DNA of 64,000 nucleotides, taken from Bartonella taylorii 8TBB (GTDB lineage: Bacteria; Pseudomonadota; Alphaproteobacteria; Rhizobiales; Rhizobiaceae). The notes below the pieces were generated by a model. It was not told the origin of the DNA. It was given only the letters and a program-made list of their open reading frames with translations, and made no database searches. Made by a program: the position numbers and the translations under genes. The stretch lies in NCBI RefSeq assembly GCF_902825155.1, contig NZ_CADEAG010000002.1, forward strand, positions 1-64,000. Direction: 5' to 3'. Every line of letters begins with the position of its first letter. Positions within the stretch are counted from its first letter, which is position 1. Of this stretch, positions 1-64,000 are shown in pieces.

Positions 1-298
1 AACGCCCAGCAACAAAACCTCCCAAAGCAAGGCTTATCAGCATAACGATAAGAGAACCAATGCCAAAGGAGAGAAAAGAACCTTCCAATGGGGTTGAGGA
101 GGTGAAATCCATTTGGCTTAAGCCTAATGCTGCAACTAGAAAAGAGAGGCAGATAGATGTGGCGAAAGCTGTCACCAGTCCAGCAAAGATTGCTGACCAT
201 GAAATGGGTGTGTAGAAAAAGGAATATTCTTTCTCTAGGGATGTTTCCCCTAGAAAATGAGTATCGAAGGGTGTGTTTTCAGGAATGCGGGTTTCCAT
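1..298 (-). CDS. Membrane protein of unknown function (3' end cut off by the window)
   Basis: The start codon is the CAT at 296-298, with an AAGGAG ribosome site seven bases upstream on the minus strand. About 99 residues are visible. The first 30 are hydrophilic. Hydrophobic stretches follow at about residues 34-56 and 75-98, so at least two membrane helices are present. The WSAIFAG entry into the first helix resembles rhizobial membrane proteins annotated only as PhnA-like or hypothetical. I assign no function. It is divergent from the drug exporter at 665. Confidence 0.6.
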   Translation of the reverse strand, partial: METRIPENTPFDTHFLGETSLEKEYSFFYTPISWSAIFAGLVTAFATSICLSFLVAALGLSQMDFTSSTPLEGSFLSFGIGSLIVMLISLALGGFVAGR

Positions 299-664
299 GT
301 GTTTATCTCCTTGAATAATGCTGGAGATACAATGCCTTTTTACCGATTATGTTCCAAAATGGACAAATGTGCGCCAAAAATGGAGGGGAAATACCCAAAA
401 CAAATGCTGATAATCATGCGCTGATTATCATACCAAAACGATGATAAAACGTCTTCTTAAAAAACTTTAGTCTCGTGCTAGTTGATTGAGAAAGTGTGTT
501 TTATGAGAGATAAATACTCTTAAAGAAAATAAAAGCTTTATAATAAAGCATTTATATATTTCTGTTAATAAATAAAAAATAGAATTATATTTATATAACA
601 AATAATATAGCATTTATTATAATAAGTAATATTCATTTTTTAAATTACAAAGTGTGCCTTTTTT
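299..664. other. AT-rich divergent intergenic region
   Basis: This gap lies between two divergent genes and should hold both promoters. The part from 480 to 660 is extremely AT-rich. I see no clear operator, RNA gene or reading frame in it. Confidence 0.5.
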
Positions 665-1861
665 ATGCAACATAAATATACATTATCATTCATTATACTT
701 ATCGTATGTTTATCGACAGGAGGTCTGATTTCTACAGACATTTTTCTGCCGGCACTTGGAGAGATGCGCCAATACTACCAAGTAACAGAATCCCAGATTC
801 AGAGTGCTGTAGCAATTTTTCTGTTTGCATTGGCACTTGGGCAGCTTATTTATGGACCACTGAGTGATAATTTTGGGCGTAAAAAAACACTTCTATTTGG
901 CTTATTTTTGTGGTTGTTTACCACTCTCAGTGTGCTTTATACGGATAATATTCACGTTTTTCTTGCGTTACGTTTCTTACAAGGTCTCGGAGCTTGTGCA
1001 GGGATTGTTTTAAGTCGTGCTATTATCAATGATTTGTTAGATAAAAAGGCAGCAGGAAAGCTTTATTTGATTGTTTTCCCCTTTATTGGGATGTCACCAG
1101 CGCTTGCACCTTTAATTGGGGGGCTGTTGTTACAAGCTTTCAATTGGCATGCTACTTTTATCTTTTTAAGTCTTTTTATATTCTTTACCATTTTGCTCTG
1201 TTATTTTGTACTAACGGAGACATTACCTCTTCAAAGGCGTCAGCGTTTTTCACCTGTGGGATTTATCAAGGGGGGGGGCGCGGTGCTTAAAAATAAACAA
1301 TTTATTTTTTATGCACTTATTCCGTGTTTTTCTTATGCGGCATATTTTGCGTATATTGTGGAATCGCCTTTTTTACTTACAACTTTAGGTTTATCACCGA
1401 TATATATTGGTTATAGTTATATTGGTGTCTCATTACCCTATATTTTGGGGAATCTCGTGGCGCGATGGCTTTTTAAGCGAGAGTCTATGGAAAGAACTGT
1501 ATGGCGCGGGTATATTATTTTTGTTATAGGAGGAATGCTCTTTGCTCTGCAAATGTATCTAAGTCCATGGCCACTTGTGACGAGTTTTGTAGCTATCGCA
1601 GTTCTTACTTTTGGTAATGGTTTTTTATTGCCGTTAGGAACAGCGTTGGCGATTTCGTCGCATCCGCAAGCTGCTGGGACAGCTTCTGGTGTTATGGGAG
1701 CCTTACAATTAGGAAGTGCTGCACTAAGTGCTGCGGTTATTGGAAAGATCTCTGGACACAGTCCACGGGTGATGGCGATCTCATTGGCTGTATGCTGTCT
1801 ATTAGGGTTTATAATTTATATTCGAAAAGCGCATGATTTTATGCATTTGGAAATAGATTGA
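665..1861 (+). CDS. Bcr/CflA-family drug efflux transporter (MFS)
   Basis: This 398-residue protein is the usual size for the Bcr/CflA branch of the major facilitator superfamily, which exports drugs in exchange for protons across the inner membrane. The N-terminus shows the family hallmark STDIFLPALGEM. The MFS loop motif GPLSDNFGRKK lies at about residues 64-74 between helices 2 and 3. A proline-rich segment (GMSPALAPLIGG) sits in helix 5. About twelve hydrophobic segments are visible and the frame is intact. The substrate cannot be told from sequence. It stands alone, with an AT-rich leader upstream and a 286-base gap downstream. Confidence 0.85.
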   Translation: MQHKYTLSFIILIVCLSTGGLISTDIFLPALGEMRQYYQVTESQIQSAVAIFLFALALGQLIYGPLSDNFGRKKTLLFGLFLWLFTTLSVLYTDNIHVFLALRFLQGLGACAGIVLSRAIINDLLDKKAAGKLYLIVFPFIGMSPALAPLIGGLLLQAFNWHATFIFLSLFIFFTILLCYFVLTETLPLQRRQRFSPVGFIKGGGAVLKNKQFIFYALIPCFSYAAYFAYIVESPFLLTTLGLSPIYIGYSYIGVSLPYILGNLVARWLFKRESMERTVWRGYIIFVIGGMLFALQMYLSPWPLVTSFVAIAVLTFGNGFLLPLGTALAISSHPQAAGTASGVMGALQLGSAALSAAVIGKISGHSPRVMAISLAVCCLLGFIIYIRKAHDFMHLEID

Positions 1862-2147
1862 GTGAAGTGATAAAAAAGATCGTGCAAAAACGTTATGATG
1901 TTATTTTGCTTAGACGGAAATGACAGACCCTGAGAGTGAATTTTAATGATGCTCATTTTCTCGAGCATGCTTAAAGTTTATTGTAGCTTAGTTTATAGCT
2001 GATACAATCAGTTATTTCGGCGGTTATTACAGGTGATAAGCTTATACGCGGGAAAGTTTCGCCATGTCTATATTTTATGCGTTATAGTCAGTAGGGAAGT
2101 TTCTGCTACAATTCACGTTTTGAAACAAGAGGGGTGGGGTGTAGATA

Positions 2148-2879
2148 ATGGGACTTCATATTGTTATTCTTTCTCCTGTGATGCCAATTTGGGATCGTGG
2201 CGTTTTTTGTTCCTCGTTTACAAAGCTATGCTTAGCAAAAGGATTCCAAATTACTCTACTTGATACACTGTCCCTTTTTCCTAATAATTCTTCTTTTTCT
2301 CATAACTCTCCCATAGGAATTTTGTCTGTTATTACAGAGAAACTTGAAAAATATTTTAAGGAATCCTCAGTGTTCGTGGGGTTTTCTATGGCTGGGACAT
2401 TGGTACAAATGTTGGCAGCGCAACTTCCAAATGTTCGGGCTGTGCTCGCTGTGAATGCTCCAGGCTATCCAGATAAGACTTTGCAACAACGACTTGGATC
2501 TGTTCTTACTTTATTGGAAAATGGTGATCTGTCGGCAGCTCTAGAAACACTTAATGTTTTTATGTGTCCTCGTGAGGTCATGAAAAAAAGAGTCTTATTA
2601 GAGATTCCTGATGAGCAAAAGAATTTGGCAATTGAACGTATGACGAGAGGATTTAAATTCTTGTTGGGAATGGATGCTAGGGATGAGATTATTAAATACA
2701 CTGGAAAGTTTTTAGCTTTGGTAGGTGAAAACTCACAACTTGCAACCGTAGATAATCAAACGAGAAGTCATTGTATGCATCATGAATATAAGATTATCTC
2801 TGGTGCTGGTACGCGTTTGTGGGAGGATAATCCTACTATGACGGATGCAGTCATTGATGAATGGATTGATAGATTATGA
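2148..2879 (+). CDS. Alpha/beta-fold hydrolase coupled to the LeuB-CinA fusion
   Basis: The 243-residue product carries a GFSMAG nucleophile elbow (GxSxxG) at about residues 78-83, expected for a serine alpha/beta hydrolase. After it comes a hydrophobic strand and AVNAPGYP, and a late GAG segment that could carry the histidine region. The chosen ATG follows a purine-rich GAGGGGTGGGG stretch. The stop overlaps the next start as ATGA, so the two genes are probably translationally coupled and share a pathway. I do not recognise the exact family, and its substrate is unknown. The catalytic acid and histidine are not firmly assigned. A thioesterase or ester-cleaving role is possible but is only inference. 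Confidence 0.65.
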   Translation: MGLHIVILSPVMPIWDRGVFCSSFTKLCLAKGFQITLLDTLSLFPNNSSFSHNSPIGILSVITEKLEKYFKESSVFVGFSMAGTLVQMLAAQLPNVRAVLAVNAPGYPDKTLQQRLGSVLTLLENGDLSAALETLNVFMCPREVMKKRVLLEIPDEQKNLAIERMTRGFKFLLGMDARDEIIKYTGKFLALVGENSQLATVDNQTRSHCMHHEYKIISGAGTRLWEDNPTMTDAVIDEWIDRL

Positions 2880-5050
2880 AAAAGAAAATTCTTGTATTAC
2901 CTGGTGATGGGGTGGGGCTTGAGGTCTGTGATGCTGCGCTGATGGTCTTGGAGCAATTTCAATTGCCTATCGAGTTTACTTATGGCGATATTGGTTGGGA
3001 ATGTTGGAAACAGGAAGGAGATTCTGTTCCTCAAGCCACTTGGCAAAAAATCACTGAGAGTGATGCTGTTTTACTTGGAGCTGTGACCAGTAAAGGAAAA
3101 GAAACGGCTTTAAAAGAACTTGCACCGCATTTAAGGGAGAAAAAACTTGCCTATGTTTCGCCTGTTATTCAACTTCGCCAAAAGTTAGGTTTGTTTGCGA
3201 ATATACGCCCTATCAGATACATTTTCGGTCCGAGAAAGCCTTTTCAGTTTTGTGTTATCAGAGAGAATAGTGAAGGCCTTTATGCGGGATTAGATTTTCG
3301 TGGAATAACTCCTGAAACAGCCGCCTGGTTAAAACACCCCAATTTAGAAAAATATGGTCTTGAGGAGGCTGCGTGGACGGTCCGTTTGCAAACACGCTTT
3401 GGTTTAGAGCGGTTATTTGAATACGCTTTTTCTTATGCACGCAAACACGGATTTAAGCGGGTTACTTTTGCTGATAAACCAAATGTTATGCGGGAAAGTG
3501 GACAATTTGCTCAGGAAATTTTTGAGAAAATCGCGCAAAATTATCCAGAAATCGAAGCAGATATTCATAATGTTGATGCGGTTGCTTTGTGGATTGCAAC
3601 AAAACCAGAGCAGTTTAGTGTGATTGTTGCTGAAAACATGTTTGGCGATATTCTCTCTGACCTTGCTGCTGGAGTGATGGGCGGATTGGGGCTTGCGTCT
3701 AGCGCAAATGTAGGCAGCAAAATTGCTTATTTTCAACCAGTTCATGGGAGTGCACCGCGCATTGCTGGACAAAATAAAGCAAATCCTTTTGCCATGCTTT
3801 ATACCACGGCTTTACTCTTGGAGCATTTAGGTTTTCAGGAGGAGGCAAAACAATTATCTCAAAGTGTTGATCAGGTTATTCGCATTGGAAAAACTGTCAC
3901 TTATGATTTTGGAGGCGTAGCCTCTACACGTCAAATGGCTGAAGTTGTTCTTAATTCTCTTGTGAAGCCTGTCTCTGTTTGTCGTGCAGCAATTATTACG
4001 GTGGGTGATGAACTCCTTTCAGGACAATATTTGAATACGAATTTGCAGTATTTGAGTCAGAGTTTAAACAGGAGAAATATCCAAGTAACACAGCATTTTG
4101 TTTGTGCTGATCAATTACAGCAAATAAGTGAGACAGTGATTGCTTGTCTTGGACAAGAAGATCTTATCATTATCAGTGGGGGATTGGGACCAACATCAGA
4201 TGACAAAACACGTGATGCGGTTGCTCAAGCCGTACAGCAGCCTTTGGTTCATCATGAAGCTGTTTGGCAAACGATAAAAGGTCAATTACAACGGTTAGGT
4301 ATTGCACCTGATGCCAGCAATGCGCGTCAAGCGTTGTTTCCAGAAACAGCAACCGTACTTGACAATCTTACTGGTACAGCACCAGGGTTTTATCTCTCTT
4401 GTTTTGGAAGTACGCTTGTTGTTTTGCCTGGGCCGCCATCACAGGCTCTTGCGCTTTTAGAGAATTATTTAGAACACAATGAGAAGAAATATTCTTCTGT
4501 ATCGCGTGCTCAATATGCATGGACTTTGATTGGAATTGATGAAAGTACAATTGCCCAGTGGGTTGATTGTCATCTTGAAAATGAGCCATTTGAACGGCAT
4601 TTTTTATGGAAAAGTCCTTATGTTTTGGTGCAATTGGTTGGTGAATCAGAAGCGCCTTTGGCGCAGCATTTAATCGAAGAATTTGAAAATCATTTTCGCC
4701 CATATTTGGTTGGTGCAGAAGTTACTACTGCTAGTAAACAATTGGCAATGCGTGCAGAAGTTCATTGGTTTGCGACTGATCCGCACCTTTTACAATATTT
4801 TCACTCAACAGAAAAAAGTACAAAAAATGTTCCGAAGCTTGAGGTTGAGGTTAGCTTGTCACCTTCTTTGGAGATACTAGAAAATCAAGAAGAAAGTCTT
4901 GGACATGCTACTATAACTATACGGATGAAAGGCTATGATGATGAGCGTGTAACTTTTCCCTATACACGTCCGCTTTTAGGTGTAGTCTTACAGGAATATG
5001 CGGCTTGGTTAGTTTTAAAAAGATATTTGCAAACGGAGAAACGCCAATGA
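2876..5050 (+). CDS. Fusion of isopropylmalate/isocitrate-type dehydrogenase and CinA-like domain
   Basis: Residues 1-363 form a complete beta-decarboxylating dehydrogenase of the LeuB/isocitrate/tartrate family. It has PGDGVG at 9-14, substrate arginines in LRQKLGLFANIRP (R101, R111), R129, Y136 of EGLYAG, K201, D234, the metal aspartates D258 and D262 in NMFGDILSD, and the NAD-site segment HGSAPRIAG at 290-297. Residues about 369-530 form a molybdopterin-binding-like CinA domain with VGDELLSG and GGLGPTSDDKTRD (435-447). The remainder resembles the KH-like part of CinA (WTLIGIDES), then a tail I cannot place. Each half normally occurs as a separate protein. No leucine genes lie nearby, so a role in leucine synthesis is unlikely. 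The substrate is unknown. It overlaps the hydrolase by four bases. Confidence 0.8.
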   Translation: MKKKILVLPGDGVGLEVCDAALMVLEQFQLPIEFTYGDIGWECWKQEGDSVPQATWQKITESDAVLLGAVTSKGKETALKELAPHLREKKLAYVSPVIQLRQKLGLFANIRPIRYIFGPRKPFQFCVIRENSEGLYAGLDFRGITPETAAWLKHPNLEKYGLEEAAWTVRLQTRFGLERLFEYAFSYARKHGFKRVTFADKPNVMRESGQFAQEIFEKIAQNYPEIEADIHNVDAVALWIATKPEQFSVIVAENMFGDILSDLAAGVMGGLGLASSANVGSKIAYFQPVHGSAPRIAGQNKANPFAMLYTTALLLEHLGFQEEAKQLSQSVDQVIRIGKTVTYDFGGVASTRQMAEVVLNSLVKPVSVCRAAIITVGDELLSGQYLNTNLQYLSQSLNRRNIQVTQHFVCADQLQQISETVIACLGQEDLIIISGGLGPTSDDKTRDAVAQAVQQPLVHHEAVWQTIKGQLQRLGIAPDASNARQALFPETATVLDNLTGTAPGFYLSCFGSTLVVLPGPPSQALALLENYLEHNEKKYSSVSRAQYAWTLIGIDESTIAQWVDCHLENEPFERHFLWKSPYVLVQLVGESEAPLAQHLIEEFENHFRPYLVGAEVTTASKQLAMRAEVHWFATDPHLLQYFHSTEKSTKNVPKLEVEVSLSPSLEILENQEESLGHATITIRMKGYDDERVTFPYTRPLLGVVLQEYAAWLVLKRYLQTEKRQ

Positions 5051-5781
5051 TACTCTTTAGGGATTTAGGAATATTCTCCACATCATTTTTTTGTTGTTTG
5101 GGTTAAAGAAAGTGCTCTATTTGATAGTCTAGATCGTTTATATTTACTAGCGTTTCCTTTGACATCAAACAATAGCTAAGCGGTATTAATAAAGGTAAAA
5201 TATTCTACTCTAAATGCTTTTACAGAAAAAATCTCGGTATTATCGTTCAGGTTTTGTTCGGGATATTGCTGGGGCTAGAGCTCACCATTACCTTTTTTGC
5301 AACAAATATTTATATAGTTTTGGGTGAAAATCATAAGGATACATGAATTGTAAAGGGATTTTTGTTCCATGATAAAACCACAGTATCTCTTGAAGATTGT
5401 TTTATTCAGTTCAAGAAAGATTTTTTGCAAGCGCTGATTTAGAGATGAGGGATATGCTTTTAAGAAGAGAGATAGAGAAAACTTCTTTATGAAAAAATAA
5501 GAAGGGATCTTAATTATTTGTGACTGTACAGAAAAAGTTTGCGAGTTTTGTAGGAAATACACAGTGAAGAGTTAATCGCGAATATGCATTTTTTATGGGT
5601 CTGCCAATAAATCGACATAAAGATATCATGAGTACACTTCTCATGTTTTTATATCGCACGATGATTAGTTCTTATGCCTTTTGTGTGGCGATATCTGGTT
5701 GTATGTTGTTCAACACGCATTTCGTGTAATATCTGTTGTAATGTGCGATGGTGTTTTTGAACTAGAAAAGGCAGGATTTCT
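5051..5781 (+). other. Gene-poor stretch with probable decayed reading frames
   Basis: An ATG at 5047 overlaps the stop of the fusion gene and opens a frame of only 19 codons. Another frame (about 5069-5178) then reads YSPHHFFVVWVKESALFDSL and continues to a stop. At 5214 a further short frame starts MLLQKKSRYYRSGFVRDIAG and stops after about 36 codons. This pattern fits a third gene of the operon that has been lost by frameshifts, but I cannot identify it. No RNA gene or terminator is evident. Confidence 0.3.
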
Positions 5782-6744
5782 ATGTATCAGATTGATTATA
5801 ACAGTTATCGTTCTACCAAGAGCTTTAGTCGTCGTGTTCATTTTCTTATCATGCATTATACCTCCCTAAATTTTAAGGAGTCAGTTATGGCTCTCACAGG
5901 AGAGAGAGTTAGTGCTCACTATCTTGTTCCTGATCCATCAGAGCAGACGTATATTGAGGCAGGGTTTAAGGATATGCGTATCTTTAATCTGGTAGATGAA
6001 AACGAGCGTGCGTGGCATGCGGGTGTGAGTTCATGGGCGGGGCGTAATAATATAAATGATACCTCTATTGGGATTGAAATAGTCAATTTAGCTACTGGTC
6101 ATTCTGATAGTGTAGAGCAGACGTATGTTGAAGTAGCTTTAAAGGATGCGCGTGTTTTAAATCTCGTTAATAAAGATGGGTGCCAATTACAGACTAATGT
6201 TTGTTCATGGGCTGAGGGCACTCATGTGAGTGGTACAGCTCTACAGTTTGAGACAATTAACCTCACTACTTACAATAATGCAGATTTTGTATTTCCTCCT
6301 TATAATCCAACGCAAATTGATGCAGTTAAGGAACTGGCATTGAATATTCTTCAACGGTATCCAGATATCATGCCAGTCGATGTTGTTGGACACAGTGATA
6401 TTGCCATTGGAAGGAAGAGTGATCCAGGGGCAGCTTTCCCGTGGAAAGAACTTTATATGGCTGGTATAGGGGCATGGTATGATGATGAACTAAAAGATCA
6501 TTATCAAAAAAAGTTCTCTAAGGGTCTTCCAGCTAAAGAGGATATTTGGGCTAAACTGAAATGTTATGGATACGATATTTCGGTTGCATGTACCGAAATT
6601 GGATATAAGAATTTGATCCGAGCGTTTCAACTTCATTTTCGTCAAGAAAATTATGATGGGATTTTGGATGTTGAAACAGCGGCCATTATTTACGCTTTGG
6701 TAGATAAGTATTTTCCGTCGAATAATTCAGTGCATCTTTATTAA
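5782..6744 (+). CDS. N-acetylmuramoyl-L-alanine amidase, AmiD-like, with internal duplication
   Basis: This is an Amidase_2 zinc enzyme that cleaves the bond between muramic acid and the stem peptide of peptidoglycan. Zinc-site and catalytic residues are in place: H25 in IMHYTS, E99 in SIGIEIVN, H204 in VGHSDIAIG and D214 in RKSDPGAAFPW. The C-terminus (about 235-310) looks like a small peptidoglycan-binding domain. Unusually, residues 53-104 are repeated at 111-164. SEQTYIEAGFKD matches VEQTYVEVALKD, and AGVSSWAG matches TNVCSWAE. The second copy has lost the histidine of HAGVSSW and the glutamate position. No lipoprotein or Sec signal is obvious. The gene stands alone between eroded spacers. 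It could act in wall recycling or remodelling. Confidence 0.8.
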   Translation: MYQIDYNSYRSTKSFSRRVHFLIMHYTSLNFKESVMALTGERVSAHYLVPDPSEQTYIEAGFKDMRIFNLVDENERAWHAGVSSWAGRNNINDTSIGIEIVNLATGHSDSVEQTYVEVALKDARVLNLVNKDGCQLQTNVCSWAEGTHVSGTALQFETINLTTYNNADFVFPPYNPTQIDAVKELALNILQRYPDIMPVDVVGHSDIAIGRKSDPGAAFPWKELYMAGIGAWYDDELKDHYQKKFSKGLPAKEDIWAKLKCYGYDISVACTEIGYKNLIRAFQLHFRQENYDGILDVETAAIIYALVDKYFPSNNSVHLY

Positions 6745-7445
6745 AATGCGCATAATTCTCATAGTGTGTGTTTTCTATGACCAGTGTTTTTTTATTTTGT
6801 CTATTGGGTTTGTGTGAAAGAGGCTTGCTTACGGTGTGAGAGAAAAATTCCATATAAAGCTATTCATGGAAAAAGCTCTGTAGTTTGAAGAGGTAAACTT
6901 TAAAACCCGTTTCTTTATCGTTTATGAAACACCCTCATTTAAAAAGAGGTAACCTCCTATGGACCGTCTCTATGCAAGATCAGTTGTAACATTGGGAGCT
7001 GGTAAATAGAATGATGGCATGCGCACTGCAAAGAATATAGGTGCCAATGTTTTCAGGGTTTTGAAAAATATACATCAATTCTACTCTTAAGAGGATATTT
7101 TTGACGTATTTACAAATACTCAAGTTGTAAAGAATTTCGTTATTTATTTTAGCATGATCATTTTTACTAAAAATATTTCTATGATCAATTGTCTAATGCA
7201 TTGAAGCTATATCCTGCTCATTTTGTTTTATTTTGAAGATATTTACACAGCTTTGATGATAAATTCTCTAGTGATAAAAATCTGCATTATTTATTTAAAT
7301 CACATGTGTAAGGCTTGTGAAGGCATTCATCGAGAGGTTCATTTGTTTGGAATGTTGTTATAACAGTAAGCAGCTTTTTGCAGAGATAGTGGCAAAAAAA
7401 CATCATGAGATAGTGTTATAGTTATCCTAGGGAACTTCAAAGATT
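6745..7445. other. Non-coding spacer
   Basis: About 700 AT-rich bases lie between the amidase stop and the porin terminator. A short frame at 6960 (MDRLYARSVVTLGAGK) ends after 16 codons and is probably debris. I see no RNA gene or long open frame. Confidence 0.5.
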
Positions 7446-7475
7446 AAAAACTGGCAACATACGTTGCCAGTTTTT
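7446..7475 (-). terminator. Rho-independent terminator of the porin gene
   Basis: A perfect 13-base inverted repeat (AAAAACTGGCAAC, loop ATAC, then its complement) lies 20 bases past the porin stop. On the minus strand it ends in a T run. It is symmetrical enough to stop transcription from either side. Confidence 0.85.
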
Positions 7476-7495
7476 AAAAATATAGTTCAAAGGGA

Positions 7496-8701
7496 TTAGA
7501 ATGAGCGCTGGAAGCGAATCATACCTTGTAAAGCACTTTTCCCATGCAGAGCATGTGTATGTGTTGTAGCATTGTCGATGCTTTTTAAGGAGCGATCATC
7601 GTTCCAAGAAACATAAGTGAGCTCTGGTGTGATCACAAAGCCTGGAACCAGCGTGTATGCAATATTCACAGAAGTTGCAAAGGTTTTGACAGCGCTATAG
7701 GAAACTTGAGCGTTCAAATCTGCTTTTGGAGTGAGTTTGTAAGTTGCACCAGCCCAAGCAGCCCATTTGCCTCCCCAGTTTGCGTAGATTGTTGTGTTCT
7801 GTCGTGATAATACATTGTTTTCATCTTTTGTGTAGTAATCAACACTATTTTTATAGCCAGCCATTACCCATAGGTTAAAATGATCATTGACGTTGAAATC
7901 TACACGTACTTTACCAGCCCATTTTTTGTAATAAGCATCATAAGCGGCAACTGTTGAAAAACCACCCCATTTTTGCATAAATTTTATACCAAAAACCAGA
8001 TTAGGAGTGTAATTTTTTATCCCTTTACTTGGGAGACGGTCATTAGGAACAATAGCAATTTTATCATCATTATCGATATAGTAGTATGTATCCTCGATAG
8101 GGGCAGGACCTGAGGCGTTGCCTAATTCGGCTCCGATAATGGCAGAAAAGCCAGAGTCACCACTAAAGGTGTAAGAAATAAAATTGGTACGTGTGTTACC
8201 AGCTGGTGCTATGCTGTCATCATTTAGAACGTTTCCATAACCACCGGTCCAACTGTTGAAAATTGTGTCATCAAGACCTACGCGAAAACCACCCAGTTCA
8301 ATGTAAGCAGCGGAGAGTGTTGCGCCAGCTTTTTTAGCACCATCACCCCAGCTTGAGTAGATGCGTGCATAGGAACGGAGTGTGCCCATTTCTGTTTCAG
8401 AAGCGGCTTGAAAAACAAGGGTCAATCGTGATGATGCACTATAGGTTTTTCTTTTTTTTGCTAAGTCAGCATCGGTTGTTGCATCAACGTCATCACCACC
8501 TAGAAAATCAGCGCGGACATTTCCTGACAAACGCATGCAAGTCTCTGTTCCGGGGATATAGAAATATCCTTTCCCGTATGCATCGCAAACGCGAATATAT
8601 TCTACAGGCTCTGGTTCTGGAATCACTGTGGAAGCTGCTTGTGCTCCAGAAATTGCTAAAAAAGCTGCTGTAGAGCTTAAAAAGAGGGATTTAATATTCA
8701 T
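7496..8701 (-). CDS. Outer-membrane porin, alphaproteobacterial Omp2/Omp43 type
   Basis: This 401-residue protein begins with a clear signal peptide (about residues 1-22, ending GAQA). After it comes the family-typical segment RVCDAYGKGYFYIPGTETC with two cysteines, then LSGNVRAD. Alternating beta-strand sequence runs to a final phenylalanine (RFQRSF), as expected for a barrel inserted by the Bam machinery. It matches the Porin_2 family, to which Bartonella Omp43 belongs. It would form a trimeric diffusion channel and in Bartonella this class also contacts host cells. A GGAG ribosome site precedes the start by about eight bases, and a strong terminator follows. It is a single gene, in its own transcript. 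Confidence 0.9.
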   Translation of the reverse strand: MNIKSLFLSSTAAFLAISGAQAASTVIPEPEPVEYIRVCDAYGKGYFYIPGTETCMRLSGNVRADFLGGDDVDATTDADLAKKRKTYSASSRLTLVFQAASETEMGTLRSYARIYSSWGDGAKKAGATLSAAYIELGGFRVGLDDTIFNSWTGGYGNVLNDDSIAPAGNTRTNFISYTFSGDSGFSAIIGAELGNASGPAPIEDTYYYIDNDDKIAIVPNDRLPSKGIKNYTPNLVFGIKFMQKWGGFSTVAAYDAYYKKWAGKVRVDFNVNDHFNLWVMAGYKNSVDYYTKDENNVLSRQNTTIYANWGGKWAAWAGATYKLTPKADLNAQVSYSAVKTFATSVNIAYTLVPGFVITPELTYVSWNDDRSLKSIDNATTHTHALHGKSALQGMIRFQRSF

Positions 8702-9009
8702 AGTGGATCTCCAATGAAAGGTAGTTTAATCTTTTCTAGGGAATATTATTTGCTCAACTCATGAAAGGCAAAAATACGCGATACTTATATTTCTAGCTAT
8801 ACTTATCTTTTTCAAAGATACAAATATGAAATTATCTTTCTGAAGGATATTCGTGTACTATTCAAGGCGGTGTGGCAAAAAAGGCACAATTTTTGTTTTG
8901 TTAACTTTTTATCCTCTTGGGGGTCACTAAAAAGGAAAAACTTTAGATATTTTTGAAAAAAATCGAAAATGTCTTGAAGTTTCTGTTGATACCATTTATG
9001 CACGTCCTT
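8702..9009. other. Porin upstream region
   Basis: Only the porin leader and an AT-rich stretch are visible before the tRNA gene. It should contain the minus-strand porin promoter, but I cannot mark boxes with confidence. Confidence 0.4.
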
Positions 9010-9100
9010 GGAGAGGTGGCCGAGTGGTCGAAGGCGCTCCCCTGCTAAGGGAGTAGGGCTCAAAAGGCTCTCGAGAGTTCGAATCTCTTCCTCTCCGCCA
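9010..9100 (+). tRNA. tRNA-Ser (GCT anticodon)
   Basis: The sequence folds as a class II tRNA with acceptor GGAGAGG pairing to CCTCTCC, a long variable arm and the TTCGAAT loop. The anticodon loop CTGCTAA gives GCT, reading AGC/AGT serine codons. The CCA end is encoded. Confidence 0.95.
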
Positions 9101-9965
9101 TTCATCAATAAAATCAAGGGTTCATAAATAAGGCTAGGCATTTTTAGTGCTTTGATTTATTTTTTCCTATCCCGACATTTTTGTAGTCTTTTTGCTTCGA
9201 GAGTGTATCTCTTGCGGTTTGCAGTTTTTACTGTGTAGCGATGCTCTGTTTGTTGTTAAAAGATATTTTTTTACGCTCTAAAATTGGATTATCTTCTAAA
9301 AGCTCCTTGTCAATTGTTCATTTAAAAAACATTGCATGCTTTCAGAAAATTTTGAGTAGCTACAGAAAGTTTCTTTGTATTATTGAATTGTTGTATGAAC
9401 TGTTTTTGGGTAGTTTTATGTGAAGTGTCAAAATTCGAGGTTTTCATTAAAATGGGTTTTGGGAGCATTAGAATGAGTTTTAGAGATGTTGCACAGTTTT
9501 TTGCTACGATGTTACTCAGTTTGAGCAATCATGCAGGCTAAACCTTAATAAGGTTACCTAAATCTTGGGGGATGATATCTTTGTAATTTTAAAAGCACAA
9601 TTTTGTCGTTTTTAATAGACGTTCGCAGTTCATAAACTTTTTGTATCCTATGCTGTGGTTTGTGTTCTTTACGCACAATTACTATACAACTTTACCGCCT
9701 TGAGTGTTTTGTTATCACAAGATAAGAAGAGATTGAGTGTGGCTTGATTTATATGCTGATGCCAAAGTTATCATCATATCGTTTTATAAACCTATTAATG
9801 TGTTTGGATGTGTTGTTGTTTCAGGTACTTCGATTCCGGTGAGCAATAATAGCTTTATGATGTCTGCGTTGTATTTTGAAATGTTTCGATGTGCAGAAGG
9901 TCAAAAAAGCATAAGATATATTTCAAAAGAAAACATTTGGAGATGGTAATTGTATGATTTTCTTC
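9101..9965. other. Non-coding spacer downstream of tRNA-Ser
   Basis: Short open frames on both strands here are AT-rich, lack ribosome sites and resemble nothing I know. The stretch lies between a tRNA gene and the broken exporter and may hold further debris of that operon, but none is recognisable. Confidence 0.45.
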
Positions 9966-11185
9966 TCATATAGATTTGCGAGAGAGCGTCATCCATCTCA
10001 TGATAAACAAACCACACATGAAAAAAGTCACGGTTGGTAATATAAGATAATAAGAAGGTGACACTTTTGCAGGAAGAAGAGAGATAACGCTTAACACGGC
10101 GATTGAAAATATTCTTCCGCTGAAGGATACAGCGCCAACAACACCGGAAATATGCTGAGTTTGTTTTTGGGTAAGCTCTGAAAAAACAAACTTTTTGCGC
10201 CTATCGGTACAGTGCAAATGAAACTATGAATTAACGAAAATGCGATGATTGATGCAGTGGTTTGATTGCTATGGACGAAAAAATAAAGCGCTATGCACAT
10301 AAGGGCAGAAAAAAAGGAAAAATATTTTACAGAATTCTTATATTTTTTATCAAAGACGTGATACTTAGACATCAGTAAATTGGAAAAATATTGCGCTGAG
10401 AAGGCTCCGATATGGCAGCACATTAATATTAACATCTGTGAGCCGTTGAGGTGATTGATTTTTCCCCCTGAGAGTATTATCGGCTGCCAGAAGTGATAGA
10501 TAATCTGAATACCAGCGCTGAAAAGGCACATCAGAAAAACAAACCATGCTCCTCCCACGGTGTTTTGAAATATCCAGAGCGTTTCTTTAGCATTTTGTAG
10601 GATGGTTTTTGTTTTTGTCCCTTCACTTTTTGATTTCGTCTCTTCAGGAACAATAAGAAATACAAAGAGAAGTACCCCCATCATCAGGCACGAGATGATA
10701 TATCCCATGAAATATTGCTGCGAGTAATATATCGTTGCAATTCCTACGATACCACTCATAACGCTTCCGAAGGAATTTACTTGGTGAGAAAGATGCGCAT
10801 AATGCGAAAAGAGATCCTGTTTGTTGCCTAGAGAATGGTAAATCCATCCGTCAATGGCGCTGACAATAAGACAAATTCCTGCTGCATAGAAGATCTGTGA
10901 AATGATAAGTGCTGTCATATTGGGGGCTTGAAGGCAGAGAATATAAAACAATCCAGTCATGAAAACTCCAGCTGTGACCGAGTATTTACGCCGATATTTG
11001 TCAGCAAAAACAGCACAGGGAAAATCAAGGAGCAAGACGGTTCCCGAAAAGGTGATTTGCAGCAGAGCCAATTGGGATAGGCTAGCACCCATAGACATCA
11101 AAAAAATGGCGTGATAAACACCGATCAACATCCGTACTGCGTGGTAGGATCCATAGGTTACAGCGAGTGTTCGGGGTCTGTTCAT
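9966..11185 (-). pseudogene. Frameshifted MFS exporter, MccC-like
   Basis: A 12-helix MFS exporter is split into two frames. The upstream part starts at the ATG at 11183-11185 (MNRPRTLAVTYGSYHAV), overlapping the preceding gene's TGA as ATGA. It shows the MFS loop motif FADKYRRKYS. Near 10181-10196 a base is missing in a homopolymer run. The natural reading continues from SFICTVPIGA directly into KKFVFSELTQKQTQHISG in the other frame, ending at 9966. As it stands the first frame runs on to 10091 with an unrelated tail. The preceding mccB-like remnant suggests that it exported a microcin C-type peptide nucleotide and gave self-protection. A sequencing slip in the homopolymer is possible. Confidence 0.75.
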
Positions 11186-11930
11186 TGTTTTGTTCCACAG
11201 ACTTTGCAGTGAGGATTCTTTTTTAAGGAACGCTCTTCTGTGAAAAGTTTGCTGCTCCATATCCCTACACGGCGATTAGTGGAAAGTAGATCACCATAAC
11301 CACCCAAAAATTTAAGAGCATCATTGGCGCACATTGAGGCTGAAAGAGCATTTACGGGGGAAAAGGTTGCAACTTTAAAGTTATTATTGATAGCAGCACA
11401 AGCTTTATAGATTAAGTGGTCACTTTTTGGGGGGAGATTTCCTATGGATGAGCTGCATGCGTAGCAACCAGTTTGTTCAAGTATGTAAAAAGAGCCAAAA
11501 CATCTATATCATTGACATAGCCGGAATTTATATAAGCTTGTTTTTTTGTATATACCATTCATTTATCTGTGGTACTAGTTAATCAAGTATATCAGCAGAA
11601 GTGATCCATAAATCAGCTTTGGGTAATTTGTTGATATTTTCTTTTTCAGTAATTAACATTTGTAATTCATGAACTTCTTTTTGCTGTTTCTTTGTATCAG
11701 TTCACGTTGAAGAATAGTTGTTTTAAGAAATCCACTATCTTGTTCAATAAAGAGAATAGGTTGGCTATATCGACTCATTGTGCGGTGAGAAGTACCAAAT
11801 TCTTCCAGTAGTTTCGATCATTGATAACAAACTACTTCGCAATTTTATCCAAAAATTGTATTACTTTCTTAGGCGGGAAATACAGGTATATTCCCCCAAA
11901 TATATTGCGGTTCTATCGGCTTCCCCCCTT
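11182..11930 (-). pseudogene. Decayed MccB-like (ThiF/E1-type) peptide adenylyltransferase
   Basis: Reading the minus strand through several frameshifts recovers a ThiF-family enzyme closely resembling E. coli MccB, which attaches AMP to the C-terminal Asn of the microcin C heptapeptide. Recovered blocks in order are EQDSGFLKTTILQRELIQRN, KLPKADLWITSAD, AYINSGYVNDIDV, FGSFYILEQTGCYAC, FKVATFSPVNALSASMC and the end NPHCKVCGTKQ. The E. coli protein has matching blocks (ADIWVVSAD, YINAGYVNDIAVFGPLY, GCYEC, FKPATFAPVN, CSVCGN, from memory). Both zinc CxxC pairs survive (CYAC, CKVC). There are at least three frameshifts, near 11495, 11540 and 11671, and an in-frame stop near 11580. The N-terminal region beyond about 11760 is barely readable. 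The gene overlaps the exporter start by four bases, the mccB-mccC order. Confidence 0.8.
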
Positions 11931-12313
11931 AATTTCTATGTTTTTATTATTCGCCATGTGTGTGACAGAGGCAGGTTATGTCGAAACGGCATTATTGTAA
12001 ATACATTTTTATGATAGAGGATGCATATTTCTATAAAAATAGTAATGAGGGCAAGCTTTAGATAAGTCAGCTTTAGTATGTAAGTATATTGACAACCAAT
12101 GATTGCTTCTTAGGTACATATTGATAGACAGTTGTTAATCGTTTTGATTGAATTTTTTACGATAAGAAAGCTATTGTATGCCAGTAATAGACTAACAGAG
12201 GTGGCTAAAAAATGGGGTATATCTGTGCATTTTTATTTTCTATAGAAATTGGCAACTTTCTTTACCTTAAAAAGATATACAAAATCGATAAGGAAATGTA
12301 ACATAAATACATT
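11931..12313. other. Upstream region of the decayed mccB-like gene
   Basis: If the operon was complete, the short precursor-peptide gene would lie here on the minus strand. One small frame (MANNKNIEIKGGSR, about 11904-11948) is present, but it is not preceded by a clear ribosome site and does not end in Asn. I do not call it the precursor. Nothing else is recognisable. Confidence 0.35.
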
Positions 12314-12398
12314 TGGTGCCCAAAAGAGGACTCGAACCTCCACGCCTTGCGGCACAGGTACCTGAAACCTGCGCGTCTACCAATTCCGCCATCTGGGC
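12314..12398 (-). tRNA. tRNA-Leu (CAG anticodon)
   Basis: The minus strand reads GCCCAGA at the acceptor, with a class II variable arm and GGTTCGAGTCC T-arm, ending in an encoded CCA. The loop TTCAGGT gives anticodon CAG for CTG codons. Confidence 0.95.
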
Positions 12399-12509
12399 TT
12401 AAGATTCATCTAAGCTTGTGAAACAGCTCTGTCAATAAAATTATAAAATTTGTTTTTCAGCTCAAAATTATTGAGTTAAACTCCTTATGTCCACTACGAT
12501 TTTAGAAAT

Positions 12510-13130
12510 TTAAGGTGTGATGATTGTCTTTGATAAAATTGTTGAGTCAGAATTAAATGTATAAATAATAGGAATACCGGTTGCTAATTCTTGAGAGATA
12601 ATTTCCTCACCATTTAAACCTTCAAGTGCCATAATAAGAGCACGAAGAGTGTTACCGTGTGCTGCGACCAAAACAGTTTTAGAGCGCAAAATATGCGGTT
12701 GGATATGGTAAAGATAGTAAGGCCAAACGCGTGCACCAGTATCGCGTAGACTTTCTCCATTAGGGGGAGGAATCGTATAAGAGCGGCGCCATATTTGCAC
12801 TTGCTCCTCTCCCCATTGGTGACGGACCTCATCTTTATTCAGACCAGCAAGATCACCATAATTTCGCTCATTCAATGCTGGATTTTTTATCAATTGCAAA
12901 TCAGATTGTTCCATCTGCTCTAAAATGTGTTGCGCCGTTTTTTGCGCGCGCTGTAAGGCAGATGTATAAGCAATATCAAATTTTAAACCAGCTTCTTTAA
13001 GTTTCTTCCCTGCAGCTATTGCTTCAGCATGACCTTTTTTTGTCAAATCGGGATCTTTCCAACCGGTAAAAAGGTTTTTGAGATTCCATTCACTTTGTCC
13101 GTGACGGATAAGTACAAGTGTGCGTCCCAT
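12510..13130 (-). CDS. gpmA: 2,3-bisphosphoglycerate-dependent phosphoglycerate mutase
   Basis: GpmA interconverts 3- and 2-phosphoglycerate in glycolysis and gluconeogenesis. The 206-residue protein has the phosphohistidine motif [10 protein letters not shown] (H10), the [13 protein letters not shown] segment, [11 protein letters not shown] with the conserved glutamate, and the second histidine in [10 protein letters not shown]. The length matches the shorter alphaproteobacterial form. It lies 28 bases after dapB on the same strand, an arrangement common in this order, and the two probably share a transcript. Confidence 0.95.
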
Positions 13131-13158
13131 TATGAATTTCCTACATTACATTGACTGT

Positions 13159-13971
13159 TTAAAATTCATCGTTCAATCCCAAAACGTCAAGCATTGAATA
13201 AAGACCATTTTCGTGGTTCTTTGCCCATAAAGCTGCTTTTAATGCACCATTGGCAAAAATAGAGCGTTCTTGCGCTGCGTGTGAAAAAACGATACGCTCA
13301 TTTTGGCCGGCAAAAGTGACACTATGGTCGCCAACAACCGTTCCACCCCGTGAACAGGCAAAGCCTATTGTGCCTTTTTTGCGTTTACCTATATGGCCAC
13401 TGCGTTCACTTACACTCACATTTTTAAGCATAATATCACGACCTTCTGCTGCTGCTTGCCCAAGAAGAAGAGCTGTTCCTGAAGGGGCATCAACTTTGCT
13501 AGCGTGATGCATTTCGTAAATTTCAATATCAAAATCATCAGGTTCTAATGCTTTGGCAGCTCTCTTTACAAAGTTCGCTAACAAATTTATCCCAAGGCTC
13601 ATATTGCCGGATTTGACAATAGTTGTATATTTCGCAAAATCTGCAATTTTTTCTTCTTCTGTTTTACTAAATCCCGTTGTGCCAATAATATGGGCAAGAC
13701 CTTTTTGAGCAGCATAGTTGGCGTAGAGAATACTGGCTTGTGGCTGTGAAAAATCTAAAATACCTTCAGTATGAGAAAAAGCATTTTCAGGATCATCCGT
13801 GATCTGAATGCCAAGAGGGTTTGAACCAATCAATGTGCCGGCATCTTTGTTTACAAAAGGTGATCCTTTGCGCACAAGCACAGCACAAAGCTCTATATCT
13901 TTTCTATCTTGGATAGCTGTAATGAGCTCGCGCCCCATTTTTCCATTAGCACCAACAACTGTAAGGCGCAT
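13159..13971 (-). CDS. dapB: 4-hydroxy-tetrahydrodipicolinate reductase
   Basis: DapB reduces hydroxytetrahydrodipicolinate with NAD(P)H in the lysine and diaminopimelate pathway, supplying both amino acid and cell-wall precursor. The 270 residues include the Rossmann loop [11 protein letters not shown] near the N-terminus, [17 protein letters not shown], and the signature [16 protein letters not shown] with catalytic histidine and lysine. Full length and intact. An AGGAG-type site (minus strand of TTCTCCTT) precedes the start. It is the first gene of a pair with gpmA. Confidence 0.95.
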
Positions 13972-14542
13972 ATTTTTCTCCTTATAACTTTACTTTTTAA
14001 GTATAGGCAAATTCTCTCTCTCTTTCCAACGGTTCTTTATTCTCTATAGAAAAAATTTTACTTCTTTAGTTGTGTGAAGGAATTGCTAGTTTATAGAAGT
14101 GCATGATAACATGATAAAAAGAGCTTTTGTTTTCGTTATAGAGTAAACAATGTGAGTGTTACGCAATACGTTTTTTATATGTATTGGGCAGAATGGAGGA
14201 TTACAAGTTGGCACCATCATTCTATTCTTCAGCTCTCAATACTGCTACAGTTTTTGCATTTAAACAATTCATTAAGAGGCATTTTAAATTCTTTCTGAAA
14301 TGATTTTTATTTGCACGCTAATCCTGCTTGTAATGTGCAAGAAAACATTTTTTGATTCATCATAAGATAGGGCGGAAATAAGAAAATATTCTTGTATTTG
14401 GAAGATTTCCAATTGTAAAATGATGAACTGTCTTTATAAGTCAATCCCTTACATGGTGTATAAAAATGCATAAGATTTTATTGGTGCAGAAGCATATTTC
14501 TCTGAGATCTTTAATATTACTTCCATTTGTCGGGAAAGGTGT
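13972..14542. other. Non-coding spacer
   Basis: About 570 AT-rich bases lie upstream of dapB and beyond the glutathione S-transferase stop. I find no reading frame with a ribosome site, no RNA gene and no convincing terminator. Confidence 0.5.
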
Positions 14543-15235
14543 TTAGAAGTCAAGATCCGCATAATGAGGACTCGCTACAATTCCTCGGATGCGATCTGTT
14601 AAAAGAGAGCGAAAAGAAGGTCGCGATTTCATCCTCATATACCAGTCTTTTGCGGCGGGGGATTGTTCCCAGTCAATCTCCCCCAGAAAATCAAGTACAG
14701 AAACAGATGCTGCGGCTGCTAGATCCGCATAAGATAATGCAGAGCCGACTAACCAGTCGCGAGATGCACAGAGCCAATTGAGATAGTTCATATGTGGTAA
14801 AATGTTGGCGCGCGCATTGCGTAAAATTTGTGAATTGGGAGCACCACCACCAATGGCTAGCGGCATTTCACGTTTATAGATTCGTTCTCGTACAATATGG
14901 CGTGCTGCTTCATTTTCAAATTTATTTAAAAACCAGTCGTTGAGGCGGCGCACCTCGGCACGGTCTAAAGGGTTTGCTGGAAAGAATTTGTTCTCTTGTC
15001 GTAAACTCCCATGTGTTTCATCTAAATATTCGTAGATCACAAAGGCTCCTGATAATGGAACTTCATGTTCATCAAGAAGAACGGGGACATGACCAGCTGG
15101 ATTCAATGCGAGGAATTCATGCCTTCTTGCCCATTCATGTTCTTCAATCAGTTGAGTGCTTACACCATATTCACCAAGAATGAGGCGTATAAATCGAGAG
15201 GCAGAAGATAGAGGAGAATGAAAAAGTGTCAGCAT
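14543..15235 (-). CDS. Glutathione S-transferase family protein
   Basis: The 230-residue protein has the N-terminal thioredoxin-like GST domain: a start MLTLFHSPLSSASRFIRLIL with the glutathione-site serine region, NPAGHVPVLLDE with the cis-proline, and LSGAFVIYEYLDE for gamma-glutamyl binding. A helical C-terminal domain follows, with the SYADLAAAASVSVLD segment near 165-180. It would conjugate or reduce electrophiles with glutathione in the cytoplasm. The substrate is unknown. No operon partner is close on either side. Confidence 0.85.
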   Translation of the reverse strand: MLTLFHSPLSSASRFIRLILGEYGVSTQLIEEHEWARRHEFLALNPAGHVPVLLDEHEVPLSGAFVIYEYLDETHGSLRQENKFFPANPLDRAEVRRLNDWFLNKFENEAARHIVRERIYKREMPLAIGGGAPNSQILRNARANILPHMNYLNWLCASRDWLVGSALSYADLAAAASVSVLDFLGEIDWEQSPAAKDWYMRMKSRPSFRSLLTDRIRGIVASPHYADLDF

Positions 15236-15374
15236 AATCTACACTATCAAATAGAGTTGATGAGAATTCTTTCAAGTAATAAGAATTTTTATAAAGGTGC
15301 TTTACTAGAAGTACAAGATTATTAGTAAAAGCTCACAATTATGTTTAATAAACTTCTAATAAAAGGAATATGTT

Positions 15375-16022
15375 CTATGCTGCGATTGCTTGTAAAATGG
15401 CAGCACGCAATTCTTCCAAACCTAATGCTTTTTCTGAAGATGTCACAAGAATTTCAGGATATGCTGCTGGATGTTTGAGCAGCTTTGTTTTTGTGGTTAT
15501 TATTAATTTTTCAAGGACGTTCGATTTTATTTTATCACTTTTCGTTAAAACAATTTGATAAGAGACAGCTGCTTTATCAAGAAGATCTAGAACATCTGCA
15601 TCATTTTTTTTGATTCCATGGCGTGAATCAATCAAGACATAAACACGTTTTAATGTGGTACGTCCCCGCAAATAGTTAAAAATCAACTCTGTCCACGCAT
15701 CAACCATATTTTTAGGAGCTTCGGCGAAACCATAACCTGGCATATCTACGAGCGCTATAGGGGGGAGATCTCCAAGTTTTCCACTGAAGCCATCGGGGAC
15801 AAAGTAATTAAGTTCTTGAGTCCGCCCTGGTGTATTTGAGGTACGTGCCAAGCTTTTTTGTTGGACGAGTGCGTTGATTAAAGATGATTTCCCAACATTG
15901 GAACGTCCCGCAAATGCGATTTCTGGTGGTCCTTCTGGTGGAAGAAAGCGTATTGCAGGTACACCACGAATAAAAACCCACTTGCGAGAAAAAATTCCAA
16001 AAAGAGATGAACACTTTGTCAT
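15375..16022 (-). CDS. engB: Ribosome biogenesis GTP-binding protein EngB (YsxC/YihA)
   Basis: This small GTPase of the TrmE-Era-EngA-EngB class helps assemble the large ribosomal subunit. Motifs are in order: G1 [13 protein letters not shown] (38-50), G3 [11 protein letters not shown] and G4 LTKSDK, with the family [15 protein letters not shown] switch region. Length is 215 residues. Its start overlaps the yidC stop by four bases (ATGA), consistent with the conserved rpmH-rnpA-yidC-engB order and one transcript. Confidence 0.95.
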
Positions 16023-17857
16023 TCATGCACTTCTTTTTTGGGTGATTTTCGCCACAAGGCTTTAAGATTATCAAAAAGCTCAATTTTAGCTCCTTGACGT
16101 TTCATCATGATGCCTTGCTGAATCATCGACAATATATTGTTCCATGCCCAGTAGATGACAAGACCAACAGGGAAGGAAGCAAGCATGAAAGTAAAGATGA
16201 CTGGCATCCACGCAAAGATCATAGCTTGTGTTTGGTCTTGAGGGGCTGGGTTCATACGCATTTGTAAAAACATCGTTATTCCCATGATCAAAGGCCATGC
16301 ACCAAGCATAAGAAACGTTGGAGTTGTGTACGGTAAAAGGCCAAACAGATTAAAAAGGGAAGTTGGATCGGGTGCTGCTAAATCTTGAATCCAACCAAAG
16401 AAAGGTGCATGCCGCATTTCGATGGTGATATAGAGAACTTTATAAAGAGCAAAAAATATTGGAAATTGAACCAACATTGGCCAACAGCCCGCAAGAGGAT
16501 TGATTTTTTGGGTTTTATATAGTTCTATAATTGCTTGTTGTTGTTTGGTTCTGTCATCTGGATATTTTTCTTTTATTTCTAACAACATCGGTTGCATAAG
16601 CTTCATACGCGCCATAGATTTATAGGACTTATTTGCTAGCGGGAAGAGAAGCGTTTTTAAGAGCACCGTGACGAGAAGAATGGCAATACCAAAATTGCCT
16701 GTTTGCTTATAAAGAAGGTCAATAAGAGAAAACATTGGTTTGGTGATGAAATCAAACCAGCCCCAATCGATTAAAAGAGCAAATTTCTTAATTTTCAAGC
16801 TACTTTGATAATGATTAATGATTTCAACTTGCTTTGCACCAGCAAAAAGGTGATTTGTAACGGTTTTTGTTTCATTTGGAGCAATAGTTAAAAGCGATCC
16901 TAGCAAGTCAGACTGATAATGTGTTTGCAAGCGATCAAAATAAATAAAGCGGCTTGTATATTCTTTATCTTGTGGGGGGATAACCGCTACAGCCCAATAT
17001 TTATCGGTAATGCCAATCCAACCTCCTGTTACTTTGGAGAAAGTTATGCTTTTTTGGCCATTATCAGGATTTGGATCAAGCTCCGCTAAGTTTTTATATT
17101 TCTCAGTTTTAAGTGAATCACCTGCAATACCTATCATGCCTTCATGAAGCAAGTAGGTTGCATTTGTATGTTCTGGTGGAGCTGCGCGTGCAACGCGAGC
17201 ATAGGATGAGAGATATATTGGTTTATCCCCTTCATTGCTGATAGAATCCTCAATGGTAAACATGTAGTGATCATCAACAGAAAGAATACGGCGGAAGATT
17301 TGTCCTTGTCCGTTATTATAAATTAAAGTGACCGGTGTTGAAGGGGTCAGTGTTGTATTGTTTCCCTCTATTTGCCATTGTGTATCAGATTGTGGCAAGG
17401 CTTCTTTTGACAAAGATGGACTGGTAAAACCAAATTCAGCAAGGTAGGTCGTTGTGAATCCCTTTGGGTTCAACAAAGCAATTTCCGGTGATTTCTTCTC
17501 TACTGTCAGACGATATTTTTTGAGGAGAAGATCATCAAACTGTGCACCAACAAGATTAATGGAACCTTCAAGTTCGCTGGTTTTTATGGCAATACGATTT
17601 GTTTTGGCTAACACAGCACTCCGGACTTCAGGAGTCATTTTGTGATCAATTACAGATGCTGATCCGTGCGTTGATGCTGCATCAGAAAAATTTGGAGTAG
17701 GAGTAGAAAGTACTGACTGTTGTTTTGACAATTGCTGTGCGATGATTTGCTGTTTTTCTAACTCAGCCTGTTTGGGAACAACATGAAGAAATTGCCATAC
17801 GATGAGCACACAAAAAGACAATCCAATGGCGATAAAGAAATTGCGGTTATATTCCAT
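16019..17857 (-). CDS. yidC: Membrane protein insertase YidC
   Basis: YidC inserts and folds inner-membrane proteins, alone or with SecYEG. At 612 residues it is the long Gram-negative form. A membrane anchor lies at about 8-26 ([19 protein letters not shown]), then a large periplasmic beta domain (about 60-360). The conserved five-helix core starts near 370 with [13 protein letters not shown], and includes [27 protein letters not shown] and [21 protein letters not shown] short basic tail follows. It overlaps rnpA upstream by 11 bases and engB downstream by four. Confidence 0.97.
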
Positions 17858-18239
17858 TCGTACACCCCTGTTGCCGTTTTTGATGTTTTGTTTTGAGTTT
17901 TATTCGTCGGTTTAATTCATCGATTAAAGATGCAAAAGGTGCATGAAGCACATCAGGACGCGCCACAATGACATAGTCTGTTCCTGCTTCCATGTTCTCT
18001 GTTAAACCAATCCTTACTGCTTCGCGCAGACGTCTTTTGATACGATTGCGTTTGACAGCATTGCCGTTTCTACGTGTAACTGTGAAACCTACACGCGCAA
18101 CAAGAGGAGATTTTATTCCTGCTGTTTGTTCATAGGACTTAACTTCAAGCAAAAATAAAGGACCACGTCGTTTTTCTCCTGTGCGTACCGCTAAAAAATC
18201 TGCTCTCTTGCGAATACGGCAGGGATGTTTTTTCTTCAT
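17847..18239 (-). CDS. rnpA: Ribonuclease P protein component
   Basis: RnpA is the protein subunit of RNase P, which matures tRNA 5' ends. The 130 residues are strongly basic and include the RNA-binding signature [18 protein letters not shown] at about 84-101, preceded by [11 protein letters not shown]. The gene lies between rpmH and yidC as in most bacteria, and it overlaps the start of yidC. Confidence 0.95.
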
Positions 18240-18356
18240 AAAGAGCGCTTCGCAATTTTGCTAAATGCCCGCAAAAGCAGGCATAGGAGATTCATAACAA
18301 AAACTTCACAACAAAAAAACATAAGCGATATTCAATTGGTGTGAAAATTTAAACGG

Positions 18357-18491
18357 TTAAGCAGACAATCGCTTACGTCCACGCGCACGCCTCGCGGCGA
18401 TAATTTTACGGCCACCAGCTGTTGCCATACGTGCACGAAACCCGTGGCGGCGTTTACGAACAAGTCTAGAGGGTTGGTAAGTACGTTTCAT
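18357..18491 (-). CDS. rpmH: 50S ribosomal protein L34
   Basis: A 44-residue arginine- and lysine-rich protein, too short for most gene finders. It starts [20 protein letters not shown] and ends with [10 protein letters not shown]. This is the canonical L34 sequence, and its position 117 bases upstream of rnpA confirms it. The transcript very likely continues through rnpA, yidC and engB. Confidence 0.97.
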
Positions 18492-19096
18492 TTATTTAAA
18501 TACCGCGGAGCGCGGCCCTTCTTAATTTTATGAACAGTTATGCGCTAAGTAAACAATCCTATCCTATCATGTAACCGCTGACTCATAAGGAAAAACACAA
18601 AAAAAGTCAATCTTAGATTATTCTTTTCTCTTTATTAAAAGACACAAAAAAATCTACAGTAGATGTGTATTTTATTCGTAACAGTTTAAAAGTTAAGAAA
18701 AATAATAATTGGTAATAGCTCAGTTTACAGTTATCTCTTTTATAATACAAGTGAATACTCAAGACGTTAAAGGAGTAACGAAAGAATCGTTGCTTGTTAT
18801 TTTATGATTGTAGCAAAGTGTATTTGTTTTAACATAAAAAGTGTGTTCAGTTTTGCCTCTTAAAGGCCTTTATAGAAACATTCGTAAAGTGTTACATGAA
18901 ACATGTTTCATAGGATTTTGTACCAGATTTTATGCTCGAGGTTTTTATTGAGACTGGTTTCCTGTTTTATAGAGATAAAGTGTAATATATTTACATTTTA
19001 TAATTCTCATAAAGTGGAAAATTTCAGGTGGTTAAGTTGAAGTGTTTTTGGTCATTATTGCTATATTTTCTGGCATTTGTATAGAGAGGAAAGAGC
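18492..19096. other. Divergent promoter region between rpmH and mrp
   Basis: This 605-base AT-rich gap separates the divergent rpmH and mrp genes and must hold both promoters. I see no open frame, RNA gene or clear DnaA-box cluster in it. Confidence 0.45.
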
Positions 19097-20173
19097 ATGA
19101 ATCCTATTACAAGCGAGGTTATCCGCAGTGCGTTACATCAAGTCAAAGGACCGGATTTTGAAAGCGACATTGTATCATTGGGGCTTGTTTCAGAAATATT
19201 GATTGCGCATGGTAAGGTTTTCTTTTCCATTACAGTTCCAGATGGACGTGTGCAAGAATGGGAATCGCTGCGCCGTGTTGCTGAAGAAGTGGTATGTGCT
19301 TTGGATGGGGTTGAATCTGTTGTTGTTACACTTACGGCAGAAAAAAAATCGAAGGTATCGTCTCATTTTCTTGCGTCAAAACGTAGAGTAAAGGGATTGC
19401 CTGCAAAAACGCCGATAGAAGGTGTGCGGCATGTAATTGCGGTTGCTTCTGGAAAGGGGGGGGTTGGCAAATCTACAATGGCGATAAATATTGCCTTAGC
19501 TTTACAGGATTCTGGTTTCAAAACAGGTTTGATGGATGCGGATATTTATGGTCCATCTTTGCCACGGTTGACAGGACTTGTTAACCAAAAACCACAGCTT
19601 ATTGGCGAGAAAAAACTTCAACCTCTTGAAAAATTCGGACTTAAATTGATGTCGATGGGTTTTTTGGTTGGGGAAGAAAAACCAGTGGTATGGCGTGGCC
19701 CTATGGTAATGGCGGCTGTGACGCAATTGCTCAGAGATGTTTTATGGGAACCTCTTGATGTTTTGGTGGTGGATATGCCACCAGGTACAGGGGATGCACA
19801 ATTGACACTTGCTCAACAAGTGCAGTTAACGGGTGCGTTGGTTGTTTCTACTCCACAGGAGCTTGCCTTGGTTGATGCACGTAAAGCGATAGAAATGTTT
19901 ATGAAAGTCGATGTTCCCATTTTAGGACTCATTGAAAATATGAGTTATTTTATTGCTCCTGATACGCGAAAACGCTACGATATTTTTGGTTATGGTGGCA
20001 CGCGTGCAGAAGCAGAACGCCGAGGGGTACCTTTCTTAGCAGAAGTGCCACTTGATGCGGCTTTGCGGTCTTCCTCAGATGGCGGTGTACCTATCTTTGT
20101 CGCTAAGCCTGATGAGGAGCATGCCAAACTTTATCGTGCGATTGTTGATCAAGTGAAAGACAAATTTTGTTAG
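19097..20173 (+). CDS. Mrp/ApbC-family iron-sulfur cluster carrier ATPase
   Basis: Mrp proteins carry iron-sulfur clusters to target enzymes. Residues 1-80 form the MIP18-like domain (DUF59), with VKGPDFESDIVSLGLV. The ParA-like ATPase follows with the deviant Walker A GKGGVGKST (119-127), DADIYGPSLPRL, VDMPPGTGDAQLTLAQ and STPQELALVD. Near the C-terminus, where many Mrp proteins carry a CxxC cluster site, this one reads ENMSYFIAPDTRKRYDIFG without cysteines, as seen in other alphaproteobacteria. The start follows a GAGAGGAAAGAG ribosome site. It is a single gene. Confidence 0.9.
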   Translation: MNPITSEVIRSALHQVKGPDFESDIVSLGLVSEILIAHGKVFFSITVPDGRVQEWESLRRVAEEVVCALDGVESVVVTLTAEKKSKVSSHFLASKRRVKGLPAKTPIEGVRHVIAVASGKGGVGKSTMAINIALALQDSGFKTGLMDADIYGPSLPRLTGLVNQKPQLIGEKKLQPLEKFGLKLMSMGFLVGEEKPVVWRGPMVMAAVTQLLRDVLWEPLDVLVVDMPPGTGDAQLTLAQQVQLTGALVVSTPQELALVDARKAIEMFMKVDVPILGLIENMSYFIAPDTRKRYDIFGYGGTRAEAERRGVPFLAEVPLDAALRSSSDGGVPIFVAKPDEEHAKLYRAIVDQVKDKFC

Positions 20174-20957
20174 ATTTACGTTTTTCTTAGAGAGTTTTCT
20201 AGGACACAATATTAAAAAACATAAATAGCTGTTTTTATGGGAATTGCATTCCATGAATGTCTCATTTTTGGGTTAGATTTTTTAGATGTGAAATGGGCAA
20301 AAAACTAATCATACGGTGAGCGATAATTTTGTTTTTATAAAAAAGCTGTCAGTTGTTTTTTTGTTAATGGGATGAAAGATCTCATTTGAGTGCGAAAAAC
20401 ACGGTTTTTTTATACGAAGTTGCTGAATATTGATCATAGCGTTGCAAAATGAGATGTTGCGGTACGGATAGTTCATGTTATCTAAAAATGATACAGTCAG
20501 TTGTTGCTGTTGCTAGTAAGTGATTCATTTTTACTTGGGGTAAAGATTTTAACATCGATAAATGAGGCTGATTTTAAAAATGCCGGTTATAGAGGTTATC
20601 GGGAGAATTTAACTCTTAAAAAAGATTGAATAAGCTCGCAATGTGGGAATGAGTAGAATTATTTCTTCGGTTCTTGAGCAAAGGTTTTGCGGAAAATTAT
20701 TGGGACTGATGTGGTTATTGGTAACGCTGGGAGTTCATTCTATTGGAGGGGATAATAATGAACAAAAAGGGGGTATGATATCAAAAAAGCATGGATGATG
20801 GTACAAGCTATCTTGTTGTGCTACGAGCAATTATTCGAGTGAGTGATCTTTTGGTAGAGGCAAAGAAAATTTTGCAGAAAGAAATCATTGATGATCACAG
20901 ATAAAAGTTTTTGTTTAGAGCTTGTGAAGAGGGGATATTTGATTATGAAAGAAAGGT
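20174..20957. other. Eroded spacer between mrp and rsmI
   Basis: About 780 bases with only tiny frames. One at about 20790 (MDDGTSYLVVLRAIIRVSDL and on, 37 codons) lacks a ribosome site and has no recognisable relative. I treat the stretch as eroded DNA. The rsmI promoter should lie in its last part. Confidence 0.4.
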
Positions 20958-21845
20958 ATGTGTGAAAAAACATATTTTATAGGTGCTCATGCTTATTGTG
21001 CACCCGTCATAGAACCAGGGCTTTATCTTGTGGCAACGCCTATCGGAAATCTTGCAGATATCACTCTTCGTGCTTTGCAAATACTTGCAGGTGTTGATAT
21101 TTTAGCGTGTGAGGATACGCGGGTGACGCGTGTTTTGTTAGAACGCTATGGTATTCAGAAAAAACCATTTGTTTATCATGAACATAATGTGCAGAAAGCA
21201 GGGGTGAAGTTATTAGCAGCTTTAGCAGAAAATAAAACTGTAGCGCTTGTCTCAGATGCTGGGACACCGCTTATTTCTGATCCTGGATTTCGATTGGTAG
21301 AAGAAGCACGCAAAGCTGGTCACAAAATCGTTCCAATTCCTGGGGCATCAGCACTTTTAGCTGCTCTTGTTGCAACGGGGCTTCCTACAGATAGTTTTTT
21401 CTTTGCTGGTTTTTTGAGTGCGCGAAAGGTACAGCGTCAAAAGCGGTTGGAGCAATTAAAAGCTATTCCCGCAACGTTGGTTTTTTATGAATCACCCCAT
21501 CGTCTTGTCGAGACTTTACGGGATATGGTCTCTTTTTTTTCGGCTGATCGTCCTGCCGCAATTTGTCGTGAATTAACAAAAAAGTTTGAAACAGTAGATG
21601 TTTCTCATTTAGGAAATTTGTTAGAAAATTACAGTAAGCAAGCGCATATTCGTGGGGAAATTGTTGTGCTTGTTGGGGAAGCACTTGCCTCTTTGGAAGT
21701 GATGAGTGATCAAGAAATTGATGAGATGTTATTAGAATTGGCGTGCACACATTCTGCGGCTCAAGCGGCTGCTTTGGCGGCAAAGAAAACTGGCTTAAAA
21801 AAGCAGGAACTTTTTCAACGGTTGAATTTTTTAAAAGATGCGTAA
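20958..21845 (+). CDS. rsmI: 16S rRNA (cytidine-1402-2'-O)-methyltransferase
   Basis: RsmI methylates the ribose of C1402 in the decoding centre of 16S rRNA, using S-adenosylmethionine. The 295 residues show the tetrapyrrole-methylase fold: YLVATPIGNLADITLRAL, ACEDTRVTRVLL, VSDAGTPLISDPGFRLV and PIPGASALLAALVATGLP. The N-terminus carries about 20 extra residues before the usual start. A GAAAGGT directly abuts the ATG, so the exact start is uncertain. It overlaps yraN by eight bases, a common arrangement. Confidence 0.93.
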   Translation: MCEKTYFIGAHAYCAPVIEPGLYLVATPIGNLADITLRALQILAGVDILACEDTRVTRVLLERYGIQKKPFVYHEHNVQKAGVKLLAALAENKTVALVSDAGTPLISDPGFRLVEEARKAGHKIVPIPGASALLAALVATGLPTDSFFFAGFLSARKVQRQKRLEQLKAIPATLVFYESPHRLVETLRDMVSFFSADRPAAICRELTKKFETVDVSHLGNLLENYSKQAHIRGEIVVLVGEALASLEVMSDQEIDEMLLELACTHSAAQAAALAAKKTGLKKQELFQRLNFLKDA

Positions 21846-22230
21846 AATGATGGGGAAAAGCATACAAAAAGAACGTAGGAAAAAGTCTTTTTATCGGGGT
21901 GTTCGTGCAGAAAAATGGGCTGCTTGGTGGTTACGTTTTAAAGGGTTTTACATTGCTGAAATTCGTTTTAAAACAAAGTGCGGTGAAATTGATTTAATTG
22001 CGCGGCGCGGAAATCTTGTTTTAATCGTTGAAGTAAAAGCGCGTTCAACATTGGCTGAAGCAATGGCGGCGGTTTCTCGGGTGAATGAGAGGCGCATTGA
22101 GGCTGCAGCTGATATTTGGTTAGCACGACAAAAAGATCGTGCGCTTTTGTGTGTACGCTTTGACTTGATTGCAATTTTACCGTGGTGTTGGCCGCAGCAT
22201 ATTCCAGCCTTTTTTACGTCTGATAAATAA
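21838..22230 (+). CDS. YraN-family (UPF0102) nuclease-like protein
   Basis: A 130-residue protein with the core of the PD-(D/E)xK-like YraN family. AEKWAAWWLRFKGF is followed by CGEIDLIARRGNLVLIVEVK, where the aspartate, glutamate and lysine form the potential nuclease site. A basic N-terminal extension (KERRKKSFYRG) precedes it. Its cellular role is not settled. It overlaps the end of rsmI and is probably co-transcribed with it. Confidence 0.88.
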   Translation: MRKMMGKSIQKERRKKSFYRGVRAEKWAAWWLRFKGFYIAEIRFKTKCGEIDLIARRGNLVLIVEVKARSTLAEAMAAVSRVNERRIEAAADIWLARQKDRALLCVRFDLIAILPWCWPQHIPAFFTSDK

Positions 22231-22336
22231 GAGTTTCTATATCATTGTAACCATGGTAGATGGAAAACATTTCGTTTTTATGAGCACATGGGGTGAAAAA
22301 GTGCTTAACAGTTTGAGCACTATGAGGAGTGAAATA

Positions 22337-22582
22337 ATGGATGATTATGAAAAGTTTGCAACGGGTTTGTTGATTGTTTTTGGAGCACTTATTATTGGTG
22401 GTCTCATGGCAATGCATATTGCACTCATGAATAAGCCAGGTTTTTTATTTGCATTAGCAGCTGCTGTCGTTGGTTGGTTTTCTGCTTTTGCAGTTATTTT
22501 TGATAAGCCCAAAGTTTATTTGGGATTGATTATTCTTGCTATGTTGTGTGTTGCTTCCTCAATTAGTATTTACGTTAGTTAA
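22337..22582 (+). CDS. Small integral membrane protein of unknown function
   Basis: I place the start at the ATG at 22337 because GAGGAG lies about seven bases upstream. Longer in-frame starts would overlap yraN without ribosome sites. The 81-residue product begins MDDYEKFATG and has three hydrophobic stretches (about 8-28, 33-50 and 57-78), so it is nearly all membrane. I do not recognise the family. It lies between yraN and the proC-like gene on the same strand. Confidence 0.6.
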   Translation: MDDYEKFATGLLIVFGALIIGGLMAMHIALMNKPGFLFALAAAVVGWFSAFAVIFDKPKVYLGLIILAMLCVASSISIYVS

Positions 22583-22637
22583 AATGCGTGAAGCGCTGGT
22601 TGAGTTCTCTTTCAAATTATAAGGATAAGGAAAAGAA

Positions 22638-23429
22638 ATGAAAATTGGCTTTTTGGGAACGGGTAAAATCAGTACCTCAATGATCGAGGGTTTAATGATG
22701 AGCGCTTTTGACGTTTCTTCCATTATTGTTTCTCCCCGCAATGCACAAAGTGCAGAGCGCCTTTCACACAATTATGATAAGGTTATTATTGCTGAAAACA
22801 ATCAAGCATTGCTGGATTTTAGTGATTGTGTTTTTCTTTGTTTGCCCAACCAAATTGCAGAAGAAGTTTTGCGTTCTCTTCGTTTCCATCCAGAACAGCT
22901 TGTCATTTCCGTGCTTGCCATGGCAAAAGCAGCAGAAGTTGAAGAGTGGATCAACCATAAGGTTTATCGTGCTGTTCCGCTTCCTTTTGTGGCAGAATGT
23001 AAAAATTTGACGCCTATTTATCCTGATCATCCATTTTTGCGTATTTTGTTTGATGCGTTGGGAGGAACATTGGTGTTGGATGCAGAAGAGCAGTTTAATC
23101 TTTTTATGACAGCAGGTTCACTCATGGGGGTTTATTTTAATTTTATAGAAACAGCACACCAATGGTTTGTGACACAGGGGTTGGAAAAACAACAATCAGC
23201 AGATTTTCTTGCCATGATGTTTGGAAATCTTACGGATGAAATGCGCAAAACTATAGCAGCCGATTGTTCAAAACTTCTTGATTTTTCTCTGCTTGAGAAA
23301 GAGTTTTCAACGAAGGGGGGAACAAACGAGCTGTTGTCAAACTGTTTTTCTCGTCAAGGGGGAAGGAGTGCTTTAATAACGGCTCTTGAGACCACTTTGC
23401 AAAAAATAAACGTTCCGTTTACACATTAA
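22638..23429 (+). CDS. Pyrroline-5-carboxylate reductase-like NAD(P)-binding protein
   Basis: The 263-residue protein begins MKIGFLGTGKISTSMIEGL, the Rossmann start of the ProC family. It has the strand VFLCLPNQIAEEVL after it and a C-terminal helical dimer domain. The late KGGTNE matches the ProC-type 'GGTT' segment loosely, but other ProC signature residues differ. It may be a ProC paralogue rather than the proline enzyme itself. An AAGGA site precedes the ATG. Confidence 0.7.
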   Translation: MKIGFLGTGKISTSMIEGLMMSAFDVSSIIVSPRNAQSAERLSHNYDKVIIAENNQALLDFSDCVFLCLPNQIAEEVLRSLRFHPEQLVISVLAMAKAAEVEEWINHKVYRAVPLPFVAECKNLTPIYPDHPFLRILFDALGGTLVLDAEEQFNLFMTAGSLMGVYFNFIETAHQWFVTQGLEKQQSADFLAMMFGNLTDEMRKTIAADCSKLLDFSLLEKEFSTKGGTNELLSNCFSRQGGRSALITALETTLQKINVPFTH

Positions 23430-24326
23430 AATGCTGGATTAATATGTTCTTTCCGGTCTTAATGAGAGTGGTATTCGTGTGCTCGTTTAGATTTATGTGA
23501 ACATATACATATTTTAAAACCAAAACAGATTGATATTCAGAATTTTTCTACAGTGATAAGTTAATTTATAAAGATAATTTATCGTTCGTAACTTGAATGA
23601 GAACACTGAATACAGCACGCTTCTCTTCTTTTAATTTCTCTTTTCATGAACCAAAAAAACGTTTGTTTTTATATGTTATAGAGAGGATCAACATATGGGT
23701 ACAGATCATTTAAGAAGGGAGTAAATATGCTCCTTTATAAACAAATTTTATGAGTGGGTGCAACATTTTGCGCTGGCAAATAGGATGGTGATGCCTGTTT
23801 GTGCTTTCATAAACGCAAAGATGATAGTGCCTGATGGATCTTATATTATACTGTTCATGGAGGAGGGCGAAAATAGGTTTTGGGAGTTATGAGAAACATC
23901 TCTTTGAAACAGTTGCGTGAATGCGTAGCGTAAAATGGTGTGTCGTTCATTACGAGGGACGTGAATCCAGTAAAGAAAAGAGAAAAGCAAAAGCGTGTGG
24001 TGTTGTGCAATCTTCATTCTTTAAAAGATATTGCTGTGGATGTTTTTGAAGGTCGGAGAACTGAATTAAAGAAGATGATGAAGATGCACAATGGGTTGCG
24101 TCTTTACGAGCAGAATGTTCCCACTATATTAGTCTTTGTTTTGTTATTGATAGATAAAAAATTTTAAATAACCGTTATGTTATAGATATTTCTGATGAAA
24201 AAAATGATGCGGTAGTAAGAGAGTTTTTGATTGTGGGAGTAGTGATAGAACACATTCTACATTGTGCAAAAACTCGTGCCTTAAAAGTATCGGATGGGAT
24301 TTTTATTTTAGTAGAATGAACAATGA
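23430..24326. other. Eroded spacer downstream of the proC-like gene
   Basis: Nearly 900 bases with only short, unrelated frames. The longest, at 23940-24167 on the plus strand, lacks a ribosome site and a recognisable family. Probable gene debris. I could not identify its source. Confidence 0.4.
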
Positions 24327-25988
24327 TTACATATTGAGATAAAGTGGTCCCTCATTGCCTTGCGGACAGGTCCAATTGATATTTTGGTTGGGGTCTTTGA
24401 TATCGCAGGTTTTACAATGTATGCAGTTTGAAGCATTGATAACATAAGTTTCTTGATCATTATGGTCTAGCCATTCGTAGACAGCTGCGGGGCAATAGCG
24501 TGTCGAGGGCCCTCCATAGATTGCATATTCGGAGTCTTTTTGTTTTTCTAATGAGGCTATTTTTAAATGGCAAGGTTGGTTTTCTTCGTGATGTGTATGA
24601 GAAAGTGCAACACTAGAAAGACGATCAAAGGTTACAATACCATCTGGTTTTGGATAAGCAATGGGTTGAAATTTTTCTGCTGGTTCGAGACATTCATAAT
24701 CTGCTTTTGTGTGAGAGAGTGTTTTAAATAAGGAAAATCCAAATAATTGTTGCCACCACAGATCAAAGCCGGCAAGCTTAATTCCGTATTTTGTGCCGAA
24801 TTTTTCCCAGAGTGGTTTCGCGTTGCGTACTTTATAAAGATCTTTGCCAATGGGACCTTTTCGCCAATGTTCTTCGATTTCTTTGACTTCATCATGGGCG
24901 CGGCCTTGAGCAAGAGCGGTAGCGATTTTATCGGCTGCTAATATACCAGATAGGATGGCATTGTGAGATCCTTTGATACGGGGGACATTGACAAAACCAG
25001 CAGAACAGCCAATAAGCGCTCCACCGGGAAAGGTAAGTTTTGGTACAGATTGCCAACCGCCTTCGCTGATGACGCGTGCACCATAAGAAAGGCGCTTTGC
25101 ACCTTTGAAAATTTCATAAAGTTGAGGGTGTGTTTTAAAACGTTGAAACTCTTCGAAGGGAGAAATATAAGGATTTTTATAATCTAAGTGCACAACAAAA
25201 CCGGCAGAAACTAAGTTGTTTTCTTGGTGATAAAGAAAACCGCCACCACCGGTACGATTGTCTAAGGGCCAACCGGTAAAATGTTGAACTAAACCAAGTT
25301 TGTGTTTTTGTGGATCAACTTCCCAAAGTTCTTTGAGACCGAGACCAAACTTTTGTGGTTCACGGTTTTTACTAAGATCAAATTTCTGTATTAGTTGTTT
25401 TGCAATGGAGCCACGCGCGCCTTCTGCGACTAGGGTATATTTTGCTAGTAAGGCCATACCTGGCATGTAATTTTTCCCAGGGGCCCCATTCTTTTCAAGC
25501 CCCATATCACCTGTGAGAACACCAATGATAGCTCCATTATCGTTTTGAATGATTTCTGTTATGGCAAAACCAGGATAGATTTCGACGCCGAGCGCTTCGG
25601 CTTTTTTGCTTAACCAACGGCAAACATTTCCGAGCGAAACGATATAGCATCCATCATTTGATAAGATTTTTGGGCGCAAAATATTGGGAAATACTGTGGC
25701 GTTTTTGGGCTTTAGAAGAAAAAACTGATCATTGGTGACAGGTGTTTTGAAAGGATGATCGTTTTCATTTCTCCATTCTGGCAAGAGTGTATCAATGCCG
25801 ATAGGGTCAACAACTGCTCCAGACAGGATATGTGCACCAACTTCAGTGCCTTTTTCAACGATTGTGACAGAAAGTTCGGGGTTAATCTGTTTGAGACGAA
25901 TTGCGGCAGAAAGTCCTGCAGGTCCAGCTCCGATAATTACTATGTCAAATTCCATAGTTTCACGTTGGTGATGCACAGATGCATTCAT
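24327..25988 (-). CDS. Electron transfer flavoprotein-ubiquinone oxidoreductase
   Basis: ETF-QO passes electrons from electron transfer flavoprotein to ubiquinone at the inner membrane. The 553 residues contain the FAD dinucleotide motif VIIGAGPAGLSAAIRL near residue 16, the ubiquinone/FAD segment HILSGAVVDP, and GCSAGFVNVPRIKGSHNA. The C-terminal 4Fe-4S region carries CPAAVYEW, NASNCIHCKTCDI and WTCPQG, supplying the cluster cysteines. It starts three bases after the etfA stop and completes an etfB-etfA-ETF-QO operon, probably serving acyl-CoA or amine dehydrogenases. Confidence 0.95.
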   Translation of the reverse strand: MNASVHHQRETMEFDIVIIGAGPAGLSAAIRLKQINPELSVTIVEKGTEVGAHILSGAVVDPIGIDTLLPEWRNENDHPFKTPVTNDQFFLLKPKNATVFPNILRPKILSNDGCYIVSLGNVCRWLSKKAEALGVEIYPGFAITEIIQNDNGAIIGVLTGDMGLEKNGAPGKNYMPGMALLAKYTLVAEGARGSIAKQLIQKFDLSKNREPQKFGLGLKELWEVDPQKHKLGLVQHFTGWPLDNRTGGGGFLYHQENNLVSAGFVVHLDYKNPYISPFEEFQRFKTHPQLYEIFKGAKRLSYGARVISEGGWQSVPKLTFPGGALIGCSAGFVNVPRIKGSHNAILSGILAADKIATALAQGRAHDEVKEIEEHWRKGPIGKDLYKVRNAKPLWEKFGTKYGIKLAGFDLWWQQLFGFSLFKTLSHTKADYECLEPAEKFQPIAYPKPDGIVTFDRLSSVALSHTHHEENQPCHLKIASLEKQKDSEYAIYGGPSTRYCPAAVYEWLDHNDQETYVINASNCIHCKTCDIKDPNQNINWTCPQGNEGPLYLNM

Positions 25989-25991
25989 GGC

Positions 25992-26912
25992 TTATAAAGC
26001 TTTCTCCAACTCAGGAATAATTTGATGAAGATCGCCTACAAGGGCGTAATCAGCAATTTGCATGATAGGGGCTTCAGCATCTTTGTTAATAGCTACAATA
26101 ACTTGCGCATCCATTATGCCGGCTAAATGTTGGATTGCACCGGAAATACCGACAGCAATATAGAGTTCGGGAGCAACAACTTTGCCTGTTTGTCCAATTT
26201 GCCAGTCATTAGGAGCATAGCCTGCGTCTACTGCTGCGCGACTAGCACCTAAAGCAGCTTTTAGTTTGTTTGCAAGGGGGAGAAGGAGTGCCATAAATTG
26301 CTCTTGTGAGCCAAGACCACGTCCGCCTGATATAATAACACGTGCGCAGGTGAGATCAGGGCGATCACTTTTGTTGGTTTCTGCTTTTATGAAAGAAGAA
26401 AGGTTTGGATTGGGAGCTGGTGTTATCGTTTTAATGGGAGCAGTGTTATTTTGGAAAGGGGCTGGTATGAAAGAGGCTGTACGGACTGTAATAACTTTTT
26501 GGCGATCAGTGGTGCGTACAGTTTCAAGTGCATTTCCTGCATAGATTGGTCGTTTAAAGGTATCGGGGGCAATAACCGCGATAATGTCTGAGATTTGCAT
26601 AAGATCAAGAAGAGCAGCTACGCGTGGCATTACATTTTTACCAGTACTGGTAGATGCAGCCATGATCACATCATAATTATTCGCATATTTGACAATTGTA
26701 TTTGCCATAGGTTCAGCGAGTTGATGTGCTAAATAATCAGCTTCAGCAACAAGAATTTGCCGTACACCAGCGAGCTTGGAACTGTTTTCGGCAATCTCTT
26801 GAACCTTTGTTCCACAAACCAAAATATCAATATTATCGCTGATTGCTTGCGCTGCGGTGAGTGCTTTTGCAGTTTCCTCTATATTATGTTCGGCCAATAA
26901 AAGAATTGCCAT
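25992..26912 (-). CDS. etfA: Electron transfer flavoprotein alpha subunit
   Basis: The alpha subunit binds FAD and carries electrons from dehydrogenases to ETF-QO. Length is 306 residues. The N-terminal half begins [18 protein letters not shown]. The FAD-binding C-terminal half carries [37 protein letters not shown] split over about 220-245, and [16 protein letters not shown]. It lies 52 bases after etfB in the same operon. Confidence 0.96.
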
Positions 26913-26964
26913 AAGTTTTTGCCCTTTTATACAGTGTTGTTTTTGATCTATTTGTTATCGAATA

Positions 26965-27711
26965 TTAAATGCGATTTGTTTGTTTTAGCGCATTGACTAG
27001 TTCTGCTACATTAGCCACTTTGACACCAGATTGACGGGCTTTGGGCTCTTCAACGCTAAGGAGTGTTAAGCGTGCTTTTGTATCTACGCCAAGGTTGGCA
27101 AGTGCTTTTTGTTCAATGGGCTTCTTTCTTGCCTTCATAATATTGGGCAGAGAAGTATAACGTGGTTCATTTAACCGTAGATCAGCAGTCATCACGATGG
27201 GGAGGGGTAGACAAAGAGTTTGTGTGCCATTATCTACTTCACGGATAACAGTTGCGTGCCCATTTTCTATGTTTAGATTTGAGGCAAAAGTTGCTTGCCC
27301 CCAACCAAGAAGCGCTGCTAACATTTGTCCGGTTTGGTTGCTATCATCATCAATGGCTTGTTTTCCTAAAAAGACTATATCTGGTTTTTCATCATGAACA
27401 ATGACCTTGAGAATTTTAGCAATTGCTAGGGGTTCAAGTGTCTGCTCTGTTGTTACAAGGAGTGCGCGATCTGCACCCATTGCAAGCCCTGTTCGTAAGG
27501 TTTCCTGTGCGGCTTCAGGTCCAATTGAAACAAGAACAACTTCTGAAATTTTTCCAGATTCTTTCTGGCGAATTGCTTCTTCCACGGCGATTTCGTCAAA
27601 AGGGTTCATAGACATCTTTACGTGAGATAGATCAACGCCTGTGCCATCAGGTTTGACGCGTATTTTGATGTTATAATCAACAACACGTTTGACAGCGACA
27701 ATTATTTTCAT
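26965..27711 (-). CDS. etfB: Electron transfer flavoprotein beta subunit
   Basis: EtfB holds the AMP site and pairs with EtfA. I start it at the ATG at 27709-27711 ([17 protein letters not shown]) because AGAGGA sits just upstream. A longer in-frame start would add nine residues without support. The 248-residue product has the signature [23 protein letters not shown] and [22 protein letters not shown]. It is the first gene of the etf operon. Confidence 0.95.
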
Positions 27712-28211
27712 GATGATCCTCTTTGTTTGTATGATCAAAAGTTTATCCTAATAATCATAAGAAACCAAATCGTTTAGAACTGAATTTCACTTATAATTGG
27801 TTTTCTCATTATATAAGCTTTCTTACATTTATTTGTACTCTTATCATCGTGTCCAATCTATATTTGGCTTTTTTTGCACTTCAATAATTGTCTTCTTTGT
27901 TTGAACAAAAAGTAAAAAATCAGTGTGTTATGAGAGCATTCTTTCTTTAGGTTCGTATGCTTGCTTTATAACGGATATCAGAGGTCTTTTATGTAATGGC
28001 AAAAAAGTAAAAAAAGCAAAAATGGAGGAGAGGCTTTTCAATTTAAATTTTGAAAGCAGGAAAATTAAAGTTCACTCTTTTAAAGATTTTTGGCAATGTT
28101 TTGGAAATTCTTAAAGCTCTATTTACTAAAATAGAGCACACTTTCCATTCATTTGTGCGATTCTTTGCAAAAAATTAATGAGGCGTGGCATTTGCAATAC
28201 AGTGAGGGGTA
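27712..28211. other. Divergent region upstream of etfB
   Basis: This stretch should hold the etfB promoter on the minus strand. A nine-base inverted repeat (28116-28124 with 28129-28137) lies near its right end but has no T run, so I do not call it a terminator. The short plus-strand frame at 27923 lacks support. Confidence 0.4.
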
Positions 28212-29045
28212 GTGTTTTTGAATACGAAGAGTCATATTATAGAGCAAATTAAGCATGAAAAACCCTCTTTTTTTGCTATTGAGCAAAAGGAGAAGGTGGG
28301 CACGCCTACTGAAGTGACGATGTCGGATATTGCTAAAAAATTGCGCTTGGTTCATGCACAAATGCAGATGAAGCATTCACCGCGTCATTTGACATTACAA
28401 AGCTCTGTGGAAGAGAGTTTTAAATCTTACTTGGATGATATTAGTCGGGCAATTTTGGCAGAGTATTATATACGTCGCCAAAAAGAAAAAAAGCTGTTTG
28501 AGCATTTAGAGCAGATAAAAACGCTTGTTCAGAGTTTGCATAGCGAAAAAAAAAGCTTAGAACAAGCAGCAGTAACACGGTATATGTCTCGTTCAAAATC
28601 GTTTGATTCTGTTGTACAGCATCTTGCTCATATGAAATGTGAGGAAAGCCAAGAATGCGCGTCGCTCCAAAAGGTACAAAATTTTTCGGAACAAAATAGC
28701 ATAACTCCAATCCAAACAAATATTGAAAATACATTGCAACAGGGGAATAGAAGCTCTTCACCAATAGAGGATATGAAGTCTTCTTCAAAAGAGGCTGAGG
28801 AGTTTGTGGAGAATTCTGTAATAGAAGAAAGGCGCTCTGCTGTTCAAGCATCTGGTCGTTGCATTGAAAATGATCAATCTTCTTCATTGAAAGCGGAGTC
28901 TCTGGGAATTTCCTTTTTTTTATGTTATCCCATTAAAAAATTTCTTCTTTGTTTTTTAATCATTGCATTTATGGCAGCGATGACGTTATGCTTTTATGGT
29001 TTTTTAAAAGGAGTTCATTTTTTTAATTTTATGATGTTAGGTTAA
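28212..29045 (+). CDS. Hypothetical protein with coiled-coil and C-terminal membrane anchor
   Basis: A GTG start follows a GAGGGG ribosome site. The 277-residue product has a helical, charged middle (about 90-125, with KEKKLFEHLEQIKTLVQSLH) that should form a coiled coil. A Ser/Glu-rich low-complexity stretch follows at about 175-235. One strong membrane helix near the end (about 247-266) reads FLLCFLIIAFMAAMTLCFYG. No signal peptide is visible, so it is probably tail-anchored in the inner membrane with most of the protein in the cytoplasm. I do not recognise the family. Confidence 0.6.
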   Translation: MFLNTKSHIIEQIKHEKPSFFAIEQKEKVGTPTEVTMSDIAKKLRLVHAQMQMKHSPRHLTLQSSVEESFKSYLDDISRAILAEYYIRRQKEKKLFEHLEQIKTLVQSLHSEKKSLEQAAVTRYMSRSKSFDSVVQHLAHMKCEESQECASLQKVQNFSEQNSITPIQTNIENTLQQGNRSSSPIEDMKSSSKEAEEFVENSVIEERRSAVQASGRCIENDQSSSLKAESLGISFFLCYPIKKFLLCFLIIAFMAAMTLCFYGFLKGVHFFNFMMLG

Positions 29046-29205
29046 GTGATGTGTAGTAGGTTGCACATTCATAATTTTGCAAAAACGTGTGTAGCATCTA
29101 AACTTGTTCTTTTAAACGTGCAATAAAGATTATTGAAGAGGGGAGTTGATTAAAGAGAAGCTCTCGAATTATCTAAAAATTCAAATTATCTTGAAGGTTC
29201 TGTAA

Positions 29206-30126
29206 GTGAGTATTTATTTACCAATTGCTGAAATGTCACTCAACATGCTGATCTTGATTGGTATGGGAGTTGTTGCTGGTTTTTTTTCAGGCCTTTTTGG
29301 AATTGGTGGTGGTTTTCTCATCACGCCTTTATTGATTTTTTATAATATCCCTCCTGCTATTGCTGTTGCAACAGGGGCTAATCAGATGATTGCATCATCT
29401 GTAACTGGGGCGATTACACATTTTAGAAGACGTACTCTTGATATAAAACTTGGTATTTTTTTAGTGATTGGAGGAGGGATTGGCTCTCTAATCGGGATTC
29501 AGATTTTTTCTGTTCTGAAAAAATTAGGGCAATTAGATCTCATGATTTCGCTTCTTTATGTGATTCTTCTTGGGAGTGTAGGAAGTCTGATGATTATTGA
29601 AAGTTGGCGTGATATGGTGCGTCAACGCACAGCACAAAAAGTCAATGTTCGTCTTGCAGGTAGACATAATTGGATCCATCGCTTGCCGTTGAAAATGCGT
29701 TTTCGGACATCAATGATATATGTTAGCATCATTCCAGTTTTAGGAATTGGTCTTATTGTTGGTTTATTGTCTTCTATTATGGGGATTGGTGGGGGATTCT
29801 TTATGATACCAGCATTGATTTATCTTATGCGTGTCCCAACTCGTGTGGTGATTGGAACTTCACTTTTTCAAATTACATTTGTCTCTTCTTTTACCACAGT
29901 TTTACAAAGTGTAAGTAATCAGTCAGTTGATATTGTTTTGGCTTTTTTACTGATGCTTGGCGGAAGTATTGGTGCACAATATGGAACACGCACTGGACGA
30001 AAATTAAAGGCTGAACAATTGCGCATGGCGCTTGCATTTTTGGTGTTGATTGTATGTATGCGTCTTGCTTTCCAATTATTTGTACGCCCTGATAATCTTT
30101 TCTCTCTGGATATTCTGATGAGATAA
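29206..30126 (+). CDS. TSUP (TauE/SafE)-family sulfur-compound exporter
   Basis: The 306-residue membrane protein has the duplicated TSUP hallmark: GFFSGLFGIGGGFLITPLL in the first half and LLSSIMGIGGGFFMIPALI in the second, with eight or so helices. Family members move sulfite, sulfonates or related anions. The substrate here is unknown. A GTG start is used in this call, and an ATG nine codons further (MSLNML) is an alternative. The gene ends two bases before the TIGR02186 gene, a pairing common in alphaproteobacteria. Confidence 0.85.
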   Translation: MSIYLPIAEMSLNMLILIGMGVVAGFFSGLFGIGGGFLITPLLIFYNIPPAIAVATGANQMIASSVTGAITHFRRRTLDIKLGIFLVIGGGIGSLIGIQIFSVLKKLGQLDLMISLLYVILLGSVGSLMIIESWRDMVRQRTAQKVNVRLAGRHNWIHRLPLKMRFRTSMIYVSIIPVLGIGLIVGLLSSIMGIGGGFFMIPALIYLMRVPTRVVIGTSLFQITFVSSFTTVLQSVSNQSVDIVLAFLLMLGGSIGAQYGTRTGRKLKAEQLRMALAFLVLIVCMRLAFQLFVRPDNLFSLDILMR

Positions 30127-30128
30127 AA

Positions 30129-30938
30129 ATGGGTAGATTATTTTCTTTATGCATTATTGCCGGTTGCTTTTGTATAGTCTCTTCTTCTACGTGGGGGCAT
30201 GTTGGCACGAAAGCTGCGCTCCTTGATCAAGTTAATCACGAGACTATCCAAATTATCGTAACAACGAGTACGATTACAGTTGATGCACATTTTGATGGTC
30301 GTGATTTTTATATTGCTGGTGTTTTGGAAAATATTGATCCATTGTATTCTCGACAGAACCGCTATGATATTGTTGTGAGCTTGGAAGGACAAGCTCGATC
30401 TATGATTATGCGGGAAAAAAAACGTAATGCTGGGGTTTGGGTTAACACAGATTCTCTCACTTTTAAAAATGTTCCTCTCTTTTATTCTATGGTCACAACG
30501 CGTGAGACTGATGCTATTACTGGTGTTGAAGATTATAAACGTTTGAGACTAGGATTGCCCTATTTGTTGTTGCAGACGGATGAACAAGATCAGAGGAAAA
30601 TACAGATTTTTCGCGATGAACTTATAAAATTGCAAAAAGCCAAAAACCTTTATCATGAGGAAGTGGGTGGCGTCCGTTTTGGTTCCGGTGCACTATTTAC
30701 AGCGCATTTTCGTTTGCCGGCAAATATTCCTGTCGGACATTATCAGGCTCGAGCTTATCTTTTCCGCGATGGGGAATTTATTGATAGTGCGACTACAACT
30801 CTTGAAATCGTTAAAGCACATATTGCTTATACAATTTTTCATGCAGCGCATAAGCATAGTTTTATATATGGTATTGTAGCGGTAATTGTGGCTATTAGTA
30901 CAGGCTTTTTATGTCGTTTAATTTTTCGAAAAGATTAG
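30129..30938 (+). CDS. TIGR02186-family membrane protein, partner of the TSUP exporter
   Basis: A 269-residue protein with an N-terminal signal segment (about 1-23), a large extracytoplasmic domain and one C-terminal membrane helix (about 246-263, FIYGIVAVIVAISTGFLC). The early ITVDAHFDGRDFYIAGVLEN and the late VGHYQARAYLFRDGEFI fit TIGR02186, an alphaproteobacterial family with no settled function. Immediate adjacency to the TSUP gene suggests a shared transport role. That is inference. Confidence 0.8.
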   Translation: MGRLFSLCIIAGCFCIVSSSTWGHVGTKAALLDQVNHETIQIIVTTSTITVDAHFDGRDFYIAGVLENIDPLYSRQNRYDIVVSLEGQARSMIMREKKRNAGVWVNTDSLTFKNVPLFYSMVTTRETDAITGVEDYKRLRLGLPYLLLQTDEQDQRKIQIFRDELIKLQKAKNLYHEEVGGVRFGSGALFTAHFRLPANIPVGHYQARAYLFRDGEFIDSATTTLEIVKAHIAYTIFHAAHKHSFIYGIVAVIVAISTGFLCRLIFRKD

Positions 30939-30960
30939 TAGAAGGGAAACGTGAAGGCGT

Positions 30961-31242
30961 TTATTTTTTATGAAAAATGCGTAGAAAAAGAAAAATAGGC
31001 ACAACAATAATGGCACCCATCATGGCTATATGGAAAAAATTTGCAAGAGTTATAAATCCTGTTTTCCATAGAGATTTAAAAAATTCTATTATTTTTTGCA
31101 CGAGACTTGGAGGAGTCCACCCAAAAAAGTTCATCACGATGCCAACAAGGAATGAAAGGATGAGCAATTTTAAAGCAACATGCCCTGATGTTCTTCCAAG
31201 AAATGCATGAAGAGAATTAGACAACTTTTTCCTTTTGTTCAT
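30961..31242 (-). CDS. Small membrane protein, DUF6460-like
   Basis: The 93-residue product starts MNKRKKLSNSLHAFLG, then GRTSGHVALKLLILSFLVGI with the first helix. A central amphipathic part follows (FGWTPPSLVQKIIEFF), then a second helix (about 68-88, IAMMGAIIVVPIFLFLRIF). This pattern fits the alphaproteobacterial DUF6460 family. Its function is unknown. It is convergent with the TIGR02186 gene, 22 bases away. Confidence 0.65.
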   Translation of the reverse strand: MNKRKKLSNSLHAFLGRTSGHVALKLLILSFLVGIVMNFFGWTPPSLVQKIIEFFKSLWKTGFITLANFFHIAMMGAIIVVPIFLFLRIFHKK

Positions 31243-31298
31243 TTTAATTCACTTTCGCGTATATTACGCTTTCACTGCATAACACAATCATGTTATCA

Positions 31299-31433
31299 TC
31301 AAAAAGAAAAAATGTTTCTTTTGTTTTTCCTTACTTTTTTTTCGAGTTCACCACCTTGTAATACTGGTGTAACATCTGCGCTTGTTTCTGAAACGCGTTC
31401 GTGTTCTGTTGGCATTTTTCGAGGTTTTTTCAT
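31299..31433 (-). CDS. Possible small basic protein upstream of the DUF6460-like gene
   Basis: A 44-codon frame starts at the CAT at 31431-31433, with AAAGGA six bases upstream on the minus strand. It reads MKKPRKMPTEHERVSETSAD at its start and ends in a lysine- and asparagine-rich tail. It precedes the DUF6460-like gene by 56 bases on the same strand. The good ribosome site favours a real gene, but I know no relative, and chance cannot be ruled out. Confidence 0.4.
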   Translation of the reverse strand: MKKPRKMPTEHERVSETSADVTPVLQGGELEKKVRKNKRNIFSF

Positions 31434-31685
31434 AGTATTCCTTTCATTAATTTGATGGATATTGTTTAGTTTCTAAGAATTTGTGGGAGAATATTGATAA
31501 TGTCTCGACGTTCTACATGATGATGAAAATTTTCTGTACTACGTCTAAGAACCTATAATAGCTTTATATATTGTGTATAGGGCGTAATTTCAAGACATCT
31601 TCTCTTAGAGAGACTATTCATCTGGGTAAAATTGTGCTCGTATAGGTATTAACAGTGGATATTTCAATCTGCGTAAATTGAAAAA

Positions 31686-32355
31686 ATAGTAAGTTTGTTG
31701 TTGAAAAAGCATGCAGAACAAAGGAAGCAGAGTTTAGTGTTTCTGAAAGAGTGGGGAGCTTTTAATTGGATTGTTGAAGAAAGTTTTGGTTATTATCTGC
31801 GGATGTGTGGTAAAATGACAGATTATTATGCTGCTCATGCTTCAGATTACACTCTCTTTGCCTTAAAATATCGCGAGGTACAAATTTGAGTTGTATTTGC
31901 ATGTGGAGTTATGGAAAGCTCAAATTCCCTCTGAATAAGGGATAGATGTGGTTATTGTGGGCAGTTTACAACTTATTTAGGATTATCAAAATATCAAATT
32001 GTTATGGAGGTTTGTGAACAAACGGGAGTTGGCAGTTTGATGACACTTCTTAGAAAATCGTAAGAAGAAGTTCTGTTTGATGAAATAAAGAATAAGCTTT
32101 TGCCTTATATGCCCTGAGTTTAGGTGTTGTGGCATCATCAACAGGTAGTTATCATGGCTGATATCACTCATTGGATATTAGAGCATTTTCTGTTGCATCT
32201 TTTTGTTTGTCCTATACCTGTTCAGGGGGAAAGAATAGTTGCAAGGTAGCTGCTGCTTTTGAAGATTTTGAATGTTACTTCTAAGAGGTGTGGTTTCTAA
32301 GCCTTATCTTATTATTTTTGTCTGTCGTTGTTGCATGGGGAATTTATAGAATAAG
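31686..32355 (+). pseudogene. Decayed 5' fragment of xseA, copy 1
   Basis: The stretch aligns base by base, with many changes, to codons 1 to about 230 of the intact xseA at 36972. The start codon is now ATA. Readable blocks include HASDYTLFALKYRE against intact [14 protein letters not shown], then TCAAAATATCAAATTGTTAT and TTGCCTTATATGCC at the DNA level. Many stops and frameshifts break it. It ends where the dppA leader begins, so it is a duplication scar and makes no exonuclease. Confidence 0.8.
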
Positions 32356-32373
32356 CTTTAAAAGGAAAAGTCT

Positions 32374-34005
32374 ATGAACTTGAAAAGAAAAATATTGAAG
32401 GGTAGCAGCTCTTTTGTTTCTGCTGTTATTGCTTTGGGGATACTTGTGCAACAAGTTGCAGCAAAAACACCTGCCGATACCCTCGTGATGGCTTTGAATC
32501 TCGATTCAATCGAGACTTTTGATCCTGCGCAAATCAATGAACGTTATGGCAATGAAATTGTTGCCAATATTTGTGATAATTTAATCGATTCTGCTACAGA
32601 TGATCCAGCTAAAATAGCGCCTTCTTTGGCAAAGAGTTGGGATGTTTCAAATGAGGGTGGGGGTACGGTAATTACTTTTCATTTGCGCGATGGTTTGAAG
32701 TTTAATGATGGTCGGCCTGCTGGTGCTCATGATCTTGTTTGGGGTATGAGGCGGATTGTTAAATTGAAGTTGTCTGCAGCAGCAGTATTTAACGAATATG
32801 GAATTACAGAACAAAATGTTGATTCTACTCTTCAAGCACCGGATGAAAAAACCGTAGTGATGAAATTTGATAAACCTTATCCAGCAGAGATAATCCTTGG
32901 ACATATTCTTACTACTCGTGTTGCTGCTTTGCTTGATCGTGAGACAATTATGAAACACGAACAAGATGGTGATATGGGCAATCGCTATTTGGCAAGTCAT
33001 GCTGCTTGTGTTGGTCCTTATCAATTAGTGAGCTGGCGTTCTGGAGAAGCAATTTTGTTGCGTGCAAGTTCCAATTATTGGGGAGAGGCAGTAAAATTGA
33101 AGCAGATTTTAATTCGTCATATTGCAGAACCTGGAACACAACGTTTATTGTTGCAAAAACACGATATCGATGTTGCACGTAATTTGATGCCAGAGGATAT
33201 GGTAGATCTTCAAGCAACAACAGATATTAAGATTGAAAAAGTGTTGGCGCCATCTGTGATAATGTGGGGATTTAATATGACAAATCCCATTTTTGCCAAT
33301 GAAAAGGTGCGTTTGGCGATGCGCTATCTTATCGATTATGACACTCTTGGAAAGACTCTTCTTAAAGATGTTGGTATTCCACGGGCAAGCTTTATTCCCA
33401 TTGGTAATCTTGGGGCTTTGGATGAAAAAGAAGGGCAGCCTTTTAAACTTGATCTAAAAAAAGCCAAGCAGCTTTTAACGGAAGCAGGTTATCCGAATGG
33501 TTTTGAGGCCAATATTTTTGCAGGAAAATCTCCTTATCCTTTTGCTTTGCCTATTGCTCAGTCTATCCAGGACAATGCAAAAAAAATAGGTGTGCGCTTT
33601 AAGATTGAACATTTTGTAGGGACGCAGTTGTTTTCAAAACTTTATGCACGAGGTTTTGATACAATTTTTATGGGATGGAATAACGATTCTGCAGATCCTT
33701 ATACAATGGCTTCACGTCTTGTTTATAATCCTGATAATCGATTTGAGGCTAAAAACACAGGCTATCCTAGTTGGTGCCATGGCTATTTTGATGAAGATAT
33801 GAATAAGAAGGTAAGGGATGCCCTGTTTCAAAAAGATCCACAGAAACGGGCACAAATGTATGCTGATTTGCAGCGTGATTTTATGCAAAAAGGACCCTAT
33901 GCTTTTATCTATCAGACATATAGTATTATCGCTATGACACCTGATGTAAAAAAATGGGTGTGGAATAGTGCACCACGTATTTTTTATAATGCCATTGAAA
34001 AATAA
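32374..34005 (+). CDS. Dipeptide-type ABC transporter substrate-binding protein, copy 1
   Basis: A 543-residue periplasmic binding protein of the SBP_bac_5 family (DppA/OppA type). The signal peptide spans about 1-30 (ending QQVAA before KTPADT). Family features include TFHLRDGLKFNDGRPAGAHD, the ACVGPYQLVSWRSGEA segment and a C-terminal PYAFIYQTYS. An AAAAGGAAAAG ribosome site precedes the ATG and is shared by copies 2 and 3. The permease genes lie 11 kb away, so this copy would feed the single DppBCDF engine. In other bacteria this class also imports heme and murein peptides. The ligand here is not known. Confidence 0.9.
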   Translation: MNLKRKILKGSSSFVSAVIALGILVQQVAAKTPADTLVMALNLDSIETFDPAQINERYGNEIVANICDNLIDSATDDPAKIAPSLAKSWDVSNEGGGTVITFHLRDGLKFNDGRPAGAHDLVWGMRRIVKLKLSAAAVFNEYGITEQNVDSTLQAPDEKTVVMKFDKPYPAEIILGHILTTRVAALLDRETIMKHEQDGDMGNRYLASHAACVGPYQLVSWRSGEAILLRASSNYWGEAVKLKQILIRHIAEPGTQRLLLQKHDIDVARNLMPEDMVDLQATTDIKIEKVLAPSVIMWGFNMTNPIFANEKVRLAMRYLIDYDTLGKTLLKDVGIPRASFIPIGNLGALDEKEGQPFKLDLKKAKQLLTEAGYPNGFEANIFAGKSPYPFALPIAQSIQDNAKKIGVRFKIEHFVGTQLFSKLYARGFDTIFMGWNNDSADPYTMASRLVYNPDNRFEAKNTGYPSWCHGYFDEDMNKKVRDALFQKDPQKRAQMYADLQRDFMQKGPYAFIYQTYSIIAMTPDVKKWVWNSAPRIFYNAIEK

Positions 34006-34237
34006 GTATGTCTTAAATGTTGTAACATATAAAAATACTATCATGATATCTTCGATGTTTTGTATAGCGTTTAAAAGTTTAGCAAAATATCGAAGTTTAT
34101 TGGTAAATTGTATTGGTATATTCTCTATAGAGTAACTTCAAGACACCCTTCTTTAGAGAGGGGCTATGCATTTTTATAAAATGCATGTACACATAGATAT
34201 TAAGATTGGAGATTTTAATCTTAAGTAAACTAAAAAA

Positions 34238-34912
34238 ATAATAAATTTGTTTGTTAAAGAAACGAGCACACTGAATATAAGCAGAATTTAGTATTTTTTA
34301 GAAAAAGCGGGGGACCTTAGAATGTACTGTTGAGAAAAAATTTGGTTGTATGTAGGTGAATTTGGGGAGTATGAGGTTATTGTGGAGCTGATGCTTCAAA
34401 TTGCACTGCCTTTCCTTAAAAATGATGAGATACTGGGGACTGTCCTTGGTGTGGGTTCATGGAAATGCTCAAATTGCCTTGTTAGGAAGGAGATGAGTGT
34501 CCATGGTTAGCAACTGTGCTTATGAGGATCATCAAAATATCAAAGGATGATTGAGGTTTTTAAACCAACCGAGGTTGGTGCTCTGAGGATTCTTTTTAGA
34601 AAGTCGCAAAAAGAGATTTGAAGCAGAAGTCTTGTTTGATGAGATAAAGAAGAAGTTTTTGCCTTATATGCCCTGAATTTAGGTGTTGTGGCATCATCAA
34701 CAGGTAGCTATCATGGCTGATATCACTCATTGGATATTAGAGCATTTTCCGTTACATCTTTTGTTTTGGCCTAACCTGTTCAGAGGGAACGAATGGTTGG
34801 AAGGTAGCTGCTGCTTTTGAAGATTTTGAATGTTACTTCTAAGAGGCATGGTTTCTAAGCCTGATCTTATTACTTTTGCCTGTCGTTGTTGCATGGGGAA
34901 TTTATAGAATAA
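34238..34912 (+). pseudogene. Decayed 5' fragment of xseA, copy 2
   Basis: This is the second copy of the xseA debris, 2552 bases after the first. It shares with copy 1 changes that the intact gene lacks, for example GGTAGCTATCATGGCTGAT in place of GGCGCTGTTATTCGTGAT, and the same end junction. Stops in all frames rule out function. Confidence 0.8.
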
Positions 34913-34931
34913 GCTTTAAAAGGAAAAGCCT

Positions 34932-36563
34932 ATGAACTTGAAAAGAAAAATATTGAAGGGTAGTAGCTCTTTTGTTTCTGCTCTTATTTCCATGGGGATG
35001 TTTGTGCAACAAGTTGCAGCAAAAACGCCTGCCGATACTCTCGTGATGGCTTGGAATCTCGATGCAATAAGTACATTTGATCCTGCACAACTCAATGACC
35101 GTTATGGAACTGAAATTGTTGTCAATGTTTGTGATAATTTAGTTGAATCTGCTAAAGATGATGCAACTAAAATGGTTCCTTCTTTGGCAAAGAGTTGGGA
35201 TGTTTTAAGTGATGATCAGAGCACGGTAATTACTTTTCATTTGCGTGATGGTTTAAAGTTTAATGATGGTCGTCCTGCTGGTGCTCATGATCTTGTTTGG
35301 GGTATGAGGCGGGTTGTTAAACTGAAGATGTCTAATGCTCCTACATTTAATGAATATGGTATCACAGAACAAAATGTTGATGAGGCTTTTCAAGCACCGG
35401 ATGAAAAAACCGTAGTGATGAAATTTGATAAGCCTTATCCAGCAGAGCTTATTCTTAGCAATATTTCTACTAATCGTACTGTTGCTTTATTGGATCGTGA
35501 GACACTCATAAAACACGAACAAGATGGTGATATGGGAAACCGGTATTTGGCCAGCCATTCTGCTTGTGTTGGTCCCTATCAGATAAGTAGCTGGCGTCCT
35601 GGAGAAGCTCTTTTGTTGCATGCAAGCTCCAATTATTGGGGGGATGCGCCTAAATTGAAGAAGATTTTAATTCGCCATGTCGCGGAGCCTGGAACACAAC
35701 GTTTATTGTTGCAAAAACACGATATCGATGTCGCCCGTAATTTGATGCCAGAGGATATAGCAGATCTTCAAGCAACAACAGATATTAAAGTTGAAAGAGT
35801 GTTGGCGCCTTCCATGATCATATGGGGCTTTAATGCGACAAATTCTATTTTTGCCAATGAAAAGGTGCGTTTGGCGATGCGCTATCTTATTGATTATGAA
35901 GGACTTGGTAAGACCCTTCTTAAAGATGTTGGTGTTCCACGTGCAAGTTTTATTCCTCTTGGTAATTTTGGAGCTTTGGATGAAAAAGAAGGACAACCCT
36001 TTAAACTTGATCTTCAAAAGGCAAAGCAGCTTTTAACGGAAGCAGGTTATCCGAATGGTTTTGAGGCCAATATTTTTGCAGGTGCATCTCCTTATCCTTT
36101 TGCTTTGCCTATTGCTCAGTCCCTTCAAGACAATGCAAAAAAAATTGGCGTGCGTTTTAAAATTGAACGTTTTGTAGGTACGCAGTTGTTTTCAAAATTT
36201 TATGCACGGGGTTTTGATACGATTTTTTTCGGATGGAATAATGGCTCTGGTGATCCCCATACAATGGCTTCACGTCTTATTTACAATCCTGATAATCGGT
36301 ATGAGGCAAAAAATACAGGCTATGCTAGTTGGTGCCATGGGTATTTTGATAAAACTATGAATCAAAAGGTTCAGGATGCGTTGTTTGAAAAAGATCCACA
36401 AAAACGGGCGCAAATGTATGCTGATTTGCAGCGTGAATTTATGCAAAAAGGGCCTTATGCTTTTATCTATCAGACATATAATATTGTTGCTATGACACCT
36501 AATGTCAAAAAATGGGTTTGGAATAGTGCACCACATATTTTTTATAGTGCAATTGAAAAATAA
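34932..36563 (+). CDS. Dipeptide-type ABC transporter substrate-binding protein, copy 2
   Basis: Same length (543 residues) and architecture as copy 1, with long identical stretches and scattered substitutions through both lobes. The signal peptide again ends QQVAA. Differences concentrate in surface and possible ligand regions, for example MSNAPTFNEYG against LSAAAVFNEYG, and FFGWNNGSGDP against FMGWNNDSADP. The leader and ribosome site are those of copy 1. It is the second member of the tandem duplication and may have drifted in ligand choice. Confidence 0.9.
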   Translation: MNLKRKILKGSSSFVSALISMGMFVQQVAAKTPADTLVMAWNLDAISTFDPAQLNDRYGTEIVVNVCDNLVESAKDDATKMVPSLAKSWDVLSDDQSTVITFHLRDGLKFNDGRPAGAHDLVWGMRRVVKLKMSNAPTFNEYGITEQNVDEAFQAPDEKTVVMKFDKPYPAELILSNISTNRTVALLDRETLIKHEQDGDMGNRYLASHSACVGPYQISSWRPGEALLLHASSNYWGDAPKLKKILIRHVAEPGTQRLLLQKHDIDVARNLMPEDIADLQATTDIKVERVLAPSMIIWGFNATNSIFANEKVRLAMRYLIDYEGLGKTLLKDVGVPRASFIPLGNFGALDEKEGQPFKLDLQKAKQLLTEAGYPNGFEANIFAGASPYPFALPIAQSLQDNAKKIGVRFKIERFVGTQLFSKFYARGFDTIFFGWNNGSGDPHTMASRLIYNPDNRYEAKNTGYASWCHGYFDKTMNQKVQDALFEKDPQKRAQMYADLQREFMQKGPYAFIYQTYNIVAMTPNVKKWVWNSAPHIFYSAIEK

Positions 36564-36777
36564 AAGAGTATTAAGTTTATAAAATACGAAAAAGTATGAT
36601 TACGATATATTTAACGTATTGCAAAGCGTTGAATTTTATAGGTGATATGTCTCTATGTTTTATAGAGAATTTCATTTCAAAACATTCTCTTTTAGGAAAA
36701 GATTTTATTCTCATTAAAGATGTATTTGTGTGGATGCTAAGATTTAATATTTTAACTGTCGTTGATGCAATTTTATG

Positions 36778-36971
36778 AGATAGAATAATGGTAGTGTGGA
36801 TTTCCATACAATGGCTTTAGGTGTTATTTATAACTCTCATAATCGGTTTGAGGCTAAGAATATAGGTATCTGAATTGGTGCTAATGGGTATTTAGATAAA
36901 AATATAAATCAAAAGGTTAAAGATGCAGTGTTGCAAAAAGATTCACAGAAACGGGTGTAAAGAATTGAAAA
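36778..36971 (+). pseudogene. 3' fragment of a decayed dppA copy abutting xseA
   Basis: The DNA matches the dppA 3' region: CCATACAATGGCTT, then CATAATCGGTTTGAGGCTAAG, then AATCAAAAGGTTAAAGATGC and CACAGAAACGGG. Stops interrupt it. An internal deletion joins it to AATTGAAAAATGG, which is the last dppA codons running straight into the ATG of intact xseA. So xseA follows a dppA scar with no spacer. Confidence 0.75.
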
Positions 36972-38402
36972 ATGGTAAGTTTATTTGGTGAAAAAATAGG
37001 TGTAACGAATGTAGCAGAATTTACTGTTTCCGAAATAGCAGGGGCTTTAAAGCGCGTTGTTGAAGAGAAATTTGGTTATGTGCGGGTGCGGGGAGAGATA
37101 TCAGGTTATCGCGGGGCTCATGCTTCCGGTCATGCTTACTTTGCCTTAAAAGATGATAAGGCACGGTTGGAAGCGGTTATTTGGCGTGGCATTATGGAAA
37201 AGCTCAAATTTCCTCCCGAAGAAGGGATGGAAGTGATCGCTGTCGGCAAACTGACAACTTACCCGGGGTCATCAAAATATCAAATTGTCATTGAGGCGCT
37301 TGAGCCAACAGGGGTTGGCGCTTTGATGACACTTCTAGAAAAGCGCAAGAAAAAGCTTGCAGATGAAGGTTTATTTGATGAATCCAAGAAAAAACCTTTG
37401 CCTTATATGCCGCGAATTATAGGTGTTGTGACATCACCTACAGGCGCTGTTATTCGTGATATTATTCATCGTGTATCAGATCGTTTTCCATTGCATATTT
37501 TGGTTTGGCCCGTCCGTGTTCAGGGGGAAACAAGTGGTCAGGAAGTGGCTGCTGCTGTTGAAGGTTTTAATGCTCTTCCTTTAGGAGGGCTTGTTCCAAA
37601 ACCTGATCTTATTATTGTTGCACGGGGAGGAGGAAGTTTAGAAGATTTATGGGGATTTAATGACGAAGCTGTTGTTCGTGCTGTTTATGAGTCAGCTCTT
37701 CCGGTTATCTCTGCTGTTGGGCATGAAACAGATTGGACTTTGATTGATTATGTTGCTGATTGGCGCGCTCCAACTCCCACAGGAGCGGCAGAAAAGGCTG
37801 TTCCTGTTAAGCTTGATCTCGAAGTGTATGTTGCGTCTCTTGGTGCCCGTTTACGCAAGGGATTGGTGCGTTATTTTGATTTTCATCAACAAAAATTGCG
37901 TGCTATTATAAGAGGGCTTCCGACTGTCGATCAACTTTTCGCTCTACCACGGCGTGGTTTTGATGAAATTTCAAGTCGATTGCTGCGTGCTCTTCATGTG
38001 AGCTGCGATAAAAAACATTTTTCTTTTCATGCGCTTGCTATACGTTTTTCACCGCGTTTACTGAATACTGAAAAAGCGAAACGTAATACAAAGGAGTATA
38101 CTGCGCGCCTTCATCGTGCTTTTGTGCACAATGTGGAAAAACAACGTGCTCAGGTAGAGGTCGCGTTTAGGCTTTTAAAAAGCACTTCGTATCAAAATAT
38201 TTTAGAGCGTGGTTTTGTTTTGGCTTTGGGGCAGGATAATAAGCCCATTAAACGGTTGGTGCAGTTTCCTGAAACGGGGCAAATCAGTTTACGTTTTTTT
38301 GATGGTGATGTTAGTGTTTCAACGCATGATCATGCTCTCAACCGATCTTCAAAATCTAAACGGATCAAATCGAAGCAAGATGATCAAGGAACGCTCTTTT
38401 AA
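36972..38402 (+). CDS. xseA: Exodeoxyribonuclease VII large subunit
   Basis: XseA with XseB degrades single-stranded DNA. The 476 residues begin with the OB-fold domain ([42 protein letters not shown]). The catalytic core follows, with [60 protein letters not shown] and [13 protein letters not shown] coiled-coil region and C-terminal ERGFVLALG complete it. The ribosome site before the ATG is weak because the gene abuts a dppA scar. It overlaps or nearly abuts tag. It is the intact source of the two upstream fragments. Confidence 0.95.
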
Positions 38403-38436
38403 TACAATAAATGTGGTGCTCGATGAAGGGCTTCTT

Positions 38437-39006
38437 ATGGGGGCAGATGGAAAAGTTCGTTGTTCATGGGCAGGAACGGATCCACTTTATTGTGCTTATC
38501 ATGATAATGAATGGGGAAAACCTGTTTTTGAAGATCGCCATTTGTTTGAGAAAATTTGTCTTGAAGGTTTTCAGGCAGGGCTTTCTTGGCTCACAATTTT
38601 AAAAAAAATCCCTTCTTTTCGAAATGCGTTTGATCATTTTGATTTTGAAAAAATTATGCATTATGATGAAGTAAAAGTGCAAATGTTGATGCAGAATAAA
38701 GGTATTGTTCGCCATCAAGGAAAAGTTCGATCGGTGCTTAATAATGCATTGAGAGCGCAGGAAATTATAACAGAGTGGGGGAGTTTGTCTCGCTATTTTT
38801 GGTCGTTTCAACCACCACAATCAGAGCGTTATAAAAAAATAGATTTTCAAACACTGTTGGCTAATCCCATAACCCCTGCTTCTCTTCGCCTTTCTAAGGA
38901 TTTGAAAAAACGTGGTTGGACATTTGTTGGTCCTACAATTTGTTATGCTTTTATGCAGTCTGTTGGGATTGTCAATGATCATCTTGAAGGGTGTTTTTGT
39001 CGATAA
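38437..39006 (+). CDS. tag: DNA-3-methyladenine glycosylase I
   Basis: Tag removes 3-methyladenine from alkylated DNA. I choose the ATG at 38437 (MGADGKVRCSWAG) because AAGGG lies just upstream and the resulting 189 residues match the family (about 187 in E. coli). Longer in-frame starts would overlap xseA. Zinc-site residues are present: C9, H22 in AYHDNEWG and the terminal NDHLEGCFCR. Helix-hairpin motif region FQAGLSWLTILKK is intact. Confidence 0.93.
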   Translation: MGADGKVRCSWAGTDPLYCAYHDNEWGKPVFEDRHLFEKICLEGFQAGLSWLTILKKIPSFRNAFDHFDFEKIMHYDEVKVQMLMQNKGIVRHQGKVRSVLNNALRAQEIITEWGSLSRYFWSFQPPQSERYKKIDFQTLLANPITPASLRLSKDLKKRGWTFVGPTICYAFMQSVGIVNDHLEGCFCR

Positions 39007-39159
39007 CTGTGCAAAGCAGCTGTAAGAGATATTGTTTAGTCAAGTAATAAAAGAACAGAGAATGGTTTTTCAAGTTTTTACTTTTTTAAAGCATTATGAA
39101 AGCAATTTATATTATTGATTTTGAATAAATATGTGTCTGTTCTATTTGTATAGATAGCG

Positions 39160-39830
39160 GTTACCATAATGACGGATATTCTATTTATGGTTGTTGATGA
39201 AGACAAAGTGGTTTTCGAGTTTTTCGGCGTGGCACTCTTATCGTATTGTTCTTTTTTTGAAATTTAATGAAATATATTTGTTAAATTTTTGGTTGAATAT
39301 ATGATGATTGCTCTACTTGTATGGTAGCTGATTACCAAGTGCTTGTGTTACGTTTTATTATCTGGTAGCTTCCTTGTTGAGAGAGTAATTTTGCTGCGTG
39401 TGAGCTCCAGTTTTTGGGGAGGAGGCTTAAGCTCAGACGGGTTTGTATCCACTACATTGCTTAGTTAAATCTCTGAGATTTTCCGTTAGAAGCAAGAGTT
39501 TCTGCGGTGTGTTGTTTGGTATCTATTTTTGTGGTTTCAAAATAATGATGAACGTAGAAATTGGGGGGAGTTTATGGTCAATCATGTTTTTTCGGGTTAG
39601 GTATCGTGAATTTTGCTTTTACCAATGAAAAAGTGCCTTTTATTGTGGATTTTTATTGGTAATGATCTTTTTGGAAAAATACCGTTTAGAGGGGTTAGTA
39701 TTTCTCATTATTATTTTATCTCTGTTGGCTTTTTTGGTATTATCGATAAATGAGAAAGATTTTCTTTTGCACTTTACTTTCAAAAAGTTAAGCGATTTTT
39801 TATGGAGTGCAGAGTTTTAGCGGAGATGTT
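39160..39830 (+). pseudogene. Heavily decayed dppA copy (central part)
   Basis: No open frame survives, but the DNA still follows the dppA sequence in order. GCTTGTGTTACGTTTTATTA matches GCTTGTGTTGGTCCTTATCA. CTCCAGTTTTTGGGGAGGAG matches the YWGEA region. TTTACCAATGAAAAAGTGCC matches the FANEKVR codons. TTTTTATTGGTAATGATCTT and TTCAAAAAGTTAAGC match later parts. The left edge is uncertain. It shows that the binding-protein family was once larger here. Confidence 0.65.
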
Positions 39831-40095
39831 TTTTTGTGTTTTGCTGCTTTATTCGGTTTGGAAACAGATATGGCTTAATGGGGAGTGCAAGGAGGTATTG
39901 GGATGTGGATGTAGTGCTGGTTGGAGGAATATATGTTGTGTATCTACTATAGTTTAAGTAAAACGAAATTCATATTAAAAGTAAATATCTCTTTATAATA
40001 TAGTCAATATGTATTTATTCAATTTTTGTTGTATAAAATTGCTGTGTTATTTAAGAATAATTAATTGATATAATAAACTTTAAAAGGAAAAGTCT

Positions 40096-41721
40096 ATGAA
40101 TGTAAAAAGAAAGATATTGAAAGGCAGTACTTCTTTTATTTCTGCTCTTATGGCTATGGGGATGTTTGTGCAACAAGTTTCAGCAAAAACACCTGCCGAT
40201 ACGCTTGTGATGGCTTGGAATCTCGATGCAATAAGTACATTTGATCCCGCGCAGCTTAACGACGTTTATGCAGCTGAAATTTTTGACAATGTTTGTGATA
40301 GTTTAGTCAGTACTGCTGGAGATGATTTAGCAAAAATAGTTCCCTCTTTGGCAACACATTGGGATGTTTCAGGTGATGACCAGAGTACAGCGCTTACTTT
40401 TCATTTGCGCGATAATTTAAAGTTTAATGATGGTCGTCCTGCTAACGCTCATGATCTTATTTGGAGCATGAAGCGGGTTGTCAAATTGAAATTGGCTACG
40501 GCGACGGCATTTAATGAATATGGTATCACAGAACAAAACTTTGATTCTGCTATTCACGCACCGGATGAGAAAACGGTGGTGATGAAATTTGATAAGCCTT
40601 ATCCAGCAGAGCTTATTCTTAGCAATATTGTTGCAAGTCGTGCTACTGCTTTGCTTGATCGTGAAACAATTATGAAACACGAGAAAAATGGTGATATGGG
40701 AAACCAATATTTGGCCAGCCATGCTGCTTGTGTTGGTCCTTATCAAATAAGTAGCTGGCGTCCTGGAGAAGCTCTTTTATTGCGTAAAACCTCCAATTAT
40801 TGGGGAGAGGCACCTAAATTGAAGAAGGTTTTAATTCGCCATGTCTCGGAACCTGGAACGCAACGTTTATTGTTACAAAAACACGATATCGATGTTGCAC
40901 GTGATTTAATACCTGAGGATGTAGCAGATCTCCAAGCAAAAACGGATATTAAAGTTGAAAGGGTGTTGGAGCCCTCCATGATGTTTTGGGGCTTTAATAC
41001 GACAAATCCAATTTTTGCCAATGAAAAAGTGCGTTTGGCGATGCGCTATCTTATTGATTATGAAGGTCTTGGAAAAACAGTTCTCAAAGGTGTTGGTATT
41101 CCACGTGCGAGCTTTATTCCTCTTGGTAATGTTGGAGCTTTGGATGAAAAAGAAGGACAACCCTTTAAACTTGATCTTCAAAAAGCAAAACAGCTTTTAA
41201 CGGAGGCAGGTTATTCAAAAGGCTTTAAGGCTAATTTTTTAGTGGGCAGTTCTCATTATGCTTTGCCTATTGCTCAGTCTTTGCAAGATAATGCAAAAAA
41301 GGTGGGAGTACATCTTAAAGTTGAACGTTTGGCAGGTACGCAGTTATTTTCAAAAGTTTATGCACGTGCTTTTGATACAGTTTTCATGGGATGGAATAAT
41401 GACTCTGCTGATCCTTATTCAATGGCTTCACGCCTTGTTTACAACCCTGATAATCGGTTTGAAGCGAAAAATACAGCCTATCCAAGTTGGCAGCATGGGT
41501 ACTTGGATGAAGCTATGAATAAAAAGGTGGAAGATGTGTTGTTTCAAAAAGATCCACAGAAACGAATAGAAATATATGCTGACTTGCAGCGTGAACTTAT
41601 GCAAAAAGGGCCTTATGCTTTTATCTTTCAGAAATATAGTGTTGTCGCTATGACACCTGATATTAAAAAATGGGTTTGGAATAGTGCACCACGTATTTTT
41701 TATAGTGCAATTGAAAAATAA
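40096..41721 (+). CDS. Dipeptide-type ABC transporter substrate-binding protein, copy 3
   Basis: A 541-residue SBP_bac_5 protein closely related to copies 1 and 2, with the same leader (ACTTTAAAAGGAAAAG) and signal peptide (ending QQVSA). It differs from both by a two-residue gap near GSSHYALP, where copies 1 and 2 have a PYPFALP segment, and by many substitutions. Those changes lie in the second lobe, which lines the ligand cleft in this family. A terminator-like hairpin follows 62 bases after the stop. Confidence 0.9.
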   Translation: MNVKRKILKGSTSFISALMAMGMFVQQVSAKTPADTLVMAWNLDAISTFDPAQLNDVYAAEIFDNVCDSLVSTAGDDLAKIVPSLATHWDVSGDDQSTALTFHLRDNLKFNDGRPANAHDLIWSMKRVVKLKLATATAFNEYGITEQNFDSAIHAPDEKTVVMKFDKPYPAELILSNIVASRATALLDRETIMKHEKNGDMGNQYLASHAACVGPYQISSWRPGEALLLRKTSNYWGEAPKLKKVLIRHVSEPGTQRLLLQKHDIDVARDLIPEDVADLQAKTDIKVERVLEPSMMFWGFNTTNPIFANEKVRLAMRYLIDYEGLGKTVLKGVGIPRASFIPLGNVGALDEKEGQPFKLDLQKAKQLLTEAGYSKGFKANFLVGSSHYALPIAQSLQDNAKKVGVHLKVERLAGTQLFSKVYARAFDTVFMGWNNDSADPYSMASRLVYNPDNRFEAKNTAYPSWQHGYLDEAMNKKVEDVLFQKDPQKRIEIYADLQRELMQKGPYAFIFQKYSVVAMTPDIKKWVWNSAPRIFYSAIEK

Positions 41722-41782
41722 ACGCGTATTAAGTGTTGTGAAATACAAAAGAACGTGATCATAACGTAAATGATAAAAATAT

Positions 41783-41834
41783 CCCTCCGCAAGAGTTTTT
41801 TTAAGCTTAGGGTATGAAATGCGGGGGGCTTTTT
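41783..41834 (+). terminator. Probable terminator or attenuator after dppA copy 3
   Basis: CCCTCCGCA (41783-41791) pairs with TGCGGGGGG (41820-41828) across a 28-base loop, and a CTTTTT tail follows. It separates copy 3 from the copy 4-dppBCDF unit and could keep binding-protein expression above that of the permease. The long loop lowers confidence. Confidence 0.55.
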
Positions 41835-41849
41835 ACGGTATGCTTAATG

Positions 41850-42035
41850 CTATTTATAGGAACAGTGGCATTGATAAGTATAGGAAGTGATCTTTTTGAG
41901 CTTTCTGTTTACCGTGGTACAGATGGTATGGATTTCGGGTATAGGTTAGTATGTGTGTGACTTGTCTTTGGATGGTTTATCAGTAAAGTTAATGATGCTA
42001 TGCTGTGGAGAGATGAAAAAGGGACATCGAAGTAT
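41850..42035 (+). pseudogene. Possible decayed dppA 3' fragment
   Basis: Sequence such as AGTGATCTTTTTGAGCTTTC and AAAGTTAATGATGCTATGCT loosely follows the dppA 3' region in order, like the clearer fragment at 36778. The match is weak and by eye only. The rest of the gap up to copy 4 shows only an AAAGGA ribosome site. Confidence 0.35.
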
Positions 42036-42079
42036 TTTATGTGAGAAAGATAACATAAAATGCAAAGGATAATGCTAAA

Positions 42080-43696
42080 ATGAAAAAAAAAGGAATGTCA
42101 AAAAACTTTTGTATTTTATTAAGCACAATCGGCTTTTTAAATGGGTTTATACCATCAGTATTCAGTGCGTCATCTAAAGATACCTTGGTAATGGCATGGA
42201 ATATTGATTCAATTAGTAGCTTTGATCCAGCTCAAACGGTTGAGGTTGTTGCGAGTGAATTATTGACGAATATTTGCAGTGCGTTAGTACAATATGATAA
42301 GCATGATCCCACAAAAATTCGTCCTGCTATGGCTCAATCTTGGGATGTTTTAGACAACGGGAAAAGAATCGTTTTTCATCTTCGTGATGACTTAAAATTT
42401 GATGATGGAAGAAGAGCGACAGCGCAAGATCTCGCGTGGTCAATGCAACGTATTATTAAGTTAGGGTTGAGTTATGCTCAATCTTTAATGGATTATGGGT
42501 TCACTAAAAACAATGTTGAAACAAATATTCAAGCTCTTGATGATAAAACTTTACAACTAAAGTTGGATAAGCCTTATCCCATCCAACTTATACTGACGGT
42601 AATTGGACAGTCTTATGCTTCTGCTTTGCTTGATCGGCAAACAATTGAAGCAGAGAGTGTTGATGGGGATATGGGTAATAAATATTTGACTACGCATTCG
42701 GCTTGTGTTGGACCTTATAAATTGGTACGCTGGAGTTCTGGAGAAAAAGTTATTTTACAAGCGACCCAACATTATTGGGGGGGCGTCCCCAAAGTTAAGC
42801 AAATTGTTATACAACATGTTGCTGAATCAGCGAGTCAGAGACTTCTTTTGGAAAAAGGTGATGTGGATATAGCGCGTGATCTTTCTTCAGAAGATGTTTT
42901 AGATATTGAAAGACAGGGGGGGGCTGTTAAAATTAGACGTGTTTTGCGACCGCAAATTATTTATTTATCGCTAAACAACAAAAATGCAATTTTTGCTCAT
43001 GAAAAAGTGAGATTGGCCTTTCGCTATTTGATTGATTACCAAGGTCTTGGAAACACTGTTTTAAAGGGCATTGCAATTCCACGTGCGAGTTATATGTCAT
43101 TGGGGATTCCTGGTGCTTTGGATGAAAAAGAGGGGGTGCCTTTTAAGTTAGATTTAGAAAAAGCAAAACAGTTGATCCGTGAGGCTGGCTATCCTAATGG
43201 TTTTAAGGCTAACCTTTTAGTTGGCAGCCTTAGTTATATGTCATCTGTTGCGCAGTCTATTCAAGCTAATGCGCATAAAATTGGTGTTGAGCTCACAATT
43301 GAGAAAATGGCGCAAAATCAGTTATTAAGCCGCGTGCGTGGTGGGAACTATGATACTGCTATCATGGGGTGGGGGAGTGCTGATCCTGATGGACATCCTG
43401 CTTCGTTAAATCATGTGTTTAATCCTGATCCAACATTTACAAAAAAACACAATATGTATTTGGCTTGGCGTGCTGGGTATTATGATGAAAATATCAATAA
43501 AATGGTGATGGATGCTTTGTTTGAACAAGATCAAAATAAGCGTATTTCGCAGTATCGTGCTCTACAGCATTATGTGTTTGAGCATGGTCCTATGGTCTAT
43601 TTATTTCAGACATATTATACCGTTGGTATGGGACCGGCAATAAAAAAATGGGTTTGGAATAGTTTTAGACTTTACTACAATGATGCAGAAAAATAG
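42080..43696 (+). CDS. Dipeptide-type ABC transporter substrate-binding protein, divergent copy 4
   Basis: A 538-residue SBP_bac_5 protein in the same family but clearly divergent from copies 1-3. The signal peptide spans about 1-30 (ending SVFSA). Shared core segments include DTLVMAWN, SACVGPYKLVRWSSGE and GALDEKEGVPFKLDLEKAKQL. The C-terminus changes to HGPMVYLFQTYYTVGMG. It precedes dppB by 101 bases and is probably the transporter's original partner, with copies 1-3 a later expanded group. Confidence 0.9.
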   Translation: MKKKGMSKNFCILLSTIGFLNGFIPSVFSASSKDTLVMAWNIDSISSFDPAQTVEVVASELLTNICSALVQYDKHDPTKIRPAMAQSWDVLDNGKRIVFHLRDDLKFDDGRRATAQDLAWSMQRIIKLGLSYAQSLMDYGFTKNNVETNIQALDDKTLQLKLDKPYPIQLILTVIGQSYASALLDRQTIEAESVDGDMGNKYLTTHSACVGPYKLVRWSSGEKVILQATQHYWGGVPKVKQIVIQHVAESASQRLLLEKGDVDIARDLSSEDVLDIERQGGAVKIRRVLRPQIIYLSLNNKNAIFAHEKVRLAFRYLIDYQGLGNTVLKGIAIPRASYMSLGIPGALDEKEGVPFKLDLEKAKQLIREAGYPNGFKANLLVGSLSYMSSVAQSIQANAHKIGVELTIEKMAQNQLLSRVRGGNYDTAIMGWGSADPDGHPASLNHVFNPDPTFTKKHNMYLAWRAGYYDENINKMVMDALFEQDQNKRISQYRALQHYVFEHGPMVYLFQTYYTVGMGPAIKKWVWNSFRLYYNDAEK

Positions 43697-43797
43697 AGCA
43701 TGTTATGAAGAAGAGCGGTGAGCGTGCTTGATGAGGCTTTTCTTTACTATATAAGAAGGTGTTAGCTTTATGTTTGGTAGCTATGGAGGGGGATATT

Positions 43798-44874
43798 ATG
43801 ATGGTTTTGCCATTTTCAGAATCTGAAAGAGCAGTATCACAAAAGCAGAAAAAAATGTTCGTATGGGACTTTTCTTTCAAGGTACTGAAGTTGCTGATTT
43901 CAGTTTTTTTCACGCTGCTTGGTTTGGTGACGATCACTTTTTTTATTGGTCATCTGCTTCCTTTAGATCCCGTTCTTGCTATTCTTGGTGATAATATCAG
44001 TCAGGAGGCTTATGATGCAATGTTTCATAGGTTGGGTCTTGATAAGCCGTTGATTATCCAGTATTGGAACTATCTTCGCAATATATTTTTGTTTGACTTT
44101 GGAGATGCTTTAACTTCAGGGCGTCCTGTCTTGGAAGATATTATGCGCGTGTTTCCAGCAACATTAGAGCTTGCTACAGTTGCTATCGTGATTGGTACGA
44201 GTCTTGGTATTCCATTTGGTGTTTTTGCGGCAATGTATCGCGATTCATTTATTGATTACTTTGTCCGGACTTTTACTCTCTTGAGCTATTCCACTCCAAC
44301 CTTTTGGCTTGGATTAATGGCGTTATTAATCTTTTACGCCAAGCTTGGTTGGATTGGTGGTCCAGGACGTATTGATTTTATTTATGAATATTCTTTTGAA
44401 CCCAAAACAGGATTTTTTCTCTGGGATACTGCTCGTCAGGGACAGTGGGAAGCTTTTGGAAATGCCTTTGGTCATATTGTTATGCCTGCTTTAATCTTAG
44501 CTTTCGGTGCTATGGCTTATATTAGTCGTATGACTCGTGGTTTTATGATTGAACAACTTAATCAGGAATATATCATTACTGCGCGTGTAAAGGGATTATC
44601 GTTGACACGAACGGTTTGGGGGCATGCTTTTCGTAATGCTGCGGTTCAGATTATCACTGTTGTTGCACTTTCTTACGCTTTTTTATTAGAAGGTGCTGTG
44701 TTAACGGAGACAGTTTTTGCTTGGCCTGGTTTTGGGCATTACTTGACGAATGCTCTTTTAGCTGGAGATATGAATGCAGTTGTCGGATGTACACTGCTTG
44801 TAGGGTTTCTCTTTGTTGTTATTAATTTATTTTCTGATTTGCTTTATCGAATCTTTGATCCAAGGACACGTTGA
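43798..44874 (+). CDS. dppB: Dipeptide-type ABC transporter permease, DppB
   Basis: This inner-membrane permease has about six helices. I start at the ATG at 43798 because GGAGGGGG lies five bases upstream. A second ATG follows at once. The 358-residue product has the N-terminal TITFFIGHLLPLDPV typical of the DppB/OppB family, RVFPATLELATVAIVIG, and the EAA-type loop YIITARVKGLSLTRTVWGHA, which contacts the ATPases. Residues about 190-225 form a longer periplasmic loop. It overlaps dppC by four bases. Confidence 0.93.
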   Translation: MMVLPFSESERAVSQKQKKMFVWDFSFKVLKLLISVFFTLLGLVTITFFIGHLLPLDPVLAILGDNISQEAYDAMFHRLGLDKPLIIQYWNYLRNIFLFDFGDALTSGRPVLEDIMRVFPATLELATVAIVIGTSLGIPFGVFAAMYRDSFIDYFVRTFTLLSYSTPTFWLGLMALLIFYAKLGWIGGPGRIDFIYEYSFEPKTGFFLWDTARQGQWEAFGNAFGHIVMPALILAFGAMAYISRMTRGFMIEQLNQEYIITARVKGLSLTRTVWGHAFRNAAVQIITVVALSYAFLLEGAVLTETVFAWPGFGHYLTNALLAGDMNAVVGCTLLVGFLFVVINLFSDLLYRIFDPRTR

Positions 44875-45806
44875 ATATGACAATAATTAATCATCATAAA
44901 TCGCAATCGTCATTTTCTTTGGGTCGTTGGCTAAATGAATCTGTTCCACGATCAGTATTTCAGGCAAATGCCCAAAGAATTTATCATGCATTAATCAAAT
45001 TGTCTCATAATTTTTCGGCTCTATTTGGTCTGATTATTATTTTTATTATTGTTTTATGTGCCATTTTTGCTCCTTGGATTGCTACCCATGATTTTGTTAG
45101 CAATGACCTTGCGCATCGATTGCAGCCACCCTCTACGTTGCATTATTTGGGGACAGATGAATTGGGGCGTGACATTTTTAGTCGCCTTATTTTTGGCGCA
45201 CGTATTACGCTTTATGTTGTTTTTCTTACCACAATTATCGTGGGACCAATAGGACTCATTGTTGGGACTGTATCTGGCTATATAGGGGGCTGGGTTGATA
45301 CTGTTCTTATGCGCATTGTTGATATTTTTCTTGCTTTTCCGGCTTTGATTTTAGCTCTTGCTTTTTCAGCGGCGCTGGGACCGGGTATTAAAAATGCATC
45401 GATTGCAATTTCAATTGCAGCATGGCCGCCAATAGCGCGTTTAGCACGTGCTGAAACTTTGACGATACGTTCGTCTGATTATGTTTCTGCGGTTCGTTTG
45501 CAAGGGGCATCTGCTTTACGGATTATTTTGTTTCATATTGCACCTATGTGTATTCCTTCAGTGATTGTACGGTTAACGTTAGATATGTCTGGGATTATTT
45601 TAACGGCTGCTGGACTTGGTTTTTTAGGGTTGGGAGCTCAACTCCCAAGTCCTGAATGGGGAGCAATGCTTTCGACAGGTCGTGAATTTATGATGACGAA
45701 TTGGTGGTTGGCGGCGATACCAGGTTGTGCAATATTGTTAGCAAGCCTCGCTTTCAATTTGTTGGGTGATGGGCTTCGTGATTTATTGGATCCACGCAAT
45801 GGCTAA
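44871..45806 (+). CDS. dppC: Dipeptide-type ABC transporter permease, DppC
   Basis: The second permease, 311 residues, has the N-terminal OppC-type leader and first helix (ALFGLIIIFIIVLCAIFAPW). The signature HYLGTDELGRDIFSRLIFGA follows, and the coupling loop SDYVSAVRLQGASALRIILF. DppB and DppC together form the membrane channel. It overlaps dppB by four bases and dppD by eight, so all are translated as one unit. Confidence 0.93.
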   Translation: MNMTIINHHKSQSSFSLGRWLNESVPRSVFQANAQRIYHALIKLSHNFSALFGLIIIFIIVLCAIFAPWIATHDFVSNDLAHRLQPPSTLHYLGTDELGRDIFSRLIFGARITLYVVFLTTIIVGPIGLIVGTVSGYIGGWVDTVLMRIVDIFLAFPALILALAFSAALGPGIKNASIAISIAAWPPIARLARAETLTIRSSDYVSAVRLQGASALRIILFHIAPMCIPSVIVRLTLDMSGIILTAAGLGFLGLGAQLPSPEWGAMLSTGREFMMTNWWLAAIPGCAILLASLAFNLLGDGLRDLLDPRNG

Positions 45807-46674
45807 AAAATTATTAGAGATAGAAGATTTACGTATTGCTTTTCCTACAAGGCAAGGCATTTCAGAAGTTGTGCGCGGCGTTAGCTTTTCCATGGGAAAA
45901 GAAAAAATTGGAATTGTTGGCGAATCTGGGTCTGGAAAATCGATGACTGGGCGTGCGATACTCAAATTGAGTCCAAGAACAGCTATTGTTAAAGCTAAAA
46001 AAATGCGCTTTGATGATGTTGATTTATTGCATGCAAGTGAACCTCAGATGCGAACTATCCGGGGTAAGCGTATTTCAATGATTTTACAAGATCCCAAATA
46101 TTCACTTAATCCATTAATACGGATTGGGGAACAGATTATGGAAGCTTATCGCATTCATTATCGTGTTTCAAAAGCTGATGCGCGGGAGCGGACAATTTCT
46201 ATGTTGGAATCTGTCCATATTCGTGATCCAAAACATGTGATGCGCCTCTTTCCTCATGAAATATCAGGTGGTATGGGACAGCGTGTGATGATTGCGATGA
46301 TGCTTATTCCTAAACCTGATTTAATTATTGCAGATGAGCCAACCTCTGCACTTGATATTACAGTAAGGCGTCAGGTTTTATCGGTATTGGATGAGCTTGT
46401 GACTAAGTCTGGAACGGGACTTATTTTCATTAGTCATGATTTGAATATGATTGCTGATTTTTGCGATCGTGTTTTGGTTATGTATGCAGGTCGTGTGTTA
46501 GAAGAATTGCCTGCGTGTGATTTATCTCGTGCTTGTCACTCTTATACTAAAGCCCTGCTAGCGAGTTTACCACGGCTTGATAATCCTGTTGACTTTTTGG
46601 CTGTTCCTGAGCGCGATCCTGATTGGTTGCATAATCCTACAATTGTTAATGGTGTTGAAGGAGTTACCCCATGA
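45799..46674 (+). CDS. dppD: Dipeptide-type ABC transporter ATPase, DppD
   Basis: I start at the ATG at 45799 ([15 protein letters not shown]), inside the end of dppC. The longer in-frame start would add 11 unrelated residues. The 291-residue ATPase shows Walker A GESGSGKS, the Q-loop [11 protein letters not shown], the signature ISGGMGQR and Walker [13 protein letters not shown], with the H-loop ISHD. C-terminal LPRLDNP marks the Opp/Dpp domain, but the usual cluster cysteines are few. It pairs with DppF. Confidence 0.93.
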
Positions 46675-47453
46675 CCAATTGTGAAAATATACTTGATGTT
46701 TCTAATTTATCAGTAACTTTTGGGCATAGGCATAAGGCAGTAACGGTTGTTAAAAATGTAAACTTTCATATTAAGCGTGGTGAAGCTTATGGTTTGATTG
46801 GTGAATCAGGATGTGGAAAATCAACCATTTTGAATACATTGGTTGGACTTATTTCAGATTATAGTGGGCGTTTCATTTTTGATGGAGAAGAAGTTGCAAA
46901 AAAGAGAGATAAGAATTTTCTACGCCGTATTCAAATGGTTTTTCAAGATCCTTATGCTTCGCTTCATCCAAGAAAAATGGTTCATACGGTTCTTTCTGAA
47001 TCTCTCAAAATCCATGGGATGGATAATCCAAAGGAGCGGGTGCATGATGCTTTAAATTCTGTTGGTCTAAATTCTTCATTTCTTTATCGTTATCCGCATG
47101 AGTTGTCTGGAGGGCAACGTCAGCGTATTGCTCTTGCACGTGCTCTCATTATCGAGCCAGAGGTTTTGCTGCTTGATGAGCCAACATCTGCATTGGATGT
47201 GTCGGTACAGGCTGAAATTTTAAATTTGTTAAAATCATTACGAGAGGAAAAAAAGCTTACATATTTGATGGTATCTCACGATCTTGCTGTTGTTGCACAC
47301 ATCTGTGAACGTGTTGGGATTATGCATAAAGGGATTATTCTTGAAGAGCTTAGCAATGATGATTTGCGCAGTTTACATGCACAACATGACTATACAAAAA
47401 TGTTTTTTGAAGCAAGTATTGAGCCTATTGCTCATAGAGAAGGAAGTGTGTGA
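46671..47453 (+). CDS. dppF: Dipeptide-type ABC transporter ATPase, DppF
   Basis: The second ATPase, 260 residues, has Walker A GESGCGKS, the Q-loop VFQDPYASLHPRK, the signature LSGGQRQR and Walker [13 protein letters not shown]. The Opp/Dpp C-terminal extension is short. It overlaps dppD by four bases and ends the operon. A terminator follows at 47626. Confidence 0.93.
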   Translation: MTNCENILDVSNLSVTFGHRHKAVTVVKNVNFHIKRGEAYGLIGESGCGKSTILNTLVGLISDYSGRFIFDGEEVAKKRDKNFLRRIQMVFQDPYASLHPRKMVHTVLSESLKIHGMDNPKERVHDALNSVGLNSSFLYRYPHELSGGQRQRIALARALIIEPEVLLLDEPTSALDVSVQAEILNLLKSLREEKKLTYLMVSHDLAVVAHICERVGIMHKGIILEELSNDDLRSLHAQHDYTKMFFEASIEPIAHREGSV

Positions 47454-47625
47454 TAGATTGTATAGAAGAGAAAATACAGTTTTTTTCTGTTTTAGGTTTT
47501 ATTCTTTGCAAAAGAAGAAGATGCTGTGAAAATTTTTCAATGGTACATGATAAAATTAACTATTTTTACTGTTTTCTGTTCTTAAAAAGAGATTTTTGGA
47601 AAGAAAAACATATTTTATAAATAAG

Positions 47626-47653
47626 AAAGGTAGTATAGCGTACTGCCTTTTTT
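47626..47653 (+). terminator. Rho-independent terminator of the dpp operon
   Basis: AAAGGTAGTA pairs with TACTGCCTTT (one U-G pair) around a five-base loop, and a T run follows. It lies 173 bases past the dppF stop with no gene between. Confidence 0.75.
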
Positions 47654-47696
47654 GATAAACTGTACAAATAACGATACACTTGTTGTTAGAGTTTTG

Positions 47697-48207
47697 TCTT
47701 GAAACTGATGGCTATTTCGCCTGAAAAAATTACTCAGGATATACCAGTTTTTTTAAAACTTTCGTAGGATAAAAGAGTATCAAGATAGAAACCGCTATCA
47801 TGCTGTATACTGCTATAGGCTGTGAGTGAAGTGGCCATTTTATTCAATGTGCTCTTACTTGTGTCTTGCATATTCTTTGTAGTAGAAGAGAGCTGTCCGT
47901 AGATTTCTATAAGACAAAATGTGTTGTAGTATTTTGCACTTTCTAGCGCGGCAAAGTTAATAACTCCTTGTAGAGCAGCGTAGCGAGGATTGAGGCTTAG
48001 CGCTGCTATAACCATATTTACGAGGAGCACTACTTATCAGAAAATAAGGTTCCTGTCCTTCCATAGGTGTATAAGAAGAAGCTATTCTGTTTGTCTTGTT
48101 CTTTTTCTAAGACAACTGTTCTCACATTGGCTAACAGTGCATTCTGCTTAGCCATATCGGTTAATCCAATGTACAAGAGAGCATTGGACATTACAAAATA
48201 CTTGTAT
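47697..48207 (-). pseudogene. Remnant of the autotransporter beta-barrel
   Basis: On the minus strand the DNA encodes, in broken frames, pieces of the barrel found intact in the next autotransporter: MSNALLYIGLTDMAKQNALL, SFFLYTYGRTGTLFSD, then PRYAALQGVINFAALE and QHDSGFYLDTLLSYES. The frame breaks right after the linker. There are internal stops, and roughly 465 bases of barrel sequence are missing before the last few codons near 47700-47760. No functional translocator can be made. Confidence 0.8.
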
Positions 48208-51200
48208 TTATGGCACGATGGTTTTTACCGTTGAGTCGCTATCAAGCAGTACTGGTTGTAAGCGAAAATCCCAAAAATTTTTATTTTCTCCTAAAAGGTT
48301 TTGTTTAGTATTTGTTTTACTATGGTTTGACGTTGGTTTATAAGCTTTCAGTATATATTTATAAGGTGAACCACTTATTGTGATATAGCTATTTGCGAGT
48401 TTAAAAGAATTCTGACTTGCTTTTCCGAAGACTTTAATCAGTGAAAAACCATGTATATTGCTGGGAGTAGAAGTATTTACTTTAATATTGTTCTTTTTTA
48501 AATGTTCAGTGACATAAATCAATGTAGTACCTGAAACATCACCGTGAATCAGAAGGTGGTCAGCTTTTTGTTTGTTTATGGCAGAGCTATCACTCCATTC
48601 GACGTTGAAATGAATTTCTGCTTTTCCTGTAGCCTTGTAGACTTTTTTAGTATTTGGTCTGCCAGATCCTATGTGCAACGTGTGATAATAATCTTCTGTT
48701 GGCTCTTCAAAAACAATAGAGCTGTCATTGATGTTAAGGACAGAAATATCAGAGCGTGCTCTTTGAGCAATATCAAGTGATTTTTCATTTTGACTTTTTG
48801 CATTTGTGCTTGTTTTTAATATCCATTTCGTATGATTTTGCAAATCAAAGATTGTTTTGAATTTTTTTTCAGTATTTACGCTGCCTTCTAATATGGAATG
48901 ATCAGCGTTTAATGTAAGAATAAAATTATTTTTTTTAGCTGAATCTTTGGTTACTAGTAAAATATTGGCACGGATTTCTGAATTTTTGAGATTGGCTTTA
49001 CCAATTGATTCATTTGCATTAATTCCTGTACCGTTTTTAATGTGAAGTTTTGTATTGATTAAATTGATTTCTGACGTTTTATTGTTCTTAGATTTTGCAA
49101 ATGCTATACCTCTATCTTCTGCTGTGGCAGAAACATCTGTCACATCAATATATCCATTATTATCTACAACAAATGCACTATTTTCGGCAATAACTGTTCC
49201 TCCGATCATTTTAATCATTCCGCTATTTTGTGCATAAAGACCGACTACAGCATTCTTAATCGTTGTATTGCCATATAATTCAACTAAACTGCCAACATCT
49301 TGGCTTTTTGCACCAGATCCGTTGCTATCTGCCGTTGTTAGAGTGACATTCGTGGCTTTAATATGCCCACCGTTTTCTGTATTTAATGCGGTAGTTTTAC
49401 CCTTTATGATTCCTCCCGTTATGGTGATGGTAGATTTTGAGTCTTTTGCATAGAGCCCACTGTTATCAGATGATGTAATTTGAGCATTGTCAGTTAAAGT
49501 AATGATACTACCATTTATAGCAGATATTGCTGCGCTTTTTGCGTTAAATGATCCTCCAGAAACTGTTATTTGAGAATTATCACTTGAAACTATACTATTG
49601 ATTGCTTGCGGAATGGTTACATTTTCTAAAGTAATGGCACTTTTTCTTGCAATGATTGCATTTAGTAGTGTATTGCCCTTACTACTTAATATCGTTACAT
49701 CTTTCAGTTTGTTATTGCTCTTATTTTTTAACAAGTGAACACCAGCTTCGGAACTAGTAATGGTTCCTCCGATCATTTTGATTGTGCTATCGTTTTGCGC
49801 ATCAATTCCGGTTTTAACGTCACTGATTGTTGTATTTCCCAGCAATTCAACCACACTGTTAGGGCCAGAGGCAGCTGCACCAGTAGCTATATCACCACTA
49901 TTATTAGTTGATTTTAAAGCAACATTTGTAACCGTAATATGGCCACCTATGTCTGCTTCTAAGGCTGTAAATTTTCCTGTCACGCTTCCTGTTGTCATTG
50001 TAATCGTAGATTTTGAGTTTCGTGCATAGAGACCTGCTTCATCATGTGATGTAATTTGAACATTGTCTGTTAAGGTAATGCTGCTGCCGTTTTGAGCACA
50101 TATTGTTGCATAGCTTGAATCAAATGATCCTCCAGAGATTGTTATGTTAGAACGATTATTTGCAATTACGCTATTGCCTGTTTGAGTTACTTTTACATTT
50201 TTTAAAGTGAGTCCACTTTCTTTCTCTAGAAGTATTCCTTTGCCTGAATTTTTCTCTTTACCGGTTGATATTATTACATTTTCTAGTTTATTTTCGGTGT
50301 TCTTACTGTTCACGAAGCCAACACCAGTTGCAGAAGCCGTAATGGTTCCCCCTATCATTTTAATTACGCCACCGTTACTTGCTACAAGCCCAACAGCAGC
50401 ATTCTTAATCGTTGTATTGCCATATAATTCAATCATACTATTAGCGCTATTGACTCCTGCTCCTATTGTAGGAACATCAGTGACCTTGCCTCCATGTTCA
50501 TTTGTTGTTAGAGCAACATCAGTGACCTTAATATGTCCACCGTTTTCTGCGACCAACGCTAATTCTCCGGTTACTGTTCCTCCGGTCATTGTGATGGTAG
50601 AATGTGAACCATTTGTGTAGAGTCCTTTGCTATTCGATGATGTTGATATAACTTGAACGTTACCTTTTTTATTGCTGGTTAAAGTAATGTTGCTGCCGTT
50701 TCCAGCGTATGCCCCTACGTTTTTCCCCTCAAATGATCCTCCAGAAACCGTTACTTTAGAATGATTATTTGCAGTTATGCCGTTTTCTGCTTGCATAACG
50801 GTTACATTTTCTAAAGTGACTTCACTGTCTTTGTCTGCAAATATTGCAAAAGTTAGTGGTGCTTTGCCTTTGCCACTTGATATTGTTATATCTTTTAGCT
50901 TGTTTTCGGCATTCTTACTATTCAAGAACTTAGCACCAGTTTTGGAGACTGTAATGGTTCCTCCGGTCATTTTCAGTGTAGCGCCATTTTTTGCTTCAAG
51001 ACCGAAGAAAATGCTAGAACCAGTTCCTTTAATGGTTGTGCCGTCTAGTAATTCAATCGCAGTGTTAGAACCTTCAGCTGTTACAGCGCGCGTATTTGTG
51101 TTTGTTTTTTTGTTTCCAATTATCGTTAAATGCTTGCCGATAATTTGGCCACCTTTTTTTGCGTGAATAATTTCATAGGTTTCGTTGGAAACTTCTTTTT

Positions 51201-51303
51201 TACTTTTTGAAATTTCAAGATTTTTAGCTTGTGCATTAAGATGGATACTAGACAGTACAACTGCCACAATCGCTGTGCAGGATAGAAGAAATTTTTTAGG
51301 CAT
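48208..51303 (-). CDS. Autotransporter passenger lacking its barrel (probable pseudogene)
   Basis: The open frame encodes about 1031 residues. I start at the ATG at 51301-51303 (MPKKFLLSCTAIVAVVL), with AAAGGAG seven bases upstream. The signal peptide spans about 1-25. The passenger contains three full modules of about 190-204 residues and a fourth partial one. Each is marked by an M(T/I)GGT turn (residues 112, 316, 510 and 699), then VSGGSF and ENGGHI segments, giving a predicted beta-helix. The pertactin-like end NFWDFRLQPVLL is present but the frame then stops (KTIVP). Without the barrel the product cannot be displayed by the type V route. It resembles Bartonella Iba/BafA-type autotransporters. 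The exact subgroup is uncertain. Confidence 0.75.
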   Translation of the reverse strand: MPKKFLLSCTAIVAVVLSSIHLNAQAKNLEISKSKKEVSNETYEIIHAKKGGQIIGKHLTIIGNKKTNTNTRAVTAEGSNTAIELLDGTTIKGTGSSIFFGLEAKNGATLKMTGGTITVSKTGAKFLNSKNAENKLKDITISSGKGKAPLTFAIFADKDSEVTLENVTVMQAENGITANNHSKVTVSGGSFEGKNVGAYAGNGSNITLTSNKKGNVQVISTSSNSKGLYTNGSHSTITMTGGTVTGELALVAENGGHIKVTDVALTTNEHGGKVTDVPTIGAGVNSANSMIELYGNTTIKNAAVGLVASNGGVIKMIGGTITASATGVGFVNSKNTENKLENVIISTGKEKNSGKGILLEKESGLTLKNVKVTQTGNSVIANNRSNITISGGSFDSSYATICAQNGSSITLTDNVQITSHDEAGLYARNSKSTITMTTGSVTGKFTALEADIGGHITVTNVALKSTNNSGDIATGAAASGPNSVVELLGNTTISDVKTGIDAQNDSTIKMIGGTITSSEAGVHLLKNKSNNKLKDVTILSSKGNTLLNAIIARKSAITLENVTIPQAINSIVSSDNSQITVSGGSFNAKSAAISAINGSIITLTDNAQITSSDNSGLYAKDSKSTITITGGIIKGKTTALNTENGGHIKATNVTLTTADSNGSGAKSQDVGSLVELYGNTTIKNAVVGLYAQNSGMIKMIGGTVIAENSAFVVDNNGYIDVTDVSATAEDRGIAFAKSKNNKTSEINLINTKLHIKNGTGINANESIGKANLKNSEIRANILLVTKDSAKKNNFILTLNADHSILEGSVNTEKKFKTIFDLQNHTKWILKTSTNAKSQNEKSLDIAQRARSDISVLNINDSSIVFEEPTEDYYHTLHIGSGRPNTKKVYKATGKAEIHFNVEWSDSSAINKQKADHLLIHGDVSGTTLIYVTEHLKKNNIKVNTSTPSNIHGFSLIKVFGKASQNSFKLANSYITISGSPYKYILKAYKPTSNHSKTNTKQNLLGENKNFWDFRLQPVLLDSDSTVKTIVP

Positions 51304-51765
51304 CAGTCCACTCCTTTTAAAGCCCCCAACATTCATTTTCCCGCTGACTTCATAAGAAGAAGTGAAAATAGATGGTTTTCAATAAAATAACTGATCCAGC
51401 CTATTTTGTTTATTATTATCTGTCAAATTAAAGTATATGATAATATAATTTACATTCAATTTAAATGTATTGTAAATAATAATTCTTTATTTAGCTTATG
51501 TAGATTTTTGTTGAAATTGCGTAATATCGGTTACAATTTTTTCCGCATTAAGGAAAAAGGGGAAGGAAAGCGCAGTTGGGAGCAATAAGCAAAAATGAAA
51601 AAAGTTTCCTCATTTTGGATTTAAAACGCGTTTTCTGTTTAAGATAAAAAATACTGCTTGATGTGTTCTTACTAAGCGTAGCATTCTTCTTGAATGTGTC
51701 GCATGAATTTGCTGAGTATTCTTGTTAAATTAAATAGAATGATAGGCTATTTTTACAGTCTTTTC
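51304..51765. other. Region between the two autotransporter genes
   Basis: The part next to the first gene (51304-51375) is a leader shared with the second gene, including CTTCATAAGAAGAAGT on the plus strand. It should hold the minus-strand promoter. The rest is AT-rich and shows no gene, and no clear terminator follows the second autotransporter. Confidence 0.5.
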
Positions 51766-54700
51766 TTAAAACTGATAGCGTATTCCGCCTGAAAAACTTG
51801 CACCAGAGATACCATTTTTCTGAAGCTTTTGTTGATAGCTTACATCACCATGAAGGGAGAAATTATGAGACAGTTGCGCATTAATGCCAATGCCGCCTTC
51901 AATTGCAGTCCCCATAGGATCAAGGTCAAAGTTTCTGCCAATCTGGATAGTGCCATCATCACCAAAGGTTTTGATCAAGTTTACTTTTCCATAGAAAGAC
52001 ATAGGACGGCTGTTTTCAGTGGAAATGGTTTTTGTCAAACGTCCGCCAACGCGGATCAACCATTGAGAAGGATTGTGCATATCAACAGTAAAATTATCAG
52101 CATCTTCAATGGTGTTAAACATCAAATGTTGATAAGCAATTTGTGCTTGTGGTTCGAAGGTTAAACCTTCCATTCTGGTTGCAAATTCTTTGCCAACAGT
52201 GGTGGAGATACTCAACATTTTGGCATTTTTCAATTTTGCGGTATTTCCTCTGATGGCATTGCCGATATCTCCTTTTAGAATTCCATAGGATAGCAGTGTA
52301 TCCATATAGAAACCACTGTCATGCTGCACGCTGCCATAAGCTGTTAGCGACCATTTATCCAATGTGCTCTTACTTACATCATCCATCTCTTTTGGAGTGA
52401 AAGATAGTCGCCCATAGGTGCCTACAAGACCGAAATGTGTCGTGGTACTTTGCCCTTCAATTGCTGCTAATGTGACACCGGCTTGAAGAGCAGCATAGCG
52501 AATATCAGCGCTATAACTATATTTGAGAGGTCCGCGTTCAGAAGATAAGGTTCCTGTGCTCCCGTAAGTGTAGAGGAAGAAACCAGTTTGTTTTTCCTCT
52601 TCTTTTCCTAAGACGGATGCTCTGATATTGGCTAAAAGCGCGTTTTGTTTAGCCATATCGGTTAATCCACTGTAGAAGAGAGCATTTGGCATGACCAAAT
52701 AGCTTGCTGTTTGTGGTACAGGAGCGATCACACTTGGACCAGAACCAGAGCCAGAACCATTTCCAAGAAGTTCTGGTTGCAAACGGAAATCCCAGAAATT
52801 TTGGTTCTTTTCATCAAACAGGTTTTGCGTAATATTGGCTTTGCCTTGGCTTGAGTCTGGTCCATAGGCACGTAGTGTATACATATCTGGTAAACCACCT
52901 CTTGTAGTATAGCCATTTACAAGTTTGAAAGAGCTTTCTTCTGCTTTTCCAGAAACTTGAATAAGTGAAAGACCACGGATATTGGCAGCAGCAGAGGTAT
53001 TTGCTTTGACATTGTCATTTTCTAAGCGCCCCGTGACATAAACTGATGTGTTGCCAGAGACATCCCCATGGATCAAAAGTCTATCGGTTTTTTGGTCATT
53101 TATTGCAGCACCATCACTCCATTTTGCGTTAAAGTAAATCTTTGCATCACCCGTTGCGTTGTAGACTGCTTTTGTGTCTGGTTTACCAGAACCTATATGC
53201 AATATTTGGTAATGCTCTTCTGTTGGTTTATCAAAAACAATGGAGCTGTTATCGAGATTAAGCGTGGAAATATCAGAACGAGATCTTTGAGCGATATCAA
53301 GGAGATTGCCATCATCATCTTTTTCGTTTTTGCTGATTTTCAACGTCCATGTTGTATCGTTTTTCAGATCAAAGTGTACATTTCTGTCTTTAGCAATATT
53401 CGCTCTGCCCTCTAAAGTGGAATGATCTGCGTTTAATGTGAAGGTACCGTTGGAGATCGCTTTTGAACCTACCTGGTCCCAAAACTCGCTATCTTTCCAA
53501 TAAATGCCGTTTCCTAGTAAAACATTGGCATGGATTTCTGAATTTTTGAGATTTACTGTACCGATTGCCAAATCTGCATTATTTTCAATATCGTTGTCAG
53601 TGAAAGCTCCAATAAGAATTCCAGCACCATTTTCAACATGAAGTTTTGTATTGACCAAATTGATTTCACTGCTTTTACGTTTTTGGGGATTATCGGGATC
53701 CGTGTAAGAGAGAGACATGATCTGCAAACCACCGATTTGTGCCGTTGCAGAAACATTTGTCACATCAATATGCCCGCCGTTTTCTGTATACAATGCAGCT
53801 TTTTTCCCAAACACTGTTCCGTCTGTCATTGTGATTTGGGATTGTGGACCGCTTGCATGAAGTCCACTGCCATCAGATGCGTTAATTTGAGCATTGTCTT
53901 TTATGATAATGGTGCTGCCACTCTCAGTAGATACCCCTGAGGTTTTTACATTAAATTCTCCCCCTGATACGTTTATTTGAGAATTAAAAGCGGAGGCTAT
54001 GCCTATATTGGCTTGAGTAACTGTTGTGTTTTTCAAAGTAAGGTTGCTGTCATGAGTGGCTACTACTCCGAAAAGTTGTTGGTCATCGTCTTTACCACTT
54101 GATATTTTCACATTTTCTAGCTTGTTCTCAGCGCTCTTACTGTTATTAAAAAAAGAAGCGCCTATTATAGAAGCCGTAATAGAACCTCCAGTCATCTTGA
54201 TCGTGCCGTTTGGTTGTGTAAAAAGCCCCGTTGAAACATCTTTAATCGTTGTATTATGTAATTCAATTATGCTTCCAAAGCCACCGGCGTGTGCGCCGTC
54301 TCCGGTGCCATCTGTCGATGTTATAGTAACACCAGTGACATTAATATGTCCGCCGTTTTCGGCAAATAATGTACCTGCAGATCCGCTTACTGTTCCTCCT
54401 GTCATTGTGATTTTTGATTTTGAACCTTCAGCATATAGTCCATAACCACTGGATGATGTAATCTCAGTCCTGTTTTCGATAGTAACCGTGCTGCCATTTG
54501 AAACATATATTCCATCAAGTTCTCCATCAAATGATCCTCCAGAGACTGTTATTGTCGAGTGATCATCTGCCTTTAGAGCGTTCGATGCATGCATAACAGT
54601 TACATTTTTTAAGGTGAGCGTGCTTCCCTTGGTAACTATTCCTGAGAGTAATTGCAGTCCATCTTTATCTAAGTCTGATATCACCACGTCTTTTAGCATG

Positions 54701-55098
54701 TTTTCGCTGCTATTCGTGTTATTAAAAGAAGCGCCAACAGAGGCAGCTGCAATGGAACCTCCAATCATTTTGATTGTAGCTCCGTCTTTGGCTTCAAGAC
54801 CGCGGGAAATCTCAGAATCAAGTTTTGGGATAATTTTACTATCCTGTAATTCAATTACACTGTTAACACCTTCAGCTGTTACAGCGTATACATCGTAATG
54901 GACTGGGTGGTTTATCGTTAAATTCTTGCCAATGATTTTTCCACCGTCTTTTGCGTGAATAGTTTCATAGGTTTTATCGGATACTGGTATTGTTTTTCCA
55001 TCAGAAACTTCGAGGGTTTCAGCATGTGCACTGAACTGGATGTTGAATAGGACGATAGCGGCTGCAACCGTGCATGATAAAAAGGATGTTTTATACAC
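51766..55098 (-). CDS. Autotransporter with beta-helix passenger and intact barrel
   Basis: A 1110-residue type V secreted protein. A GTG start follows AAGGAG by seven bases. The signal peptide runs to about residue 26 (SAHA). Two passenger modules of about 191 residues repeat the MIGGS/MTGGS, VSGGSF and ENGGHI blocks (residues 111 and 302). A pertactin-like NFWDFRLQPELL and a GSGSGSG linker precede the C-terminal barrel of about 290 residues (VMPNALFYSGLTDMAKQNAL to GGIRYQF), which ends in phenylalanine. It resembles Bartonella Iba/BafA-type autotransporters, some of which act on host endothelium. It has one module fewer than its neighbour. Confidence 0.9.
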   Translation of the reverse strand: MYKTSFLSCTVAAAIVLFNIQFSAHAETLEVSDGKTIPVSDKTYETIHAKDGGKIIGKNLTINHPVHYDVYAVTAEGVNSVIELQDSKIIPKLDSEISRGLEAKDGATIKMIGGSIAAASVGASFNNTNSSENMLKDVVISDLDKDGLQLLSGIVTKGSTLTLKNVTVMHASNALKADDHSTITVSGGSFDGELDGIYVSNGSTVTIENRTEITSSSGYGLYAEGSKSKITMTGGTVSGSAGTLFAENGGHINVTGVTITSTDGTGDGAHAGGFGSIIELHNTTIKDVSTGLFTQPNGTIKMTGGSITASIIGASFFNNSKSAENKLENVKISSGKDDDQQLFGVVATHDSNLTLKNTTVTQANIGIASAFNSQINVSGGEFNVKTSGVSTESGSTIIIKDNAQINASDGSGLHASGPQSQITMTDGTVFGKKAALYTENGGHIDVTNVSATAQIGGLQIMSLSYTDPDNPQKRKSSEINLVNTKLHVENGAGILIGAFTDNDIENNADLAIGTVNLKNSEIHANVLLGNGIYWKDSEFWDQVGSKAISNGTFTLNADHSTLEGRANIAKDRNVHFDLKNDTTWTLKISKNEKDDDGNLLDIAQRSRSDISTLNLDNSSIVFDKPTEEHYQILHIGSGKPDTKAVYNATGDAKIYFNAKWSDGAAINDQKTDRLLIHGDVSGNTSVYVTGRLENDNVKANTSAAANIRGLSLIQVSGKAEESSFKLVNGYTTRGGLPDMYTLRAYGPDSSQGKANITQNLFDEKNQNFWDFRLQPELLGNGSGSGSGPSVIAPVPQTASYLVMPNALFYSGLTDMAKQNALLANIRASVLGKEEEKQTGFFLYTYGSTGTLSSERGPLKYSYSADIRYAALQAGVTLAAIEGQSTTTHFGLVGTYGRLSFTPKEMDDVSKSTLDKWSLTAYGSVQHDSGFYMDTLLSYGILKGDIGNAIRGNTAKLKNAKMLSISTTVGKEFATRMEGLTFEPQAQIAYQHLMFNTIEDADNFTVDMHNPSQWLIRVGGRLTKTISTENSRPMSFYGKVNLIKTFGDDGTIQIGRNFDLDPMGTAIEGGIGINAQLSHNFSLHGDVSYQQKLQKNGISGASFSGGIRYQF

Positions 55099-55587
55099 TA
55101 GTATTCTCCTTATGAGAGCCCCAAAAATTCATTTCCCCGCGAACTTCATAAGAAGAAGTAAAAATGGATAATTGTTTTTAAATTCGGTAATTGTTTTTAT
55201 TTGGTAAGACATTTCTGTTTTTTTGTCAAAATTAAAAAATAATTGATATGAATTATGTCTAATACACAATGTATTTATAATTGATTTTATTTAAAGTATT
55301 ATAATTTTGAATATTATTATTCAGAGAAATATTTTGAGATACTGATATAGTGGCACCATGACATCTTTTAAGTGATGGTAGAGATTATTAGATGATGCAA
55401 ATTGGGGTTATGAGGAAACAGAATAGGGTGTAGAAGAAGCTTGTAAAAAAGATAACTTACTTGTTTAAAACCCTTTGAAAAAAAATAAATTGGTACAAAA
55501 TCTAGTGTCAAAATATACAAAACCGCGCGCCAAGCCTATACCGATAAACTATAATGAAATTTTCTAAAAACACTATGAAAAATAAAA
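55099..55587. other. Autotransporter leader and AT-rich spacer
   Basis: Bases 55099-55165 match the leader of the first autotransporter gene. The rest is AT-rich and holds the presumed promoter. I see no gene before tRNA-Met. Confidence 0.5.
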
Positions 55588-55664
55588 TGGTAGCGAAGGA
55601 GGGATTTGAACCCCCGACACAAGGATTATGATTCCTCTGCTCTAACCTACTGAGCTACTCCGCC
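55588..55664 (-). tRNA. tRNA-Met (CAT anticodon)
   Basis: The minus strand folds as a 77-base tRNA with acceptor GGCGGAG, D-arm AGCTCAGTAGGTTAGAGC, anticodon loop ATCATAA and an encoded CCA. CAT fits elongator tRNA-Met. A lysidine-modified tRNA-Ile cannot be fully excluded. It is not the initiator type. Confidence 0.9.
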
Positions 55665-55834
55665 ACAATGACAAAGACTATTATCAAATCATCTCATCTT
55701 CTGCGGATATAAGAGGTAGAATAGTGAGATGTCAAGCATCGTTTTTAAGCTTTTCTCTTGTCATTCTATTTCATCCCCGATATGAAATGAATAAAGTATA
55801 ATTTTTCGTATAATTAATTAAGGTAAGGCATAAA

Positions 55835-56791
55835 ATGGTGCCACGTGTAGCGGTCTTAGGGTGCGGTCATTGGGGTGGAAATCATATACGAACGCTCTGG
55901 AGTCTTGGAGCTTTGGTAGCAGTTTCTGATGTTGATGTTGATCGTGCTGCAAGTTTTGCAAATATGTATGGCGTGGATGTTGTTGCGTCTGATGATCTTT
56001 TTACTCATAATGGTATTGATGCGCTGGTGCTCGCGTTGCCTCCACAGTTTCATACAGAAAATGTTATACGTGCTGTTAAAAATGGTAAAGATGTATTGGT
56101 TGAAAAACCCATTGCTTTAAATGTCGCTGATGCTGAACGTCAAGTACAGGCTGCGAACCAATATGAACGGATTTTTATGGTGGGCCATATTTTACGGTTT
56201 CATCCTGTTTTTGAAAAAATGTGCGAATTGGTGGAAAAGGGAGAATTGGGGGATGTGCATTATATTTATTCTCATCGGTTAGGCTTTGGAAAATTTCATA
56301 CACACAGTGACGCTTTATGGGATCTTGCTCCTCATGATCTCTCAATGATTTTGGCTTTGACAGGATGTGAACCTTCGGAAATTCGAGGTGAGGGAGCTGC
56401 TGTTATTGATCAGTGTTCCGATTTTTCTCATATTCATATGTCTTTTCCAAATGGTATACGGAGTCATCTTTTTACTTCACGCTTGAGCCCCTATCGTGAA
56501 AGGCGTTTAACTGTTGTTGGTACAAAGGCTATGCTCGTTTTTAATGATATGGAACCATGGAATCGTAAATTGGCATTACACCGTTTTGCCGTTTGGAAAG
56601 AGAATCAAGAATGGGTCTTTAGCACGGATGAGTTGAATTACATTGATGTTTGTGAAGATTTGCCGCTTACTTGCGAATTGCAGCATTTTCTTCATTGTAT
56701 TGAAACGCGTCAATCGCCTCGCACAAATGGCGATGATGCTATTGCTGTTTTACGGATTTTAACTGCTGCTAGTATCAATTATCATCGATAA
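55835..56791 (+). CDS. Gfo/Idh/MocA-family oxidoreductase
   Basis: The 318-residue protein starts with a Rossmann domain (VAVLGCGHWGGNHIRTL) and carries the family motif VLVEKPIALNV, where the lysine is catalytic. A C-terminal substrate domain follows with WDLAPHDLSMIL. It should oxidise or reduce a sugar or nucleotide sugar with NAD(P). The gene 48 bases downstream is a sugar aminotransferase, so the pair probably makes an amino sugar for a surface polysaccharide. The exact sugar is unknown. Confidence 0.85.
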   Translation: MVPRVAVLGCGHWGGNHIRTLWSLGALVAVSDVDVDRAASFANMYGVDVVASDDLFTHNGIDALVLALPPQFHTENVIRAVKNGKDVLVEKPIALNVADAERQVQAANQYERIFMVGHILRFHPVFEKMCELVEKGELGDVHYIYSHRLGFGKFHTHSDALWDLAPHDLSMILALTGCEPSEIRGEGAAVIDQCSDFSHIHMSFPNGIRSHLFTSRLSPYRERRLTVVGTKAMLVFNDMEPWNRKLALHRFAVWKENQEWVFSTDELNYIDVCEDLPLTCELQHFLHCIETRQSPRTNGDDAIAVLRILTAASINYHR

Positions 56792-56839
56792 AAGAGATAG
56801 TAGTACTTTTGCATTATTATGATGACCAATGGAGTTAAT

Positions 56840-57958
56840 ATGCAATTCATCGACCTTGGAGCGCAGCGAGCGCGTATTGAAGACAAAATTAATTCTGCAA
56901 TTGCACATGTGGTCACCAGTGGTAAGTATATTTTGGGGCCAAAAGTAACAGAGTTTGAAGAGCGGTTGGCAGAGTATCTTGGCGTTAAGCATGTGATTTC
57001 CTGTGCCAATGGGACTGATGCGTTGAAGATGCCTCTTATGGCTCAAAATATTGGTCCAGGGGATGCTGTTTTTTGTCCTAGCTTCACGTTTTGTGCAACT
57101 GCTGAAGTGGTTGCGTTGGTGGGAGCTGAACCTGTTTTTGTTGATGTTTTGCCTAATACATTCAATATTGATGTTGAAAAACTTTGTGAAGCGATTGAAA
57201 TGATTAAAAAAGAGGGACGCCTTAAACCAAAAGCAATTATTGCTGTTGATTTGTTTGGGCTTCCTGCTGATTATGCACAAATTGCTAGCGTGGCGGCAAA
57301 GGAAAACCTTTTTGTTATTGAAGATGCTGCGCAATCAATGGGAGGAAGAAGCGGTAATATTATGTGCGGGGCTTTTGGGGATGTTGCCGCGACAAGTTTT
57401 TACCCTGCAAAACCATTGGGGTGTTATGGTGATGGAGGTGCTATGATGACCAATAATGATAATTTGGCAGCACTTTTACGCTCTATTCTCTTTCATGGTA
57501 AAGGTGAAACGCAATATGACAATGTGCGTATCGGTATGAATTCGCGTCTAGATACCATTCAGGCTGCAATTTTGCTGGAAAAGTTTGTTATCTTTGAAGA
57601 TGAAATGGAAAAACGTGTTGCAATTGCTCAATATTATTCCAATGGTCTAAAAGATATTGTCACAGTTCCAGAAGTAGGAGAAAATGTTCGTTGTGCCTAC
57701 GCACAATATACTCTTAAGGTGCAAGAGCGTGATAAATTAAAGGACTATTTACAGAAAAATTCTATTCCTACAATGGTTTATTACAAGACTCCATTACACC
57801 AACAGCAGGCTTATAAACACTTTTCTTATGTAAAAGATTCCCTTTTCGTTTCTGAGTCTTTAGGAAACTGTGTTTTAAGTTTACCGATGCATCCATATTT
57901 GACGCAAAATGATCAGGATATAATTATTCAGCGAATAAGAGATTTTTATCATTCTTGA
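56840..57958 (+). CDS. DegT/DnrJ/EryC1-family sugar aminotransferase
   Basis: This PLP enzyme transfers an amino group to a keto sugar. I start at the ATG at 56840 (MQFIDLGAQRARIE) because GGAG lies about six bases upstream. An earlier in-frame ATG lacks a site. The 372 residues include ILGPKVTEFEERLAEYLGV, SCANGTDALKMPL, FVIEDAAQSMGG with the PLP-contacting aspartate, and SFYPAKPLGCYGDGGA, whose lysine should bind PLP. MNSRLDTIQAAIL is also typical. It probably works with the adjacent oxidoreductase, as in WbpB/WbpE-like pairs. Confidence 0.87.
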   Translation: MQFIDLGAQRARIEDKINSAIAHVVTSGKYILGPKVTEFEERLAEYLGVKHVISCANGTDALKMPLMAQNIGPGDAVFCPSFTFCATAEVVALVGAEPVFVDVLPNTFNIDVEKLCEAIEMIKKEGRLKPKAIIAVDLFGLPADYAQIASVAAKENLFVIEDAAQSMGGRSGNIMCGAFGDVAATSFYPAKPLGCYGDGGAMMTNNDNLAALLRSILFHGKGETQYDNVRIGMNSRLDTIQAAILLEKFVIFEDEMEKRVAIAQYYSNGLKDIVTVPEVGENVRCAYAQYTLKVQERDKLKDYLQKNSIPTMVYYKTPLHQQQAYKHFSYVKDSLFVSESLGNCVLSLPMHPYLTQNDQDIIIQRIRDFYHS

Positions 57959-58104
57959 GAGAATGTTTTTCTTCTTTTAGCTTTTGAAGAATAGGCTTTA
58001 TATTGGTTGTATTTCCTAGAAGGTATTTTTGGTTTGTCATGAAAAACAAACTCAAAATCGGAGACTCTACTATAAAGAGAAGAGTTCAATGTTAAAGGCA
58101 TGTC

Positions 58105-58746
58105 TTATGTTTTTTTAGTGCAGGTTATCTTCTTGCGAATACGCGATGCGAGGTCGTCTTTGCTTTTGGAATCTTGGATTAATGTGTTGATAGGAGATGT
58201 TTCCCCCTCTTGTAGTGCTATTTGAGCAGCTAATGTTGCTGCTAACTCTTTTGTTTCTTCACGCAGTTCATCTAGGAGTTGAAGATGAATCTTGGTGTTA
58301 GAATCATTAGTTTGAATTTTTTGTAAACGTTGCTGATAACGTGCTATTTTTTCACGCATAGTTTTGATTTCCATTATGAAAGTGTTTGTTGCGAAAGCAC
58401 TTTGTTTGTACCAAATAGCTTCTTTAGAGGAAGAAGAAATGTCTTGTGGGGCGAGACATAATCGATAAAGCTGCTCTGTTACTTGGCTCAGTTGTATTTT
58501 CTGTTGGGCATATTTTTTTTGCAAAGAGTCGTATTTTTGTTCGTTGTGCACTAGTTCTACAGCGTGTTGTGCACAGAGAAAGTCATAGTTTGCTTGTATT
58601 TTAGCGTATGATAACGGCATTTGCGTAGATGTAAATTTATGCGCGAAATGAACAGCTTTTCTCCAAATGAGAGGGGCAAAAAGCACCAGTAACCAGGAAG
58701 TAAAGGCTACTCCAAGAATAAAAAAAAGAAACGATTGGATAAGCAT
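58105..58746 (-). CDS. Hypothetical membrane-anchored coiled-coil protein
   Basis: I start at the ATG at 58744-58746 (MLIQSFLFFILGVAF) because AAGGAAA lies just upstream. The 213-residue product has one N-terminal membrane helix (about 3-28) and then long charged helices with heptad character (AVELVHNEQKYDSLQKKYAQ, and on through about 195). It lies 26 bases after eipA on the same strand and may share its transcript. I do not recognise the family. A role in envelope structure is only suggested by context. Confidence 0.6.
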   Translation of the reverse strand: MLIQSFLFFILGVAFTSWLLVLFAPLIWRKAVHFAHKFTSTQMPLSYAKIQANYDFLCAQHAVELVHNEQKYDSLQKKYAQQKIQLSQVTEQLYRLCLAPQDISSSSKEAIWYKQSAFATNTFIMEIKTMREKIARYQQRLQKIQTNDSNTKIHLQLLDELREETKELAATLAAQIALQEGETSPINTLIQDSKSKDDLASRIRKKITCTKKT

Positions 58747-58772
58747 AAATTTCCTTTTCAGTAAGATTCCGT

Positions 58773-59369
58773 TTAAAATGGATTCCATGTTGGTTTGGGT
58801 GTTAATTTTAAATATCCTATATTGATACCGAGACGTGCGCCAATTCCGGTGCGTATTGGAACTAATAAAGTATTTTTGTGTTTAAGGACATGAAAACCAA
58901 CACCTGCAATTAAATAGGCCGAACCTGCAATACCGCCATAGCGTCCCCATAAATTATTTGTATTATTAAGATCGTAAACTAAGATCATTAAACGAGAACC
59001 TTGTCCGCCAAAATCCCATCCCACAGAGGGTCCTTGCCAAAAAACTTTATGCTGACCGTAGCTCTTGGTGAAAAGTGTTCCTTCACCATAAGTTAATCCA
59101 GCAAAAAAAGCACCGGAAGCTTCTTCTCCTAAAATATAGGCATTTGGATAACCATACCGTGAAAAGATATTTTGAATTGCTACTGCCATACCGCTAGCAG
59201 TTTTTCCAAAAAAAGTATGACCAGAATCGATAATTTCTTGTAGCGAATAATGGGGCTGGTTTTGTTCTATCGGTCGAAGTTGAGCATTTGCAGTGTTTAT
59301 GATTACAAATAAAAGGAAGATAAAAGATACAATACTTTTGTACCTGCGTGTTAGAAGAAGAAGAGCCAT
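58773..59369 (-). CDS. eipA: DUF1134 periplasmic protein, EipA family
   Basis: A 198-residue protein with an N-terminal signal segment (about 8-29, ending TANA). The DUF1134 domain follows: AYILGEEASGAFFAGLTYGEG, VFWQGPSVGWDFGGQGSR and GGIAGSAYLIAGVGFHV. The Brucella homologue EipA is a periplasmic envelope-integrity protein. The gene lies upstream of chpT in a divergent arrangement and next to the ctrA block, as I recall for Brucella. EipA in Brucella is itself reported to be under cell-cycle control. Confidence 0.85.
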   Translation of the reverse strand: MALLLLTRRYKSIVSFIFLLFVIINTANAQLRPIEQNQPHYSLQEIIDSGHTFFGKTASGMAVAIQNIFSRYGYPNAYILGEEASGAFFAGLTYGEGTLFTKSYGQHKVFWQGPSVGWDFGGQGSRLMILVYDLNNTNNLWGRYGGIAGSAYLIAGVGFHVLKHKNTLLVPIRTGIGARLGINIGYLKLTPKPTWNPF

Positions 59370-59588
59370 AGAGTTTTTTCCTTTTATTAATTACAAACAA
59401 AAAGATAATATTAGAATTTTTATTCTATTCAAATAAAAAAGAGAATGTGAGATTATTTAAATTCCTGAATTTATTTCTGAAAAAAATTAGTGTAATTGCA
59501 AAACTTTCCTATGTATATGCACTGGATATTAAGAGTTATTTCTTTAAAATAAGGCTTATTTTTTAAATTCTGGGAGTTCTCAATAATT

Positions 59589-60227
59589 ATGACGTTAGCT
59601 GTTTCTTTAAAGCCTATGGATTTTGCTGCTTTGCTTTGTAGTCGTATTTGCCATGATTTGATTTCACCTGTTGGTGCTATCCAGAATGCGATGGAGCTCT
59701 ATGATGAAGGAGGAGCTGAAGAGGATGCTTTGCAGTTGGTGCGTTGGTCCGTTGCCAGTGCTTCTGCGCGTCTACAATTTGCACGATTGGCCTTTGGTTT
59801 TGCAGGAGCAAGTGGGGAACAAATAGATACACGCTCTGCTGAGCAGGTTGCGCAACAATATATGAAGGAAGAAAAAGCAATTTTAAAATGGCAATCTCCT
59901 TCTCTCCTTTTACCAAAAAATGAAGTTAAACTTTTGCTTAATTTGTTATTAATTGCAAATGCAACAGTTTCTCGTGGGGGAGAAATCCTTGTTATGCTTC
60001 TACAGGATGAAGATAAACGTTCTTTTCGATTTGAGATTTATGGTAAAATTTTGCGTATTCCTTCTCATTTTATTGCGTTATATAATGGAAACATTCAAGA
60101 AGAACTGATTGACGCTCATGTTATCCAATTTTATTACACAGTGTTACTTGCTGAGATGACAGAGATGAAAATAAACATCGATAAAACTGATAGTTGTATT
60201 ATTTTGGAAAGTGTAAAGAAGTTTTGA
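59589..60227 (+). CDS. chpT: Histidine phosphotransferase ChpT
   Basis: ChpT relays phosphate from the CckA hybrid kinase to CtrA and CpdR. The 212 residues begin with the DHp-like helical domain, and RICHDLISPVGAIQNAMELY carries the phosphorylated H22. A degenerate ATPase-like domain follows (ETVS-like helices with LLLNLLLIANATVSRGGE). It converges with ctrA about 200 bases away, its direct target. Confidence 0.92.
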   Translation: MTLAVSLKPMDFAALLCSRICHDLISPVGAIQNAMELYDEGGAEEDALQLVRWSVASASARLQFARLAFGFAGASGEQIDTRSAEQVAQQYMKEEKAILKWQSPSLLLPKNEVKLLLNLLLIANATVSRGGEILVMLLQDEDKRSFRFEIYGKILRIPSHFIALYNGNIQEELIDAHVIQFYYTVLLAEMTEMKINIDKTDSCIILESVKKF

Positions 60228-60383
60228 ATAAGTTAGAGTCGTCTAAGCCGTGTTGGGAAAAATGGCTTAAATTATATTCCGTGAACGACAAAATAGTATC
60301 TGTAAATGGGAATAGGATTTTTTAAGTAACACTCCCTCTACACGAGAGATTTTCGTGTGCGAGCCTTTGATTGCAACAGAAAA

Positions 60384-60414
60384 AAAATCTCGGCCCGCTA
60401 CACTCCGAGATTTT
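60384..60414 (-). terminator. Rho-independent terminator of ctrA
   Basis: AAAATCTCGG pairs with CCGAGATTTT around an 11-base loop, 19 bases past the ctrA stop. On the minus strand it runs into a T tract. Confidence 0.85.
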
Positions 60415-60433
60415 ACAATGTGCATTTCATTGT

Positions 60434-61135
60434 TTAAGCGGTTTTAAGTGCGTTCTCTTCAACTGGATCACGTAACACATAACCACGTCCCCAAACTGTA
60501 TCAATGTAATTTACATGAGAAGAGACTGCTTCCAGCTTTTTCCGTAGTTTACAGATAAAGACATCGATAATTTTAAGTTCTGGTTCATCCATGCCACCGT
60601 AGAGATGATTGAGAAACATTTCTTTGGTAAGAGTAGTGCCTTTACGCAGAGAGAGAAGCTCTAGCATTTGATACTCTTTACCAGTTAAATGAACGGGGCG
60701 TCCAGCAACTTCGACTGTTTTTGCGTCGAGGTTAACGGTAAGATCGCCGGTAACAATAACCGATTGCGCATGCCCTTTAGAGCGACGAACAACTGCATGA
60801 ATACGTGCAATGAGCTCATCCTTATGGAAGGGCTTTGTCATATAATCATCTGCACCAAAGCCAAAACCACGTACCTTGTCTTCAATGGCATTCATGCCGG
60901 AAAGGATGAGAACAGGGGTTTTTATTTTTGCTAATCTTAGGGTCCGCAAAACATCATATCCTGACATATCAGGGAGATTCAGATCAAGCAAAATAATATC
61001 ATAATCATAAAGCTTACCTAAATCGACGCCTTCTTCACCTAGATCAGTGATATAGACATTAAAGTTTGCTGATTTTAACATTAACTCAATGCTTTGAGTC
61101 ATTGCTTTATCATCTTCAATTAGTAATACGCGCAT
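60434..61135 (-). CDS. ctrA: Cell-cycle response regulator CtrA
   Basis: CtrA is the master regulator of the alphaproteobacterial cell cycle. I start at the ATG at 61133-61135 ([20 protein letters not shown]), giving 233 residues as in relatives. A GAGGG site is upstream, and the longer in-frame start lacks support. The receiver domain has D51 in [14 protein letters not shown] and the lysine in [10 protein letters not shown]. The OmpR-type DNA-binding domain ends with [10 protein letters not shown]. The C-terminus is LKTA, ending in a single alanine rather than the double alanine that tags Caulobacter CtrA for ClpXP. A terminator follows. Confidence 0.96.
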
Positions 61136-61701
61136 TTTAGATCCCTCACTTTGCTCCTCCGAATCAAAAGGAGCATTTTTATTTACAACAGTTGGTAAAA
61201 CCACTGTTTATAAAAAACAATTCATAAAATCAAACACTTACAATAAAAGTGTCTATGAATATTTCAGTAGTACGCGCAACAAATCACCACTGAATTCCCC
61301 ACTATCTATTATAGTGGTTAACAAAATATTTTTATTTTTGAAAGAGGTTATAAAATTATTTTAGAAAAATCGCATATTTTTTAACGTAATAAAAAAGTGA
61401 AGTGCTTTTTCCAATAACTTTGACTTAAAAAAATTATAACAGGTTATTTTAAATTACTTTTTCACAATTTCAGTGTTTATTTACTGAGCTTTAAGCCTCT
61501 TCATTCTACAATGGGGGTGAAAAGTAAAGAAATGGTTATTTCTCTCTAAAGGCAGACTGTGTTTGAGCTGTTTTAAGGAAGGGAAACAATTATAATTTTA
61601 AGTTAAGAAATGCACCGTTTTCGCCAGAAAAGGTGTAATTAAAAGTATATGTAAGAGTGTGGATGCGAATTTTGGGTTGGCGCAATCAAGGAGTAGAGAG
61701 T
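61136..61701. promoter_or_regulatory. ctrA upstream region with a possible CtrA half-site
   Basis: This 566-base gap holds the divergent promoters of ctrA and the FliJ-like gene. On the minus strand, TTAACCAC (complement of GTGGTTAA at 61315-61322) resembles the CtrA half-site TTAACCAT. Other TTAA words occur, but the region is so AT-rich that chance hits are expected. Autoregulation is known for CtrA in relatives. Confidence 0.35.
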
Positions 61702-62088
61702 ATGAAGCCACGGGAAAGTATGGTGCAATTGAGGATGTTTCAAATGCGTGGGAAGCATCGCGAAATTGCACAGCTTGAGATGATGATCGCAGAGTTTGAG
61801 CAAATGGTGTTAGAATTGGAAGCACAAATTATTAATGAAGAACGTAAATCTGGAAATAATGATGTTCACCATTTTGCTTATTCTGCTTTTGCTCGTGCAG
61901 CGCGGCAGAGGCGTGATAATCTTATAAATTCGATTCGTGATTTGCAGCTTCAAAAAACAAATGCTGAAATTGCTCTCCATGAAGTCAAGACAGAGTTGCA
62001 ACGCGCACAGCTTTTGGAGATGCGGGAAAAGAAGGCAAAAGTCGATGATGATTGTGTTTTAATTCAATCTAACTCAATGACTGGATGA
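61702..62088 (+). CDS. FliJ-like coiled-coil protein
   Basis: I start at the ATG at 61702 (MKPRESMVQLRMFQMRGKHR) because AAGGAG lies eight bases upstream. The 128-residue product is almost wholly helical and charged (EIAQLEMMIAEFEQMVLELE, then RRDNLINSIRDLQLQKTNAE), as in FliJ, the flagellar export chaperone. A FliJ-like gene next to ctrA is common in this order. Whether it still serves flagella is unclear, since no other flagellar gene is in the window. Confidence 0.7.
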   Translation: MKPRESMVQLRMFQMRGKHREIAQLEMMIAEFEQMVLELEAQIINEERKSGNNDVHHFAYSAFARAARQRRDNLINSIRDLQLQKTNAEIALHEVKTELQRAQLLEMREKKAKVDDDCVLIQSNSMTG

Positions 62089-62145
62089 TAAAAGTTTTTA
62101 TTTGGAAATCAATACGTTAAGATGTTTATGTTCTGAAAAGATAAA

Positions 62146-62180
62146 AAAACAGCCAAACTCTTATTGAGTTTGGCTGTTTT
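62146..62180. terminator. Bidirectional terminator between the FliJ-like gene and sciP
   Basis: A perfect 15-base inverted repeat (AAAACAGCCAAACTC, loop TTATT, complement) with A and T runs on either side lies between two convergent genes. It can stop both. Confidence 0.88.
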
Positions 62181-62222
62181 AAAAATATTTTTAAGCCTTT
62201 ATCAGATCATTACCAATGGCAA

Positions 62223-62498
62223 TTAATGCCTGTAATGTTGAATTCTGGTGGTTCGTAATCCAGCTAAACCGTGTTCATCGATCAAACTTTGCCATGAAAG
62301 AAATTCTTCTACGGTTAAAGTATAGCGTTGACACGCTTCATCAAGACTTAATAATCCACCTCTGACAGCCGCAACAACTTCAGCTTTGCGACGGATTACC
62401 CAACGCCGTGTTGTTTTTGGCGGTAGATCGGCCATTGTCAGTGGGCCTCCATCTGGCCCAATAACATATTTCATTTGTGTTTTTATCAAAGTAGTCAT
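62223..62498 (-). CDS. sciP: CtrA inhibitor SciP (DUF1153)
   Basis: SciP binds CtrA or its DNA sites and blocks CtrA-dependent transcription in G1. The 91-residue protein has the DUF1153 signature YVIGPDGGPLTMADLPP and the helix-turn-helix TRRWVIRRKAEVVAAVRGGL, then SLDEACQRYTLTVEEFLSWQ. An AGAGGA site is upstream. It lies about 1.1 kb from ctrA, convergent with the FliJ-like gene. Confidence 0.93.
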   Translation of the reverse strand: MTTLIKTQMKYVIGPDGGPLTMADLPPKTTRRWVIRRKAEVVAAVRGGLLSLDEACQRYTLTVEEFLSWQSLIDEHGLAGLRTTRIQHYRH

Positions 62499-62864
62499 TA
62501 TATCCTCTACCTTTAGTCAAGGACTCGATTCGTTTGTAAAACTTGAAATTTAAAAAAGAGCTAAACGCGTTGAAAAAAAATTAACAAAATGGGTAAGCGC
62601 GTAAAATATGATGCAAAACAAAGTGCATAGAATAATATTTTGCAATATTTTTGTCTGATTTTTTAAAAAGAGCAAAAAGGATTTGCATTGTGCCTTATTT
62701 CTATCACTCTTTTTTGTTTGCAGCCGCTTTTAAGGAAATGATGCTATTGGTTGTGGAAAGGATAAAAAAACAATATAAAAGGACAATGAATAGCATAAAA
62801 AGCAATGAACTAGCACGTATAAGGGCATTAACGAACGGGTGTCTATTAAATAGAGAATGAATAC
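62499..62864. other. Divergent region between sciP and mnmA
   Basis: About 366 AT-rich bases. It should contain both promoters. Short frames on both strands are not supported by ribosome sites. Confidence 0.45.
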
Positions 62865-64000
62865 ATGTTTTTGAATAGTCTTGATTTGCCAGGATCACCT
62901 GAGAATTCTCGCATTGTTGTAGCAATGTCGGGGGGAGTTGATTCATCGGTTGTTGCAGGTCTCTTAAAAAAGGAGGGATATGATGTCATTGGCATTACGT
63001 TGCAACTTTATGATCATGGTGCTGCAACACATCGGGTGGGGTCGTGTTGTGCTGGGCAAGATATCGAAGATGCGCGTCGCGTAGCGGAGACACTGGGGAT
63101 ACCTTACTATGTTCTTGATTATGAAGAGCGATTTCGCGAAGCTGTGATTAATCCTTTTGCAGAAAGTTATGCACATGGAGAAACGCCCATACCTTGCGTG
63201 GCCTGCAATCAAACTGTCAAGTTTGCTGATTTATTAGCAACTGCGCGTGAGTTGGGGGCAGATGCTTTGGCAACAGGGCATTATATTCGCTCGCGTCCCC
63301 ATGGAGTACATCGGGCGCTCTTTCGTCCTCTCGATGCTGATCGCGATCAGAGTTATTTTCTTTTTGCAACGACACAAGAGCAGATTGATTATCTGCGTTT
63401 TCCACTTGGTGATCTTCCGAAAGCACGTGTTCGTGAAATAGCAGCAGAAATGGGTTTTGTTGTTGCCAATAAGCATGACAGCCAAGATATTTGTTTTGTT
63501 CCGCAAGGAAAATATTCTGATGTTATCACAAAATTACGTCCAGAAGCAGCTAATCCTGGGGTTATTGTGCATATTGATGGACAGATTTTAGGAAAACATT
63601 CGGGAATTGTTAATTATACTGTTGGTCAGCGTCGTGGTATTGGTGTTGCAACGGGTGAAGCGCTTTATGTGATTTATCTCGATGTAGAAAATGCGCGTGT
63701 TATTGTTGGACCACGTGAAATGCTGGAAACACATAAGCTTTTTTTGCGTGACGTAAATTGGCTTGGTGATGAGCAATTAGATAATTTCCCTTCTGATGGT
63801 ATTGAGGTAGCTGTAAAAGTTCGTTCAACACGTCCGCCCCATCTTGCTCGCGTATATTATCAGGACGGTATTTTTTCCGTTGAATTGTTGGAACGTGAAA
63901 ACGGTGTGGCGCCAGGGCAAGCTTGTGTTCTTTATGATGGAAATGGTGATGGAGCACGTGTTCTTGGAGGTGGTTTTGTTACTCATTCAGAACGTGATGC
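62865..64000 (+). CDS. mnmA: tRNA-specific 2-thiouridylase MnmA (cut off at the right edge)
   Basis: MnmA puts the 2-thio group on wobble uridine of tRNA Glu, Lys and Gln. Translation from the ATG at 62865 gives [10 protein letters not shown], then the PP-loop ATP site SGGVDSSV (22-29). The catalytic cysteines lie in IPCVACN and [11 protein letters not shown], and [15 protein letters not shown] is also present. About 378 residues are visible before the window ends. The full-length protein should be near 390-400 residues. The ribosome site is weak. Confidence 0.95.

Follow-up and report, generated by a model that had tools for sequence, protein, structure and literature searches.

Between the genes for a tRNA-Ser and a tRNA-Leu, the minus strand of the window (the whole stretch of 64,000 nucleotides that was analysed) holds two degraded genes, one for a ThiF-fold enzyme and one for an MFS exporter. 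The locus raises the question of whether these are what is left of a microcin C operon, which of its parts have been lost, and whether the part that survives best still has a use. Microcin C is a small antibiotic aimed at rival bacteria and a model Trojan-horse compound, known mainly from enterobacteria. In an intact operon, ribosomal synthesis would yield a formyl-heptapeptide, MDHxxxN, to whose C-terminal Asn MccB would add a nucleotide, and MccC would pump the product out; a target cell would import and trim this product, leading to a block of its aspartyl-tRNA synthetase. This chemistry is predicted for the intact operons by homology, as in E. coli. The operon in the window would not run, because it has no precursor and no ATP-binding motif in its enzyme. 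Overall, we conclude with a probability of about 0.93 that the window locus descends from a three-gene microcin C operon, mccA–mccB–mccC, and is now a decayed remnant of it.

The earlier note mentioned MccB-like clusters predicted from Bartonella genomes, and these are indeed in print: microcin operons of Bartonella and their inactivation have already been published. The earlier literature names B. quintana and B. henselae for such loci, citing Severinov 2007; PMC10949449 relays a statement on Bartonella from Bantysh 2014, and minimal A-B-C clusters are described in PMC12250964 and PMC6495379. In UniRef, a B. henselae member is already named MccB. What the Bartonella loci offer is many operons at different stages of decay within one genus, so that the order in which an antibiotic system collapses can be read from sequence.

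Layout of the locus

The features of the locus are collected in Table 1. A scan of positions 8900–13200 with Rfam returned nothing beyond the two tRNAs. The tRNA-Ser(GCT) gene also adjoins the locus in B. taylorii (L009), DB5-6 (L001), B. elizabethae (L003), B. massiliensis (L007) and others. As the earlier note had described, the MFS exporter occupies the MccC position, and the stop codon of mccB and the start codon of mccC share an ATGA at 11182–11185 on the minus strand.

Table 1. Features of the mcc locus, in window positions
Feature	Position	Strand	Remarks
tRNA-Leu(CAG)	12314..12398	-	Upstream edge of the locus
Purine run GGGGGGAAG, Shine-Dalgarno-like	11920..11928	-	Occurs once at this locus
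Diverged tract	11531..11930	-	Most of the mccB remnant; many window-only substitutions
mccB remnant	11182..11919	-	Three frames; about 109 codons lost inside (junction near 11767, GCGGIG included), plus stops
Open C-terminal MccB fragment	11182..11334	-	50 residues, MCANDALKFLGG...CKVCGTKQ
ORF with MccC exporter	10091..11260	-	389 residues; start most likely ATG at 11185; frame lost within residues 331–342 of 406
C-terminal part of the exporter	9966..10217	-	Other frame, overlapping ORF; 99.1% DNA identity to B. taylorii over 221 bases
tRNA-Ser(GCT)	9010..9100	+	Downstream edge of the locus

Intact operons for comparison

The B. taylorii operon (L009) is whole, with a precursor MDHMGCN, a covarying hairpin, MccB and MccC. 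It lies in the same place as the window locus, next to tRNA-Ser and near YidC, whereas the intact operon of B. washoeensis (L002) has another location: no tRNA occurs in 21 kb, and YidC is on a different contig. In both, precursor, hairpin and enzyme are whole, unlike in the window. The B. taylorii enzyme is 46–47% identical to the plasmid-borne MccB of E. coli, and its exporter and E. coli MccC share 45% identity at 98% coverage. The nearest named relatives outside Bartonella are all gammaproteobacterial: for MccB they are proteins of Brenneria salicis (68%) and Pectobacterium odoriferum (67%), and for the exporter proteins of Brenneria salicis (72%) and Yersinia pseudotuberculosis (68%).

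In the E. coli microcin C operon (plasmid of ATCC 25922, NZ_CP009074.1), MRTGNAN stands directly before mccB as the counterpart of the Bartonella precursor, and the ends of the MccB and MFS exporter genes overlap, as they do in Bartonella. Set against this operon, the window copy is without mccA and without a working mccB. The E. coli operon further adjoins genes for a methyltransferase, a GNAT acetyltransferase and an S66 peptidase, which we take to be mccD, mccE and mccF; at four Bartonella loci (L001, L002, L005 and L024), none of the three was seen among the ORFs of at least 150 residues next to the operon, which encode a cytochrome c, a housekeeping ThiF, a glutathione synthetase and a porin. 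A search of 71 Bartonella genomes for the S66 family, to which MccF belongs, gave no match in any of them, with the control found in 6 of 14. MccD, MccE and MccF had been listed as missing parts of the window operon; since none of them was seen beside the operons of four relatives and S66 was found in none of the 71 genomes, they are probably not parts that the operon has lost.

Loss of the precursor gene and hairpin

In intact relatives, a precursor gene of seven codons lies about 80–100 bases upstream of the mccB start. It encodes MDHMGCN in B. taylorii, MDHIGFN in DB5-6, B. washoeensis and G001, and MDHIFCN, MDHLECN, MDHRGFN or MDHSECN in others. Among the nine loci with a whole or nearly whole mccB, eight have a precursor of the form MDHxxxN and one has MDYRNYNA. 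The latter belongs to a B. henselae-like genome (G023, L029) in which MccB and the exporter are both open; its precursor does not end in Asn, and this change may be a route by which production was lost there. In operons with a broken mccB, the precursor has often drifted, as in MDHTECNE (G021), MDHTGCNE (G031), MDHPKFK (G039) and MDHPEFH (G024).

Between precursor and mccB lies a hairpin of 13 pairs. Of the 15 genomes in which a precursor-like ORF was present, 13 (all but G024 and G039) were used to align it. In the alignment, 93% of cells are paired and six of the 13 pairs have changed on both sides. Among 500 shuffles, 93% pairing was reached by one and six two-sided changes by six; slid versions of the structure gave 30–71% pairing, a control that favours structures taken from one row, as this one was.

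The window has neither element. The absence of the precursor had been remarked upon, and it reflects deletion rather than concealment: at the mccA site, a gap of 98 columns relative to B. taylorii takes in both mccA and the hairpin. No Asn-ending ORF of 5–26 residues was found on the minus strand between 11900 and 12310, and the precursor pattern run over the whole window gave a single match, which had one mismatch and is no more than the 1.09 expected by chance. In B. taylorii, the run GGGGGGAAG is present in two copies, before mccA and before mccB. The edge of the gap lies only a few bases from the single run at the window locus, which suggests that mccA and the hairpin were lost by deletion between two such runs.

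The enzyme remnant derives from mccB

The sequence blocks from which MccB had been recognised (YINSGYVND; TGCYAC, ATFSPVN, CKVCG) all lie on the minus strand, in different frames. When the frames were kept apart, with X at stops, the best one matched E. coli MccB with 105 bits (E 3e-30) and B. taylorii MccB with 231 bits (E 1e-78), and the other two gave separate, weaker matches. Pfam and NCBIfam scans of the 50-residue open fragment returned nothing reliable; the comparison was therefore routed through the intact relatives. A second gap relative to B. taylorii, of 328 columns, accounts for the lost codons and removes the GCGGIG ATP-binding motif (residues 130–135 of B. taylorii MccB), and the rest of the gene is interrupted by stops and changes of frame. 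To call the locus a wreck, as the earlier note did, is apt for mccB and mccA but not for the exporter, which carries one frameshift only.

Two other explanations of these remains have to be weighed. The enzyme might be a decayed housekeeping ThiF or MoeB gene and the exporter an unrelated MFS pump. ThiF-fold enzymes are widespread, and for the intact B. taylorii enzyme all 25 families listed by NCBIfam fell below their cut-offs, with ThiF and MoeB models leading and none named MccB. The bit scores nevertheless separate the families clearly: a housekeeping ThiF-like protein of B. washoeensis reaches at most 14.6 bits with the remnant against 105 for E. coli MccB, and the intact B. taylorii enzyme matches solved MccB with 365 bits, ThiF with 66 and MoeB with 62. 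Gene order, overlap, precursor and hairpin also speak against such an origin, which we regard as scarcely credible; the remnant is not nearer to MoeB or ThiF. It is very improbable, too, that the breakage is an artefact of assembly or sequencing. The source genome is a draft of 236 contigs with 3.34% contamination, and the exporter frameshift falls in a single-nucleotide run, but read errors do not explain the 98-column and 328-column gaps, the several stops or the 13–31% of substituted positions, and YidC and ETF-QO, the two core genes that the window supplied, both have open frames. For the exporter frameshift by itself, a read error is possible, though perhaps still the unlikelier case.

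A diverged tract between B. taylorii-like flanks

On a tree of 41 genomes built from two core genes, the nearest to the source genome is B. taylorii (G065), at 98% identity. The locus does not follow this figure throughout. Identity to B. taylorii is 94.7% upstream, falls to 66.9% in the 5' remnant of mccB and to 82–88% in the middle, and returns to 96.8% at the 3' end of mccB; the two parts of the exporter stand at 97.7% and 99.1%, and the downstream flank at 96.9%. With DB5-6 as the third row, changes found only in the window amount to 31.1% in 11771–11919 and 13.3% in 11467–11766, against 0.9–2.3% elsewhere; the excess spans about 11930 to about 11530. Among the loci compared, none matches this tract better than 85% in its middle part or 74% (148 bases) in its 5' part. 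Since neutral decay within the lineage should resemble the flanks, the dead mccB segment probably either pre-dates the split or is foreign, and the locus is likely to be a mosaic in which dead mccB sequence of old or foreign origin is set between flanks resembling B. taylorii. The proposal that this strain once made the antibiotic and then lost it therefore stands as far as a decayed operon is concerned; most of the damaged enzyme gene, however, is too diverged to be the recent decay of the lineage itself.

The exporter in the window

Over 352 residues, the main piece of the exporter shares 46% identity with E. coli MccC, and over 63 residues the shifted C-terminal piece shares 37%; identity and gene order agree in making it an exporter of the MccC type. 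Its protein is 97% identical to that of B. taylorii over 367 residues, with 18 synonymous and five nonsynonymous differences in 331 codons. On a tree of 35 rows, the window exporter falls in a starred Bartonella set of 17 rows, near proteins of Brenneria, Yersinia and Pectobacterium, and E. coli MccC in a separate starred set of five; the branches are very long and the deeper order is not settled, and for this reason the tree is not taken as proof of a clade.

Operon states across Bartonella

A search of 71 Bartonella genomes for the exporter at E 1e-15 or better gave 38 matches, and 37 genomes with the locus remained after exclusion of G054, which matched only via a distant MFS family. The state of each operon was read from tblastn over the loci together with ORF lists, and for G005, G011, G018 and G020 from match tables alone. 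Exporter and mccB are both open in six of the 37 and both broken in 15, the window included; another 15 combine an open exporter with an mccB that is broken or missing, and in one genome mccB is open and the exporter broken. Open exporters thus total 21 and open MccB genes seven, and the 30 genomes with a broken or absent mccB divide evenly, 15 and 15, between an open and a broken exporter. G036 was scored as a broken mccB on a single early stop, and G026 as a broken exporter on a shift near residue 28 behind which most of the frame is open. States that hang on a single lesion (the window exporter, MccB of G036, the exporter of G009) could be sequencing errors.

With 15 exporter-only genomes against one of the reverse kind, the likely order of loss is synthetase first and pump later. 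A dead mccB also tends to be followed by decay of the exporter, whose state goes with that of mccB on the species tree: among seven independent pairs differing in mccB, the exporter differs in the same direction in 5.1 on average and in the opposite direction in none (median p 0.06). Labels for a broken mccB were not clearly clustered on the exporter tree, 45 of 500 shuffles scoring as low.

In five genomes (G066, G067, G055, G068 and G052), the dead mccB is common to all and old, with 79–89% mutual identity and 66–68% identity to B. taylorii; their exporters differ far less at amino-acid sites. Between G066 and G067, for instance, the mccB wreck differs by 8.7%, and the exporter gives a Ks of 0.094 and a Ka of 0.0065. 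Separately, G051 (contigs C72 and C35) and G053 (C44 and C8) each have a broken copy of the exporter near YidC plus another mcc copy at a different place, which is intact in G051. The pattern looks like loss of the operon followed by its return at a second site.

Selection on orphan exporters

Exporters without a working mccB have a median Ka/Ks of 0.110 (105 pairs), those of producers 0.135 (15 pairs). Over all 210 pairs, the exporter median is 0.115 against 0.090 for two core genes, and the ATGA start context of mccC is kept in 15 of 15 orphans. Orphan exporters are under purifying selection like that on core genes. Recombination could keep exporters fresh and mimic selection, and the window locus is itself likely a mosaic. 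The pump likely has a use independent of whether the cell makes the antibiotic. With the exporter selected after the loss of the antibiotic, whether orphan pumps act as immunity genes becomes a testable question. No title on orphan MccC exporters in Bartonella, or on the pump outliving the antibiotic, was found in the open-licence literature.

The exporter of G025 (L025), a genome in which mccB was not detected, has a Ks to G055 of 0.12, where the core genes give 0.26, and to G017 of 0.30, where they give 0.14. By these figures, the exporter lies nearer to another species group than the core genes do, and a transfer of the pump alone between species is possible.

The import side

YejB is part of the microcin C importer, and mutations in yej lead to resistance, according to the review PMC6795089. 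A search with the E. coli K-12 protein at E 1e-60 detected YejB in 32 of 71 genomes: in four of the 37 with the locus (one of them a fragment with a stop) and in 28 of the 34 without it. YejF agrees in the ten genomes tried, being full-length only in G023, and in the genome of the window neither YejB nor YejF was detected. The complementarity of YejB and the mcc locus may reflect shared descent. With the G011 fragment scored as absent, the tree of 41 genomes shows just two changes of YejB, and the pair test is without power; we therefore make no causal claim. Yej-type transporters in this order also serve peptidoglycan recycling, as stated in PMC9790009, so that there are other reasons for which Yej could be lost.

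As a separate observation, positions 32374–47357 of the window hold four repeated binding-protein ORFs of 543, 543, 541 and 538 residues, of which the first and the last, those tested, are SBP_bac_5, together with a permease-like ORF; stretches within 45799–47357 match YejF at 41–47%. This is an expanded peptide-uptake region in a genome where Yej was not detected.

What the orphan pumps may do

Across Bartonella, we tentatively read the pump as a free-standing element that outlives the antibiotic under core-gene-like selection, with one apparent transfer on its own, and that forms an orphan-immunity or repurposed exporter system; we would put this at somewhat less than even odds. If true, it would provide such a system in nature across a genus of pathogens. 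Of the two uses it embraces, immunity would mean that non-producers keep the exporter to expel microcin C-like peptides made by neighbouring Bartonella, and would thereby survive next to producers. The excess of exporter-only genomes, orphan Ka/Ks values like those of producers and core genes and a search that found no S66 peptidase of the MccF type in 71 genomes fit this use, as does the requirement of an efflux pump for self-immunity to microcin C given in PMC6795089. It is made doubtful by the importer, YejB having gone undetected at E 1e-60 in 33 of the 37 genomes with the locus. Cells without Yej should not import the peptide that way, and where yej mutations are described as conferring resistance (PMC6795089), the simplest immunity story suffers. 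Moreover, MccC reportedly does not export processed microcin (PMC7157772). The exporter may alternatively have been turned to another substrate unrelated to microcin, such as a small peptide, a nucleotide conjugate or a drug, a use that is conceivable although we would not favour it outright. It would account for purifying selection that continues without mccB, in genomes mostly without Yej, and for an exporter in G025 that looks as if it had moved on its own; but the ATGA context is kept in all 15 orphans, the states of exporter and mccB are correlated, and nothing points to another substrate.

Related gene pairs

Two further groups of genes came to light in the searches. One is a second MFS family, about 30% identical to MccC and up to 424 residues long, in several Bartonella genomes (L069–L071, L073–L075 and L079); it stands beside a ThiF-fold ORF in L069 and L070, and the others have no adjacent ORF of this kind of at least 120 residues. 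The other is a third pair (L072, L076, L077 and L078), in which a ThiF-fold enzyme of about 375 residues is followed by an MFS protein of about 380, both whole in L076 and L078. No Asn-ending short ORF was present in the upstream stretch searched, and the best solved match of the L078 enzyme is MccB with 90 bits, against 66 for MoeB. The genome of the window itself carries, at G000:C1:491627-492283 (L038), an open MFS gene of 384 residues that groups with the exporter of the third pair in L078 (starred). No ORF of at least 150 residues precedes it on its strand, and it is perhaps another orphan pump.
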